DNA of 64,000 bases from the NCBI GenBank assembly GCA_914767715.1, contig OU612072.1, forward strand, positions 7,070,001-7,134,000, given 5' to 3'. The notes under the pieces were generated by a model. The model made no database searches, was not told where the DNA came from, and saw only the letters and a list, made by a program, of their open reading frames with translations. Below, in pieces: positions 1-64,000 of the stretch (the stretch's first letter is position 1; every line of letters starts with the position of its first letter). The stretch comes from Membranipora membranacea. Its lineage: Eukaryota; Bryozoa; Gymnolaemata; Cheilostomatida; Membraniporidae. The translations under genes were made by a program, and so were the position numbers.

Positions 1-458
1 TTTTTTCATTAAAAGGAATGTAAATCAATATAATGCTGTACTCAATCAATCAAACACACATTATCACTGTCCACAATACTTAGAGCCTATCTGTAGATGG
101 TACCCAGTCAACACAATTATGTATATTGTATGTGACAAAATATTTACTTTTTGAACTAAAAATTTTATTTTACTCACCAAATTTTATCCTGTGTCAGCAT
201 GAGGTTGAATATAATATGGCTGCCTCAATATGTCATTTCCTGTTAGAAAACTGAAAATCAAACCCAGCAGGAGCATACAACTCTCAGAAATGAACCCGTC
301 CCACTGTGCCCCATGTCCCAAGGTACCCCCGCCTCCCCTACTTCACATCGATGTGTTTTGTGCGTTTACAAGTCTTATTGTTACACGCTACAGCTATGGC
401 AGATTGATTGTCGACGCAGATAATAGTAGGATCCGAGAGCGATATATCTGCCGTGGTT
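1..458. other. AT-rich stretch, no gene seen
   Basis: I see no splice-bounded coding exon and no recognisable motif. The short open frame at 230-460 has no family resemblance and no usable splice sites. Confidence 0.5.
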
Positions 459-567
459 AGCTGCTACTAGCACATAGCGCTTAGCGTAATGTTCTATAGC
501 TATCAGGCGCATCACATGAGTAGATGTCCACTCTATTCTATCTCTTCTGTAGTAAGGTTTAGCTTGT
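459..567 (-). pseudogene. Orphan fragment of the beta-propeller exon of the 32-64 kb gene family
   Basis: On the minus strand this about 110-bp stretch matches the 3' part of the propeller exon of the tandem genes, for example 58725-58838 in copy C. The match covers the segment around the AKRYVLVA strand and the preceding blade. It carries substitutions and a 5-bp insertion (near 534-541) that breaks the frame, and no other exon of the gene lies nearby. It is a detached, decayed piece more than 31 kb from the array. Its end runs directly into the 164-bp direct repeat starting at 557. Confidence 0.8.
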
Positions 568-720
568 AGATTTCTACTCGTCCGCGCTGTCCCTGATATA
601 TCTGAAGGAATCAGCTGAAATACAACGGAACTTAGTTATGAAGCAATGTAAAGTTTTCCAAGCAGCTAATACTCGCACCAAATTGAGACTTTTCTTCCGA
701 TATTTTAAGTACCCAGACCA
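557..720 (+). repeat. 164-bp direct repeat, copy 1 (left of the THAP9-like gene)
   Basis: Nearly identical (one mismatch seen, near 571) to 9109-9272 in the same orientation. Its first about 14 bases are shared with the propeller-exon fragment, so the repeat formed after that fragment was already here. No coding potential or terminal inverted repeats seen. Confidence 0.9.
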
Positions 721-1514
721 CTGATTTATAATACATAGATTGGAGATACATATCTAGCTTAGAAAATGTGAACGGCTTTTATAGTGCTGTATTACTCCAT
801 GTGCTTTTTGTTTACAATGCACTTCATTGGCTCTCCAATTTCCCATTGGCCCTCCCCTTTTTTGATCAGCAAATGAAATGATTACGTAATGCTACAGCGA
901 GTCTATTCCAACAGTTTTCTAAACTAGTCTGAGATATATGTCAAATAGTTGATAGTGGTGCGTATCCCGGAACTTATAGGAAATTTAGATTGTTTGAGAA
1001 AACAGGCTATATGAAGTTTTCTCATGAGGTAAGGTAGCCATTTGCAGACAGATACTAGATGGGATGTTGACAGAGAGACTGCAGTGACTGCCTTTATTTT
1101 GAACTTATGCCAAAGATGTCAGGTAAGTACCATCATCCAACAACATGCGTATAAATTCATTTTCTTTCATTGTTATAATGTACTTACATCAATGAAATGT
1201 AGAACAACAAACAAGCCAATGAACAAGGAAAGGTAACAAAAATAAAAGAAAAGTAAAAAATTGGTACAAAAATAAGAAATCCTTATCAATTCAATCCTTT
1301 AACTGCATGTATATATATCAGTGAGTGCGTAATCAGTAAGTGGAACATACATTCATCCATTATTTCATAGCTATACGTCAAACTTAATACTTATAGATGT
1401 AGAACATATTTATGATGTGGATAGAGAAGATGGTGGAATGGCATACTAAATAAATTAATGAATGAAAAAAATACAGAGTTGCTGGAAGAAGAAGTGATGA
1501 AGGATGTTTACTGT
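721..1514. other. Spacer downstream of the THAP9-like gene
   Basis: It lies beyond the stop codon of the minus-strand gene at 1515-8264 and holds no supported gene. The segment just after 720 begins with the same 14 bases that form each arm of the 28-bp palindrome at 11717-11744. Confidence 0.5.
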
Positions 1515-4500
1515 CTACTGATTGCTGAAAATGATTAGTCGGGTTAGTTTGTTTCGCTTTTTGTTGGCGTGCATTGAGAGGTTATTTCGTTTGCTGAGAT
1601 GATTTTGTCTAGTTTTTAAGAAACGTTCTAAAATGTTTTTAACAACTGTGTAGTAGTGGTTACTACAACCATGCTGAGTGTCTTTAGCATGCTGGATGAA
1701 ATGTTGAGGTGGTGGGCCGATTGCGGATAATACCTGGTAATTAAGTTGATTTATTGTGAGACTGTTGAGGCCATTCAGTTTAGTTGACAACTGTACAACT
1801 TTTTCTGCTGCAGTAACTACCTTCACCATGAACGCAGTAGGGTATGACAAACCTCCTTTATCCTTATTGATTGTCAGTCTATTAAATAGTTCGTTGTCAT
1901 CCTGGATTCTAGCTCTGAATTTGGCTGGTTCGACTATTAGTTTTTGACATTCAGTGCAGTTGAGCTTGAGGGCCTTAGTTATGAATCTGGAAAATAAAAA
2001 AATTGAAACTAGGTGTGTGTCATTGGAAAAATTAGCAATATTGGGACTCGTCCACTCTCTTCTAGAATAAATCTTAGATAGGTCTTTCTTATACTATTGA
2101 CTCCAAAGTATATATATAGTGGTCTTTATTCATTGATCAAGGATCTTAACAGATGAGACAACCCATTACATATCTGATAGCTTGATGAGCAAAATGTGTA
2201 ACACAGTGTAAGCCTGTTTAACTGAGACTTTATCATTCAGAACTCCTGTATCTTCAGCCAGATCTCAATGCTTTCTAATGTCACTTAATTCAAACTCTGC
2301 TTAATAAAGAGAATTTTTTTGCAGTCCCCAGAGGTTTGAATTAAGTGACCTGCACTGTGTATATAGATTTAAAGAAATGACTGCCTAATTTAGTTATTTT
2401 ACATACCCAGCGATATATCCTATGCAGGACATTTCATAAATCTGGATTGGTTCCTCTTCCTGTTGGCTTGTCATCATCTCGGCTGATACACTGTATACAC
2501 CGTTGAGCATGTCTACATCCACATCATCAAATTTCTGGTAGTTCCCATTTCTTGACGGCAACTGACCAGCATGCACCATCAGACGCCTCATCACTTTGCG
2601 AAAATGATACGCGGTGGGGTTATTATTCCACCCTCCTGTGGGAAAATCATATGGGGAATTAATTAATCCAACTGCGTAAATTGAGTCGTTAGTCTCTACT
2701 TCATGTGATCTTGATCATCATTGATGAGTTTGATATCATAGCCAACTCATGATTCGATGCATATCCAGCATTGATATGATCATCGCCTTATTTGTAGACT
2801 CTGGCAGAGTAAGACCCTGTTAAACTGAGCACCTAGCAGCACTTACCAGCTTTCCGCACAGCATTAAAGAACAGCTCTAGATGGTCTTGTGATAGTTTGT
2901 ACGTCAATACATACGGCTGGTCTTGAAGTAGCTCAGGTACAATTTTATTCAGAGTCTTAATACCGGAGAGAAATCCTGTGAAGCTTGTCTTACTGTAATA
3001 TATAAAAACGCAAAGACTAGCATTTCAATCAGTCAATAATGCTAATGACACTGTACTCTTGAACTGGAGGCATCCTCATCTGCAGACAAAATAATGACAT
3101 TCAAAATATCACAGCCATTACTGTTTTAGGATAAACCTGAGTTGGTTCAGGGCTCACACTTGAGGGTTACTCAGATGCTGCACATGGAATTGTGGCAATT
3201 GACTGTAATGCTCACCTAGTACTTTTTACCAAAGTATTCCCAGAGCTGTCCGTCAGCTGCTCAATGAAGCTCGACATTCCGTTTAGAAAATCTTTCTTAT
3301 TTTCCCAGTTCATTGGCGTAGTAGAGATTTAGTGTACTTCCCGAAGAGACTGCGGCAATTTAAACATGATCATGTATGACAACATATATAGACATTCTGG
3401 TTGATGTCCGTAGTCCAATATGCCCTGATACTCATATACATATATATGTACAGACACCCATGACAGTAAGTGGTGTGAATGTAAAATGTGACTGCTTTGA
3501 AAGTGTAATGAGATGTGTCTTGATTAATTTTTCAGGTTAGACTGGCCCAGACTATAATCAAGCCATGAAGAAGCATTGACGCCAGAAGAATGTCTCAGAT
3601 ATTGTATACTAACTTCTACTCACCCTCAAAAACTCTGCGGTGCCTTTCACGTCTTTGAATTGAGGGTAAGCTGACATTGTGGATGGAGTAGTTAGGGCAT
3701 CAGCAACAGACTGACTAAACACTTGGACGGCCAGACGAACCTTCATCATGTTCTGCTTAAAGTCGACATGTTGCTTTGTAAGTTTGTTCCCCAGATAAAG
3801 ATGGCCTGACTCCTGAAAACATCAAGTCATAACATCCATAAACTCACTAATCCCCGATCAACAATGAGGAAGAAACTAACCTTTAGTTATTATCAGGCAG
3901 GCAGGTGTTTAGTTACATGAGAAAGAAACAGGCATTTTGACACCTATCTATATTTAACATTTTTTGACAAATATATTTATCTCACCTGCAGTTCAACTAG
4001 ATTTTCTATATCTGACCAGCGTGCCACACCATGTGGTCAATGTATCTCCCCCAGCCTGGCCCAGACATTCCTCAACACCTTCACCATGTGTACCTGGTCT
4101 AGCATACAACATATATCTGTCCCTTGGTGTCTGAAAAAGAACTGGCCCTTCGAAAAATCACATCCCAGCTTCTCCATAGCTGATATATTTGTTCTAATAC
4201 CTTTATTTGTTCTAATACCGTTATTAATACCTTCACTCCGATCCCAATATCCCTCAACGCTGAGATGGCCTGTTTTATTATTACTGCCAATGTTTCCGCA
4301 TTTAGTCCTGCTGTGAAATGAAAGCTAACTGGGACCTTCCATTTTTTTTTCAGTCCTACAGCCATGACAACTAGCGCATTAGTTGCCATTTTCTCTTTGT
4401 CCTGTCCCACTTCCCCCCCTAGCTCAACATGTCCCACAAACTTCCTTTCAGAGGGCACCCATGTTGTGTGTTTTTTTATGGACATCTCGTCCACAAGTAG

Positions 4501-7500
4501 CACACAGTGTTTATAGTTTTCATTGTCTGTTTCCTTTGATTTTTAGTGAATCTAGCACATGTGCGCACACACCTGGATTGTCATCAACTGTTGAGAGCCA
4601 TCTACAAAAAAAGATCATGACAGAACTGAGAAGGTGAGTTGTGATGAGTGTAGAGGTTGTATGGTAAACTGGGCCCAGACCTTCCCTAGTTTACCAAGGT
4701 CTAAAAAAGCAAAGGTTTGATAAAAATCCCAACTGTTGAGATGGTTTGCTAATTACTTAGTCATTCCACTTATAATCTGGACGATGGTGGATGGGCACAT
4801 AACCTCTATTGACTCACTGTTGTAATGTTCTAGTGCAGGGTAGCTTGAGTTTGACCGACTTCCTTAAGAAATTGTATGCTTTTGGTCCATAGAGGTGCAT
4901 AGTTAATGCAAAACATCTCTGTTCTTGGCTATATTCCTTATTTGTCCGAAATAGTGTCATATGGAAATCTACAAATAAGAAGTGATATAACATTGTGAAG
5001 CAGGCTGTGGGTGCAAAAAGAGCTGATAACTCCTAGATGTTCAACAATGTGCGACAGCTATGGCAAACCATGTCAGCTCAGATAGCAGCAGATATAGAAG
5101 TGCTGAGACTGCACATACCTTGAAAGTTATTGAGTTCCTCTCTTAAGGTTTCATTCATCTTATGGGCTGCTTCCAGTTCAGCTTTTATAGTTGTTAATTG
5201 CTTCTTCATTCTTTTATTTCTTTTGCTGATGTTGTTGGCTTTACTCCTACTCCGCTTGAGTATTCTTCTAAGATACTCAACATGACCTGTTTCTGTGCGT
5301 GGAATTGCATATGAGTGGTGGTCGTTGTGTGTCCTGACTTCATCACCCTAGGAAAATACATTCTTGACAAATGATACCAACATCAATTTATTGATATTCA
5401 ATCAGGTTTAACTCTAGTGTGCCTGTAAATAATGCATGAAAGAATATATATATATTTACACAACTGATACTTGTCAGGAATTATTTGAGATTTTTGAGTA
5501 GTGGATGATATAATTGCCAAGGATACTGCAACTTTCGTAACTACCGACATACTAACCTTTTCTATACTTGTTTTCTTAACAGGTAATACGCTTGTGAGAC
5601 TCCCCCCTTCGGTTGTGTCATGTATCAAATCTGGAGAGCATGGATGGAGTGTTGGGAGTTCGGGCAACTCATAATCATATCCTGTCTGTAACAGAACAAC
5701 AATATAGGTAATAAATAGGATTGGTGTTTCTTAGGTACCGACAAATCCTTACCCAGCTTTGCGATTGACAATATTGTGTCAATGTGCTGATCGTGTGCTG
5801 TATCATTGAACTCGATGGAGTGATTAATTATTGGGATTGATGCCCTTACCAATGATGCTGCTGATTTTAGGACCTCAGCAATGGCAGTTGCAGTTCCAGG
5901 AGACATAGAGGGAGGAGGTAGTACTTCTTTGATAGCAGATGGTACATGTTCTGTTACTGAAACTGGCTCAACCTGCAGGAAAAAAATCAAATATGAGTTG
6001 GAATTCGGTAAGTTTGATTTGTTGAGACGTGAATTATTGTTCAACAACCTGGAAGTCTCCATGATACAAATAAGGATGCACAAAAGTTTACTTTACCTTC
6101 ACTTTTGAGAAGACAGTCACTGAGGAGAGGGACTCTTCGGAGGCGATCAACAACTCATCCTCAGTCGGCTCGGCCTGCAAGACAAAATTCCAACACAATG
6201 ATGACAAATGCAATGACTATGCAATTTGGTAACATTCTGTAGGGGTTTTATATGTGTGTAATATCAGACACATCGCTGAGACGAAACTTGATATCTTTGA
6301 ATCATTAATAGTTTTAAGCCAAAATGCAATGCTTTATTATTTAAGGGCACAATAATTCACTTTACCTTCATCTTTGAGAATGCAGTCACTGATGAGGGAA
6401 TCAACAGCTCAGGCTCAGTGGGCTCGGTCTATGAAAAATAAAACTCTAAGTAAATCACAGATAAGATTTTATAGCAGTTGTAGAATGTCAATCAAAACAA
6501 TATTGTCAGTTTACGCTTGGTGACAAACATGTATACAAGCCTAATCTTACAAGTAGACACCTTAATTTTCATCCAGGATGTTCATCACAACCCGCTATGT
6601 TTATCTTTTTATGTTTACACGAAAATCTTACCTGACTTAGCAGGTCCTGCAGAGTGGTAGCTGCCTCAGGTGTCGAAGTGTTCTACAATTGGCATTGTAA
6701 ACCATATGAGTAAGCTTCATGTATGAACAAAAGGTGCATTTGGACATTGGCATTGGACATGGGTAACAACTGAAATAATTTATAATTTTGAAACGGATTA
6801 GGAGTTGCCTCAGATGTGTCAAGGGAAGCACAACTCCTGTTTCAAAGAATATGATGAAACGAGACCTAATTTGTGATTGCTGTAAATTAGCCAAAAATGT
6901 ACTATATCTTACATTAATTCCAGGTGGCTCCTGTAACTGTGTCATTGTGGGCAGCTCTTCTTTGTCATTGTCACCCTCTAATCCTTCACTCGTCATCTAA
7001 AGGTATTTCATTAAATAACTAACACATAATCTACTAGATAATGTCTCTTAGCTTACGGAATTTTTGAAAGTCTATAACCAGTGTGTCAGAAAGTAAAGAA
7101 TGACTTATTACCTATGGAGGTACCATCAGTCATACCACACATTTGCAAACTGTTAACTTTGCTCACCGTTCCCAGTAGGTCTGTAAGTGTTGTTGCTCCT
7201 TTAGGGGTACTCTGGATGGTATCCTGAAAAAGAGAGATTTCTGATTATTGGTCTTGACACATTGTCTTTAAAGAATTTCTCTATTATGATGTGGCTATTT
7301 TGTTTTTCTTAACTCTCATGTGAATGGCAGCTTTGTGCAAATTTCAGCAAAGAACATGTACAACTAAGAAATACTAATGTCAGTCAGACTTACAGGAGTC
7401 ATGTGTGGGGGCTTATTGTAAGCGTGATCCTCTTGATAAGACGGTAAAATCTACAAATGAAGGGATTTGGCAAAGGTAAAAATGACCCAACAGGACAAGA

Positions 7501-8264
7501 ATCATTTACGTTAAATGATGCAAACCATCTCTCAGTTAAAAGTAAGATATGAAAGTTACTGAGTGAGTCTGTACCCTCAATAGTTTAGCTTTATACTCAC
7601 AATTGCATATGACCCACTACTTATTTGGTGCGGTATTTCCAGGAAGTGAAACAAGAATTGCAAGAATTTGCCTATATTTACAGATCGAGGTGGCTAGATA
7701 CTTACAGGACAGGCAATGGAATGGAGCAAGCTCTTCGCTTCATCCAGATAGCTTTCTGTTGGAAAGTGCAGGCTGCACACGGAAGCGGTAGCTAGATCAA
7801 TGTCTTTTGAACTTATGTTCAAATGTTTAAGCCACCAGAACTTGTCAGCTGTAACCCTGTGATGGAGATGACAGTATGAAGAAACAACATGGCTGCTTGA
7901 ATTCTATTTTGTACTGAATTGAAATTGTATCTAGTTATTTTTCCTGAGTAAAGAAACGAGCACCAAGTTTAAACTGTTTTAGTTGGCTGATGACATAGTT
8001 GGTCTCCTCAGTAACATTACTAAATAAAAGATGTGATGCTTGAGTGAGTCACCTATATCATCCAGTACACCTTAGCACACATTTAGTGATGTCAACAAGA
8101 AAATTGTTGGCAGCACCTAATAGTGCTACAAAATTGTTTTGTTGTGTCATACATTATAAACAGATGCTACACTGAATAACTTACACATGGTGAGGTCGGA
8201 AGTCTTTTTCTTTCCGGTCTTTCCTTACCGCCTTGCAGACAAGACACCACTGTCGTTTACCCAT
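1515..8264 (-). pseudogene. P-element/THAP9-like transposase gene, 18 exons, frame-damaged
   Basis: Exons on the minus strand: 8185-8264, 7706-7856, 7394-7450, 7167-7223, 6913-6996, 6632-6682, 6366-6428, 6097-6174, 5850-5972, 5557-5685, 5119-5347, 4818-4968, 3986-4601, 3624-3812, about 3230-3313 (start unclear), 2847-2988, 2407-2635, 1515-1986. Nearly all junctions keep phase. Exons 1-2 give a THAP zinc finger (C-x2-C, 43 residues, VCSLHF); exon 11 is a basic coiled coil preceded by HHSYA. Exons 12-18 carry P-element transposase blocks: RCFALTMHLYGPKAY, VDEMSIKK, DQVHMVKVLRN, MMKVRLAVQVFSQSV, YVLTYKLSQDHLELFF and CIGYIAGF followed by C-x2-C. Lesions: a one-base shift near 4526-4540, a second shift within short duplicated sequence at about 4190-4235, a TGA at 4037-4039, and a disrupted frame and acceptor at about 3312-3350. 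It is a decayed transposase or a domesticated gene with assembly errors. The family identification is strong. Confidence 0.85.
4818..8264 (-). CDS. Undamaged 5' part: THAP finger, acidic linker and coiled coil
   Basis: Exons 1-12 of the P-element-like gene join without any stop into about 417 residues: THAP finger (1-77), a long acidic Ser/Thr/Pro-rich linker made of small phase-0 exons, then a basic coiled coil and the start of the transposase insertion region. THAP fingers bind specific DNA and the coiled coil normally dimerises. The motif before the coil (HHSY) is close to the [D/E]HxY HCF-1-binding motif found in that place in other THAP proteins, but lacks the acidic first residue. A transcript ending near exon 13 could still give a DNA-binding protein; that is inference. 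Confidence 0.6.
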
Positions 8265-9108
8265 GTTACCTAACTCAATGCAATTTATAGAATTAAACCA
8301 TCTGTCATGGGTTTATCGTATTGAATTGTGAAAAGAGTTGCCAAGAAAAGGTGGTTTGAGAATCTTGGGGACTCCTAAGTGAGGTAGGTTGCCCTGATTA
8401 ACCCTTAGCAGGATTTATATGCACAAGATTTTGGCCACAATGACGAATTTTGCAATCTAGTATGAAGTATGAAGTATGCATAGCTTATTCAGGAGTTGCG
8501 TTTCCCTACACAGGACAACTGGGAGCCCTGCACCATCAAGAATAACTGTAGAACAAAATCTTAGCATATCTAGACAGATCAGGCTGACACCAGCTTGATA
8601 TGTGTATCTGTCTTGGTTGCTTAATCAGAAGATATAACTTGGGTAATAAGCAGATTATTGGCATGAGCTGTGCAGGTGGTTGCAGTAAAAAAATTCTGGA
8701 TGCTGATTCTTAGGCTAGGATAATTTGGAGTTTCTCTTCCATTGATCCAAGAGGTTTTAAAACACCGACCGGTCTTTTCAAAGATGGCGGCCCACTTCTG
8801 CTTTCAGAACAAAGTCAACCTGTAGAAATATAACTATCTTTTTTTTTATTTGTCCTTTATTGATTGTTGTAAATTATTTCCCTTCAAATAGTTTGGGATA
8901 GATATAAAAAAATATAAACATGAACAAAATGAATAAATGTGCTTAATAAACTGAGCTGTGGCTTACTCTTTGGCATCTATTACGAGCCAATAACAACACA
9001 AATTGTTGTGTCCAGTCAGAAAACAGTAATATTTTTGGAGCTGTGCCAAGTATAGCAGAAATCTCCACCAGCTGCAAAAAAACACCAATCCAATCCAACA
9101 CCAATCCA
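8265..9108. other. 5' flank of the THAP9-like gene
   Basis: No coding exon seen. It should hold the promoter of the minus-strand gene starting at 8264, but I recognise no specific promoter element. Confidence 0.4.
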
Positions 9109-9272
9109 GTTTAGCTTGTAGACTTCTACTCGTCCGCGCTGTCCCTGATATATCTGAAGGAATCAGCTGAAATACAACGGAACTTAGTTATGAAGCAATG
9201 TAAAGTTTTCCAAGCAGCTAATACTCGCACCAAATTGAGACTTTTCTTCCGATATTTTAAGTACCCAGACCA
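9109..9272 (+). repeat. 164-bp direct repeat, copy 2 (right of the THAP9-like gene)
   Basis: Same orientation as and nearly identical to 557-720. The two copies bracket the whole THAP9-like gene with about 8.4 kb between them. Here the repeat is not preceded by the rest of the propeller-exon fragment, only by the shared first about 14 bases. Confidence 0.9.
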
Positions 9273-10366
9273 ATAATTGATATTCTCTTGGCTAATCGAA
9301 TCGAAAGCAATAATGATTTGCTTACAATTTTATTTTTCTAGAATCTATAAATGAAGGAAAATTATAATGTTGAAATTCCCTTACCATGGCATCTTGACGA
9401 CCAGGAACCATATTTCCCCCTATCAATATGCTTACTTCCATCCATCGATGACCGTAATATTCATTGAACACCCAGCGTAATTAGTTGTCAAGCTTTCATT
9501 GATATTTGGTGTATCCGCACAGTGCTGGAGTATTTTCTACATGTGTGGAATATGATGAGGAAAATTTATTATTGTGTGAACAGCATAACACTGCATCTCC
9601 TTTTCTGCATGTTTTTTGGGTGTGCATTGGGAAGCTGTGCCTGCCACCCAACACAATGTAAGCATAACTTACAGTCTCAAGAAACCTATCCAAATAAAAC
9701 CCATAAATATTTTTTTAAGTATCACAGTCCGCTGAAAAAACATTTGCTATCTTATAATTCTTACACTGGAATGTCTCACCAACGTTTGATATAGAGGGAC
9801 AATAGCGGGAAATCGCATATTGATATTCACCTGCATATTTGTAATGGCGAGAATTCAAAGGTCTGCTACAAGAACTATTTTTCCAGACCATAGCTATGAA
9901 GAGAGACTGTTACTTTTACGTTTTCCAACCTTATCTGCATGGTTTTATTTTTGATCTGAGCAAGAGACATTTTAATAAGATAACGAGTGATCCAGAGCAT
10001 CCACTTTTTAGTAGAGTAATACGAAACAATAACAGAACATCCTCTCGTCTCAACACTATTTTCCGACCCAAGACCTGCAAGACTCAAAAAAGGGCCAAAT
10101 CATTTTTTCCATATATTAATTGATGTACATATTCAATTTTATCATTCTCATGATACCGCATGTACAAATAAACTGAAACTGACCTTCACATTACCCTGAT
10201 ATCAGTTCCATTGTTCTTTTCATAGCTGGTGGTATCCTCCTGTGTGGTTTACTGTGTTTGAGATGGCAGTCCGGCATTCAGCTGTTGGTAGGCTTAGGCC
10301 CATATGATATATCACACTTCGCTGCCGCAGCTGGAAGGCGTAGACCTATAAGGTTTCTCACACTAC
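9273..10366. other. Intergenic stretch, nothing recognised
   Basis: Overlapping short open frames on both strands at 9496-10123 have no motif, no consistent splice sites and no family resemblance. I treat them as chance. Confidence 0.4.
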
Positions 10367-12285
10367 CTGTAATCTTGTTGGCATGTACTGCTTTAATCTT
10401 TCTGTCTGATTTTCGCAGATCCTCTAAATGTTTTCGTACATTTTTTGTCGTATGGTATGCGCATGGTATTTCCCTCCCACTGGTACCGTATGAAACCTGT
10501 GATATTAAAAAATGTTGATGACTAGCACAATACCAAGCCATCAGACGACTCTTGGGACTAAATTATAGCTTGCATAATAAGGACTATTATAGCTTGCATG
10601 TGAAATTGGTTTACTTACATCACAATTAATACTGTCTGCAACTGTTGAATCTCCATCCCCCAACATACTCAAGGTAAAAGCAAATTACAAACTCAATAAA
10701 TAACTGGTATGTGGACTGCGTTCACAGCATCAATGCTACTACACAATACAGTGTCGTTATGCCTTACACATTTTAATGCCTCTCAATCTGCAACCACTCA
10801 CGTAACCATATCTTGTTTTATTTTTGAGAATATATAATTCAATTGTACTTCCATCAACAGTCATATAATTATTGTCAGTAGGTTAAAATTGGTTCCACAG
10901 GTGCACGGCAACTGTTATAAGGCTGTAAATTGCGGCACATTTTTAGCCATGAATAAAGTACAATTAATAATTAGAATATGTGGAGTTTTCCCCTTCAACA
11001 AGCCATCCATGACATTTTTCTGACTAAGAATACATATAAAATGAGTTAAGAAAAAAGAGAGTTTAGCAGTTTGTACAGTTTGATCTAAAGCAGATTTTTC
11101 TGGCATTACTCGATACTTTGGCACACGATATCTACCCGATGGCAGTTTATCAATGTCTATCACAGAGTCTAGCCCACAACATGTCATGCACAGACATTTA
11201 GTTTTGGGTGTTTCGTCGTATAACTCACTGATGTTTGGGCCGAAGATTTGGTTTTGGCTTAGGTGACATGCTACAGCGATGGTGTGGTTGTATTGTTTTA
11301 TGTGGTCTTGATGTAGGTGTCCGTAGATTATGGATAGGTGGTAAGACAGCACACTTTCTATAAACGTGGTGTAAGCTAGTTGTATTGTGGTTGGACGGCC
11401 ATTGAGGTGGCTAATCGTTTTGCAAAGAATCAGATGAAATATAACATGCTGTATCCGATAGATCTGATTTCATGCACTTAAAAATTTTAATTTGGTCTTG
11501 TTATTCATAAATATGTGATGGATTATTCTTTACACCACCTCCACCACCAGCAGTTCGGTACTCAGACCAACACTCATTTGTTTCAAAAATTATCTACCGA
11601 TTATAATCATTGTATTACATTTCTCTATTTCTTTCCGCTCGTTTATAATTAATCGTCCGGGCGTTTCGACTGTGTAGATAATTTTCATGGCCAGGAAAAG
11701 GAGGAACCGGTACAAGCACTGATTTATAATATTATAAATCAGTGGGTACAAGTCATAAACCGTCATCTTGCAGTCATCAGCTCCATCATATTATTCTACA
11801 ACCATATCAAGTGTCGGCCAATGCATACATGTGTGTTATGTCTTTGCTGCACCACTGCCTATCAATCATGCGGGGTATACCAGGCAATGGGAACGCTCGG
11901 AAAACCTGCACAGCGGTTGTGGACAGTGGCAAAATTAAATACTGGTCTCGACAACCTCACACAAACAGCTTGGGCCAATCTGTCCTCTGAAAAGGCAGCA
12001 TTTTCTTGCACAGCTGCTGTGGTGTCAACGAAATCAACATGAATTTTTCGGATTATTTCTTTTGCGAATAAGTTTAGCTTATGAGCCGTTAGGAAACTGC
12101 TGAGGGCTGCTGGCTTGAACAGGCTGAACATTCTCTAGTGGCGGCAATGTTATAGGGTTGTGTTCAGTCAATATTATCACTGTTATCAAATAGCAGCAAG
12201 TGATGACACTGAGTGAGACGCATTGCAAACAAATAGTTAGCAGAACCAGCAGAATTAAACTGTACATAATTCCCTGTCTGATCAA
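10367..12285 (-). other. Weak candidate gene of unknown function, minus strand
   Basis: Several minus-strand segments look exon-like but cannot be assembled. The frame at 12079-12285 encodes a long hydrophobic stretch (VLLTICLQC onward) that could be a membrane anchor. The frame at 11862-12131 is open but unrecognised. The frame at 10915-11352 has a Cys cluster (CLCMTCC) followed by basic residues. Segment 10619-10667 ends in a perfect GTAAGT donor, and 10367-10496 is bounded by AG and GT. I do not recognise the product; transcript evidence would be needed to call a gene. Confidence 0.2.
11717..11744. repeat. Perfect 28-bp palindrome
   Basis: Two 14-base arms (CACTGATTTATAAT and its complement) meet with no loop. 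One arm sequence also occurs at 719-732 at the edge of the 164-bp repeat. Confidence 0.9.
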
Positions 12286-12923
12286 TCAACTTTTTTTCTG
12301 CATAGATTTAATTAATGAAACGATTTATACCAATGCCAAGATATAGTTTTATGCCATAGAATATATTGTCTTTATTTACCGCTTCCAAGATGTGTTATAA
12401 GTTGTTTTTTTTTCAATAATTTTTATGGTAAATATCGAATGAACCGAACTGGTATGATACGGGCTAAGTGATTACGATAGCATGTCAATTACAAAGATAA
12501 ATTCCCAGATGAAAACAAATTTTAACTTTGCACTACGGACTTCTCTGAACTTCTTGATTCCATTTCAAGTTGAATATCGTGTTACTTCCTTGTTTTTCCA
12601 ATAACAACAACCCCCCTCCCCGCGACGCTAGATCACTAAATTAATCTACATCTGAACTTTAAATATGGACAAAGATCATTATGAAGATTGAAACTGATAT
12701 TAAGTGCAATGGCTAGTAAATCATTATATGAGTCTGTAGCCACTTCCTTGTTTTTACCCATGTGACAGTTGATGAGTCATTATGTGGCCTTATCAGGTAT
12801 AATCAAATATTAGAGAAACTAACCACTTTTATCTCTGCATCAGCGTGCAAACGACAAGAGACCAAAGATAGGTAGTATTCTTACATTTTGTTTTAATTCT
12901 TTTAGAGTGCAGCTTGTCTAAAT

Positions 12924-15900
12924 ATGGCGACGGCACCTTCACCAGTGCAACAGGTAGGTGCTTTACAATGTTATCATTATTTTCTTAGGTACATGTTCAC
13001 ATTAAATTCTTAATTTTTACGCTTATGAAGAGTAGCACTGAAACTCACATATCCAGTCCAGCCATCACACAAAAGGGTTGGACTCCTGTTCTGGCCACAG
13101 AAGATTCATACCAGCATCTCCAAACCTGTATAAATTGTCACTCACATTAAAATATGTAAACGGTGCTACATTCACGTCTAACTTTCTTATAATCTAGCGG
13201 ACTTTGAGAACAATGCAACTCTATTGGCTATATTCTGGAGAGTATGATCTCATACAGCTTCCCTTCTCTGACTTATGACAATACAAATGTAAACCTTTCC
13301 TTCTAGATTGCAGAGTTTGAGTTGGTAGAAGGGAAAGTTAAAGCCAAACTTCACACAGATGTAGTAGAAGAGGCTTTGAGGGATGTCGGCTCACATCCTC
13401 TACTCGTTGCCAGTATCAGTGGTGTGTTCCGCTCCGGGAAATCATTCCTTCTCAATCTTATCCTCAGCTACCTCAACTCCATGGCAAAGGTCCGTCTACC
13501 AAAAAATAATTTTAATGGGTTACTACCCCACCCCCTCCCCACTGTCAGAGCATAGGACATTTATGCTGTGTTGCAGTATCGCAAGTATTTATTCTATTGA
13601 GAAATTAGCTGCAATCATTTTGCTATGTATGGTGCCAAAATGTTTTGAATTTAGATTTATTGTAAGTCTGTAAAGCATTGTACCTGAGCTGCTAAGCATA
13701 TAACGCACAAGTATTTTACTCAGCCCTCAAATGAATGTGTTACAGAATGATGTGGATGGATGGGAGAATTCTGGAACCGATATAGCTGGAATTGAGTGGG
13801 CTAGGCAAGAGTGTGCTGTCACCAAGGGCATTTGGATACTGAAAGACCCAATCATCATACAAAGACCTGATGGTACCAAGGTATATAATTGATGCATCTT
13901 TAGGTTTTGATACAAATAGTGTTTATGGTTGGAGATTTTATGGAGGAAGGATTCCGCGGCATGCAACTAAAGCAAAAAGTTTCAGTGGTATTTGCACAGA
14001 GATTTGAACCTGGCACTAATTTAGTGCCCACCTATTTCAAAATCACCGATGCCCTTGTAACACTGGTAACTCTCTGGCTAATAATTCATTCGTATCCTAA
14101 TCAATTTCCCACCAAAATTGATGATCTTTATCAAGACAGTTCATATTGTTTTGTTATCATGACAATTGTGGGAAGAGAAGATAAGAGAAGATAAGAGAAA
14201 TTACATTTACTTGTGATAGGAAGTTTCATCTTACCGCCAACTAACCACGTTGTTATCCCATCCAATAGTGAGGTCATGTGTTTTGGAGTTAGTTCTCTTG
14301 ACTATTGGCAAAAATGTTTCAAAAATGTGTTTATTGTTTCTAGTCTGGAGGTGATCCCTCCCATCCTTCAGTCATATTAGAAAATTGTTATTGAGTGGTT
14401 TCTGGTAGAGTACAATGGGGATAGTACAACCGACATGACCATCAGCTCGAAAAACTAACTTTTCTATCACAAATAAAATATAATTAATCCAAATTTGTGC
14501 CAATACGGAATGCATCATGAATGAGCTTGCCATTTTGTTTACAGAAAAGACATTTACTTGAATAACATTGTGCTACCATAAAACAAAACAAAGGGTTTTG
14601 CTTCCATTCTAAATTTTCTGATGACCGTACCATATGTGTCTAAGTCTAAGTCGTCATTGCGGAGATGGTTACCCCTCTAGAGTACAGGTACAGGGACCCA
14701 TGGCTCAAGCCGCACCCTATACCCTTGCCCGCCGGAATGCCGGCTACTCTGTTTATCGAAGAGGCAGATGGGGATCTTTTTACTGCATGTGGGGTGTGCA
14801 AACATACAGTGGACCTCCTGTATTTTTAGTCCCGTTCCGCAAGGACCTGGCTAGGATGAATGGCGCGCCAGTACCAAAACAGAAATGACTGCCAGCGCCA
14901 GGAATCAGACCACTCCTGACTCCTATGTGTCTATCTGATCCCATTGGATACAGCATTCATCGAGCGCATACCACTGCACAACACACAGTTCTTCAGCTAG
15001 AAACCATGAGTCAAGCGCACGCCTTCTCTAGCACACAACCTCCTCTTGTCCAGCCCCAGCAGCATGAAGCCACCCCTGGGTGTTGACGAGCATCATCTGC
15101 TCCATCTGTGTTTTTACAGGAAATATGAAATTTATGATCTCATCTGTTGAGCACCAGAATTTTTAAACCCAGCCACAACCTCTTTCTTCTACAACTTTCT
15201 AATTTAGAAGCTTACACCTCTTTTTTTATCTATTATCATCTCTGGACAGAGAGAGTCATAAATTAAACAAACAAACAAACTCAAAGGTTAAGCATGTCCC
15301 AACTAACAACAGATTTGTTTATCTGACTGGATAAATCCTTTATTGCTAGGTCGCTGTACTACTCATGGATTGTCAGGGTATACACGACTCTGAGCAAAGC
15401 ACTATGGAGATGGACACGCTGATCAACTCCATCAGTTTACAGATCGCTAACATTCACATCATCAATCTAAGGTCTAACATGCGGTCTGATGACATCACAA
15501 TGATGCAGGTGCAGTTTTTATGAGCAGTCTGTGAGCTTCAGAACTTATAGATTGTGGACATTGGGAGCTGGGCTGTGAGTATATCTAACCAAATATATGG
15601 GTAATCCAAATATTGTGTTAGTTATACTCCCAGGGACCTCCCAATACCCACAATCTTTAATTGGTAGACACAAATGGCGGTGTGCCCTACAGTGTCTGGT
15701 GCGAATGTAGTATCGGGAAATTAATTTTTAGAGACCCGGTACCTTGATTAGATGCACTCTTATAATAACAGTTCTTTAAATGACGCAACCACTGGAATTT
15801 GCTAGGATGTGATTAAAATGATAGTTCTATCAGGCTAAAAGCTCAATGCAGGTAACCACAAATGACACCCGATGTTTCGAACATGTGAAACCCCTACTAA

Positions 15901-18750
15901 AAATAATAACTTTGATTATTGTTGTATGAGATAGTCATCAAATTAGGCCGCTCAGTTCAAGAAGAAGGTTGACAAATCTAGCCCTATCCTATAAAAAGGC
16001 TGATTGTCTGCGTTTGGCAGTTATCATCGAAGGAGTTGGATTAAAAAAGTGTCAAGATCTCAATGAATTTTGTGCATTATTGTAGTTATTTTGATTCAAA
16101 ATTATCAATATCCTGTAGTTATATGATAAGGGTTCAATTTGTTCCGGCCATTTGTCATAGAAGTATTACTAAAAGAAGCATCATTGTAGATTAGGTTGAA
16201 AACTTGTACAAACTCCCGGCATTCATACATATGAGGAATGTTCTTTGTCTGTTTCAGCTCTGCTCCAACTATGCGGAATCTGTGACAGGAAAGGAAGAGG
16301 CCATGTTTGGTCACTTGGTGTGGCTTATCAGAGATTGGGACAATGAAGAAAAAGGACAAAGAAGGCGCTACTTTCAAGACCTAGTAAGTCAAGCCAAAAG
16401 TGCAGAAACAGGACCTCCTCTGTAATAACTTTCAAATGTTGTCCAGTAATCCATTTTGTTGAAGCCCGTATTAAGTTTACTGCTACCATTCATGTGAGTT
16501 TGGGGGGGGGGGGGGGGCTGGAAGGTAGATTTGCAAATGAGCTCTCAGAATTGAACATTTTCAAATCTGACGCGGGGAATGTTGATGACCTTTATGAAGA
16601 TAGCACTGTGTTCTTAAATGACCATATTATGTAAATGGTAGTGTTATACCATATTCATGTGCCTATTTTCTTAATTCAGGTTGCAACTACAGCCTCTCCG
16701 GATGTGAAGGCAGCGGGGACTGGAGTGCTTCAAGCATTTAAGAACACAACAACATTCATGATGCCCCCTCCATCGGATAACGTACGAAAGGGCTCGCAAG
16801 GAGAATCACTCTCTGTAACAGGTACAATAAAAACTCTTACAATTTTTATCAGCGTTTGACTACTAATTTATTTATGGATATGTTTTTCAGCCAGCAAAAC
16901 TCAAGTAATCAGGGAGGCAAGGGGTCAACTATGATGAGAGCCCATACCAATTTATAGTCTTTGCCCATACTGTAACCACTGACTGCAACCATATGGTGTG
17001 GTGGTCAAAGTTGAATCTAGATACCTGCAATGCGATGAAGCGGATAGGGGGTTCAATAGTCCAATAGATCTCAATCGAACTTTATTTACAATAAAGACTG
17101 GCAAATTAGAGTTTTCTCTTGTCAGGAGCAGGTTACTCTCAAACATAGTATCTAGTATGTATTATAATCCATAACTTTACAGCGGACAATCTCGGTGCTG
17201 AGTTTGCTAAGTATGTACGAGAATTCTGTGCTCTGCTGTTTCGTGATGCCGGAGCTAACCTATCTGGTGTTCAGAATGCTGCTGATGTGGCTAATGATTT
17301 CAAGGTATGCGCCAAGTGTATAAGTCTTATGGCTTCAATTACTTAACTCTTCTCTTCTCAAAATTGACCATCCATCCATCCATCCATCCTCTTGCTGAAT
17401 GTTGCAGTTAGATAGTTTTACTTATTATTTTGTACTCTTTAATTGCCGGGATTTATGATGAGTTGTCGTAATTAGTCAGGCAAATCTTGATACAGTGGTC
17501 ATGGGGACAAGTCCAATCTGGAAAAGGGGAGGGAGGAAATCCAGTCTTTGTTCAAGCATGTGTATATATTCCCATATTGAAAACAGTTGATCAGTTTGAA
17601 TGAACGTTGTATATATATTCATTTTTAAATGTGCCAGTGAATGTTATTTTGCAAGTGAATCCTGGAAAGTGATTTACTGCCTAGTGAGCGAGGCAACAGA
17701 ACTTTTCTCTATTTCTCTTTCAGATTTTGGGAGAGAAACTGGATGAGTGTGATTTAAGTTTGATGACACCTGATCAAGCTCTAGGCGAAGCTGTAGCATT
17801 TAAGAATTTCAAATCAGCGACTCAGAATGTGGCAGAGAAATACAAACCAGTGAGTTCAAAATGTTTGCATAGTGATGAGTCCTCAATTTTTGCATAGTGA
17901 TGGATAAATTATGTTGTAAGCACCACTCACGATGCGATACAATTTGGGAGTAGAGGTAGCTCAGTTGGTTAGAACGCCTACCGTCTAATGCCCATGCATT
18001 GGAGTTCGCCGCGCACTTATATCTTAGTCTTCAGACAGAGACAGACTTGTGATTTTAAACCCTACTTTCTTGTATTATCCCTCATAGCCAGTCGTTTGTG
18101 AGTGAAGAACATAATTTGTTTAACACTTAATTCTAGATAGAGGAAGGTTCTGTAACAGATCCCGAAAAAATTAAAGAACTAATGGAGGTTGTCATCAAAA
18201 AGGTTCTGGCAGATTATGACTTGAAATTCCCAAAGAACAAGAGAGATAAGAAAAATCTAGCTTACAAGTGAGTATACATGTAGAAGTATTTGATGGCAGC
18301 CATATCTTTACCTCTAAGTTAGGATTACCTGCCCTTGTATTTTAGGAATAGTACATAACTTTTAATTAGCAGTACAAAATGTATTATATTATTATGTATC
18401 TAGCACGTTCGCTTGCTGAGAGATTGTGCCGAACAGTTCCCCCCGAAACGTTCAAACACATTAACAGCTCAGTAATATTGCTTGGTCCTTGCTCTCACAC
18501 TCTCACATCTCATTCACATCTCACTCTTAGAAAATATCGAGAGATGCTTGAGAAAGAATGGAAGAACCTTGCTGAGAAACACTTTGCTGATGCCAAGAGA
18601 GCTAAGATTGAAAAGGAAGGCTCTGGCGAGAAGATGAAAAAGACTCTCACCATCATGCAAATGATTAAGTCGGCACTAGGAATACTACACGAAGCTAATG
18701 ATTTAGAAAAAGATGTTAAAGACGATATTGCTCAAATTGGTGGCAAGTAA
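12924..18750 (+). CDS. Atlastin/GBP-type dynamin-like GTPase without membrane hairpin, 457 aa
   Basis: Ten exons join in phase: 12924-12953, 13307-13489, 13746-13880, 15350-15508, 16258-16383, 16680-16821, 17183-17304, 17724-17849, 18137-18267, 18531-18750. The start is the first ATG (MATAPSPVQQ). GTP-binding motifs are all present: P-loop GVFRSGKS (49-56), switch Thr in TKGIW (97), DCQG (123-126) and the family's guanine motif LIRDW (RD at 194-195). The order and the FMMPPPSDNVRKG turn after the G domain match atlastins, which fuse ER membranes, and the related GBPs. Residues 212-457 are helical and charged, like a shortened middle domain. I see no pair of transmembrane segments and no C-terminal lipid-binding helix or CaaX box, so the product looks cytosolic. 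The exon 2 donor is weak (GTCCGT). An ATTAAA lies 9 bases past the stop (18759-18764). Confidence 0.93.
14640..15281 (+). repeat. GC-richer block in intron 3, possible retroposon with (AAAC)n tail
   Basis: Intron 3 (13881-15349) contains a segment clearly richer in G+C than its surroundings, followed by AT-rich sequence and a run of AAAC units at about 15263-15281. A simple tail of this kind is typical of non-LTR retroposons. I could not find target duplications, and no protein domain is visible in the open frame at 14634-14888. Confidence 0.35.
15549..15656. repeat. Imperfect 40-bp inverted repeat in intron 4
   Basis: Arms 15549-15589 and 15617-15656 are complementary over about 40 bases with several mismatches, separated by 27 bases. 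It could be a short MITE-like hairpin or an RNA hairpin in the intron. Confidence 0.7.
16502..16517 (+). repeat. Poly-G run of 16
   Basis: Sixteen consecutive G residues in intron 5 of the GTPase gene. Confidence 0.95.
17368..17389 (+). repeat. (CCAT)n microsatellite
   Basis: Five and a half tandem CCAT units in intron 7 of the GTPase gene. Confidence 0.95.
17947..18012 (+). repeat. tRNA-like head of a SINE
   Basis: The segment has an A-box-like TAGCTCAGTTGGTTAGA followed about 40 bases later by a degraded B-box-like GGAGTTCGCC. No complete cloverleaf can be folded by eye, so I read it as a tRNA-derived SINE remnant in intron 8, not a working tRNA gene. Confidence 0.55.
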
Positions 18751-19196
18751 GGTTTTTTATTAAAGAGGTTTTATCATCTTTGCGCTCCAGGTATCTATTT
18801 GCATTGGTTTGAAGGTGGAGAAGTCCTAGTCCGTGGGGGCAAATTTGAACAGAGTACAAGTCTTAGTGTTTATCAACATGTGTTTTAAAAGTGCTACATA
18901 ATTACTATGCTTTAAATTCCCTTCAACTTGTATGTGGATTTGATATTTCCGCTACCGCTATCAAATGAATTGTGCAAGTTTAGGTTCTATGTAAGCACTC
19001 AAATTTTTTATTTAGTTGTTGTTTCTGTAGTCAATCATAACTGCAACATATTTTTTCAAAAAGGATCAATTTAATTTCTGATAAATAAAACTGAATCAAG
19101 GGGTAAAAACAGTAGTCATTACTTTTCAGTTCCATGATATCAGTGAAAAAACATTGTTAAAAACAATGTTAATTGACTTTTTTTTGTGAGCGTTAT
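18751..19196. other. Convergent 3' intergenic stretch
   Basis: The GTPase gene (plus) and the lysozyme gene (minus) end towards each other here. It holds a likely polyadenylation signal at 18759-18764 and a further AATAAA-like site near 19085; no gene seen. Confidence 0.6.
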
Positions 19197-21531
19197 TTAA
19201 GGTAAAATATTTCCAATCGTTGTGGGCAGTGTAGCAGTTGTTGTTTCCAGTGTATCCAATGGTTGCTGTGTCTGACTATCAGATACGTTACTTGGATTGA
19301 GTGGTTGTAAATCCAGTGTTGAACTGGTAACATTGAGCTGGTCAGAAGATGGTGTTGGCGATGCGGTGGTTGGCGTTATTCCCAGTTCCAGTTGACATCT
19401 TGTTCTCATGAGCTGTTCGACGTAGTATGTGAGTGTATGAGTCTGTGCACACCCGCTAGGCCCTCCTCCGTTATGCATCCTACCGTAATCCTCGCAGCTA
19501 AGCTCAGCTTTACCGCCGAGGTCCTCCTGACAGAGGAAAGCATATCTGGACATGTATGCTGTGATGCAGCCCCGAGCACAGGCATCGTCAGATGAACATT
19601 CCTTGTAAGATTTGTCTTCATCTGGTCCTAAGTGGAGAAGCAATAAAAATACAATATTAAACTTACAGTCTATTAAACTTAAAGTCTATTAAACTTACAG
19701 TCTATTAAACTTACAGTCTATTAAACTTACAGTCTATGAAACTTACTGTCGAGTAGTTCATCTAGGATACTAAACTTTGAAAAGACTACAATTAACAAGA
19801 TGACAGAACTGATGTCATCTGATTCATTAGACTGGTTATAAAACCCCGTCGGCCCTTGAAAGCCTAATCCTGCTGGTTGGAAAGTTCCGTATATTGTAAT
19901 GTCTTATCCACCCTTATAATGCTTACATGGGTCTGCTTGAGTTGGTTGCCGGAATCTTGGACCCAAATTTATTAGAGGGTTGGATCAGGTAGACATGAGC
20001 GAATACAGGTCAGATGTATCTGAAAACTCTATTATGGTTAAGGTCGGGTTAGCTGAGCCAGCTATTTTGACCAGACAATAGTAAGTGTTGTACCAATTAC
20101 GGGTTCAGCAGTACCATGGAGCAGGATTGAGTGATGGGTATTACTTTAGGTTTGCTAATACCTACCTCACTCTGCTTGTACCCTACGCCCTATAACCCTA
20201 CCATCCAAGTTTGGTTCTAATTATCCTGTGTTGCCGGAACAATAATACTCATTACCTCCCTATTTATTAAATGCTATGACATATTATTGCGCTGTTAAGA
20301 AAACAAAACTCATAACTAGTGTAATGAAAAAGAAATAGATTGCTACCTGAATGCTTTGCTCCGCTGACAGTAGGCATGTGGCAGTCGATCCAGAAAGGTT
20401 TGCTGAGCTTATAGACACCACAGTATTCGGCTCCTTTGTCTACTTCGCATACACCGCTGGTCCCATCTTCAACCTGCAACACAAAACCACACACATAATC
20501 CCTGCATCTTCTGCCCGGGAGAAGAAGATTTAAAAGTTTTGTTAGACATCCTTGTTATTTGATGACTATCTAGTTGTGCATAGAGTTGGCTTTGAAGCTT
20601 GAACTGCATGTTATTGCGGATTACTGGGCTACGCCCAGATTTGTTTTCAGGCCTGTTAGCAAGAGAGAAATCTCTGACAACTTGTGCTAATTTAAGACCT
20701 AAATTAATGAAACTTACAAATTGGATGGACTTGATGAGACAATTTAATGATAATTTTTGTTGATACTGGGTGTCAATTTTTAAGTTGTCATGGCAACCAT
20801 TTCCGTAAACCAAGAGTGTATGAAAACTATACCGAGGCACCAAATGATGGCAATCACAGTCCTAACAGCAATCAAGTCTGGCATCTCTTTTCTGTATTCA
20901 CTTATAAAAAAGCAACATTGGGGAAGCTAATATTGCACACAGATTAGTGAAGATTGACTGTCTGTGGCAGGTTCAGCTCCATCAAAATTTCAATCTACAG
21001 TTTTTTATTGACAGTCTTCCGCAAATTGTTTAATTTGTTGTGGCGCCAAAAACCACCCCACCACTCCCATATCACTATCACAACCTAAACAACAGTTTAG
21101 TATTTTATGATTTAATTGCAATAGGGAGATTACTTCTTTAAAATATTTTATCAGTTTCTTATTGGGAAAGCTATTCGTTTGTAGTTTCCCCACATAATCT
21201 TGAATCAAGCTGTTCAATCTGTGATCTGAGATTAGAAATTTCAAATTGCTCCTGGTTAATCACACAGCATTGGAATGTTTCTGTCCAGGGTAGGAAAATT
21301 AGCAATGACTCTGGATTTCTTGGTTCTGCTATCGGCTAGTCATTCGAAGAAAAAACAAGCGCCAGGTGACGAGGCTGTCCGCATATGACTATTTTGAAAC
21401 GATTCAAGTTAATTATTTTTTACTCTTACCTTGGCAAGACAGTCCATACATTTGTCCGCGATTTTTCCTTCTACCAGACTGAGTGCCATGAAGCATGTTA
21501 GGACGGACAGTTTGAGTGAGCCGCTGAACAT
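19197..21531 (-). CDS. Secreted invertebrate-type (destabilase) lysozyme, 219 aa
   Basis: Three exons on the minus strand, 21430-21531, 20347-20473 and 19197-19627, join in phases 0 and 1. Residues 1-22 form a signal peptide (KLSVLTCFMALSLVEG). The mature region has the i-type lysozyme layout: CMDC (28-31), Glu36 in VEDG, Asp46 in CEVDKGAEYCG and PFWIDC; exon 3 then gives CARGCITAYMSRYAFLC, SCEDYGRMHNGGGPSGC and LTYYVEQLMRTRC. The Glu/Asp pair that cleaves peptidoglycan in this family is therefore kept, although the Cys that usually follows shortly after the Glu is absent. The last about 70 residues are Ser/Thr/Pro-rich with NVT and NVS sites, like a mucin-type tail, which is longer than in ordinary family members. 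Likely role: extracellular antibacterial defence or digestion. Confidence 0.92.
19655..19750 (-). repeat. Six 16-bp tandem repeats in lysozyme intron 2
   Basis: The unit TATTAAACTTACAGTC repeats six times, with changes in units 2 and 6. On the minus (transcribed) strand most units contain GTAAGT, a consensus 5' splice site, and the array lies just upstream of the exon 3 acceptor at 19627. Confidence 0.95.
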
Positions 21532-24024
21532 GGTCACGTACTGCGCTAAAACAACAATAAGCATGGCATCAAAATACATGAATAATTAATGTATGAAAGG
21601 CAATAACTATTGGTTTCATCTATGTAAAAGAAAAAAAATGTATCTTTCTCACATTACTTGATTCAAAATAATAATCGATAAAAATGTTTTAACCATCTCC
21701 ACATACTGGGCAAGTGCCCTGCCTTCCAAGTGAAGGCGCGCAGGGCCGCCATACTCTTTTCTCTAATTATCTCAACAAATACAAAAAAAATGAGTAAAAT
21801 AAGGTTTTTGGTGAGTTGCCGTTCATAGGAGGCTTGATCAGTGTGACCATAAAACACAAAGCCCTTATGGAATTGAGAATTCTGCCAAAAAAGCAATCAA
21901 TAAGTCACCTTCAGTCTGGTGACTTTATTGGGATGGCTTTACGGTACATACCTGCTGAGATTGGCGGTAGTGGTTCTCTGAGTCTTACTGGATATTCTAA
22001 GCTTTCCCAGATGTCAGTCTGCCCCCCTTGTATAAGAAAAAGACTGATAAATTATGTCGCCCTCTTCATCTGAAACTAGCAAGATAAATACCAGTCGACG
22101 CCCTCAAGACCTGCCAAACTCCATATGGCGAGATGTTGTTTGGACAGTTCTCATAGAATAGTGTTCTATGTTATGTTATGTTGGAGTTTACCACCACAGT
22201 ATTCTGCTTGGTTACTGAGTATGGCCTGTCTGAATTAATGGGTGTGATAGAGGAAGAGATTACTGCATTGCTTGGTGGTCTAGTGGTTAGGACAGAAGAT
22301 TGATGTGGACAGATTGAATTGGAATTTTCTCATTTCAAACCTTTCGTTGAGTATTCAATCCCTGACCCAGTAGAACATTTGTCCGGATACTCTTGTATTT
22401 TGCCGTGAATTCTGCTCAGATTTGGGATTTGAATTTTAAAACATGTTGTTTCATATTAGTCAAATTTTTGGTTGTTATGATTGGAACCGTCATGGCCCGC
22501 AATAGCAACATACAGTTTATTTTTTTTACGTTAAAGTTGCTGACAGAAACCCAGCATACAATTTTGTGCCTGCAATTGAATCTAGCTAAAAACCTGGTAA
22601 GTTATGTTGCAAACTGCAAAAATACATATCAGTAGTAAATAGGTAGAATGTATTTAATTGTGAATTTAATCACTAATATCAAATGTGCCCGCCAACATGT
22701 TCAAGGTGGGTGTCTAGCCAGTTATGGGCTTTTGGTACTTGACTTTCATAACCGGGTGGGTCTCACCACAAGAGAAGATTGCATGGCAACAATGTTTCAC
22801 TTATCCTCTGGCCAACAAATGGCAAGATATTGAATATGGCTGATTAGATGATAGATGTTTTAGATTAATATAATAATCAGTCTAGGAAAATTGCAAAAAA
22901 TGTCATTAGGCTCATGGGGATAAACCTTTGATCACAGCTGTGAGTGTGAAATATCATCAGGCTGTGATGAATAAGAGGATATAGATTAAAGAGAACCCTT
23001 GGCTGTTGGTAGAACAAGTTTGATCCAATTTGCCTGCAGTCCGGTCAATCCCATTCCACTGGTGAGCCGCCAATGGCTCAAACCCTAAATGCAAGGAATT
23101 TAGATCATGCTTGATCCAGGCTGTAACCAGTTGGTATATGATTTGATATAATTCATTGCAAATATAATTGTGATGTTATTAATGATTCTGTATGAACTGC
23201 TCTCCTTCAATGGCTTGGGCCGAAAAATCTGAAGCATGACATCTGTGTTCTTGTCTTTATTGGCTATTCAGTTGGGGAGGGGAGAGGGATTTGATTCTAG
23301 TGGTACACAGATCTATCATTTCAGTTATGCTTGCCTCTTAGCATGTGATAATATATTGATTTCACCACCTGTCAGCACATAACAAGACCGGTATGACATT
23401 TGCCAATTTAGTCAAACGCATCTTATAGAGGGCATGTTTTCTCATAGGTTTTGCTATTTGTATTTGATCCAAGCTCCTCACGGCTCTCTTGCAATAACTT
23501 AAAGCTGGTACGTGACAACCTACATTCTAATCCATCCCAAAGACAATCTGATTGGGCACACTCGGTAGATTGGTTTAGACTTGATCTAAAGGCAGCCCCA
23601 TCAGCCTCCATAGTAGGACATCGTGTATACTCTTATGTAATTCTCTTTTGTGCCCAGTTCAACTGGAGCTTGTTTTACAATGTAGTCAGTTTTGTAGAAG
23701 ATTATCAAGTTATTGCTGTTTGCTAAGAAACAGAAGATTGGGCTGCCCCTAAAGAGGGACGCAAGGTGTCCTAATCCTCATACTGAGAATGTGATACAGA
23801 AAACTAGAATGCATCCTAGAGGTGAGGCCATAGAGGACCTCCTAATCATAAGTGTGCAGCGAGCTGCCAAAACTAATCGGCCATTGGCAGTGACACATTG
23901 ATCTAAGCCAATAGAAGCGATCGAGTTATTTCCACTTGCAGAAAAAGAAGATAACTCTAGACTCGTCCAAAAAGAAACATTTCTGTATTTGACTTAGTCA
24001 CTTTGTTGAATGTTACCAGGCCAC
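21532..24024. other. Intergenic stretch, no gene recognised
   Basis: Open frames are short and overlap on both strands. A tRNA A-box-like stretch (GGTCTAGTGGTTAGGA) at about 22266-22282 lacks a B box. A dispersed repeat at about 23005-23110 resembles 36838-36970 in the tandem genes. Confidence 0.45.
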
Positions 24025-24219
24025 TTAAATCAAATGAGGCTCCGTACCATCCAGACACCAACTTGTTGGACAGCAAGCCGCAAACCTCGTCCTCCCAAAC
24101 GTGTTCCTCCAATATCGGTCGGAATCAGGATTAACACTGTCTGCTTGCAGTTTGGCTCTGGGACATAAGTCTCCCTTCACTATAGCGACAATGCCAATAA
24201 GAAGTCTGAATGACATATT
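24025..24219 (-). CDS. Possible small Cys-containing peptide exon, unassigned
   Basis: From the ATG at 24213-24215 the minus strand reads a short hydrophobic start (MSFRLLIGIVAIVKG) followed by a segment with four Cys residues (one LCP, then CCPTSWC). It is open from an AG upstream to a stop at 24025-24027. A secreted small protein or an exon of a larger gene is possible, but there is no family match and a chance frame is equally likely. Confidence 0.2.
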   Translation of the reverse strand, partial: NMSFRLLIGIVAIVKGDLCPRAKLQADSVNPDSDRYWRNTFGRTRFAACCPTSWCLDGTEPHLI

Positions 24220-25045
24220 TACATTTTGCCACTGAAAGCTACGCTTTTCATAATGTGGTTGCGTCATGTTTTTTCGTTAAGGAACTTGAGCCCATTTGAA
24301 CTAACTCATAATTGCTCAAGTCCAAAACTACCAGTGAAGGAGCTCCTGAAGAATAGCTTTTCTCAATTTGTTGTAGGAACCTATCAAGGATGATAATAAT
24401 ATTGGATTATTTTCAAAATTTAAAAGAATTACTGCTTTGTCTAATCATTGTTTAGTGCCAATGGTATTGACAATGCTAAGTTTATTTCCTCATTTGACAC
24501 ATGTATGTAAAGTCATATCCTTACTCTGCTATAAAATGAGGGTCATATGTTCTATGTATCTTAGTTCAAGAGTTGATAAGAGGCAGCTATAGCTAAAACA
24601 TAAATTGGAACTCTAAAAAAAGGGCAAAACAGTATACAAGTGAAATAATGCAGCAAATCCAGAGCTAACCTGTCACGATTTGACGATGAATTTTTTTCAT
24701 GTTGTTTACTTTTCTTTAGATGTGTCGTGTTTGGTGTCTCAGTGAACTGTAATGTGCTGACAAACTTCATGTTTGTGCAGGCCCGTAGATCTAGGGGAGA
24801 CAGGGACGCTATGCCCCACCCCCTAGATTGCTAAATAGTGTGGCCTCAAAATGCTATAATCGAATTTCCAAGTCAGAATCAACTCATTTGGGACTTCCGT
24901 TTACTTTTTATATGCCAGTGATTGATCGATTGATTTGTATTTTAACATACGATATCATGGCGAGGATGATAGAGAAATGTATGTATATGACAGCTCTTGG
25001 TGTAATTCAGTTGTACATAAAATTGTTGTTGTAAAAATTCAAAAA

Positions 25046-26659
25046 CTAATTAAAAAAACTGCACTGGCGTTTAGTGGTATGACTGCATCTGGGCCTGAAT
25101 TTATAGGCATTACGTGAGGATACTCTTGGATTGGTGTTAAAAATGATACAATTGTACAGAGGATGAGACTCATTTCTTAAAATACTACTAAAATGATTAG
25201 CACAGATTGTAAATATAAAATCATTGAGGTTGGTGAGTTGCAATGCTAAACAGCGTTCCGCACAATTGAATTCTGGTAGGATAACTCTCAATGAGTTTTC
25301 CTCAGCCCATCTTTGTGTAGCGTCTAATGCAGGCAATATTGCACTTGAGTCATTGGTGTTTGATACAGCAGTGTAAAAAGAAGTGTCATCGGCATACTTG
25401 ACATGAGAAAAATTTGGAATACATAAATCATTACAATAAATAAGCCATAGTATTGGCCCTAATTTCGTACCCTGTGGTGTACCAACATTTGATGGGATGA
25501 ATGAAGATGAGTGGTTGGCGCTGAATCTAACAGACTGGAAGCGATCAGATAGGAAGTCAGCAACTAGTGTCGTTATATTCTCATTGAAGCAGTGTCCCCT
25601 CATTTTGTTGACTAGTAGGTTTGGTTGTAGCCCGTTTAAAGGCTTTAGAGAAGTCAACACCTGCCAGCTGGATGAACTTAGTGCTAGCTTTATCTAGGTC
25701 CTCGCTGAAATCGTCCAATAGTTGTATCAGAGCGTCAACAGTACCGATGTTGGGTTGGTAGGCTTATTGATTTTTGTTTATAATTACTTCTTCTGACAGT
25801 TTGCCCAAGTGAAACAGTAGTGAGATAGGGCGGTAATCCTTCATGTGACTTGGTGCAGAGATTTTAGGGATAGGTTTGATCTGCTCCCGTTTCCACTTAC
25901 GTGGGAACTCCATTGATGTCATCATTGTGTTTATAATATTTAGTAGTGGCACACATATATCCTCAGAGCCGTCAGCTGACACCCATGTTGGAAAATCCTC
26001 TGTAGATGTGGTTTTATTGGTGTTTAGTCTATTTAATAATAATTTGATTTCACCCAGGCTCAGAGGGTCAAGTGCAGTAGCATTTGCTGGTGGGTTTGGA
26101 TTCTCAGGGCTGTCAATGTAATCACCTCCAACACTAGCATAATACGCATTTAATCGATCACAGAAGACCTGGGGTAACATTGGCAGGCCATCTATGATGG
26201 GGGCGCAGTTTGTTTCTGGCTTTTGAGGTTTGGTGATGGAGTTGAGCGTGTTCCACCATTGCTTGGTGTTTTGCTGGCTGTTTAGAGTTTCTTAGACATA
26301 GTCTTGTTTGGCTGGGCTCACCGCCGTTTGCATTTTGGATCTAAGGCTACGCCATAGAGTTCTCTTCTGCTTTCTGAAGGCTCGATCTCTGCTTTCTATT
26401 TGATTGCGGAGGCGGTTAGTCATCCACCCTGGTTGATCTGATCTCAGTTTAACTGTTTTAAATGGGCAATGCCTATCTAAGATCTGGTTTATTGTGTGAT
26501 GGAGAGCTTCCACTTTAGAGTGCACTGTTGTAGCTGATAGTACGGTATTCCAATCTTGTTTTTCTAGGTCTAGGAGCACTTGGTTTTTCCGAATATTGTT
26601 TACTAATCTTTTGGTTGTGCGAATATACTTAGCTGGCTTCTTGGCTCGACTGCTATTAA
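25046..26659 (-). mobile_element. LINE-A (non-LTR retrotransposon), reverse transcriptase part, decayed
   Basis: Minus-strand frames at 26292-26659, 25764-26180 and 25046-25660 cover the linker and reverse transcriptase of a CR1/Jockey-like LINE. Visible blocks are KPIPK with DYRPISLL, VDFSKAF (about 25690-25720), GTPQGTKLGP and KYADDTSFY (the catalytic YADD). Frame changes between the three pieces and stops show that it is dead. Its upstream endonuclease part continues at 29486 beyond an inserted element. Confidence 0.9.
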
Positions 26660-26668
26660 TATGAACAC
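26660..26668 (+). repeat. 9-bp target-site duplication, left copy
   Basis: TATGAACAC, repeated exactly at 29477-29485. Removing everything from 26669 through 29485 rejoins LINE-A in one reading frame. Confidence 0.9.
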
Positions 26669-26679
26669 GATTCCGTGTC

Positions 26680-26945
26680 AAAATGCCATGGCCAAAATGC
26701 CATTGGGACAAAATGCCATTGCCATAATGCCATGGCCATAATGCCATGGCCATAATGCCATAGGTGAAAACACCACTAATATACCAATGCCAAAATACCA
26801 GTTGTACCAAACGCCAGTTGTGTCAAAATACCAGTGGATATAAAGCCAGATGTGTCAAAATACCAATGGATATAAAGCCAGATTGGACATAATGCCATGC
26901 GGGACAACATACCATATCCCAAAATACCATTGCCAAAATGCGAAA
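26680..26945 (+). repeat. Degenerate minisatellite in the left arm
   Basis: Many tandem units around AAAATGCCATTGG and AAAATACCA with variable spacing. The mirror-image copy lies at about 29262-29470, with a different number of units, which explains the unequal arm lengths. Confidence 0.8.
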
Positions 26946-27021
26946 ATATATAACCAAAGGAGATCAAGCCACGTTGTATTTTTTTGGTCACATTACAGCT
27001 GCGGGTTGCTTGATCAGAGTA

Positions 27022-27085
27022 GGGGGTGGTTCAGTTGGTTAGAGCCATCTCCTTCGCTGTTCAAGTCTCGAAGTTTCTTCGTTCA
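27022..27085 (+). repeat. tRNA-like segment in the left arm
   Basis: TGGTTCAGTTGGTTAGAG (A box) and GTTCAAGTCTC (B box) are spaced as in a tRNA gene. The inverted copy is at about 29138-29205. It is probably a SINE head captured by the arm, because no proper acceptor stem pairs. Confidence 0.55.
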
Positions 27086-27739
27086 ATTTCAATGATATCT
27101 GGGGTTTGTTGGGATCTACAAACTGAGAGCTAGTGACTTGTAATAGATATTTCCCAACCATTCTTTAGAATAATATGACAATAACTTTGGATTATTACCA
27201 ACTTTTTTTTGAAAGCCAAGTCTTGACTCATCGCTGCCCTAGAGACTCATGCTTACTAATGACATTGATAAGACTACGATGATTGAACATAGAGCAGGTT
27301 ATCTCTGTATTAATTAGCTGTATAAAAAGTTACAGTTACAACTAACAGGAAGGAAAAACTCTGTTCACCCAAAATGAACTTTCACGGTTAGGCCATGGCC
27401 ATAGTATTCAGCAAAGTCATTTAATAGGGGCTTGTGACTCACAGGATGTTCACAGCTTGAATTTCATGTTGTAAATCTAGTATAAATGATGATGATGGAT
27501 ATGGATAAGTTTTTAACATCTCTTCTGACCACATACACATTCAACAAAATTTGTTTTCCTACTCGAGGGTATAAAAGCTACATAGTCTACAGAGCCGTTT
27601 CGTCAAAATGTGGTGTTACTATGCAGAGCTTTTGTTTCTCTTAAATAGTTATGTAATGTAACATCTTTTGATTCCATTTAAAAAGAATGTTGAGAATTTT
27701 ATATGTTCAACACAAAAATTTACTGGAGGATTTAGCTCC

Positions 27740-29097
27740 CCACGAACTGACTTATTGTTGGTGACATCAACATTGATTTGAATCCAGAAAAAAATTTGGA
27801 CTTAGCTTTAAAAGACTAAAGCAAGTTGAGTTGAAGCCACTATTTTTATATTCTTATTAGATCCCGAACCAGAATTTGTGAAACCAAAATAATTATTTTA
27901 TATTATCTATTACTATTATTAAATCCGAACACAAAAATGTGCACCTTAGATACAAACATTTCAGATCACCAATTCCTTACGGATGAACACAACTAAAATA
28001 AATTAATGTGTTATTATAAGAAATTATACAATAACAAAATTGTTACAGAAATATCTGACACCAACTTTCAATGGAAAACCAAGCTCATGCATTGATAATG
28101 CCAGCAACAAAATTAGCGCCAGAAAGCATCAACGTCCTACTATCAAGAAACCTTGGATGACTAAGCAGTTATTTACACTCACCAAAGAGGGTACTAAACT
28201 TCACAAAATAAGCAAAAAGCATTCAAAAATCATAGAGGAAATTTAAAAATCATTGTAACAAATTTGGCATTAGATGACAACTGACACAATCAATATTATA
28301 ATGGAACAACTTTACGGCCATTTTATTGATGGAAGAATCACCCAGGTTTTAACTTTATATCTTTCAAATGCTTTTGATACAATAAATCACAGCGTTCTAA
28401 TAAGTAAACAGATATTTTTTTCAGATATTATCCCCCTCATAGCGACTGTTAGAAAATTATCTTTTGAATAGAAAACAGTTTGTATTGGTAAATGAACTAA
28501 GTCGGTTTACTGCCTGTCATGATCGGTGCTCCCCAGGGTTCGGTTCTCGGCCAGCACTATTTATAATTTATAATGTTGACCTTTTAAATGTATCACTTGA
28601 TCTAAATTGAAATTTTTTTGCTGACAATACTAATAATTTTAGCACTGAACCTGAAATTACGAAGAGCAATTTACCTCTGATAAATGAATGGTGTATCACC
28701 AACTGTCTTGTCATAATCTATGAGAATACCTTTTTGAGACCTCGAACAACATTTTTAACCAGAAGAATAACAGGTCATATTCCGGAACTTTTTTAGAAGA
28801 AAGAGGAACAGCATAACTATTTATGAACATTTTAGAAGCCTGAAAAAGGAATTAGATTTAATCCTGATGATGATACAAGCACCCAGTCCAGCCATTGAGC
28901 AGAATCTAGAATTAGAGTTCTGGGGCCACGCAAGTGATAGCCAGATAGGACTCTGTGTGACATCAAGGGATCACAGTTCTCATATTTTTGATAAACTAAA
29001 AATCATGCCATTACAAATGCTTTTTGAATATAAAGTTTTGAAACTTTTATTAATTTCATACTCAATATTTGGCTGCAATTTCTGCAACACACACTAG
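27740..29097 (+). mobile_element. LINE-B, degenerate CR1/L2-like remnant inside the long-TIR element
   Basis: On the plus strand, in several frames, the order of a LINE ORF2 is readable: VGDINIDLN (endonuclease, about 27753), NISDHQF (endonuclease end, about 27957), IKKPWMTKQL (linker, 28130-28170), SNAFDTINHS (28364-28393), GAPQGSVLG (about 28528) and FFADNTN (about 28616). The catalytic FADD is changed to FADN, and many stops and shifts are present. It belongs to a different family from LINE-A and lies in the opposite orientation. Confidence 0.8.
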
Positions 29098-29485
29098 CCT
29101 TCAGTACAATGGGGCCCAACTAACCCAAGAGAAAAAAATTCAAATGTAGAAACTTTGAGACTTGAACAGTGAAAGAGATGGCTGTAACCAACTGAACCAC
29201 CCCCTCTCTGATCGAGCAATCCGCAGCTGTAATGTGACTAAAAAAAAGTACAACGTGGCTTGATCTCCTTTGGGTATATATTTTCGCATTTTGGCAATGG
29301 TATTTTGGGATATGGTATGTTGTCCCGCATGGTATTATGTCCAATCTGGCTTTATATCCATTGGTATTTTGACACATCTGGCTTTAGATCCACTGGTATT
29401 TTGACACAACTGGCGTTTTGTACGACTGGTATTTTGTCCCAATGGCATTTTGGCCATGGCATTATGGCCGGGTACCTATGAACAC

Positions 29486-29830
29486 AGCAGTGGTCGTTAT
29501 TACTGATTGGTGACAGTTCTATTGCAGGTTCATATTCTGTTATATTTGTAAGAACCAAATTACATGTGTTAAAGTTAACGAGGTTAATAATACCTAGCTG
29601 GGTGCAGATGTCCTCAATGGGTAGATGGTTGATGTCCCCAGAAATAATGAACTTTGCCAGGGGATATTTTTTGGTTAAGGTGGCTAGAGTTTGGCCGAAG
29701 TAATCCAGAGTCACAGAGTCACAGAGTCTGCATCTGGTGGGTGGTAAATACATGCAGTTATGATCTGGCCATATTTTTCTAGGTGTGACAGTGTCTAGAT
29801 TCCAGAGTAAATTGCTCAGGGAGGAACCTA
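29486..29830 (-). mobile_element. LINE-A, endonuclease part
   Basis: Minus-strand reading gives ITACIYHPPDADS (about 29730-29770), then FIISGDINHL and a terminal SNNDH, the C-terminal half of an apurinic-type endonuclease. The first block is out of frame with the rest because of a small duplication near 29705-29725. Reading continues in frame into 26659 once the inserted element is skipped. Confidence 0.8.
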
Positions 29831-31389
29831 CTGTTGGTGTTTTGGACTTGCCTCAAACTATTGCCTCCCCTACCACAGTACAGAACCTGCAATTGTTACA
29901 AACTTTAAACTGTTAGAGATCCAGGCATGTGACTAGTTTTCCGAAATAGAAGATGCGACATAGGTAACGTGTTATCCAATTTTAATTCAGTTATGGTCTT
30001 ACAATACCTTTCACCAATAACTTTTATATTAAACTCAACTAAATATTACTTAAAACTCACATTACCATATTTGCCCAATACGCCATGACAAGATTTAAAA
30101 TAACGGTAAGAGTGTAAGAGAACTAAGGTGAAAGTAATTGACATGAATATCTTATCTTATCTTAAAATTTGCGTTTGTTTTTTTCAGATCTTATCACAAG
30201 ATACAAATAATGCAGCGGCTCATGTCCGATTCACTAGAATAGAATCTAACTCTGTTATATGCCTACCAGATAATATCACTCATATAATATCTTACACTGA
30301 TGTTCATACTCATGTCATCACATTCCAAGCTGTATAGCATTCAGCTTTGATGAAGAGAAATATACTTGAAACTGAATCACAACATCTTGTCTCCCACACA
30401 CCATTATGGAGGCTGAACCCCAAATGAAGAATCCTCTAATGTGGAAACAAAAAAAGTGAAATTATAATGCAAGAGGTCAGAGTAAATTGACATTTGTTCC
30501 CAAATGCTGCCAGGTGCATTGAAAAATAAGAATTTAAGTCACCTCTTGAGGTTTGCATGGCACATATAGATGACATAATATGTGGCAGCAGTTTGCAATC
30601 AGGTCTGCTTACACCTTGGAGTTTGTTAAAATTTTGCTTCATATTGGGTTGCCCCTCATCCTCTCCCTCGAGCTGCAAGCAACAGTGGGTGGTTTATCAC
30701 CAGAAGAAATAGGAGTAACTCAAAATGTAGGATATTGGATCAAACTTTATCTTCTCTCATATATTGTATATGTGTATTTAGATGTATTTTCTCATATTTT
30801 ACTCAACTGGAATCGACTGCAACTTTCTCTCCAATCTTATTCAACTTTTGGATCCCAAAGGAAGATTAAATTTCACTGAACGTTGCAGCCCTGACCTCAT
30901 ATATGAGTCTCGGGGTCGGCTTTAAAGATCTTACCAACAAGAGAGCGTTCTGTCTCCTGATCTTCAGCTTGCTGCTTTGTTTTCCACTACAGCTGGCCAA
31001 AGATTGTCCTAGTATAATCTAGGGACCAATCAAACTTAGTAGCAGTTCACTGCATACAGAAAGTTTTCTTGACCAGGATGGCTCACTCTGGTCTTGCATC
31101 CAAATGAAAATTCTTTAGGAGATATATAGAAAGATTAGGTCAGGCTGCTGTGAATGGGAAGCATTCTCTTTGTTCATATAGCTACACTAATCGTGAGGCA
31201 TCAAATTACCTGCCTAGTCCGAAAGTAGCGATATGAATCCAAATTTTGGCATCTTCCCTCTAAATTTTGAATTATAGTTTTTGGGCTGTGGTATACTCCT
31301 CAGGTCTCGTATCTGTGAACAATTCAACTCTAAGTTCTCACCATTTGTTGGGTAAGAGAAAAATGCATCAGCTGAGTTCTCAGTGTTAC
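29831..31389. other. Intergenic stretch, no gene recognised
   Basis: Possibly contains more decayed LINE-A 5' sequence near 29831-29900. Short overlapping frames at 30128-30879 have no support. Confidence 0.4.
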
Positions 31390-32157
31390 AATGGTGAAAC
31401 TACAACAAACAACTTCCTAGAAAGTCTCACTGTCAAGAATATTTCTCAGTATTACATGCGCAAATTATTTCAAGACACTGCGTGTCTATATACCCAGAGC
31501 TCAAATTGCACCATTTCAGCGATAATTGCATCTAACCTGAGCTTGGTAAATAAGCAAAATCTAAACAAACTTGATCTGGTCCCCGGCTGTGGAGTTATCC
31601 TCCCGTTGGACAGAAGCAGACAATTCCTTAACAGTTTAATTATATGTAATTGTTCCGGTTGCAGCCTTCATAGCAGCAAGCAAAAAGGAGCGGGGTGGGG
31701 GCGCCAGGCAAGGTACAAGAGTTTGGGGGCTAAAACTATAGATATTGAATTATTTCTGATTGTGGATTGACTCTAAACTTGTTAAAACCCTGGTTTACGT
31801 AGGCTTAAAACTTTATGTGCCAACCACACTTTGTTCTAATTAGGTCTGAATTAAGTGATAAGAATAGAAAATTGCCTGGATAGATTACTACTTGTTATCA
31901 AAACAGGAGTTCGGAATTATCCAGCTCCAATCATTTTGAGTACACTATATGCTTTATTTAGTCTAAAATTGAATGTTGATTTAATCCGAAAATCCAAGTT
32001 ATATTTTCCCCCTTCCCCCTCCGCACAAAATAATGACAATTGCAGATTGATGATACTGTAAAGTTATATAAGAGACATTAGATAGACATCTACCCTCTCT
32101 GGTTACATGGATCCATGTTTTTACTTCATTTGTTTGCATTGATGTCATTGCATAATA
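31390..32157. repeat. Diverged copy of the 3' flank of the tandem genes (unit A)
   Basis: The sequence downstream of copy A resembles 45160-46289 downstream of copy B, and in part 57535-58236 downstream of copy C, with many differences. The 167-residue open frame at 31267-31770 lies in this flank and is broken in the homologous region, so it is probably not a gene. Confidence 0.65.
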
Positions 32158-35100
32158 TTATATTAGTTTATAGTATGTTATCTGATCTGGACCAACAGAA
32201 GACACTACCAGCTGATCACCTTCTAGTTGCATATCCAAAATAAACTTTGAATTTCCGTTGCAAAGTTCCTTAACAGATTTACCTTAAAAAGAAAGAAAAA
32301 TTATCAGAGGTCGCTTATATCAGGGTAACCCAGTAATAAAGCGCTGGACCATATATTTGTATAGAGCGCGTCATATTAGTTTATGCTGTTGATTTTCTTA
32401 AAATATTGAGTTGCCATTGCCTGGTCATGACAGGGCTTGTTTTTCCAATAATCATGACCTATGGTAAAGCGTTGTAGCTCAGGAGTGTTAGGGAATCATG
32501 AGACAATTTCTTACTTGAGCGGACAGAAAAGCATTGCATAACAATAATATGCTCCCTACAATAATTTATCAGACATACCTGTGTTGATATCCAGTACAGA
32601 GATAGATGTGCTGAAGAAATCTGCTACCAGCACATAGCACTTAGCGTAACGTACTACAGCTGTTGGGGCCTCCACATGAGTAGATGTCCACTCTATCTCT
32701 TCTGTAGTCAGGTTTAGCTTGTATACTTTGTCGGTGCACCAGTCAGTGATGATAACAGAGTCATCTCCAGCCTCACATATATATGAGTACAAGCTAAGCT
32801 GAGTACAGGGAATGTGTCTGATGATGTCACCAGTTAGTGAATACACAGTGAGCCTCTTATTAGATACATCACATACTATCACATGAGATCCTACTAAAGC
32901 TAACATATTACCGTAATTAAAGGTAGGACCGTAAGGAAGATACCATGAGGTAATAAGCTGACCTAGCATATTATAAATGCATAGTCTACTCTTATTCTGA
33001 ATCTCCTGAATTACAAATATTTGATTATTTTTAGCTCTGATACTCTCTACACGTCCCTCTGATTGTAAAGAAGTAAATATTGTCTGATTTCCCTGAGAAT
33101 CAATCTGTAATATTGACCCAATGGATCCTACATATGTAACCCCTTTATACTGACAGATGGCCCTGGGAGTGTAGCCTAAAGATAATGTTTTGATTGTATT
33201 TATAGCAGATGGTGGTTTGATATTTTTGAGCACAGACTGATTGTTGAGGCTGATTATGAAACTCTCTGCTGTTGCAAGCTTCACCTCTATGTCTCTACTC
33301 TCATTCTCTGGAAAAAAATCTTAGAGTGATTAAAAATGCCTGATTTGATTGTCAAATGACCAAAATAATCTAAATAATATATTACAATACATAATTTTAA
33401 TTATTTGTATTAAAAGGATCTTTGACATGTGTATTTACCAGTATTAACCCATACCTTTGATAGTAAAGAACAAAAGAGTAGAATGAACGTTTTTAGATAA
33501 AAATTGATTCAAATGGTGTACAAATTTTGGAAATCACTTTGAATGCGTAAATAAATTGGATTTTCGGTGTCCACTCAATTGGATTCAAATCTAAGTTATA
33601 TAAACACACCTTGGATAACAAATATTACCTGTTAGGAGAGGTTCTATAAGAGGGTTTGGTACAATGAGATCACTGTGCTGACTCTCCATCATTTCTGACA
33701 GCTTTCTCTCTATCTGGGTTTTCTTCTTCAGTAGAGAGATCTGAGGAAAAGAGAGTTTACATTACAGTGATACAGAGCTGCACAGGACCAGTACTCCCAT
33801 ATTTTAATCCCCGAAAATGATTTGTGATCTATAGTATCGAAATTGGATTTGTCTTCTCATTTGTGACAAGGAGCCCACAACTACAGGTTATCTTCATAAC
33901 ATCAGGATTTTGTAAAAGATAATGGATGCAGATGAAATGGAGAGATGGATAAATATAAAAGTTCCCATGACAATCACTGATATGTTTGAAAGATTATTTG
34001 AAGAAGATTTTATCAAAAACACAGGATTATTGCGAAAGAATGAAGTAAATAATATGTGGACCCGCACTGTGTCCAGTATGGAACTAATTTAAGAGGTTTG
34101 CATGGCTTGGAAAAGGCAAGACGAGTCTGCGTTCCACATACATCAACATGAATCCATTTGACAATTGACGCGTCCCAGGTAACATGTGACTTGTGTTATC
34201 AACTTACCCGATTGCAGGGATCAAACATATCTCTGATTTTCTTCATCTCTTCACAGACACCAGTATACTTGATATTGTACTGAGATACTGACTCCTTACT
34301 TTCTCTTCTTCTCTGTATATATTCAGTCTCCAGCTGTTTGTATTTCTCATTTATTGCCTGGATCTACAAACATAAGCAGGCGAATGAATATAAGTAATGA
34401 TTAACCATATCGTCATGAGAAAATACCATATCCATACTCATATCCTTACTCCTTGTAGCTGCCGAAACCAACATCAAAACCATTTCAGTTCAGATCAACG
34501 AAATCAGAGACCAAAAACTAATCAATCACAGTTTTCTTGCCCAAGTTGTCATTGTCAACAAACGAAATTGAGATTAATCTATAAAGGCTGGTAGAGAACA
34601 AAACTCTTCACCCTACAAGTTTGGCCCAGTGATTCCGTCTAATGCTGAGTCATGTCCCAAGATTGACAATTTATAAGATACAGCTAAAATGGAACTTTTC
34701 CCTTCCAACAGATCTAAGATCACTATAGTAATTTTGTTTCAGTCTTTGAGGTTTTTTGATGTCCATGCACCCATTGTCTTCTGACAATCTAAATCCTTGA
34801 GACGAATGGTCCCTCAGCAGTGCCTGCAGACAATTCAGAGGCAAATTTACACACAGACCTGCTGATCACGAGTGTGATGTATAGATCTTACTCCATCACC
34901 AGTCTCTTCATCCCATTGAGTCAGTAAATCTGAAGTCTGACTTATAACTTCAGTGAACCCTTCGAGTTTCCCTTCTGCACAAGATTTCAAAGGCTCCAGT
35001 TTGGACCGAATCCTTTCTGCAAGCTGGGAGAGTGGAATATACTTGTGTGATGAGCCTGTAACTATAACAAAAATAAAGTTTCGGATTCGGTAGTAAAATT

Positions 35101-38100
35101 TTATCAATAGCAGCAATTTAGTTAAATTATGACATTTCCTGAATTATATTGACATGGCGCTGGTCAATCCCAATTCAATAGTTTGAGATGCAAAATTAGG
35201 AAGAATACAAATTATGTGCCTCTTGTTAATATTTGGGAAATAAATGCAACAAATGTTGCAAAATTATTATTACCCAAACAGAATGTGGTTGGTGAGTTTA
35301 GGCAGTTACAACAGAACATCTCACAACAGTTTTCACATCCCACAGATGATTGTTCTGCGAAGTGTATGCTACAAAATGTCCCTTCTTGTAGTGATATTGT
35401 GTCCGTGGACTGCGTATGATGAGCTGATGTTCTCCAGTTGTCTGTCCGACCAACCATTGCAGCTTCATCTGTAAGCGATGGTGACTGGGCTATATCCATC
35501 ATTGGTCGAACTAACTGCACTACCTGGTGAGGAGACACAATAAGCACGATGAATTTCAGGCTATTATTGTGGTGGCATTTGTACATATAGAACAATGACA
35601 AGGCATCAAATTTTATGGTGTAAAACTAGAGAAGAACCCCCAGTGATTTCATCGACTTCTATTTACTTCAAGCTGGGCTTATGGCCGTGCATAAACACAA
35701 GATATTTGTAAAGCTGGTGGTACAATTTAGAGTTTTTGGAAATAGGTGGCTCATTATTGCCAGTTTATTACTTCTACCTTGCCCGCTGGCTTGTTGCCTG
35801 CTTGTTTACATGGCGGTCGACTCTGATTAGTCTCAATCAGCACACATTCATATTGTCTACTGTCAATGTTAGCATCAGCTTCAGGATGAAAACCTGTAAA
35901 AATCAGACAGGATTTTTTAATGAGAACAATAGACCATGTGGTAAATCCTTATGGCTGCATGCCTGGCTTATGAAGTGTGTAGAGTGCGTATGAGAGGACA
36001 TTGTGGCATGTGGAAATCTTATCAAATAAAGGAAAAAAGAGAGGCAATTTGGAATTCATTTCAATGTAGGAAACCAGTCATCTCATATGGTAGAGAGTGT
36101 TACCAGTTTAAATTGAAGACAGAATAGAATAAAATTGTGAAAATTGTCTATTGAGTATTTAAAATTTGAGCCTTTGAAAAGGTGCATTGATCTCTGCCTT
36201 AAATAAAAAAGCAAGATCCACCAGCTTACGCTTTAGTCGGCTTATTGTGAAATGAGCGCAGCAGCAAGAAAGAGCATGCTCTGCAATAAAGTTATTTTGA
36301 CTTTACGTTAATTTAAAATAGGCGCCTCCATTTACGGTTCGATAGATTGATAAAGTGAATACATAATGATGGCGAGTCTCTAACTAGCACTACATAAGCT
36401 GATGTTCTTTAAGACATAAAGATGACAATGGCAACAGGTGAATCAATTTTTTCCATGGTAATAATATTTAACTACATGTAAAGTGTTATAACCTTGATGT
36501 GGAGAAGTGAGAGCAATGAGGCCTTCTGCTGCAAGGGTGGCTTCTGGTGTAGGAGGGTTACACAAATCAATGGATGATATAGAAAGGGGAGCAGGCATTC
36601 CCTCTCTGCCATACTCAGAGGGTGATATTGATAGATTTTTATCATCTGATAATGTCTCATCTGTCACCTGATGATGGAACTCATCTGATGACAAGCTGAA
36701 GTTGGGCTGTGGTAAGAAAGAGTCAAAAAATCAGGGTAAGGGTTAAGAGATATCGAACAGTGTAATTAAAAGGACAACTCCAGACTGCCTGTCATTATAT
36801 ACCATGGGACATGCACAAGAGATTTTGGAGATTTGTACCAAACTCCCTAGAACAAGTTTAATCCGATTGCCTGCATTCCTGTTGCTCCATTCTACTGGTC
36901 ACGCCGTGGATCGGGAGCGACTCAGAATGCAGTCAAATAGACCAAAGTTGGTCTACAAACTCCCTAACATGCACTGATAAAAAAGTTAGACTTGTAAGAC
37001 TTCTGATAAATGAGGATTTGAATTTGAAAGTTTATATTAATCAGGGGCAGTTAGGCTAATATGGAATAATCCTCCCAAATGCAATCAAAGCGTTCAAATT
37101 TGACAGATTTGACAGATGTCAAATGTCACAGAAAACTTTACCTCAAGATTAAGAGCACTGTTATCATCTTCACCTTGGCATCTGCACATCTGATATTTAA
37201 TGTTACACCGCTGACAGAGAGGTAGATTGTCATCATCACCGCCAGCGCCTTCAGGGGAAAGTTCAGTAACGGTTGTAGGCAGGTTGGAAGGTACTGTCTG
37301 TAATCAAGGGTTACACTTTGTATACAGTTGAACATTCAAGGGAAAGGAAACTTGTATTCAAAGTTGATCGCGGTATGATATCATAATATTATTTCACACT
37401 TTAACACTTTAATTTATTTAAAAATGCTGTTGGCTAGCAGTCTATCAAAACTCCTCCCATACTAGCAAGTTATGCACCCCCGACAGAAAGAGACAGATTT
37501 ATAATGACAGCGATAATTTTTCAATTTGACGAAACAAATCTGTTCCACCCGACCTCTTGCTAAGCGATAAAAAACTGCAATACTTACTTCATCTTTTTTT
37601 TCTTTACAAATACAAGGTACGAAGTGGTTTGGCCTCCATTTCCCTTGATCCAGCAGATCAAAAGAGGATTCATCGGTGCTTGTCCAGCTAATGACAATTC
37701 TTCGAACAGCTGTCCCTTCAGGCTTGATGGTCCCAGAAAAGAGTTCTCTCTTTGTGTAAGAGTTGTTGTGGCTGGGATAAATCACCTGTATTTCAACACT
37801 CAGATGTTGACTCAAAAAGAAGATGTCTACCATTGAGCTGTACTTTCTGGAATCGAGCATCGATCTGCTGTGGTTTTTAATCGCCCTCACGGAATCTTTA
37901 GCGACAAAGTCAGCGATGGATGATTGTAGAATCATATCTAGGTCTTGTTCAGTAAGATCATTTCTGAATGTTTTTCTCAGCATTGTCAGGTTTAAAAGGT
38001 TGGCATTGTTGTGCATAAATATGCAGTTTCTCACTCTGAGCTCGAATGCTTTGTCTTCAGAGCCAAAGAGCAACCAGCATACAGAGTTGAAGAGGCAACT

Positions 38101-38207
38101 ACCATCCTTACTAACATCAATCGGTATGAGATTTGTGACAGACTGGCGCCTAAAATAAAATATTGATGATTTGGTTAAAATGCGGTTAAAATCACAAGGT
38201 TTCATAT

Positions 38208-38264
<57 letters not shown>

Positions 38265-41200
38265 CAATTTTATTGCATCAACCACCACCTGAAAATGTTC
38301 TCCCTCATGTGCAAAAAAAATCAACAAAGACCAAGAAAATCAAGTTTAGCGATTCGTCAGAAATACTTTGCGCAGGTTTTGGAGTACCTAGAATCTCAAA
38401 ATTCAATTTTTTTTGCATCATGTACCCGCAAATTTAGTTATCTCAAACATATAGTTATATCTTATGAAATCTTGTCTTCCTATAAAGCTGCTCTTAGCTT
38501 GATGCTACATCAGGCAGTTTTCAATCCTGAAACTAAATTCTGCAAGTTTTGGTGTACACCAACATAATAGTCCAGTGGCAGCCTACCAAAAATATGGCTA
38601 AAAACGCAAATTCATTTACGAAATTGGATGCATAAATTCCAAGAGTGGATTCTAGGGTAGTTTTTTGAGGAGGTCGCAATGGTGATGATGTACCTTACAC
38701 AAAGTTGCACAATAGGCAGCAAATTGCCAAAAACGCTGCCAAAAATGGCCAAAATTGCTGTTCTTATGATATTTCAAAGGTCTGTCCCTTGCTCACCTTA
38801 TGAGTTGCGCTGCTCAAACTCTGCAATCAGATTCATACATACCTTGGTCAGTTTTTGGTAAAATATCAGCATAATATCTCAAATATTGAGTGAATAACCA
38901 AGCTTATAAAAAGTGATAGAGTGAAAAACGCTGCCAAAAAAAGGGAAAGTGATGAAAAAATGATGATATGGTTTCAAAACAGCCAAAATCTGAAAGCGCA
39001 TGTCATAATTAGTGGATCTACAACTTTACATGGGTCTGCTATCATAAATAGCCGAGATGTGGCCAACAACGGTTGCAATACCCCCCTATATCACCTGTAT
39101 ATAACTATCATTGAAACGACACTACTTTTTCAATTTTGCAGACGCCTCGAGATCTGACTTTGAATATTCGTATTGATCTGATTTTATTATGGTGGTTTTG
39201 TATTGACTCAATCAATGACAAAATAATTTTCTCTCAGCACTACGCAACTTCCTGATGATCCTTGAAGGAGTGAACTTTTGCTTTACACACTATATAACCT
39301 TGTAAAGACGACTATTATGATACTATAAAGGAATCCTAAGAATACGCACTATCTCAAAAAAGACACACTCAGAGCATTGAAAACTGGTGTTATGCGATGG
39401 GAGGGTCAATACACAGTCACCATACAAAAATCAGATCAATACAAACATTTGAAGCCTGTTTTTTAGGCAGAAAAAGTAGTTTCACTTTAATGATAGTTAT
39501 ACACAGGTGATAGAAGGGGCATTGCAACTGTTGTTGACCGCATCTCAGCTTTTTATGATAGCAGACCCATGTAAAGTTGTAGATCCACTATATTATGACA
39601 TGCTCTTTTAGATTTTGGATGTTTTGAAACCATATCATCATTTTTTGATCACTTTCCCTTTTACCGGCAGCGTTTTTGGCAATTAGCGACCCATTGTGCA
39701 ACTTAGTGTAAGGTACATTGTTACCATTGCGATCAGCGTGAAAAACTGTACCAGTAACAACTGACAAACCTTATCCATCCAAAAGTGCAAATGGAGGTGA
39801 CAAGATAGGCAGGGGCTGCCACTGGACTATAACAACATCATATATTCCCATTATTTACCATAATAATTATCAAAAGAGTCGAATGTAGCAAATTTCTTTT
39901 CATCATTGTCTGTATAATACGAATGTTGCTGGGCATGGGTTGAATTGGATTCGAAACAAAACTTGACATACTCTAGAATTTGCAAGAGGACAACTTTAAC
40001 ATTCCACAGATGCTTGAAACAGCTAGATTAGGCTAGCTAACAAATAAACACCTACTTTATTCTATATAAGCTCCCATGCCACCTAATGAGCTAAATTAAA
40101 CTCTAGCCAACTAGCTGAACTCTAGCTAACAACTACACACCCACTTAAAGTGACAGTCCTACTAGGCCATGTTTAGTATGGTTTTAAAGATCTCAGGCTG
40201 AAAAGTCATTAGGGCATATGAAATAAAACAGCCTGTGAACCCAATTGCAGTAAAACTGCTGCAAAGTCTGAAAATTGGGATCATAGTGGATCATAGTGAT
40301 TAATTGCCTCCCCCTGACTACTATGATCCACTAGGATCCCAATTTTCAGACTTTGCAGCAGTTTTACTGCAATTGGGTTCACAGGCTGTTTTATTTCATA
40401 TGCCCTAATGACTTTTCAGCCTGAGATCTTTAAAACCATACTAAACATGGCCTAGTAGGACTGTCACTTTAAGTGGGTGTGTAATTGTTAGCTAGAGTTC
40501 GGCTAGCTGGCTAGAGTTTAATTTAGCTCATTAGGTGGCATGGGAGCCTATATAGAATAAAGTAGGTGTTTATTTGTTAGCTAGCCTAATCTAATAATTG
40601 AAAAAAACTAATTGCTATTTTCCATAATTTTAATTTTTTTAATTTTTTTATTTGCCCTATGAGCTCACAATATTTGATTTACTGGGGTAACATATTAACT
40701 TTTTTAATAGGACTGTCACTTTAAGCCCAGATAGACTCCAACCCAAACTAATTATGAAGGCTCTAGCTAACATTTACTAGCATATGTAGCCCTACATATC
40801 AACAAGAACAATAATTTACCTGAATATCTTCTCAGTGACTCTATCCACATTCACATTGCGCGCCTTTGTACTAACAGCGATTGGGACGTGAAAAAACTGA
40901 TCAGCCTGAAAATAAAAACACCTGATATAGCATGATCTCAAAGCTAAGCAAGAATTTGGAAATCATATTGGCTAAGAATCTAATAAATAAAAATACTCAC
41001 TGCGGGTAGGGCGTTGGACCAGTCTTCCTGTGTTTTGAGAGTGTCTGCCATCTCCCTTAAGTCTAACTTCCCTGGACACCTGGGACGTTGAAAACCTACA
41101 ATGGCCAAAATATTTTTCTAGTTTAGACTGGAATAGAGTATATTTAATTTTTTTCCAGGAGACAAACTCGCTGACTTTGTAGAGCTTTCCTATATTCAAT

Positions 41201-41831
41201 TACTTGATCATCTCTGTGGAACAATTAAAATTCCGATATCACATAAAGCATATCTACCAAAGTATTTAAATATAAGGTACAGGATGTGAGACAGTATATA
41301 CAGATGCCTTATTAGGAAGTCTATTTTTAATTGGACCTGCCGCCATACTATTCCTCTAGTGATAAGGCTTCAGTGGGATCTACTAACAATGAATCTGATC
41401 TAGATCTAAATAGCAATAAATATGTGTGACCAAGGAGTTATCCCTTGATTGATTCACTGAAAAATCACTCATTTTATCTTGGTCAGCAACCTCGACTGTT
41501 TTTATTCAAACTTTACTAAACACACGGATCTTAAATATTTACCCTCATCCTGATGTTCTCCAGATATTCTGCTCGGGACTTGCGATTTTTCCTCTTTTGG
41601 CCGCTCACCGGGTTTGTGCCTTTTCCGTGACAATGAGGCGGGAGAAGAGTCGTATTTGGCCCAAATTTCATTCCTTTTACTTTTGATATTATAAACTGTG
41701 CGCTCAGCTATTCCGTACTCCTTTGTAATGTCTTCCACAGTGAACCCCTGATTAATCTTACCCAAAATCTCAATTTTCTGTTTACCACTTAGATCCTTTC
41801 TTTTATGCTTTGGAGTTTCGTTGGGAGCCAT
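32158..41831 (-). CDS. Copy A: HTH-OTU-B-box-coiled coil-beta-propeller protein, 1030 aa
   Basis: Thirteen minus-strand exons join in phase with no stop: 41543-41831, 41001-41095, 40820-40905, 37588-38149, 37142-37297, 36493-36706, 35778-35893, 35274-35523, 34859-35061, 34208-34363, 33629-33740, 32579-33307, 32158-32282. Residues about 8-60 form a CENP-B/pogo-type helix-turn-helix (GKQKIEILGKINQGF, YGIAERTVYNIK). Residues 157-344 are an OTU-type cysteine protease domain: DVSKDGSCLF with Asp172 and Cys175, and NHFVPC with His332. Residues 345-396 hold a C-x2-C-x6-C-x-C cluster; 397-506 are acidic and Ser/Pro-rich. Residues 556-600 match a B-box (FCSIH, CENC, FCCNC, then HKYIPL); about 600-746 is a coiled coil; 747-1030 repeat as propeller blades (NHL-like). 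It is a TRIM-NHL layout with OTU in the RING position. Expected activity is removal of ubiquitin from whatever the propeller binds; this is inferred. Confidence 0.88.
32579..33307 (-). CDS. Copy A exon 12: beta-propeller
   Basis: This 729-nt exon encodes repeated four-strand units of about 40 residues with recurring patterns such as AICQYKGVTYVG, LALVGSHVIVCDV, ICEAGDDSVIITD and VVRYAKCYVLVADF, each ending in a turn and then a line such as KRLTVYSLTG or SISVLDINTG. This is an NHL/YWTD-like propeller, which normally binds protein or RNA. Exon 13 supplies the final strands. It is the most variable exon among the three copies. Confidence 0.85.
36838..36970. repeat. Dispersed repeat in intron 5
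   Basis: A segment starting ACCAAACTCCCTAGAACAAG and including an inverted pair around TAGACCAAAGTTGGTCTA recurs in copies B (about 50993-51125) and C (about 62951-63083). A related stretch lies at about 23005-23110 outside the array. Confidence 0.6.
37588..38149 (-). CDS. Copy A exon 4: OTU-like deubiquitinase domain
   Basis: One 562-nt exon holds essentially the whole domain, entered through a codon split 2+1 after EKIF and left at a codon boundary. The nucleophile motif is DGSCLFNSVCWLLFG, the family's usual D-G-x-C-L-F form, and the His motif is PNHFVPC near the end. The length of about 188 residues suits OTU domains, including the divergent ones found beside transposon-derived sequences. 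The same exon is at 51744-52305 in copy B (two residue differences noticed) and starts at 63701 in copy C. Confidence 0.85.
38203..38265. repeat. (TA)n microsatellite in intron 3, copy A
   Basis: Alternating TA with interspersed AAATA units. The same place in copy B (about 52361-52378) has a much shorter run, so the tract changed length after duplication. Confidence 0.95.
38567..39830. mobile_element. 1.26-kb foldback DNA transposon in intron 3, copy A
   Basis: The ends are inverted (ATAGTCCAGTGGCAGCC at the left, its complement at the right), and the inner sequence is one long imperfect inverted repeat: about 38680-39230 pairs with about 39380-39760. The CAGTGGCAGCC core resembles hAT-type ends, but I could not find a clean 8-bp duplication. 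It holds no transposase. The same element is in copy B, so it was present before the duplication. Confidence 0.75.
40149..40468. mobile_element. 320-bp palindromic MITE with TTAA duplication, copy A only
   Basis: Arms begin AGTGACAGTCCTACTAGG and mirror each other around about 40308, with a loop of about 20 bases. TTAA lies on each side (40145-40148 and 40469-40472), as for piggyBac-type and some other elements. Copy B has a single TTAA at the matching place, an empty site. To the right, 40473-40591 is an inverted copy of the left flank 40019-40144, and a second AGTGACAGTCC-type end closes at 40720 before another TTAA. Confidence 0.85.
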
Positions 41832-43598
41832 GATGTTTGTTGATTCACTCTATAATCTAAAAAGATGAGGAAAATACTTAAATATTGTTGCAAGCATTGC
41901 AAGCATTGCAAGCTACCACTGATCACAATCTAAGCGACCAATCCATTTGTAACAACTAATTACAAATCTCTACAGGCTTTGATATGAATTTATGGATCAG
42001 TGGTGAAATACATAACTCGGCTATTTGCAAAGATTTGCCATCAGTAAAAAGCTTTGTGTGAGGATCACACTGCTTGCAGATTGACTTTGTGATACGAGTC
42101 TCTCTGCACGGTAGCGTTTGTATTCATCCAAAGGTGCTTGAGTTCCCAGTTCTCCAGTTCTGGTGGGATGACTTTTCTGTTTGATAACTCCAGCACATTT
42201 GAATTGATTCAGTCGCTACGGTGCAAAGATAACCAACCTATATTGATTGGTGCACATGCGCATAGTGGTCAGGATCTAAATAAAGCTATCTGGCAGCTTT
42301 TACGTTACGCATTTGACGTCCCAGTAACAACCTTGAAAAACCAAGGCAAGCTGCTTGACCAATGTTTACAACAGTCCGCAGTGATAGTTTCTAAACTTGT
42401 GGACCAATCAAAGATGCGGTCCAGCAACCAATACATAAATAGCCATAGCTTTCTCAAGATCAGTTACATACTCCTCATCCAAATAATAAAATGTATCAGT
42501 GTCTACAGGCGTAGGATTGACCCTTTGATTGGATGTTTCCATAAGTTCTAGTCAAATAACTGCATCGAACGACCCAAGCAAGAAACTCCTTGATCCAAGT
42601 CAACAGACAATTTTGTATTATGATAAGTAAACTAGGCTGCCCCTCAATATCAAACACAGACAGCATGTCACTGACAGTTGACTTGATGAGTGACCCGTCT
42701 TTCAGTGCCACAAGCTGCCGCCTTACTTACTGAACAGCTGCGGTACAGGGAGTACGAGCTTGATTCGTTTCTTTGAATAGCATTGTAGGGAGAAACCTTA
42801 AAATCAAGGCAAATATTATCTAGCCTACCTCCACCTGACCTAGATATATCAGCTGATAACAAGCTCAGTTGATGATCTCCCTCCCCAAAACCCTCCCCCC
42901 CCCCCTCCCGCAATGTATGTGTTAGAGAAAGCAATCAAATAAACGAACAGAATGTGTAGCTTTGTGTAGACACATCAGATATCACTGATTCACGGCTTAC
43001 CGTCTGACTTACTGTGGTCTCAGAGCTTCCTAAGCTATAGAACTCTCAGTGACATACAGAAGCCTGATGCTACTCAGTACAAGCAATGAGTATTTATAAT
43101 CTTTGGTACAAGTGTTGGCCTAACTCTGTGCGGTCTACTAACACGATAAATAGAACACTGCTATGTGACTGTGAAGTGAGCTATAAAGTCAATGATGCAA
43201 TAATAGACTTTGGTCCAACAGGAACATGTAATACATGATTGTTAGTGATGAAAAACTGATTATTATAGCAACTTTTTATACAGTGTTATCAAATCTTAGG
43301 CTAGAAAAGTGAGTCAGGGGATTTCCCAAATAGATGACGCCATCCATTGAACAACATTCTAAATGTGACAAAGAAGTTTAATGCCAATAGACAGTTAATA
43401 TTCAGTTAATCTTCATTCCCACTGCCAGTGTAATCCATACTTATTATTGACAAGGATAGAATCTAATTGTTGTTGATGGTATATCATTGCCCCTGTACGC
43501 TAAAACCTATCAACGGACAACGGCTAATGTACCATCCGGAAACAGCCCCTGACCAATTTGAAATATTGCATATGTTCCATCAGTTTATTATATTGTGA
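41832..43598. repeat. 5' flank of copy A, shared with copy B
   Basis: It matches 55372-57197 closely, so the duplicated unit includes this region, which should contain the promoter. Open frames are present on both strands (for example 42138-42551 plus, 42496-42711 minus), but small indels break them in copy B, which argues against coding. It contains a C-rich run at about 42894-42909. Confidence 0.6.
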
Positions 43599-45159
43599 GG
43601 CAAGCAGGGAGTTTGGCACCCAAACTCCCTGCTTGTATCTACACAGTTGTGATGATCTGGAGAAGTTGTCTACTGATAACTTCCGAATTTTGTCTTTTTA
43701 TTGACTTTTTATTGACTTTTAACGATTGTATGAATGCCGATAAAGTATAACTTACCCGTTTAATAATTAATAAAAGATTGGTAAAGACTTACTACTTGGT
43801 ATTTTCGGAAGGTAAAAAGATACATGATTAGTGTTCGACATACAGTGCTGACAGGTGGATGGTGACTGACAACAGTGAATATAATGCTAGAGGAAGATGA
43901 CATAGGTATTTATAACTTATGTGTCAGAGGACGATTTAACGCTATGCACAGAATGATGTAAATTATTTCTAGCTAATAGAAAAAATGATTGGTACAGATA
44001 GAGCTTGCGGACTGTTTGCGATATTGTAACTTTTCCAACCGCTAACATTATTTTAAGTGATCAGGCTCCTTCTCAGGAGAGACAAGTTGCACTGATGTAG
44101 CAGAAAACTGGCCACATGGATTAGATTTGAGATCATTGCTTTGTTAGCAGCTCATTTCTTCCTTGAAAGCTTAATACTTTTTGCTTCCTGAATCATATCA
44201 AGCACAAGTTAAATACTTTGGAGATGAAGCGAGGCAAATAATTTTGAATATTTCCATTACAATGTGTGCAGACCCAGTCAGGAGTCGTCTGAAGGTTAAG
44301 GGTAAGGATTTATGATCCAGGTTCAATTACTGGCGTTGGTTGTGAATTTTGATTTGGCACTGGCAAGCTATTCATCCTGGCCAGGTGTGATCAGAGCAGG
44401 ACCATGAATACAGGAGGTCTGCTGAGTGCTTGCAGGCAGGACAAAGTACTGTCTCTTCAATAAAGAATAGCTGGCAACGGCAGACAAGGGTAACAGGTTT
44501 CTACCCCACACAAGCCACCTGCCCTTAAGATTGGCCCTGAAATAGGGTGGTCACATAAAGACCTAGAGTATAGAACAGTCACAATAACATTTAATTAACA
44601 TATTATATTATATTGTGATGAGGTATGCAGAAAATATCCAATCCAGTTGATGCAGTTTACAAAATGCCGACTGAAGGAAGTCCCTTGGTTATCACAATAT
44701 ACATACTATATTATAAACAAGCTGATGTGCACTTCCATCTAAAGTAGAATCTTATTACTCATGGAAATCCCTCATTAAGTGCACTATAACTGGACCTCAA
44801 TTACAGGAGTATTCCTCTCATCTTCTGAGCAATGTGTTAAACTGCATTATTCATTGCACTATAGTAGTATTGTGTAAGTGTATCTTTCATGTACATATAA
44901 AAAAGGAAGTATATGCTTTTTGTTACGATCTGTCGATGTAGCCTGTCTCAAATACATTGGTGATAATCTGTTTAGAATACTTCACATTGGTCTGTTTATC
45001 CGCCTGCATCAAGCCTAAACTTAACCCTCAGTAGGTTGACTTATTTATTCAGGTGGTATTAATAGTCCATGGGGACTTTTGTTAAGAAAACGAATTAGAA
45101 AGAATGTCTTTTAAATCATGTTATCCTTCCTTTTTAGAAAAAATGTTAAAATGGTCGAA
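43599..45159. other. Spacer unique to the A-B junction
   Basis: Homology between the A and B upstream regions stops at 43598, and this stretch has no counterpart between B and C. No gene seen. It opens with a 16-bp perfect hairpin. Confidence 0.6.
43601..43635. repeat. Perfect 16-bp hairpin at the edge of the duplication
   Basis: CAAGCAGGGAGTTTGG and its exact complement are separated by three bases. It begins two bases after homology between the units ends. Confidence 0.95.
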
Positions 45160-46289
45160 GCAACACAAAACAACTTCCCAGGAAAAAATACTATCTAAAA
45201 TATTTGTCAGTATTTATTTTTTTGTTTGGTTCCTGCATCCAGTAAATATTGAAATTCAGGCATAAACTGGCGACTAAAAATTTATTGCAGCGTATTGTCA
45301 TGTACTCAGGTCCTTGGTCTATAAGCTTTCGCTCTGATTCTAGGGAATCTATTATTTTATTAACTTTATTGACAGCCTGTAAGAGGTTTGGTATCGAGCA
45401 TCCGAAGTTGTCTTCATCACATCTAATATTTTAAAAACTTGCTGTGTGTATAACAGTATAGTCGGTCCTCAAATTGCACCATTTCAGCAGAATTTGTCTC
45501 TAACCTAGCTTGGTAAATAAATATACAAGACCTCAACTAACTTGATTTGGTCCTCAGTTGTTGTGTTATTCTTGATTGCGGATTGATTCTAAATTGTGTG
45601 CATATAATTAGTAATTAAAAACAAAACATCCAAATATAACATAAAATTATTATTGAGCCTTTCAAGATAAAAATTGAACTATCGAAATGGCCAACTGACT
45701 GTGGTATCATGGTATTTTATTGAAGGCGTAACCTTGGCCTGTTAGATTACAAACATTGTTATGACAGAATGGGATCAAATTAAAACATTATAAAATTAGT
45801 ATTCAAGAGCCTGGTTGACATTCAAAAGTAGCATAGAATTAAAGTGCACGTATAAAGAAATGTCAAGATAAGATTGGTCTCAAAGATAAATCAAAGTTGT
45901 CCCCCCTCGCAGATAAAAACATCAAGCGAAGCAGTAGCATACATACAGATGATAATACAATGCACTCCACTTAATCCAAACCTCTTGGGCCCTAGAATGC
46001 ATGAAGGTTTGAGTGGATGGATTACTACTCCTATCTGAATAAGCAGGAGCTCGGAGTTAAACTATACACTATGTATGCGTTTAACGTCTTAAAGTGAACA
46101 TTGATTTAATCAAAAAATCCTCATTATATATCTTCCATCTAACAAAAAAAAACAATTGAGGATAGATGATACAGTGAATTAATAATCAGAGACAGTAAAT
46201 AGATATCAGCTAATGTCTCTGATTATATAGGTATATGCTGTTATAATTATTGTTTATATCAATATAAAATCATTCAATCATTGTTTAAA
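45160..46289. repeat. 3' flank of copy B
   Basis: From about 45588 this is very similar to 57535-58236 (downstream of copy C). The part at 45160-45590 is a diverged relative of 31390-31775 downstream of copy A. No gene seen. Confidence 0.65.
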
Positions 46290-49200
46290 TTATTTCAGTC
46301 TACAGTATGCAATCTTTGAAATTCCAGAAGACACTACCAGCTGATCACCTTCTAGTTGGATATCCCTAGTTAATGAAATACCAAGCTTTAGGTCCAGTCC
46401 CTTTACAAAATGACCTTCAAAAAGAAATTAAAATTATCATATATCCCTAATATCCAGGTCAATTTTGTTATCAAGGATTGGGCTTGGTAATAGTGTAGAG
46501 TGTAAAAATTGTATGCTTGTCAGCTATCAAACGTAGTAGTTGAATTAGTTGAATATTTTTTGTTTATCTTAAAATATTGAGTTGACATTGCCAAATTATG
46601 TCGCTGCTTGTTTTTCCAATAATCATGACCTATGGTAAAGCGTTGTAGCTCAGGAACTGTCACAATTTCTAATTTGAGCAAACAAACAAGCATTGTGTAA
46701 CACAGTCATTCTTACAACAATTTATCAGACATACCTGTGTTGATATCCAGTACAGAGATAGATGTGCCGGATGACTCTGCTACCAGCACATAGCGCTTAG
46801 CGTAACGTACTACAGCTTCCGGGATCCTCACATTAGTAGATGTCCACTCTATCTCTTCTGTAGTCAGGTTTAGCTTGTATACTTTGTGGGTGCACCAGTC
46901 AGTGATGATAACAGAGTCATCTCCAGCCTCACATATACATGAGTTCCGGCTAAGCTGAGTACAGGGAATGTGTCTGATGATGTCACCAGTTAGTGAATAC
47001 ACAGTGAGCCTCTTATTAGATACATCACATACTATCACATGAGATCCTACTAAAGCTAACTTATTACCGTAATTAAAGGTACTGTCAGGATGATACCATG
47101 CGGTAATAAGCTGACCTAGCATATTAAAGATGCATAGTCTACTCTTATTCAGAATCGTCTGAATTACAAATATTTGATTATTTTTAGCTCTGATACTACC
47201 TGCAAATTCCCCTGATTGAAATGAAGTAAATTTAGTCTGGTTTCCCTGAGAATCAATCTGTGATATTGACCCCTTGAATCCTACATATGTCACACCTTTA
47301 TACTGACAGATGGCCCTGGGAGTGTAGCCTAAAGATAATGTTTTGATTGTATTTATAGCAGATGGTGGTTTGATATTTTTGAGCACAGACTGATTGTTGA
47401 GGCTGATTATGAAACTCTCTTCTGTTGCAAGCTTCACCTCTATGTCTCTACTCTCATTCTCTGGAAAAAAATCTTAGAGTGATTAAAAATGCCTGATTTG
47501 ATTGTCAAATGACCAAAATAATCTAAATAATATATTACAATACATTATTTTAATTATTTGTATTAAAAGGATCTTTGACATGTGTATTTACCAGTATTAA
47601 CCCATACCTTTGATAGTAAAGAACAAAAGAGTAGAATGAACGTTTTTAGATAAAAATTGATTCAAATGGTGTACAAATTTTGGAAATCACTTTGAATGCG
47701 TAAATAAATTGGATTTTCGGTGTCCACTCAATTGGATTCAAATCTAAGTTATATAAACACACCTTGGATAACAAATATTACCTGTTAGGAGAGGTTCTAT
47801 AAGAGGGTTTGGTACAATGAGATCACTGTGCTGACTCTCCATCATTTCTGACAGCTTTCTCTCTATCTGGGTTTTCTTCTTCAGTAGAGAGATCTGAGGA
47901 AAAGAGAGTTTACATTACAGTGATACAGAGCTGCACAGGACCAGTACTCCCATATTTTAATCCCCGAAAATGATTTGTGATCTATAGTATCGAAATTGGA
48001 TTTGTCTTCTCATTTGTGACAAGGAGCCCACAACTACAGGTTATCTTCATAACATCAGGATTTTGTAAAAGATAATGGATGCAGATGAAATGGAGAGATG
48101 GATAAATATAAAAGTTCCCATGACAATCACTGATATGTTTGAAAGATTATTTGAAGAAGATTTTATCAAAAACACAGGATTATTGCGAAAGAATGAAGTA
48201 AATAATATGTGGACCCGCACTGTGTCCAGTATGGAACTAATTTAAGAGGTTTGCATGGCTTGGAAAAGGCAAGACGAGTCTGCGTTCCACATACATCAAC
48301 ATGAATCCATTTGACAATTGACGCGTCCCAGGTAACATGTGACTTGTGTTATCAACTTACCCGATTGCAGGGATCAAACATAACTCTGATTTTCTTCATC
48401 TCTTCACAGAAACCAGTATACTTGAGATTGTACTGAGATACTGACTCCTTACTTTCTCTTCTTCTCTGTATATATTCAGCTTCCAGCTGTTTGTATTTCT
48501 CATTTATTGCCTGGATCTACAAACATTAGCAGGCGAATGAATATAAGTAATGATTAACCATATCGTCATGAGAAAATACCATATCCATACTCATATCCTT
48601 ACTCCTTGTAGCTGCCGAAACCAACATAAAAAAACCATTTCAGTTCAGATCAACGAAATCAGAGACCAAAAACTAATCAATCACAGTTTTCTTGCCCAAG
48701 TTGTCATTGTCAACAAACGAAATTGAGATTAATCTATAAAGGCTGGTAGAGAACAAAACTCTTCACCCTACAAGTTTGGCCCAGTGATTCCGTCTAATGC
48801 TGAGTCATGTCCCAAGATTGACAATTTTTAAGATACAGCTAAAATGGAACTTTTCCCTTCCAACAGATCTAAGATCACTATAGTAATTTTGTTTCAGTCT
48901 TTGAGGTTTTTTGATGTCCATGCACCCATTGTCTTCTGACAATCTAAATCCTTGAGACGAATGGTCCCTCAGCAGTGCCTGCAGACAATTCAGAGGCAAA
49001 TTTACACACAGACCTGCTGATCACGAGTGTGATGTATAGATCTTACTCCATCACCAGTCTCTTCATCCCATTGAGTCAGTAAATCTGAAGTCTTACTTAT
49101 AACTTCAGTGAACCCTTCGAGTTTCCCTTCTGCACAAGATTTCAAAGGCTCCAGTGTGGACCAAATCCTTTCTGCAAGCTGGGAGAGTGGAATATACTTG

Positions 49201-52200
49201 TGTGATGAGCCTGTAACTATAACAAAAATAAAGTTTCGGATTCGGTAGTAAAATTTTATCAATAGCAGCAATTTAGTTAAATTATGACATTTCCTGAACT
49301 ATATTGACATGGCGCTGGTCAATCCCAATTCAATAGTTTGAGATGCAAAATTAGGAAGAATACAAATTATGTGCCTCTTGTTAATATTTGGGAAATAAAT
49401 GCAACAAATGTTGCAAAATTATTATTACCCAAACAGAATGTGGTTGGTGAGTTTAGGCAGTTACAACAGAACATCTCACAACAGTTTTCACATCCCACAG
49501 ATGATTGTTCTGCGAAGTGTATGCTACAAAATGTCCCTTCTTGTAGTGATATTGTGTCCGTGGACTGCGTATGATGAGCTGATGTTCTCCAGTTGTCTGT
49601 CCGGCCAACCATTGCAGCTTCATCTGTAAGCGATGGTGACTGGGCTATATCCATTGTTGGTCGAACTAACTGCACTACCTGGTGAGGAGACACAATAAGC
49701 ACGATGAATTTCAGGCTATTATTGTGGTGGCATTTGTACATATAGAACAATTAAAAGGCATCAAATTTTATGGTGTAAAACTAGAGAAGAACCCCCAGTG
49801 ATTTCATCGACTTCTATTTACTTCAAGCTGGGCTTATGGCCGTGCATAAACACAAGATATTTGTAAAGCTGGTGGTACAATTTAGAGTTTTTGGAAATAG
49901 GTGGCTCATTATTGCCAGTTTATTACTTCTACCTTGCCCGCTGGCTTGTTGCCTGCTTGTTTACATGGCGGTCGACTCTGATTAGTCTCAATCAGCACAC
50001 ATTCATATTGTCTACTGTCAATGTTAGCATCAGCTTCAGGATGAAAACCTGTAAAAATCAGACAGGATTATTTAATGAGAACAATAGACCATGTGGTAAA
50101 TCCTTATGGCTGCATGCCTGGCTTTTGAAGTGTGTAGAGTGCGTATGAGAGGACATTGTGGCATGTGGAAATCTTATCAAATAAAGGAAAAAAGAGAGGC
50201 AATTTGGAATTCATTTCAATGTAGGAAACCAGTCATCTCATATGGTAGAGAGTGTTACCAGTTTAAATTGAAGACAGAATACAATAAATTTGTGAAAATT
50301 GTCTATTGAGTATTTAAAATTTGAGCCTTTGAAAAGGGGCATTGATCTCTGCCTTAAATAAAAAAGCAAGATCCACCAGCTTACACTTTAGTCGGCTTAG
50401 TGTGAAATGAGCGCAGCAGCAAGAAAGAGCATGCTCTGCAATAAAGTTATTTTGACTTTACGTTAATTTAAAATAGGCGCCTCCATTTACGGTTCGATAG
50501 ATTGATAAAGTGAATACATAATGATGGCGAGTCTCTAACTAGCACTACATAAGCTGATGTTCTTTAAGACATAAAGATGACAATGGCAACAGGTGAATCA
50601 ATTTTTTCCATGGTAATAATATTTAACTACATGTAAAGTGTTATAACCTTGATGTGGAGAAGTGAGAGCAATGAGGCCTTCTGCTGCAAGGGTGGCTTCT
50701 GGTGTAGGAGGGTTACACAAATCAATGGATGATATAGAAAGGGGAGCAGGCATTCCCTCTCTGCCATACTCAGAGGGTGATATTGATAGATTTTTATCAT
50801 CTGATAATGTCTCATCTGTCACCTGATGATGGAACTCATCTGATGACAAGCTGAAGTTGGGCTGTGGTAAGAAAGAGTCAAAAAATCAGGGTAAGGGTTA
50901 AGAGATATCGAACAGTGTAATTAAAAGGACAACTCCAGACTGCCTGTCATTATATACCATGGGACATGCACAAGAGATTTTGGAGATTTGTACCAAACTC
51001 CCTAGAACAAGTTTAATCCGATTGCCTGCATTCCTGTTGCTCCATTCTACTGGTCACGCCGTGGATCGGGAGCGACTCAGAATGCAGTCAAATAGACCAA
51101 AGTTGGTCTACAAACTCCCTAACATGCACTGATAAAAAAGTTAGACTTGTAAGACTTCTGATAAATGAGGATTTGAATTTGAAAGTTTATATTAATCAGG
51201 GGTAGTTAGGCTAATATGGAATAATCCTCCCAAATGCAATCAAAGCATTCAAATATGACAGATTTGACAGATGTCAAATGTCACAGAAAACTTTACCTCA
51301 AGATTAAGAGCACTGTTATCATCTTCACCTTGGCATCTGCACATCTGATATTTAATGTTACACCGCTGACAGAGAGGTAGATTGTCATCATCACCGTCAG
51401 CGCCTTCAGGGGAAAGTTCAGTAACGGTTGTAGGCAGGTTGGAAGGTACTGTCTGTAATCAAGGGTTACACTTTTGTATACAGTTGAACATTCAAGGGAA
51501 AGGAAACTTGTATTCAAAGTTGATCGCGGTATGATATCATAATATTATTTCACACTTTAACACTTTAATTTATTTAAAAATGCTGTTGGCTAGCAGTCTA
51601 TCAAAACTCCTCCCATACTAGCAAGTTATGCACCCCCGACAGAAAGAGACAGATTTATAATGACAGCGATAATTTTTCAATTTGACGAAACAAATCTGTT
51701 CCACCCGACCTCTTGCTAAGCGATAAAAAACTGCAATACTTACTTCATCTTTTTTTTCTTTACAAATACAAGGTACGAAGTGGTTTGGCCTCCATTTCCC
51801 TTGATCCAGCAGATCAAAAGAGGATTCATCGGTGCTTGTCCAGCTAATGACATTTCTTCGAACAGCTGTCCCTTCAGGCTTGATGGTCCCAGAAAAGAGT
51901 TCTCTCTTTGTGTAAGAGTTGTTGTGGCTGGGATAAATCACCTGTATTTCAACACTCAGATGTTGACTCAAAAAGAAGATGTCTACCATTGAGCTGTACT
52001 TTCTGGAATCGAGCATCGATCTGCTGTGGTTTTTAATCGCCCTCACGGAATCTTTAGCGACAAAGTCAGCGATGGATGATTGTAGAATCATATCTAGGTC
52101 TTGTTCAGTAAGATCATTTCTGAATGTTTTTTTCAGCATTGTCAGGTTTAAAAGGTTGGCATTGTTGTGCATAAATATGCAGTTTCTCACTCTGAGCTCG

Positions 52201-55200
52201 AATGCTTTGTCTTCAGAGCCAAAGAGCAACCAGCATACAGAGTTGAAGAGGCAACTACCATCCTTACTAACATCAATCGGTATGAGATTTGTGACAGACT
52301 GGCGCCTAAAATAAAATATTGATGATTTGGTTAAAATGCGGTTAAAATCACAAGGTTTCATATATATATATATATATACAATTTTATTGCATCAACCACC
52401 ACCTGAAAATGTTCTCCCTCATGTGCAAAAAAAATCAACAAAAACCAAGAAAATCAAGTTTAGCGATTCGTCAGAAATACTTTGCGCAGGTTTTGGAGTA
52501 CCTAGAATCTCAAAATTCAATTTTTTTTGCATCATGTACCCGCAAATTTAGTTATCTCAAACATATAGTTATATCTTATGAAATCTTGTCTTCCTATAAA
52601 GCTGCTCTTAGCTTGATGCTACATCAGGCAGTTTTCAATCCTGAAACTAAATTCTGCAAGTTTTGGTGTACACCAACATAATAGTCCAGTGGCAGCCTAC
52701 CAAAAATATGGCTAAAAACGCAAATTCATTTACGAAATTGGATGCATAAATTCCAAGAGTGGATTCTAGGGTAGTTTTTTGAGGCGGTCGCAATGGTGAT
52801 GATGTACCTTACACAAAGTTGCACAATAGGCAGCAAATTGCCAAAAACGCTGCCAAAAATGGCCAAAATTGCTGTTCTTATGATATTTCAAAGGTCTGTC
52901 CCTTGCTCACCTTATGAGTTGCGCTGCTCAAACTCTGCAATCAGATTCATACATACCTTGGTCAGTTTTTGGTAAAATATCAGCATAATATCTCAAATAT
53001 TGAGTGAATAACCAAGCTTATAAAAAGTGATAGAGTGAAAAACGCTGCCAAAAAAAGGGAAAGTGATGAAAAAAATGATGATATGGTTTCAAAACAGCCA
53101 AAATCTGAAAGCGCATGTCATAATTAGTGGATCTACAACTTTACATGGGTCTGCTATCATAAATAGCCGAGATGTGGCCAACAACGGTTGCAATACCCCC
53201 CTATATCACCTGTATATAACTATCATTGAAACGACACTACTTTTTCAATTTTGCAGACGCCTCGAGATCTGACTTTGAATATTCGTATTGATCTGATTTT
53301 ATTATGGTGGTTTTGTATTGACTCAATCAATGACAAAATAATTTTCTCTCAGCACTACGCAACTTCCTGATGATCCTTGAAGGAGTGAACTTTTGCTTTA
53401 CACACTATATAACCTTGTAAAGACGACTATTATGATACTATAAAGGAATCCTAAGAATACGCACTATCTCAAAAAAGACACACTCAGAGCATTGAAAACT
53501 GGTGTTATGCGATGGGAGGGTCAATACACAGTCACCATACAAAAATCAGATCAATACAAACATTTGAAGCCTGTTTTATAGGCAGAAAAAGTAGTTTCAC
53601 TTTAATGATAGTTATACACAGGTGATAGAAGGGGCATTGCAACTGTTGTTGACCGCATCTCAGCTTTTTATGATAGCAGACCCATGTAAAGTTGTAGATC
53701 CACTATATTATGACATGCTCTTTTAGATTTTGGATGTTTTGAAACCATATCATCATTTTTTGATCACTTTCCCTTTTACCGGCAGCGTTTTTGGCAATTA
53801 GCGACCCATTGTGCAACTTAGTGTAAGGTACACTGTTACCATTGCGATCAGCGTGAAAAACTGTACCAGTAACAACTGACAAACCTTATCCATCCAAAAG
53901 TGCAAATGGAAGTGACAAGATAGGCAGGGGCTGCCACCGGACTATAACAACATCAATATTCCCAATTATTTACCATAATAATTATCAAAAGAGTCGAATG
54001 TAGCAAATTTCTTTTCATCATTGTCTGTATAATACGAATGTTGCTGGGCATAGGTTGAATTGGATTCAAACCAAAACTTGACATACTCTAGAATTTGCAA
54101 GAGGACAACTTTACCATTCCACAGATGCTTAAAACAGCTAGATTAGGCTAGCTAACAAATACACACCTACTTTATTCTATATAAGCTCCCGTGCCACCTA
54201 ATGAGCTAAATTAAACTCTAGCCAACTAGACAAACTCTAGCTAACAATTACACACCCACTTAAGCCCAGATAGACTCCAACCCCAACTAACTATTAACAA
54301 GTTAACTCAGACTCTAGCTAACATTAACTAGCATATGTAGCCCTACATATCAACAAGAAAAATACTTTACCTGAATATCTTCTCAGTGACTCTATCCACA
54401 TTTACATTGCGCGCCTTTGTACTAACAGCGATTGGGACGTGAAAAAACTGATCAGCCTGAAAATAAAAACACCTGATATAGCATGATCTCAAAGCTAAGC
54501 AAGAATTTAGACATCATATTGGCTAAGAATCTAATAAATAAAAATACTCACTGCGGGTAGGGCGTTGGACCAGTCCTCCTGTGTTTTGAGAGTGTCTGCC
54601 AGCTCCCTAAAGTCTAACTTCCCCGGACACCTGGGACTTTAAAAACCTACAAAGGCCAAAATATTTTTCTGGTTTAGACTGGAATACAGAATATTTAATT
54701 TTTTTCAAGGAGACAAACTCGCTGACTTTGTAGAGCTTTCCTATATTCAATTACTTGATCATCTCTGTGGAACCATTAAAATTCCGATATCACATAAAGC
54801 ATATCTACCAAAGTGTTTAAATATAAGGTACAGGATGTGAGATAGTATATACAGATGCCTTATTAGGAAGTCTATTTTTAATTGGACCAGCTGCCATACT
54901 ATTCCTCTATTGATATGGCTTCAGTGGGATTTACTAGATCTAGATCTAAAGAGCAATAAAAATGTGTGACCAAGGAGTTATCCTTTGATTGATTCACTGA
55001 AAAATCACTCATTTTATCTTGGTCAGCAACCTCGACTGTTTTTATTCAAACTTTACTAAACACACGAATCTTAAATATTTACCCTCATCCTGATGTTCTC
55101 CAGATACTTTGCTCGGGACTCGCGATTTTTCTTCTTTTGGCCTATCACCGGGTTTGTGCCTTTTCCGTGACAATAAGGCGGGAGATGAGTCGTATTTGGC

Positions 55201-55371
55201 CCAAATTTCATTCCTTTTACTTTTGATATTATAAACTGTGCGCTCAGCTATTCCGTACTCCTTCGTAATGTCATCCACAGTGAACCCCTGATTAATCTTA
55301 CCCAAAATCTCAATTTTCTGTTTACCACTTAGATCCTTTCTTTTATGCTTTGGAGTTTTGTTGGAAGCCAT
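46290..55371 (-). CDS. Copy B of the HTH-OTU-B-box-coiled coil-propeller gene, with one stop codon
   Basis: The same 13 exons are recognisable: 55083-55371, 54552-54646, 54371-54456, 51744-52305, 51297-51452, 50648-50861, 49933-50048, 49429-49678, 49014-49216, 48361-48516, 47782-47893, 46735-47460, 46290-46414. Exon lengths equal those of copy A except the propeller exon (3 nt shorter). All junctions keep phase. In exon 2 a CAA codon is TAA (54639-54641), which would stop translation after about 98 residues, leaving only the helix-turn-helix. Exons 3-13 are otherwise open with all OTU and B-box residues kept. Either the copy is a recent pseudogene, it starts downstream by another promoter or splice form, or the base is an error or polymorphism. 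The propeller differs from copy A at about 32 residues. Confidence 0.85.
52681..53945. mobile_element. Foldback DNA transposon in intron 3, copy B
   Basis: It has the same ends and internal inverted structure as 38567-39830 in copy A, with few differences. It dates from before the duplication. Confidence 0.75.
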
Positions 55372-57197
55372 GATGTTTGTTGATTCACTCTATAATCTAA
55401 AAAGATGAAGAAAATACTTAAATATTGTTGCAAGCATTGCAAGCATTGCAAGCTACCACCGATCACAATCTAAGCGACCAATCCATTTGTAACAACTAAT
55501 TACAACTCTCTACAGGCTTTGATATGAATTTATGGATCAGTGGTGAAATACATAACGTGGCTATTTGTAAAGATTTGCCATCAGTAAAAAGCTTTGTGTG
55601 AGGATCACACTGCTTGCAGATTGATTTGTGATACGAGTCTCTCTGCACGGTAGCGTTTGTATTCATCCAAAGGTGCTTGAGTTCCCAGTTCTCCAGTTCT
55701 GGTGGGATGACTTTTCTGTTTGATAACTCAAGCACATTGAATTCCATATCTAATTCAGTGCTCCAGCACATTTGAATTGATTCAGTCGCTACGGTGCAAA
55801 GATATCCAACCTATATTGATTGGTGCACATGCGCATAGTGGTCAGGATCTAAATAAAGCTATCTGGCAGCTTTTACGTTACGCATTTGACGTCCCAGTAA
55901 CAACCTTGAAAAACCAAGGCAAGCTGCTTGACCAATGTTTACAACTGTCCGCAGTGATAGTTTCTAAACTTGTGGACCAATCAAAGATGCGGTCCAGCAA
56001 CCAATACATAAATAGCCATAGCTTTCTCAAGATCAGTTACATACTCCTCATCCAAATAATAAAATGTATCAGTGTCTACAGGCGTAGGATTGACCCTTTG
56101 ATTGGATGTTTCCATAAGTTCTAGTCAAATAACTGCATCGATCGACCCAAGCAAGAAACTCCTTGATCCAAGTCAACAGACAATTTTGTATTATGATAAG
56201 TAAACTAGGCTGCCCCTCAATATCAAACACAGACAGCATGTCACTGACAGCATGTCACTGACAGTTGATTTGATCAGTGACCCGTCTTTCAGTGCCACAA
56301 GCTGCCGCCTTACTTACTGAACAGCTGCGGTACTGGGAGTACGAGCTTGATTCATTTCTTTGAATAGCATTGTAGGGAGAAACCTTAAAATCAAGGCAAA
56401 TATTATCTAGCCTACCTCCACCTGACCTAGATATATCAGCTGATAAGAAGCTCAGTTGATGATCTCCCTCCCCAAAACCCTCCCCCCCCCTCCCGCAATG
56501 TATGTGTTAGAGAAAGCAATCAAATAAACGAACAGAATGTGTAGCTTTGTGTAGACACATCAGATATCACCGATTCACGGCTTACCGTCTGACTTACTGT
56601 GGTCTCAGAGCTTCCTAAGCTATTGAATCCTCAGTGTAACGTTTGACATACAGAAGCCTGATGCTACTCAGTACAAGCAATGAGTATTTATAATCTTTGG
56701 TACAAGTGTTGGCCTAACTCTGTGCGGTCTACTAACACGATAAATAGAACACTGCTATGTGACTGTGAAGTGAGCTATAAAGTCAATGATGCAATAATAG
56801 ACTTTGGTCCAACAGGAACATGTAATACAGGATTGTTAGTGATGAAAAACTGATTATTATAGCAACTTTTTATAAAGTGTTATCAAATCTTAGGCTAGAA
56901 AAGTGAGTCAGGGGATTTCCCAAATAGATGACGCCATCCATTGAACAACATTCTAAATGTGACAAAGAAGTTTAATGCTAATAGACAGTTAATATTCAGT
57001 TAATCTTCATTCATTCTGCCAGTGTAATCCATACTTCATATTGACAAGGATAGAATCTAATTGTTGTTGATGGTATATCATTGCCCCTGTACGCTAAAAC
57101 CTATCAACGGACAACGGCTAATGTACCATCCGGAAACAGCCCCTGACCAATTTGAAATATTGCATATGTTCCATCAGTTTATTATATTGTGAGGCAT
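55372..57197. repeat. 5' flank of copy B
   Basis: It matches 41832-43598. Differences include a 14-bp tandem duplication (CAGCATGTCACTGA) at about 56236-56265 and a short duplicated segment near 55735-55775, both of which break frames that are open in copy A. Confidence 0.6.
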
Positions 57198-57534
57198 TCC
57201 AACAGGTTACAATATTGTAAGTTTTTTACGGAGGAAAATGTGCAATGCTTCAACAGCACCACAGTAGCCAGAAAAGCGAAGCATATGTATCTGAGTTGAA
57301 GTGATCCTTCAACATTTTTAGTTACAACTCCTTCAAACCCATACAAACACCTTTTATTTTCTTAGAATTCACTGCAAGGCTGCTAAAATACTGGAGTCAT
57401 CAGTTAAATTCCAAGATTTGTAGCAACACATGGATGGCGATGCTCTAGAATAGTTATCTACTCGGGCTAAGCCTTCTCCATAGTTCTTGCCCTGGGTATA
57501 TATATGTTCAGTGCTAGGTATTTCAGTTTTCTCT
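57198..57534. other. Short spacer between units B and C
   Basis: It has no match in the A-B spacer and no gene. It replaces the 1.5-2 kb of unique sequence found at the A-B junction. Confidence 0.55.
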
Positions 57535-58236
57535 AAATTGTGTGCATATAATTAGTAATTAAAAACAAAACATCCAAATATAACATATAATTATTATTGA
57601 GCCTTTCATGATAAAAATTCAACTATCGAAATGGCCAACTGACTGTGGTACCATGGTATTTTATTGAAGGCGTAACCTTGGCCTGTAAGATTACAAACAC
57701 TGTTACAACAGAATGGGATCAAATTAAAACATTATAAAATTAGTATTTAAGAGCCTGTTTGACATTCAAAAGTAGCATAGAATTAAAGTGCACGTATAAA
57801 GAAATGTCAAGATAAGATTGGTCTCAAAGATAAATCAAAGTTGTCCCCCCTCGCAGATAAAAACATCAACTGAAGCAGTAGCATAGATACAGATGTTAAT
57901 ACAATGCACTCCACTTAATCCAAACCTCTTGGGCCCTAGAATGCATGAAGGTTTGAGTGGATGGATTACTACTCCTATCTGAATAAGCAGGAGCTCGGAG
58001 TTAAACTATACACTATGTATGCGTTTTACTTAGTCTTAAAGTGAACATTGATTTAATCAAAAAATCCTCATTATATATCTTCCATCTAACAAAAAAAAAC
58101 AATTGAGGATAGATGATACAGTGAATTAATAATCAGAGACAGTAAATAGATATCAGCTAATGTCTCTGATTATATAGGTATATGCTGTTATAATTATTGT
58201 TTATATCAATATAAAATCATTCAATCATTGTTTAAA
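57535..58236. repeat. 3' flank of copy C
   Basis: Near-identical to 45588-46289. The unit boundary falls at about 57535. Confidence 0.7.
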
Positions 58237-61200
58237 TTATTTCAGTCTACAGTATGCAATCTTTGAAAATCCAGAAGACACTACCAGCTGATCACCTTCT
58301 AGTTGTATATCCGTAATCCATGGACTTCTGCTGTCGAGGTCGGGGTCCAGTCCCTTTACAAAATGACCTTCAAAAAGAAATTAAAATTATCATAAATCCC
58401 TAATATCCAGGTCAATTTTGTTATCAAGGATTGGGCTTGGTAATAGTGTAGAGTGTAAAAATTGTATGCTTGTCAGCTATAAAACGTAGTAGTTGAATTA
58501 GTTGAATATTTTTTGTTTATCTTAAAATATTGAGTTGGCATTGCCAAACTATGTCGCTGCTTGTTTTTCCAATAATCATGACCTATGGTAAAGCGTTGTA
58601 GCTCAGGAACTGTCACAATTTCTTATTTGAGCAGACAAACAAGCATTGTGTAACACAGCCATTCTTACAACAATTTATCAGACATACCTGTGTTGATATC
58701 CAGTACAGAGATAGATGTGCCGGAGCAATCTGCTACCAGCACATAGCGCTTAGCGTAACGTACTACAGCTATTGGGTCCTCCACATGAGTAGATGTCCAC
58801 TCTATCTCTTCTGTAGTCAGGTTTAGCTTGTAGACTTTATTAGTGTAGTAGTTAGTGATGATAACAGGGTCATCTCCAGCCTCACATATACAGTAGTTCC
58901 AGCTGAGCTGGGTACAGGGAATGTGTCTGATGACGTCACCAGTTAGTGAATACACAATGAGCCTATTATTAGATACATCATCTACTATCACATGAGATCC
59001 TAATAAAGCTAACTTATTACCGTAATAAGGAGAGATACGACTGTCAGGATGATACCATGAGGTAATAAGCTGACCTAACATATTATAAATGCATAGTCTT
59101 CTCTTATTCTGAATCTTCTGAAATACAAATATATGATTATTTTTAGCTCTGATACTCTCTACACGTTCCCCTGATTGTAAAGAAGTAAATCTTGTCTGAT
59201 TTCCCTGAGAATCAATCTGTGATATTAACCCAATGGATCCTACATATGTAACCCCTTTATACTGACAGATGGCCCTGGGAAAGTAGCCTAAAGATAATGT
59301 TTTGATTGTATTTATAGCGGATGGTGGTTTGATATTTTTGAGCACAGACTGATTGTTGAGGCTGATTATGAAACTCTCTGCTGCTGCAAGCTTCACCTCT
59401 ATGTCTCTACTCTCATTCTCTGGAAAAAAATCTTAGAGTGATTAACAATGCCTGAGTTGATTGTCCAATGACCAAAATAATCTAAATAATATAGTACAAT
59501 ACATAATTTTAATTATTTGTATTTAAAGGATCTTTGAAAAGTGTATTTACCAGTATTAACCCATACCTTTGATAGTGAAGAACAAAAGAGTAGAATGAAC
59601 GTTTTTAGATAAAAATTGATTCAAATGGTGTACAAATTTTGGAAATCACTTTGAATGCGTAAATAAATTGGATTTTCGGTGTCCACTCAATTGGATTCAA
59701 ATCTAAGTTATATAAACACACCTTGGATAACAAATATTACCTGTTAGGAGAGGTTCTATAAGAGGGTTTGGTACAATGAGATCACTGTGCTGACTCTCCA
59801 TCATTTCTGACAGCTTTCTCTCTATCTGGGTTTTCTCCTTCAGTAGAGAGATCTGATGAAAAGAGAGTTTACATTACAGTGATACAGAGCTGCACAGGAC
59901 CAGTACTCCCATATTTTAATCCCCGAAAATGATATGTGATCTTTAGTATGGAAATTTGATTTGTCTTCTCATTTGTGACAAGGAGCCTACAACTACAGGT
60001 TATCTTCATAACATCAGGTTTTTGTAAAAGATGAATGGATGCAGATGAAACGGAGAGATGGATAAATATAAAAGTTCCCATGACAATCACTGATATGATT
60101 GAAAGATTATTTGAAGAAGATTATATCAAAAACACAGGATTATTGCAAAAGAATGAAGAAAATAATATGTGGACCCGCACTGTGTCCAGTATGGAACTAA
60201 TTTAAGAGATTCGCATGGCTTGGAAAAGGCAAGACGAGTCTGCGTTCCACATACATCAACATGAATCCATTTGACAATTGACGCGTCCCAAGTAACATGT
60301 GACTTGTGTTTTCAACTTACCCGATTGCAGGAATCAAACATATCTCTGATTTTCTTCATCTCTTCACAGATACCAGTATACTTGAGATTGTACTGAGATA
60401 CCGACTCCTTACTTTCTCTTCTTCTCTGTATATATTCAGCTTCCAGCTGTTTGTATTTCTCATTTATTGCCTGGATCTACAAACATTAGCAGGCGAATGA
60501 ATATAAGTAATGATTAACCATATCGTCATGAGAAAATACCATATCCATACTCATATCCTTACTCCTTGTAGCTGCCGAAACCAACATCAAAACCATTTCA
60601 GTTCAGATCACCGAAATCAGAGACCAAAAACTAATCAATCACAGTTTTCTTGCCCAAGTTGTCATTGTCAACAAACGAAATTGAGATTAATCTATAAAGG
60701 CTGGTAGAGAACAAAACTCTTCACCCTACAAGTTTGGCCCAGTGATTCCATCTAATGCTGAGTCATGTCCCAAGATTGATAATTTATAAGATACAGCTAA
60801 AATGGAACTTTTCCCTTCCAACAGATCTAAGATCACTATAGTAATTTTGTTTCAGTCTTTGAGGTTTTTTGATGTCCATGCACCCATTGTCTTCTGACAA
60901 TCTAAATCCTTGAGACGAATGGTCCCTCAGCAGTGCCTGCAGACAATTCAGAGGCAAATTTACACACAGACCTGCTGATCACGAGTGTGATGTATAGATC
61001 TTACTCCATCACCAGTCTCTTCATCCCATTGAGTCAGTAAATCTGAAGTCTGACTTATAACTTCAGTGAACCCTTCGAGTTTCCCTTCTGCACAAGATTT
61101 CAAAGGCTCCAGTTTGGACCGAATCCTTTCTGCAAGCTGGGAGAGTGGAATATACTTGTGTGATGAGCCTGTAACTATAACAAAAATAAAGTTTCGGATT

Positions 61201-64000
61201 CGGTAGTAAAATTTTATCAATAGCAGCAATTTAGTTAAATTATGACATTTCCTGAATTATATTGACATGGCGCTGGTCAATCCCAATTCAATAGTTTGAG
61301 ATGCAAAATTAGGAAGAATACAAATTATGTGCCTCTTGTTAATATTTGGGAAATAAATGCAACAAATGTTGCAAAATTATTATTACCCAAACAGAATGTG
61401 GTTGGTGAGTTTAGGCAGTTACAACAGAACATCTCACAACAGTTTTCACATCCCACAGATGATTGTTCTGCGAAGTGTATGCTACAAAATGTCCCTTCTT
61501 GTAGTGATATTGTGTCCGTGGACTGCGTATGATGAGCTGATGTTCTCCAGTTGTCTGTCCGACCAACCATTGCAGCTTCATCTGTAAGCGATGGTGACTG
61601 GGCTATATCCATTATTGGTCGAACTAACTGCACTACCTGGTGAGGAGACACAATAAGCACGATGAATTTCAGGCTATTATTGTGGTGGCATTTGTACATA
61701 TAGAACAATGACAAGGCATCAAATTTTATGGTGTAAAACTAGAGAAGAACCCCCAGTGATTTCATCGACTTCTATTTACTTCAAGCTGGGCTTATGGCCG
61801 TGCATAAACACAAGATATTTGTAAAGCTGGTGGTACAATTTAGAGTTTTTGGAAATAGGTGGCTCATTATTGCCAGTTTATTACTTCTACCTTGCCCGCT
61901 GGCTTGTTGCCTGCTTGTTTACATGGCGGTCGACTCTGATTAGTCTCAATCAGCACACATTCATATTGTCTACTGTCAATGTTAGCATCAGCTTCAGGAT
62001 GAAAACCTGTAAAAATCAGACAGGATTATTTAATGAGAACAATAGACCATGTGGTAAATCCTTATGGCTGCATGCCTGGCTTTTGAAGTGTGTAGAGTGC
62101 GTATGAGAGGACATTGTGGCATGTGGAAATCTTATCAAATAAAGGAAAAAAGAGAGGCAATTTGGAATTCATTTCAATGTAGGAAACCAGTCATCTCATA
62201 TGGTAGAGAGTGTTACCAGTTTAAATTGAAGACAGAATACAATAAATTTGTGAAAATTGTCTATTGAGTATTTAAAATTTGAGCCTTTGAAAAGGTGCAT
62301 TGATCTCTGCCTTAAATAAAAAAGCAAGATCCACCAGCTTACACTTTAGTCGGCTTATTGTGAAATGAGCGCAGCAGCAAGAAAGAGCATGCTCTGCAAT
62401 AAAGTTATTTTGACTTTACGTTAATTTAAAATAGGTGCCTCCATTTACGGTTCGATAGATTGATAAAGTGAATACATAATGATGGCGAGTCTCTAACTAG
62501 CACTACATAAGCTGATGTTCTTTAAGACATAAAGATGACAATGGCAACAGGTGAATCAATTTTTTCCATGGTAATAATATTTAACTACATGTAAAGTGTT
62601 ATAACCTTGATGTGGAGAAGTGAGAGCAATGAGGCCTTCTGCTGCAAGGGTGGCTTCTGGTGTAGGAGGGTTACACAAATCAATGGATGATATAGAAAGG
62701 GGAGCAGGCATTCCCTCTCTGCCATACTCAGAGGGTGATATTGATAGATTTTTATCATCTGATAATGTCTCATCTGTCACCTGATGATGGAACTCATCTG
62801 GTGACAAGCTGAAGTTGGGCTGTGGTAAGAAAGAGTCAAAAAATCAGGGTAAGGGTTAAGAGATATCGAACAGTGTAATTAAAAGGACAACTCCAGACTG
62901 CCTGTCATTATATACCATGGGACATGCACAAGAGATTTTGGAGATTTGTACCAAACTCCCTAGAACAAGTTTAATCCGATTGCCTGCATTCCTGTTGCTC
63001 CATTCTACTGGTCACGCCGTGGATCGGGAGCGACTCAGAATGCAGTCAAATAGACCAAAGTTGGTCTACAAACTCCCTAACATGCACTGATAAAAAAGTT
63101 AGACTTGTAAGACTTCTGATAAATGAGGATTTGAATTTGAAAGTTTATATTAATCAGGGGCAGTTAGGCTAATATGGAATAATCCTCCCAAATGCAATCA
63201 AAGCGTTCAAATTTGACAGATTTGACAGATGTCAAATGTCACAGAAAACTTTACCTCAAGATTAAGAGCACTGTTATCATCTTCACCTTGGCATCTGCAC
63301 ATCTGATATTTAATGTTACACCGCTGACAGAGAGGTAGATTGTCATCATCACCGTCAGCGCCTTCAGGGGAAAGTTCAGTAACGGTTGTAGGCAGGTTGG
63401 AAGGTACTGTCTGTAATCAAGGGTTACACTTTGTATACAGTTGAACATTCAAGGGAAAGGAAACTTGTATTCAAAGTTGATCGCGGTATGATATCATAAT
63501 ATTATTTCACACTTTAACACTTTAATTTATTTAAAAATGCTGTTGGCTAGCAGTCTATCAAAACTCCTCCCATACTAGCAAGTTATGCACCCCCGACAGA
63601 AAGAGACAGATTTATAATGACAGCGATAATTTTTCAATTTGACGAAACAAATCTGTTCCACCCGATCTCTTGCTAAGCGATAAAAAACTGCAATACTTAC
63701 TTCATCTTTTTTTTCTTTACAAATACAAGGTACGAAGTGGTTTGGCCTCCATTTCCCTTGATCCAGCAGATCAAAAGAGGATTCATCGGTGCTTGTCCAG
63801 CTAATGACAATTCTTCGAACAGCTGTCCCTTCAGGCTTGATGGTCCCAGAAAAGAGTTCTCTCTTTGTGTAAGAGTTGTTGTGGCTGGGATAAATCACCT
63901 GTATTTCAACACTCAGATGTTGACTCAAAAAGAAGATGTCTACCATTGAGCTGTACTTTCTGGAATCGAGCATCGATCTGCTGTGGTTTTTATTCGCCCT
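58237..64000 (-). CDS. Copy C of the OTU-B-box-coiled coil-propeller gene, 5' part beyond the window
   Basis: Exons 13 to 4 are visible on the minus strand: 58237-58367, 58688-59419, 59741-59852, 60321-60476, 60972-61174, 61387-61636, 61891-62006, 62606-62819, 63255-63410, and 63701 running off the end within the OTU domain. All are open and in phase. Exon 12 is 3 nt longer than in copy A and exon 13 is 6 nt longer, both in frame. The visible part of the OTU exon keeps NHFVPC. The helix-turn-helix exons and the catalytic Cys lie outside the window. Introns near the propeller are more diverged from A and B than those near exons 4-9. Confidence 0.87.

Follow-up and report, generated by a model that had tools for sequence, protein, structure and literature searches.

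A tandemly amplified TRIM-like gene of Membranipora membranacea with a predicted OTU deubiquitinase in the RING position

TRIM genes encode ubiquitin ligases, and their C-terminal domains can diversify against pathogens. TRIM-NHL proteins (TRIM2/3/32/56/71, Brat, Mei-P26), which are classified as subfamily C in one survey (PMC3503706), share with the bryozoan gene described here a B-box 2, a coil and a C-terminal propeller, and its paralogues in that genome are TRIMs with a RING. Unlike TRIM-NHL proteins, the bryozoan gene has no detected RING or B-box 1, carries an OTU domain and a helix-turn-helix (HTH) upstream, and has a propeller that Pfam does not recognize as NHL. The same survey describes "TRIM-like" genes without part of the RBCC signature, some of them without the RING, and proposes that they descend from TRIM genes (PMC3503706). 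In those genes, as presented there, the RING is simply absent, whereas in the bryozoan gene the RING position is occupied by an enzyme domain expected to act in the opposite sense. The fish finTRIM, btr and trim35/hltr families form large duplicated sets, with positive selection on loops of the C-terminal domain and with new domain combinations (PMC3137616). In that account the fish families vary the B30.2 domain and the domain changes that are named are C-terminal, whereas in the bryozoan gene variation lies in the propeller and the effector at the N-terminus appears to be swapped. The gene also resembles OTU deubiquitinases (OTUD1, A20, OTUD5, OTUD7B, VCPIP1) in its DGSC cysteine motif, C-terminal His and profile similarity, but differs from them in its distance from PDB entries, in the A20 zinc finger, for which the protein has no Pfam match, and in the attached TRIM tail. 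No OTU-TRIM fusion is named in the titles and abstract openings surveyed, which is not proof of absence in print.

The gene lies in a window of 64,000 nucleotides (the whole stretch of DNA that was analysed), in which pieces of transposons are also present. As had been proposed in a preliminary description, 13 minus-strand exons (41831-32158) join into a single open frame of 1028 residues (1029 codons with the stop), from the ATG at 41831 to the TAA at 32158, with GT/AG at all junctions (Table 1); the numbering of Cys175 is likewise correct. The domain order is CENP-B-type HTH, OTU, B-box, coil and propeller. It is probable, in our assessment, that the gene encodes a TRIM-derived diversifying receptor in which an OTU deubiquitinase has replaced the RING.

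Table 1. Exons of the array gene and neighbouring tandem copies in the window.
Feature	Positions	Strand	Basis
Exon 1: ATG and CENP-B/pogo-type HTH, residues 1-96	41543..41831	-	Pfam
Exon 2: linker	41001..41095	-	open in 10/11 units
Exon 3: OTU region begins	40820..40905	-	dN/dS 0.20, U1 vs U11
Exon 4: OTU, Cys175 (DGSC), His332 (NHF)	37588..38149	-	Pfam, PDB profile, dN/dS
Exon 5: acidic linker, four Cys	37142..37297	-	open in 9/9 units read
Exon 6: array-specific motif PLSISS..PPTPEATLAAEGLIALTSPHQ	36493..36706	-	genome-wide matches
Exon 6b: adaptor, entered in phase 1 and left in phase 0; the least secure exon	35778..35893	-	
Exon 7: B-box (predicted)	35274..35523	-	homology to B-box 2 exons of L062, L063, L079
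Exon 8: coiled-coil region	34859..35055	-	matches coil exons elsewhere in genome
Exon 9: coiled-coil region	34208..34363	-	
Exon 10: coiled-coil region	33629..33740	-	
Exon 11: NHL-like beta-propeller with a hypervariable face	32579..33307	-	AF2, Foldseek, selection
Exon 12: propeller end and stop codon	32158..32282	-	
U2: second tandem copy, complete; exon 2 has one in-frame stop	46290..55371	-	
U3: third tandem copy, cut inside OTU exon by window end	58237..64000	-	

The gene belongs to a tandem array of 11 units on contig C8. The OTU exon is found in nine of them, and four related genes, termed type II, lie on the same contig beside these OTU-type units. The tandem recurrence of the unit and the low dN/dS of U11 exons 3 and 4 in the proposed frame argue that the frame is more than chance: between U1 and U11 the ratio is 0.20 for exon 3 and 0.28 for exon 4, against 0.61-2.22 in the other two frames. 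The stop in exon 2 occurs in U2 only, and U11 is open there at 75% nucleotide identity. Several splice sites score low on a position weight matrix built from generic values, namely the donors of exon 6 (AAG/GTTATA, 1.4 bits) and exon 7 (2.3 bits) and the acceptors of exons 4, 5 and 11 (1.0 bit or less). A stronger donor within exon 6 (CAG/GTGACA, 7.6 bits, phase 0) also preserves the frame into exon 7. The donor of exon 6b (AAG/GTAGAA) is absent from the donors above 4 bits; exon 6b is open without indel in U4, U8 and U9 (70-73% nucleotide identity), and dN/dS does not tell its frame from the other frames.

These junctions bear on whether each unit holds one gene or two co-amplified neighbours. 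With two genes, the HTH-OTU gene would stop within exon 6 or beyond it, and a separate TRIM-like gene lacking a RING would begin in exon 7 at the ATG before DIAQ. The weak exon 6 donor and the weakly supported exon 6b are consistent with two genes, as are the continuation of the exon 6 frame to a stop of its own and the good context of the exon 7 ATG (all three copies in the window have A at -3 and G at +4), which would allow a shorter protein and is retained in 8 of the 10 units read. U3 points the same way in that its 5' half is broken (past the window it has a stop in the HTH exon and a loss of 7 bases at the OTU exon border) and its propeller is intact. Other observations speak against two genes. 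Exon 3 stands upstream of the B-box exon in all 11 units, and in 10 of 11 the OTU and propeller share one state, either intact or else damaged or absent (Fisher p=0.015, for units that are not independent). The exon 6 motif PLSISS..PPTPEATLAAEGLIALTSPHQ has 15 genome matches at E<=0.001. They cover all 11 OTU-type units, of which three are partial, and all four type II genes, and the genome has no match outside these 15 at that threshold. In addition, in the one type II region read of the four (gene IIa), the HTH, three exon-6-like exons and the coil share one phase-1 frame, which argues for one gene, and two of the three exon-6-like exons have AAG/GTTTG donors resembling that of exon 6. Two neighbouring genes are therefore unlikely on this evidence, and an array unit is likely to be a single gene.

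The placement of the OTU in the RING position, as first suggested, agrees with the three paralogues read outside the array (L062 on C10, L063 on C2 and L079 on C6), all of which have upstream RING, B-box 1 and B-box 2 exons where the array gene has the HTH-OTU exons. A six-frame pattern search found no RING-like stretch in the window, and the same pattern found none in 48 array loci covering part of the array and recovered both positive controls (L062 and L063). With tblastn, no RING match falls below E=1 within the gene, and none of the 150 RING matches listed lies in C8:7.05-7.32 Mb. No B-box 1 is detectable in the array gene: the cysteine cluster of the preliminary description is present as the four Cys of exon 5, but a reading of this exon as a decayed B-box 1 was rejected, 258 of 2000 shuffles scoring equally well. 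By homology, exon 7 is the predicted B-box 2 of the TRIM family. It aligns with the B-box 2 exons of same-genome TRIM paralogues at 22.8 bits (0 of 2000 shuffles as good), has candidate ligands C557, H560, C569, C572, C577, C580, C588 and H593, and has phases 0 in and 1 out, as in L062 and L063. The B-box is thus backed by its paralogues but not by Pfam, which has no B-box or NHL match on protein halves or domain pieces. The coiled coil expected after the B-box is borne out by homology: the array coil exons match coil exons at other sites in the genome with 27-46% identity, those of RING-bearing paralogues included.

At the N-terminus, the CENP-B/pogo-type HTH is recovered by Pfam on exon 1 alone (CENP-B_N, 22.0 vs gathering 21.2 bits; HTH_23, 25.8 vs 24.6 bits) and in U11 (29.3 vs 21.2), and CENP-B_N falls to 18.4 bits, below gathering, on the 467-residue piece of exons 1-6. 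The dN/dS of exon 1 is 0.50-1.17 for U1 against five copies, so HTH constraint is weak. A DDE transposase domain has no Pfam match in either protein half. The OTU with DGSC and NHF, also part of the original proposal, scores 24.1 bits against a gathering threshold of 23.3 on exons 3-4 (22.3, below gathering, on the 467-residue piece). Its profile matches PDB entries for OTUD1 (E=0.0018), A20 (0.028) and OTUD5 (0.068), and 6dx2 (E=9e-5), an entry labelled RNA-dependent RNA polymerase that we take to be a nairovirus OTU; all matches are weaker than E=1e-5, that is, distant. An AF2 model of the OTU, from an alignment of 3 near-identical rows, has a pLDDT of 33 and gives no usable fold.

The only catalytic residues assigned are Cys175 and His332, and no acidic residue occupies the His+2 position. 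This is one ground for taking the OTU to be a pseudo-enzyme or a reader of ubiquitin, within a decoy protein that would block the RING paralogues through its related coil and propeller. The retained likeness of the array coil exons to coil exons elsewhere fits such a decoy, and so do the type II genes, in which the propeller exon is uninterrupted in all four and no OTU or B-box exon is found, so that an enzyme-less form appears to be tolerated. The conservation of the OTU itself argues against a decoy. Of the nine array OTU exons read, all have Cys175 and eight have the His (U4 is frameshifted there), and NHFVPC is invariant in four aligned sequences, two of which are merely 24-33% identical to the array OTU (U9 has NHFAPC; L031 retains the catalytic Cys, and L020 aligns without that part). 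The OTU exons also look constrained: exons 2-4 have a dN/dS of 0.32 in one diverged pair (U1 vs U11). Counting against this constraint, the ratio is 0.58-0.71 for U1 against the broken copies U4, U5 and U9. A decoy is rather unlikely, and ubiquitin editing by the predicted OTU would be the activity of the TRIM-derived receptor.

The AlphaFold model of exon 11 (pLDDT 71) has 889 PDB matches at E<=0.001 (Foldseek), with many propeller kinds among the matches listed. The propeller of the preliminary description holds as a fold, for which NHL is one candidate class: the NHL domains of TRIM71, TRIM2, TRIM3, Brat and Mei-P26 are within the top 50 PDB matches, but a designed propeller heads the list, so that NHL is not singled out. 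Propeller relatives are numerous in the same genome (150 matches listed of 423 candidates). Changes in the propeller were analysed by counting tests on 11 of the 15 propeller exons (the partial exons of U4, U5, U8 and U9 were dropped and U7, with one stop, was retained), and strands were assigned to faces on the pLDDT 71 model; the top face is by convention the one made of the D-A and B-C loops. On the tree, exon 11 has 269 nonsynonymous and 54 synonymous changes (p 1.6e-3 at kappa 1). In five pairs using each copy once, with U2 omitted as near-identical to U6, pN/pS is 2.52 on the variable face and 0.34 on the other (p=3e-6). Whole-exon dN/dS exceeds 1 in all 10 comparisons of U1 with another copy (1.16-3.92) but is 0.76 for U2 against U3, and on the variable face the pair of U3 and U6 lacks an excess (pN 0.171, pS 0.165). 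Propeller change is limited to one face and is under diversifying selection, which strengthens the suggestion that the propeller would recognize a target. Point mutation as the sole cause of the exon 11 differences was rejected, as exon 11 dS (0.06-0.12) exceeds the divergence of intron 10-11 (0.3-2.8%); segment exchange between copies is also likely.

The pattern on the two faces also bears on whether the array is a functionless set of gene fragments and transposon-derived pieces retained by tandem duplication. Visible defects in 7 of the 11 units (U2-U5 and U7-U9: a stop, a frameshift, a border loss or no OTU exon found) and the transposon pieces within the window are what such decay would leave; U1, U6 and U10 are among the intact units. 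However, constraint on one propeller face with excess change on the other is not an outcome of neutral decay, and neither the face pattern nor the OTU exon dN/dS of 0.28 (U1 vs U11) suits it, which makes a decaying array very improbable.

For the TRIM-derived receptor, a single tandemly amplified gene would have descended from a TRIM that had a RING and an NHL-like propeller. The B-box 2, coil and propeller would have been kept, with HTH-OTU exons now preceding them, and RING and B-box 1 exons are not found. The variable face, on which selection is observed, would bind a changing ligand, and the coil would form dimers, as in homologous TRIMs. The OTU may strip ubiquitin off the bound target or the signalling complex there, as its sequence family, Cys/His pair and constraint suggest, and the HTH could bring the protein to DNA or into the nucleus. 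Judged from sequence, the likeliest role would be that of a sensor, for defence or for telling self from non-self, whose output is the removal of ubiquitin and which works against the many RING paralogues or alongside them; one fast-evolving propeller face is expected of an immune-type receptor.

The genome is rich in ordinary, ubiquitin-adding TRIM genes and has one cluster with a predicted ubiquitin-removing domain instead. If the ligase has been swapped for a deubiquitinase under continuing selection on the sensor face, the output of such a receptor would be reversible by exon exchange. A tentative extension is a paired system in which fast-diversifying propeller sensors carry either a RING ligase (paralogous TRIM clusters) or an OTU deubiquitinase (the array), to add or remove ubiquitin, type II genes without both providing a third, non-enzymatic output; if true, it would be a ubiquitin counterpart of activating and inhibitory immune receptors. 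One genome with RING, OTU and apparently effector-less versions on related propellers offers a natural control, and exons 3-4 are a directly testable case for ubiquitin cleavage.

No relatives of the array gene were found in the genome-contig and viral-contig collections. An OTU at C6:16591412, in a TRIM propeller cluster, was rejected as a second OTU-TRIM because it sits in an integrase-OTU transposon (L064). The OTU matches L001, L002 and L007 likewise lie in frames that also have an integrase part, and L003-L006 and L008 carry similar OTU sequences in shorter frames.

The 13-exon frame set out in the preliminary description is one open minus-strand frame with GT/AG borders that encodes 1028 residues followed by a stop, and the OTU residues named there were found in place, with Cys175 within DGSC and His332 within NHF. 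The B-box ligands are C557, H560, C569, C572, C577, C580, C588, and H593. When pieces of the gene were compared with Pfam profiles, the OTU (24.1; cut-off 23.3) and CENP-B_N (22.0; cut-off 21.2) assignments held, whereas neither B-box nor NHL was matched by these domain pieces; on a 467-residue piece, OTU (22.3) and CENP-B_N (18.4) were both under cut-off. An OTU profile drawing on the array domain, the diverged copy of it, and two remote relatives in the same genome matched, with E-values as high as 10, 22 PDB sequences, the majority of which are OTU proteins aligned at the Cys motif, with a few unrelated proteins from E=0.23 on. The matches include 6dx2 (9e-5), which we take to be a nairovirus OTU, OTUD1 (0.0018), A20 (0.028), and OTUD5 (0.068), and profile row L031, a more classical OTU, may account for part of these scores. 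The AlphaFold model of the OTU exon has a pLDDT of 33 and is unreliable. The propeller exon gave a model with a pLDDT of 71 that resembles many propellers, its best 50 structure matches including the NHL domains of TRIM71, Brat, Mei-P26, TRIM2, and TRIM3. Elsewhere in the genome, two OTU types are common to the eight strongest OTU Pfam matches (L001–L008); the longer OTU frames L001, L002, and L007, and also L064, carry an integrase part and therefore look like transposons.

The window (C8:7070001-7134000; genome 339 Mb, 18 contigs) contains two complete gene copies and part of a third. Single-exon searches identified 11 units (U1–U11, U1 being the gene) by their HTH-side, OTU, or B-box exons, and four related type II genes, with all array exon matches on the same strand. 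The OTU exon is open in U1, U2, U6, U10, and U11, lacks 7 bases at its border in U3, is affected by stops, frameshift, or splitting in U4, U5, and U9, and was not found by searches of U7 and U8. Exons 1–11 are open in U1, U6, and U10, and exons 2–11 are open in U11 as read; U2 has a single stop, located in exon 2. In total, 7 of the 11 units carry a defect.

Features of the window and of related loci (window positions unless a contig is named)
Feature	Position	Strand	Remarks
Gene (U1)	41831-32158	minus	13 exons
Exon 6	36493-36706	minus	motif PLSISS..PPTPEATLAAEGLIALTSPHQ, this array only in the genome searched (E<=0.001)
Gene 3' end	31941-32578		compared with 46065-46734 and 58009-58687; the latter two differ by 0.4-2.2% outside exon 12
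Palindrome	40024-40593		570 bases, near-perfect, 95% self-complementary; intron 3 of first copy
Propeller exon fragment	438-573		3' part, 79-84% identity; left edge of window
Repeated stretch	557-730		174 bases, overlaps the fragment; recurs at 9109-9282
P-element/THAP9-like transposase pieces	1518-4542	minus	TNP-like RNaseH N 116.7 bits; THAP9_C and RNaseH_C under Pfam cut-off
Destabilase (i-type lysozyme) frame	19200-19685		Pfam 48.1 bits
Reverse transcriptase piece	25049-25693		RVT_1 32.1 bits
Array	C8 7.10-7.32 Mb		U1-U11 and four type II genes
HTH frame of U11	C8:7320056-7320433
Type II gene IIa (L038, L077)	C8:7145481-7152381		HTH, three PLSVSS..VPTP exons, coil, propeller
TRIM array	C2:20.84-22.60 Mb		very large; ~70 RING exon matches, 91-100% identical to a query taken from one; adjoin many propeller exons; variation mostly on one face (n=13)

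The frame might instead combine two genes, an HTH-OTU gene ending in or after exon 6 and a RING-less TRIM-like gene starting in exon 7, for which exon 7 offers a start codon, an ATG retained in 8 of the 10 units that were read. We consider this improbable, on evidence that includes the type II genes, which are recognised by coil, motif, and propeller, and whose propeller exon is uninterrupted in all four. In IIa, the one whose upstream region was fetched, an HTH exon (HTH_28 21.5 and CENP-B_N 16.6 bits, both under Pfam cut-off), three exons that share the exon-6 motif (one detected by search, the other two on visual inspection), and a coil exon all join in phase 1 with no stop; this region yielded no OTU, B-box, or RING. 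The motif itself has 15 matches genome-wide at E≤0.001, corresponding to all 11 OTU-type units (three partial) and all four type II genes, which also favours a single gene. The weak exon 6 donor, AAG/GTTATA, is matched by the IIa donors after the same motif (AAG/GTTTGA and AAG/GTTTGT). In 10 of the 11 units, OTU and propeller share one state, either intact or damaged/absent (p=0.015, a soft value because the units are related), whereas U3, broken in its 5′ half only, is in keeping with two genes. So is exon 6b, whose dN/dS of 0.60–0.84 in frame against 0.47–0.92 in other frames does not distinguish it as coding.

The 3′ part of the frame has many relatives in the genome: the propeller query, for which 150 of 423 candidates were scored, gave at least 150 matches, and the B-box–coil query, with 150 of 481 scored, at least 152 (several exons per unit). 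Exons for RING, B-box 1, B-box 2, and coil are present in all three relatives outside the array that were read upstream, L062 (C10), L063 (C2; coil exon located in L049), and L079 (C6). Pfam detected a RING in each, above cut-off in L062 alone, and their B-boxes below cut-off. The B-box 2 exons of L062 and L063 have the phases of exon 7 (0 in, 1 out), and exon 7 scored 22.8 bits against a three-sequence B-box 2 profile, a value equalled by none of 2000 shuffles. A RING regex that recovered 2 of 2 positive controls found nothing in six frames of the window or in 48 array loci, which represent part of the array. None of the RING matches listed (at least 150; 150 scored of 309 candidates) lies within the array, a result that is weak alone since the C6 RING is also absent from that list. 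Because a RING was not found, the gene is not a TRIM by definition; it does, however, appear to have descended from TRIM genes. TRIM-like genes without part of the TRIM signature have been described (PMC3503706); there a part is missing, whereas the array gene has an OTU in place of the RING. Literature listings for OTU terms included no OTU in that place.

The OTU is under constraint in the one diverged pair, U1 and U11, with dN/dS of 0.32 across exons 2–4 (34.3 synonymous and 46.7 nonsynonymous changes) and 0.28 in exon 4 alone. Against the broken copies U4, U5, and U9, exon 4 gave 0.58–0.71, and the HTH exon gave 0.50–1.17 against five copies.

The propeller exon has diversified. U2 and U3 differ at 66/726 sites in exon 11 and 15/125 in exon 12, against 9/321 and 7/320 in the introns that flank exon 11 on its 5′ and 3′ sides, respectively, and 1/225 downstream. 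From intron 11 onward U1 is 22–29% different from both, and its 3′ end thus has another history; the change at intron 11 can be read as a recombination or conversion border. Taken over the whole of exon 11, dN/dS ranges from 1.16 to 3.92 when U1 is compared with 10 copies one by one, and is 0.76 between U2 and U3. Parsimony over 11 complete copies counted 269 nonsynonymous and 54 synonymous changes, the nonsynonymous count lying above the neutral expectation for kappa values of 1, 2, and 3 (p from 1.6e-3 to 1.8e-6). Placed on the pLDDT 71 model, diversification appears confined to one face: the D-A/B-C loop face, with 105 residues, carries 229 nonsynonymous changes, and the other face, with 85 residues, carries 24. 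Synonymous changes are evenly split between the two (22.7 and 23.0). Loop changes per residue are 3.09 and 0.10, respectively, and none of 194 circular shifts reached the observed contrast. Five non-overlapping pairs, drawn from 10 of the 11 copies, give a pN/pS of 2.52 (p=3e-6) on the variable face and 0.34 on the other; in one of these pairs, U3–U6, the variable face has no such excess. A similar but weaker tendency is seen in 13 C2-cluster paralogues (nonsynonymous/synonymous 191/69 on that face, 55/46 on the other). Synonymous divergence in exon 11 exceeds intron 10–11 divergence, so exchange of segments between copies probably helps spread variants; such exchange makes counts on a tree less secure but leaves the difference between the two faces standing.

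NHL domains bind RNA on a charged patch of the propeller top surface (PMC9070667), and variable C-terminal loops of fish TRIMs are under positive selection (PMC3137616). By analogy, the variable face may bind ligands and would be a recognition surface for something ever-changing. Assembly of the protein, presumably into dimers, would depend on the B-box and coil, as it does in TRIMs, and the predicted OTU deubiquitinase would cut ubiquitin at the recognised place; we infer a role for the HTH, and one in defence for the gene.

Among the other elements of the window, the Destabilase frame points to an animal source and is possibly another antibacterial gene nearby. The palindrome, whose approximately 570 bases are absent from the second copy, can be read as a foldback or MITE-like insertion.
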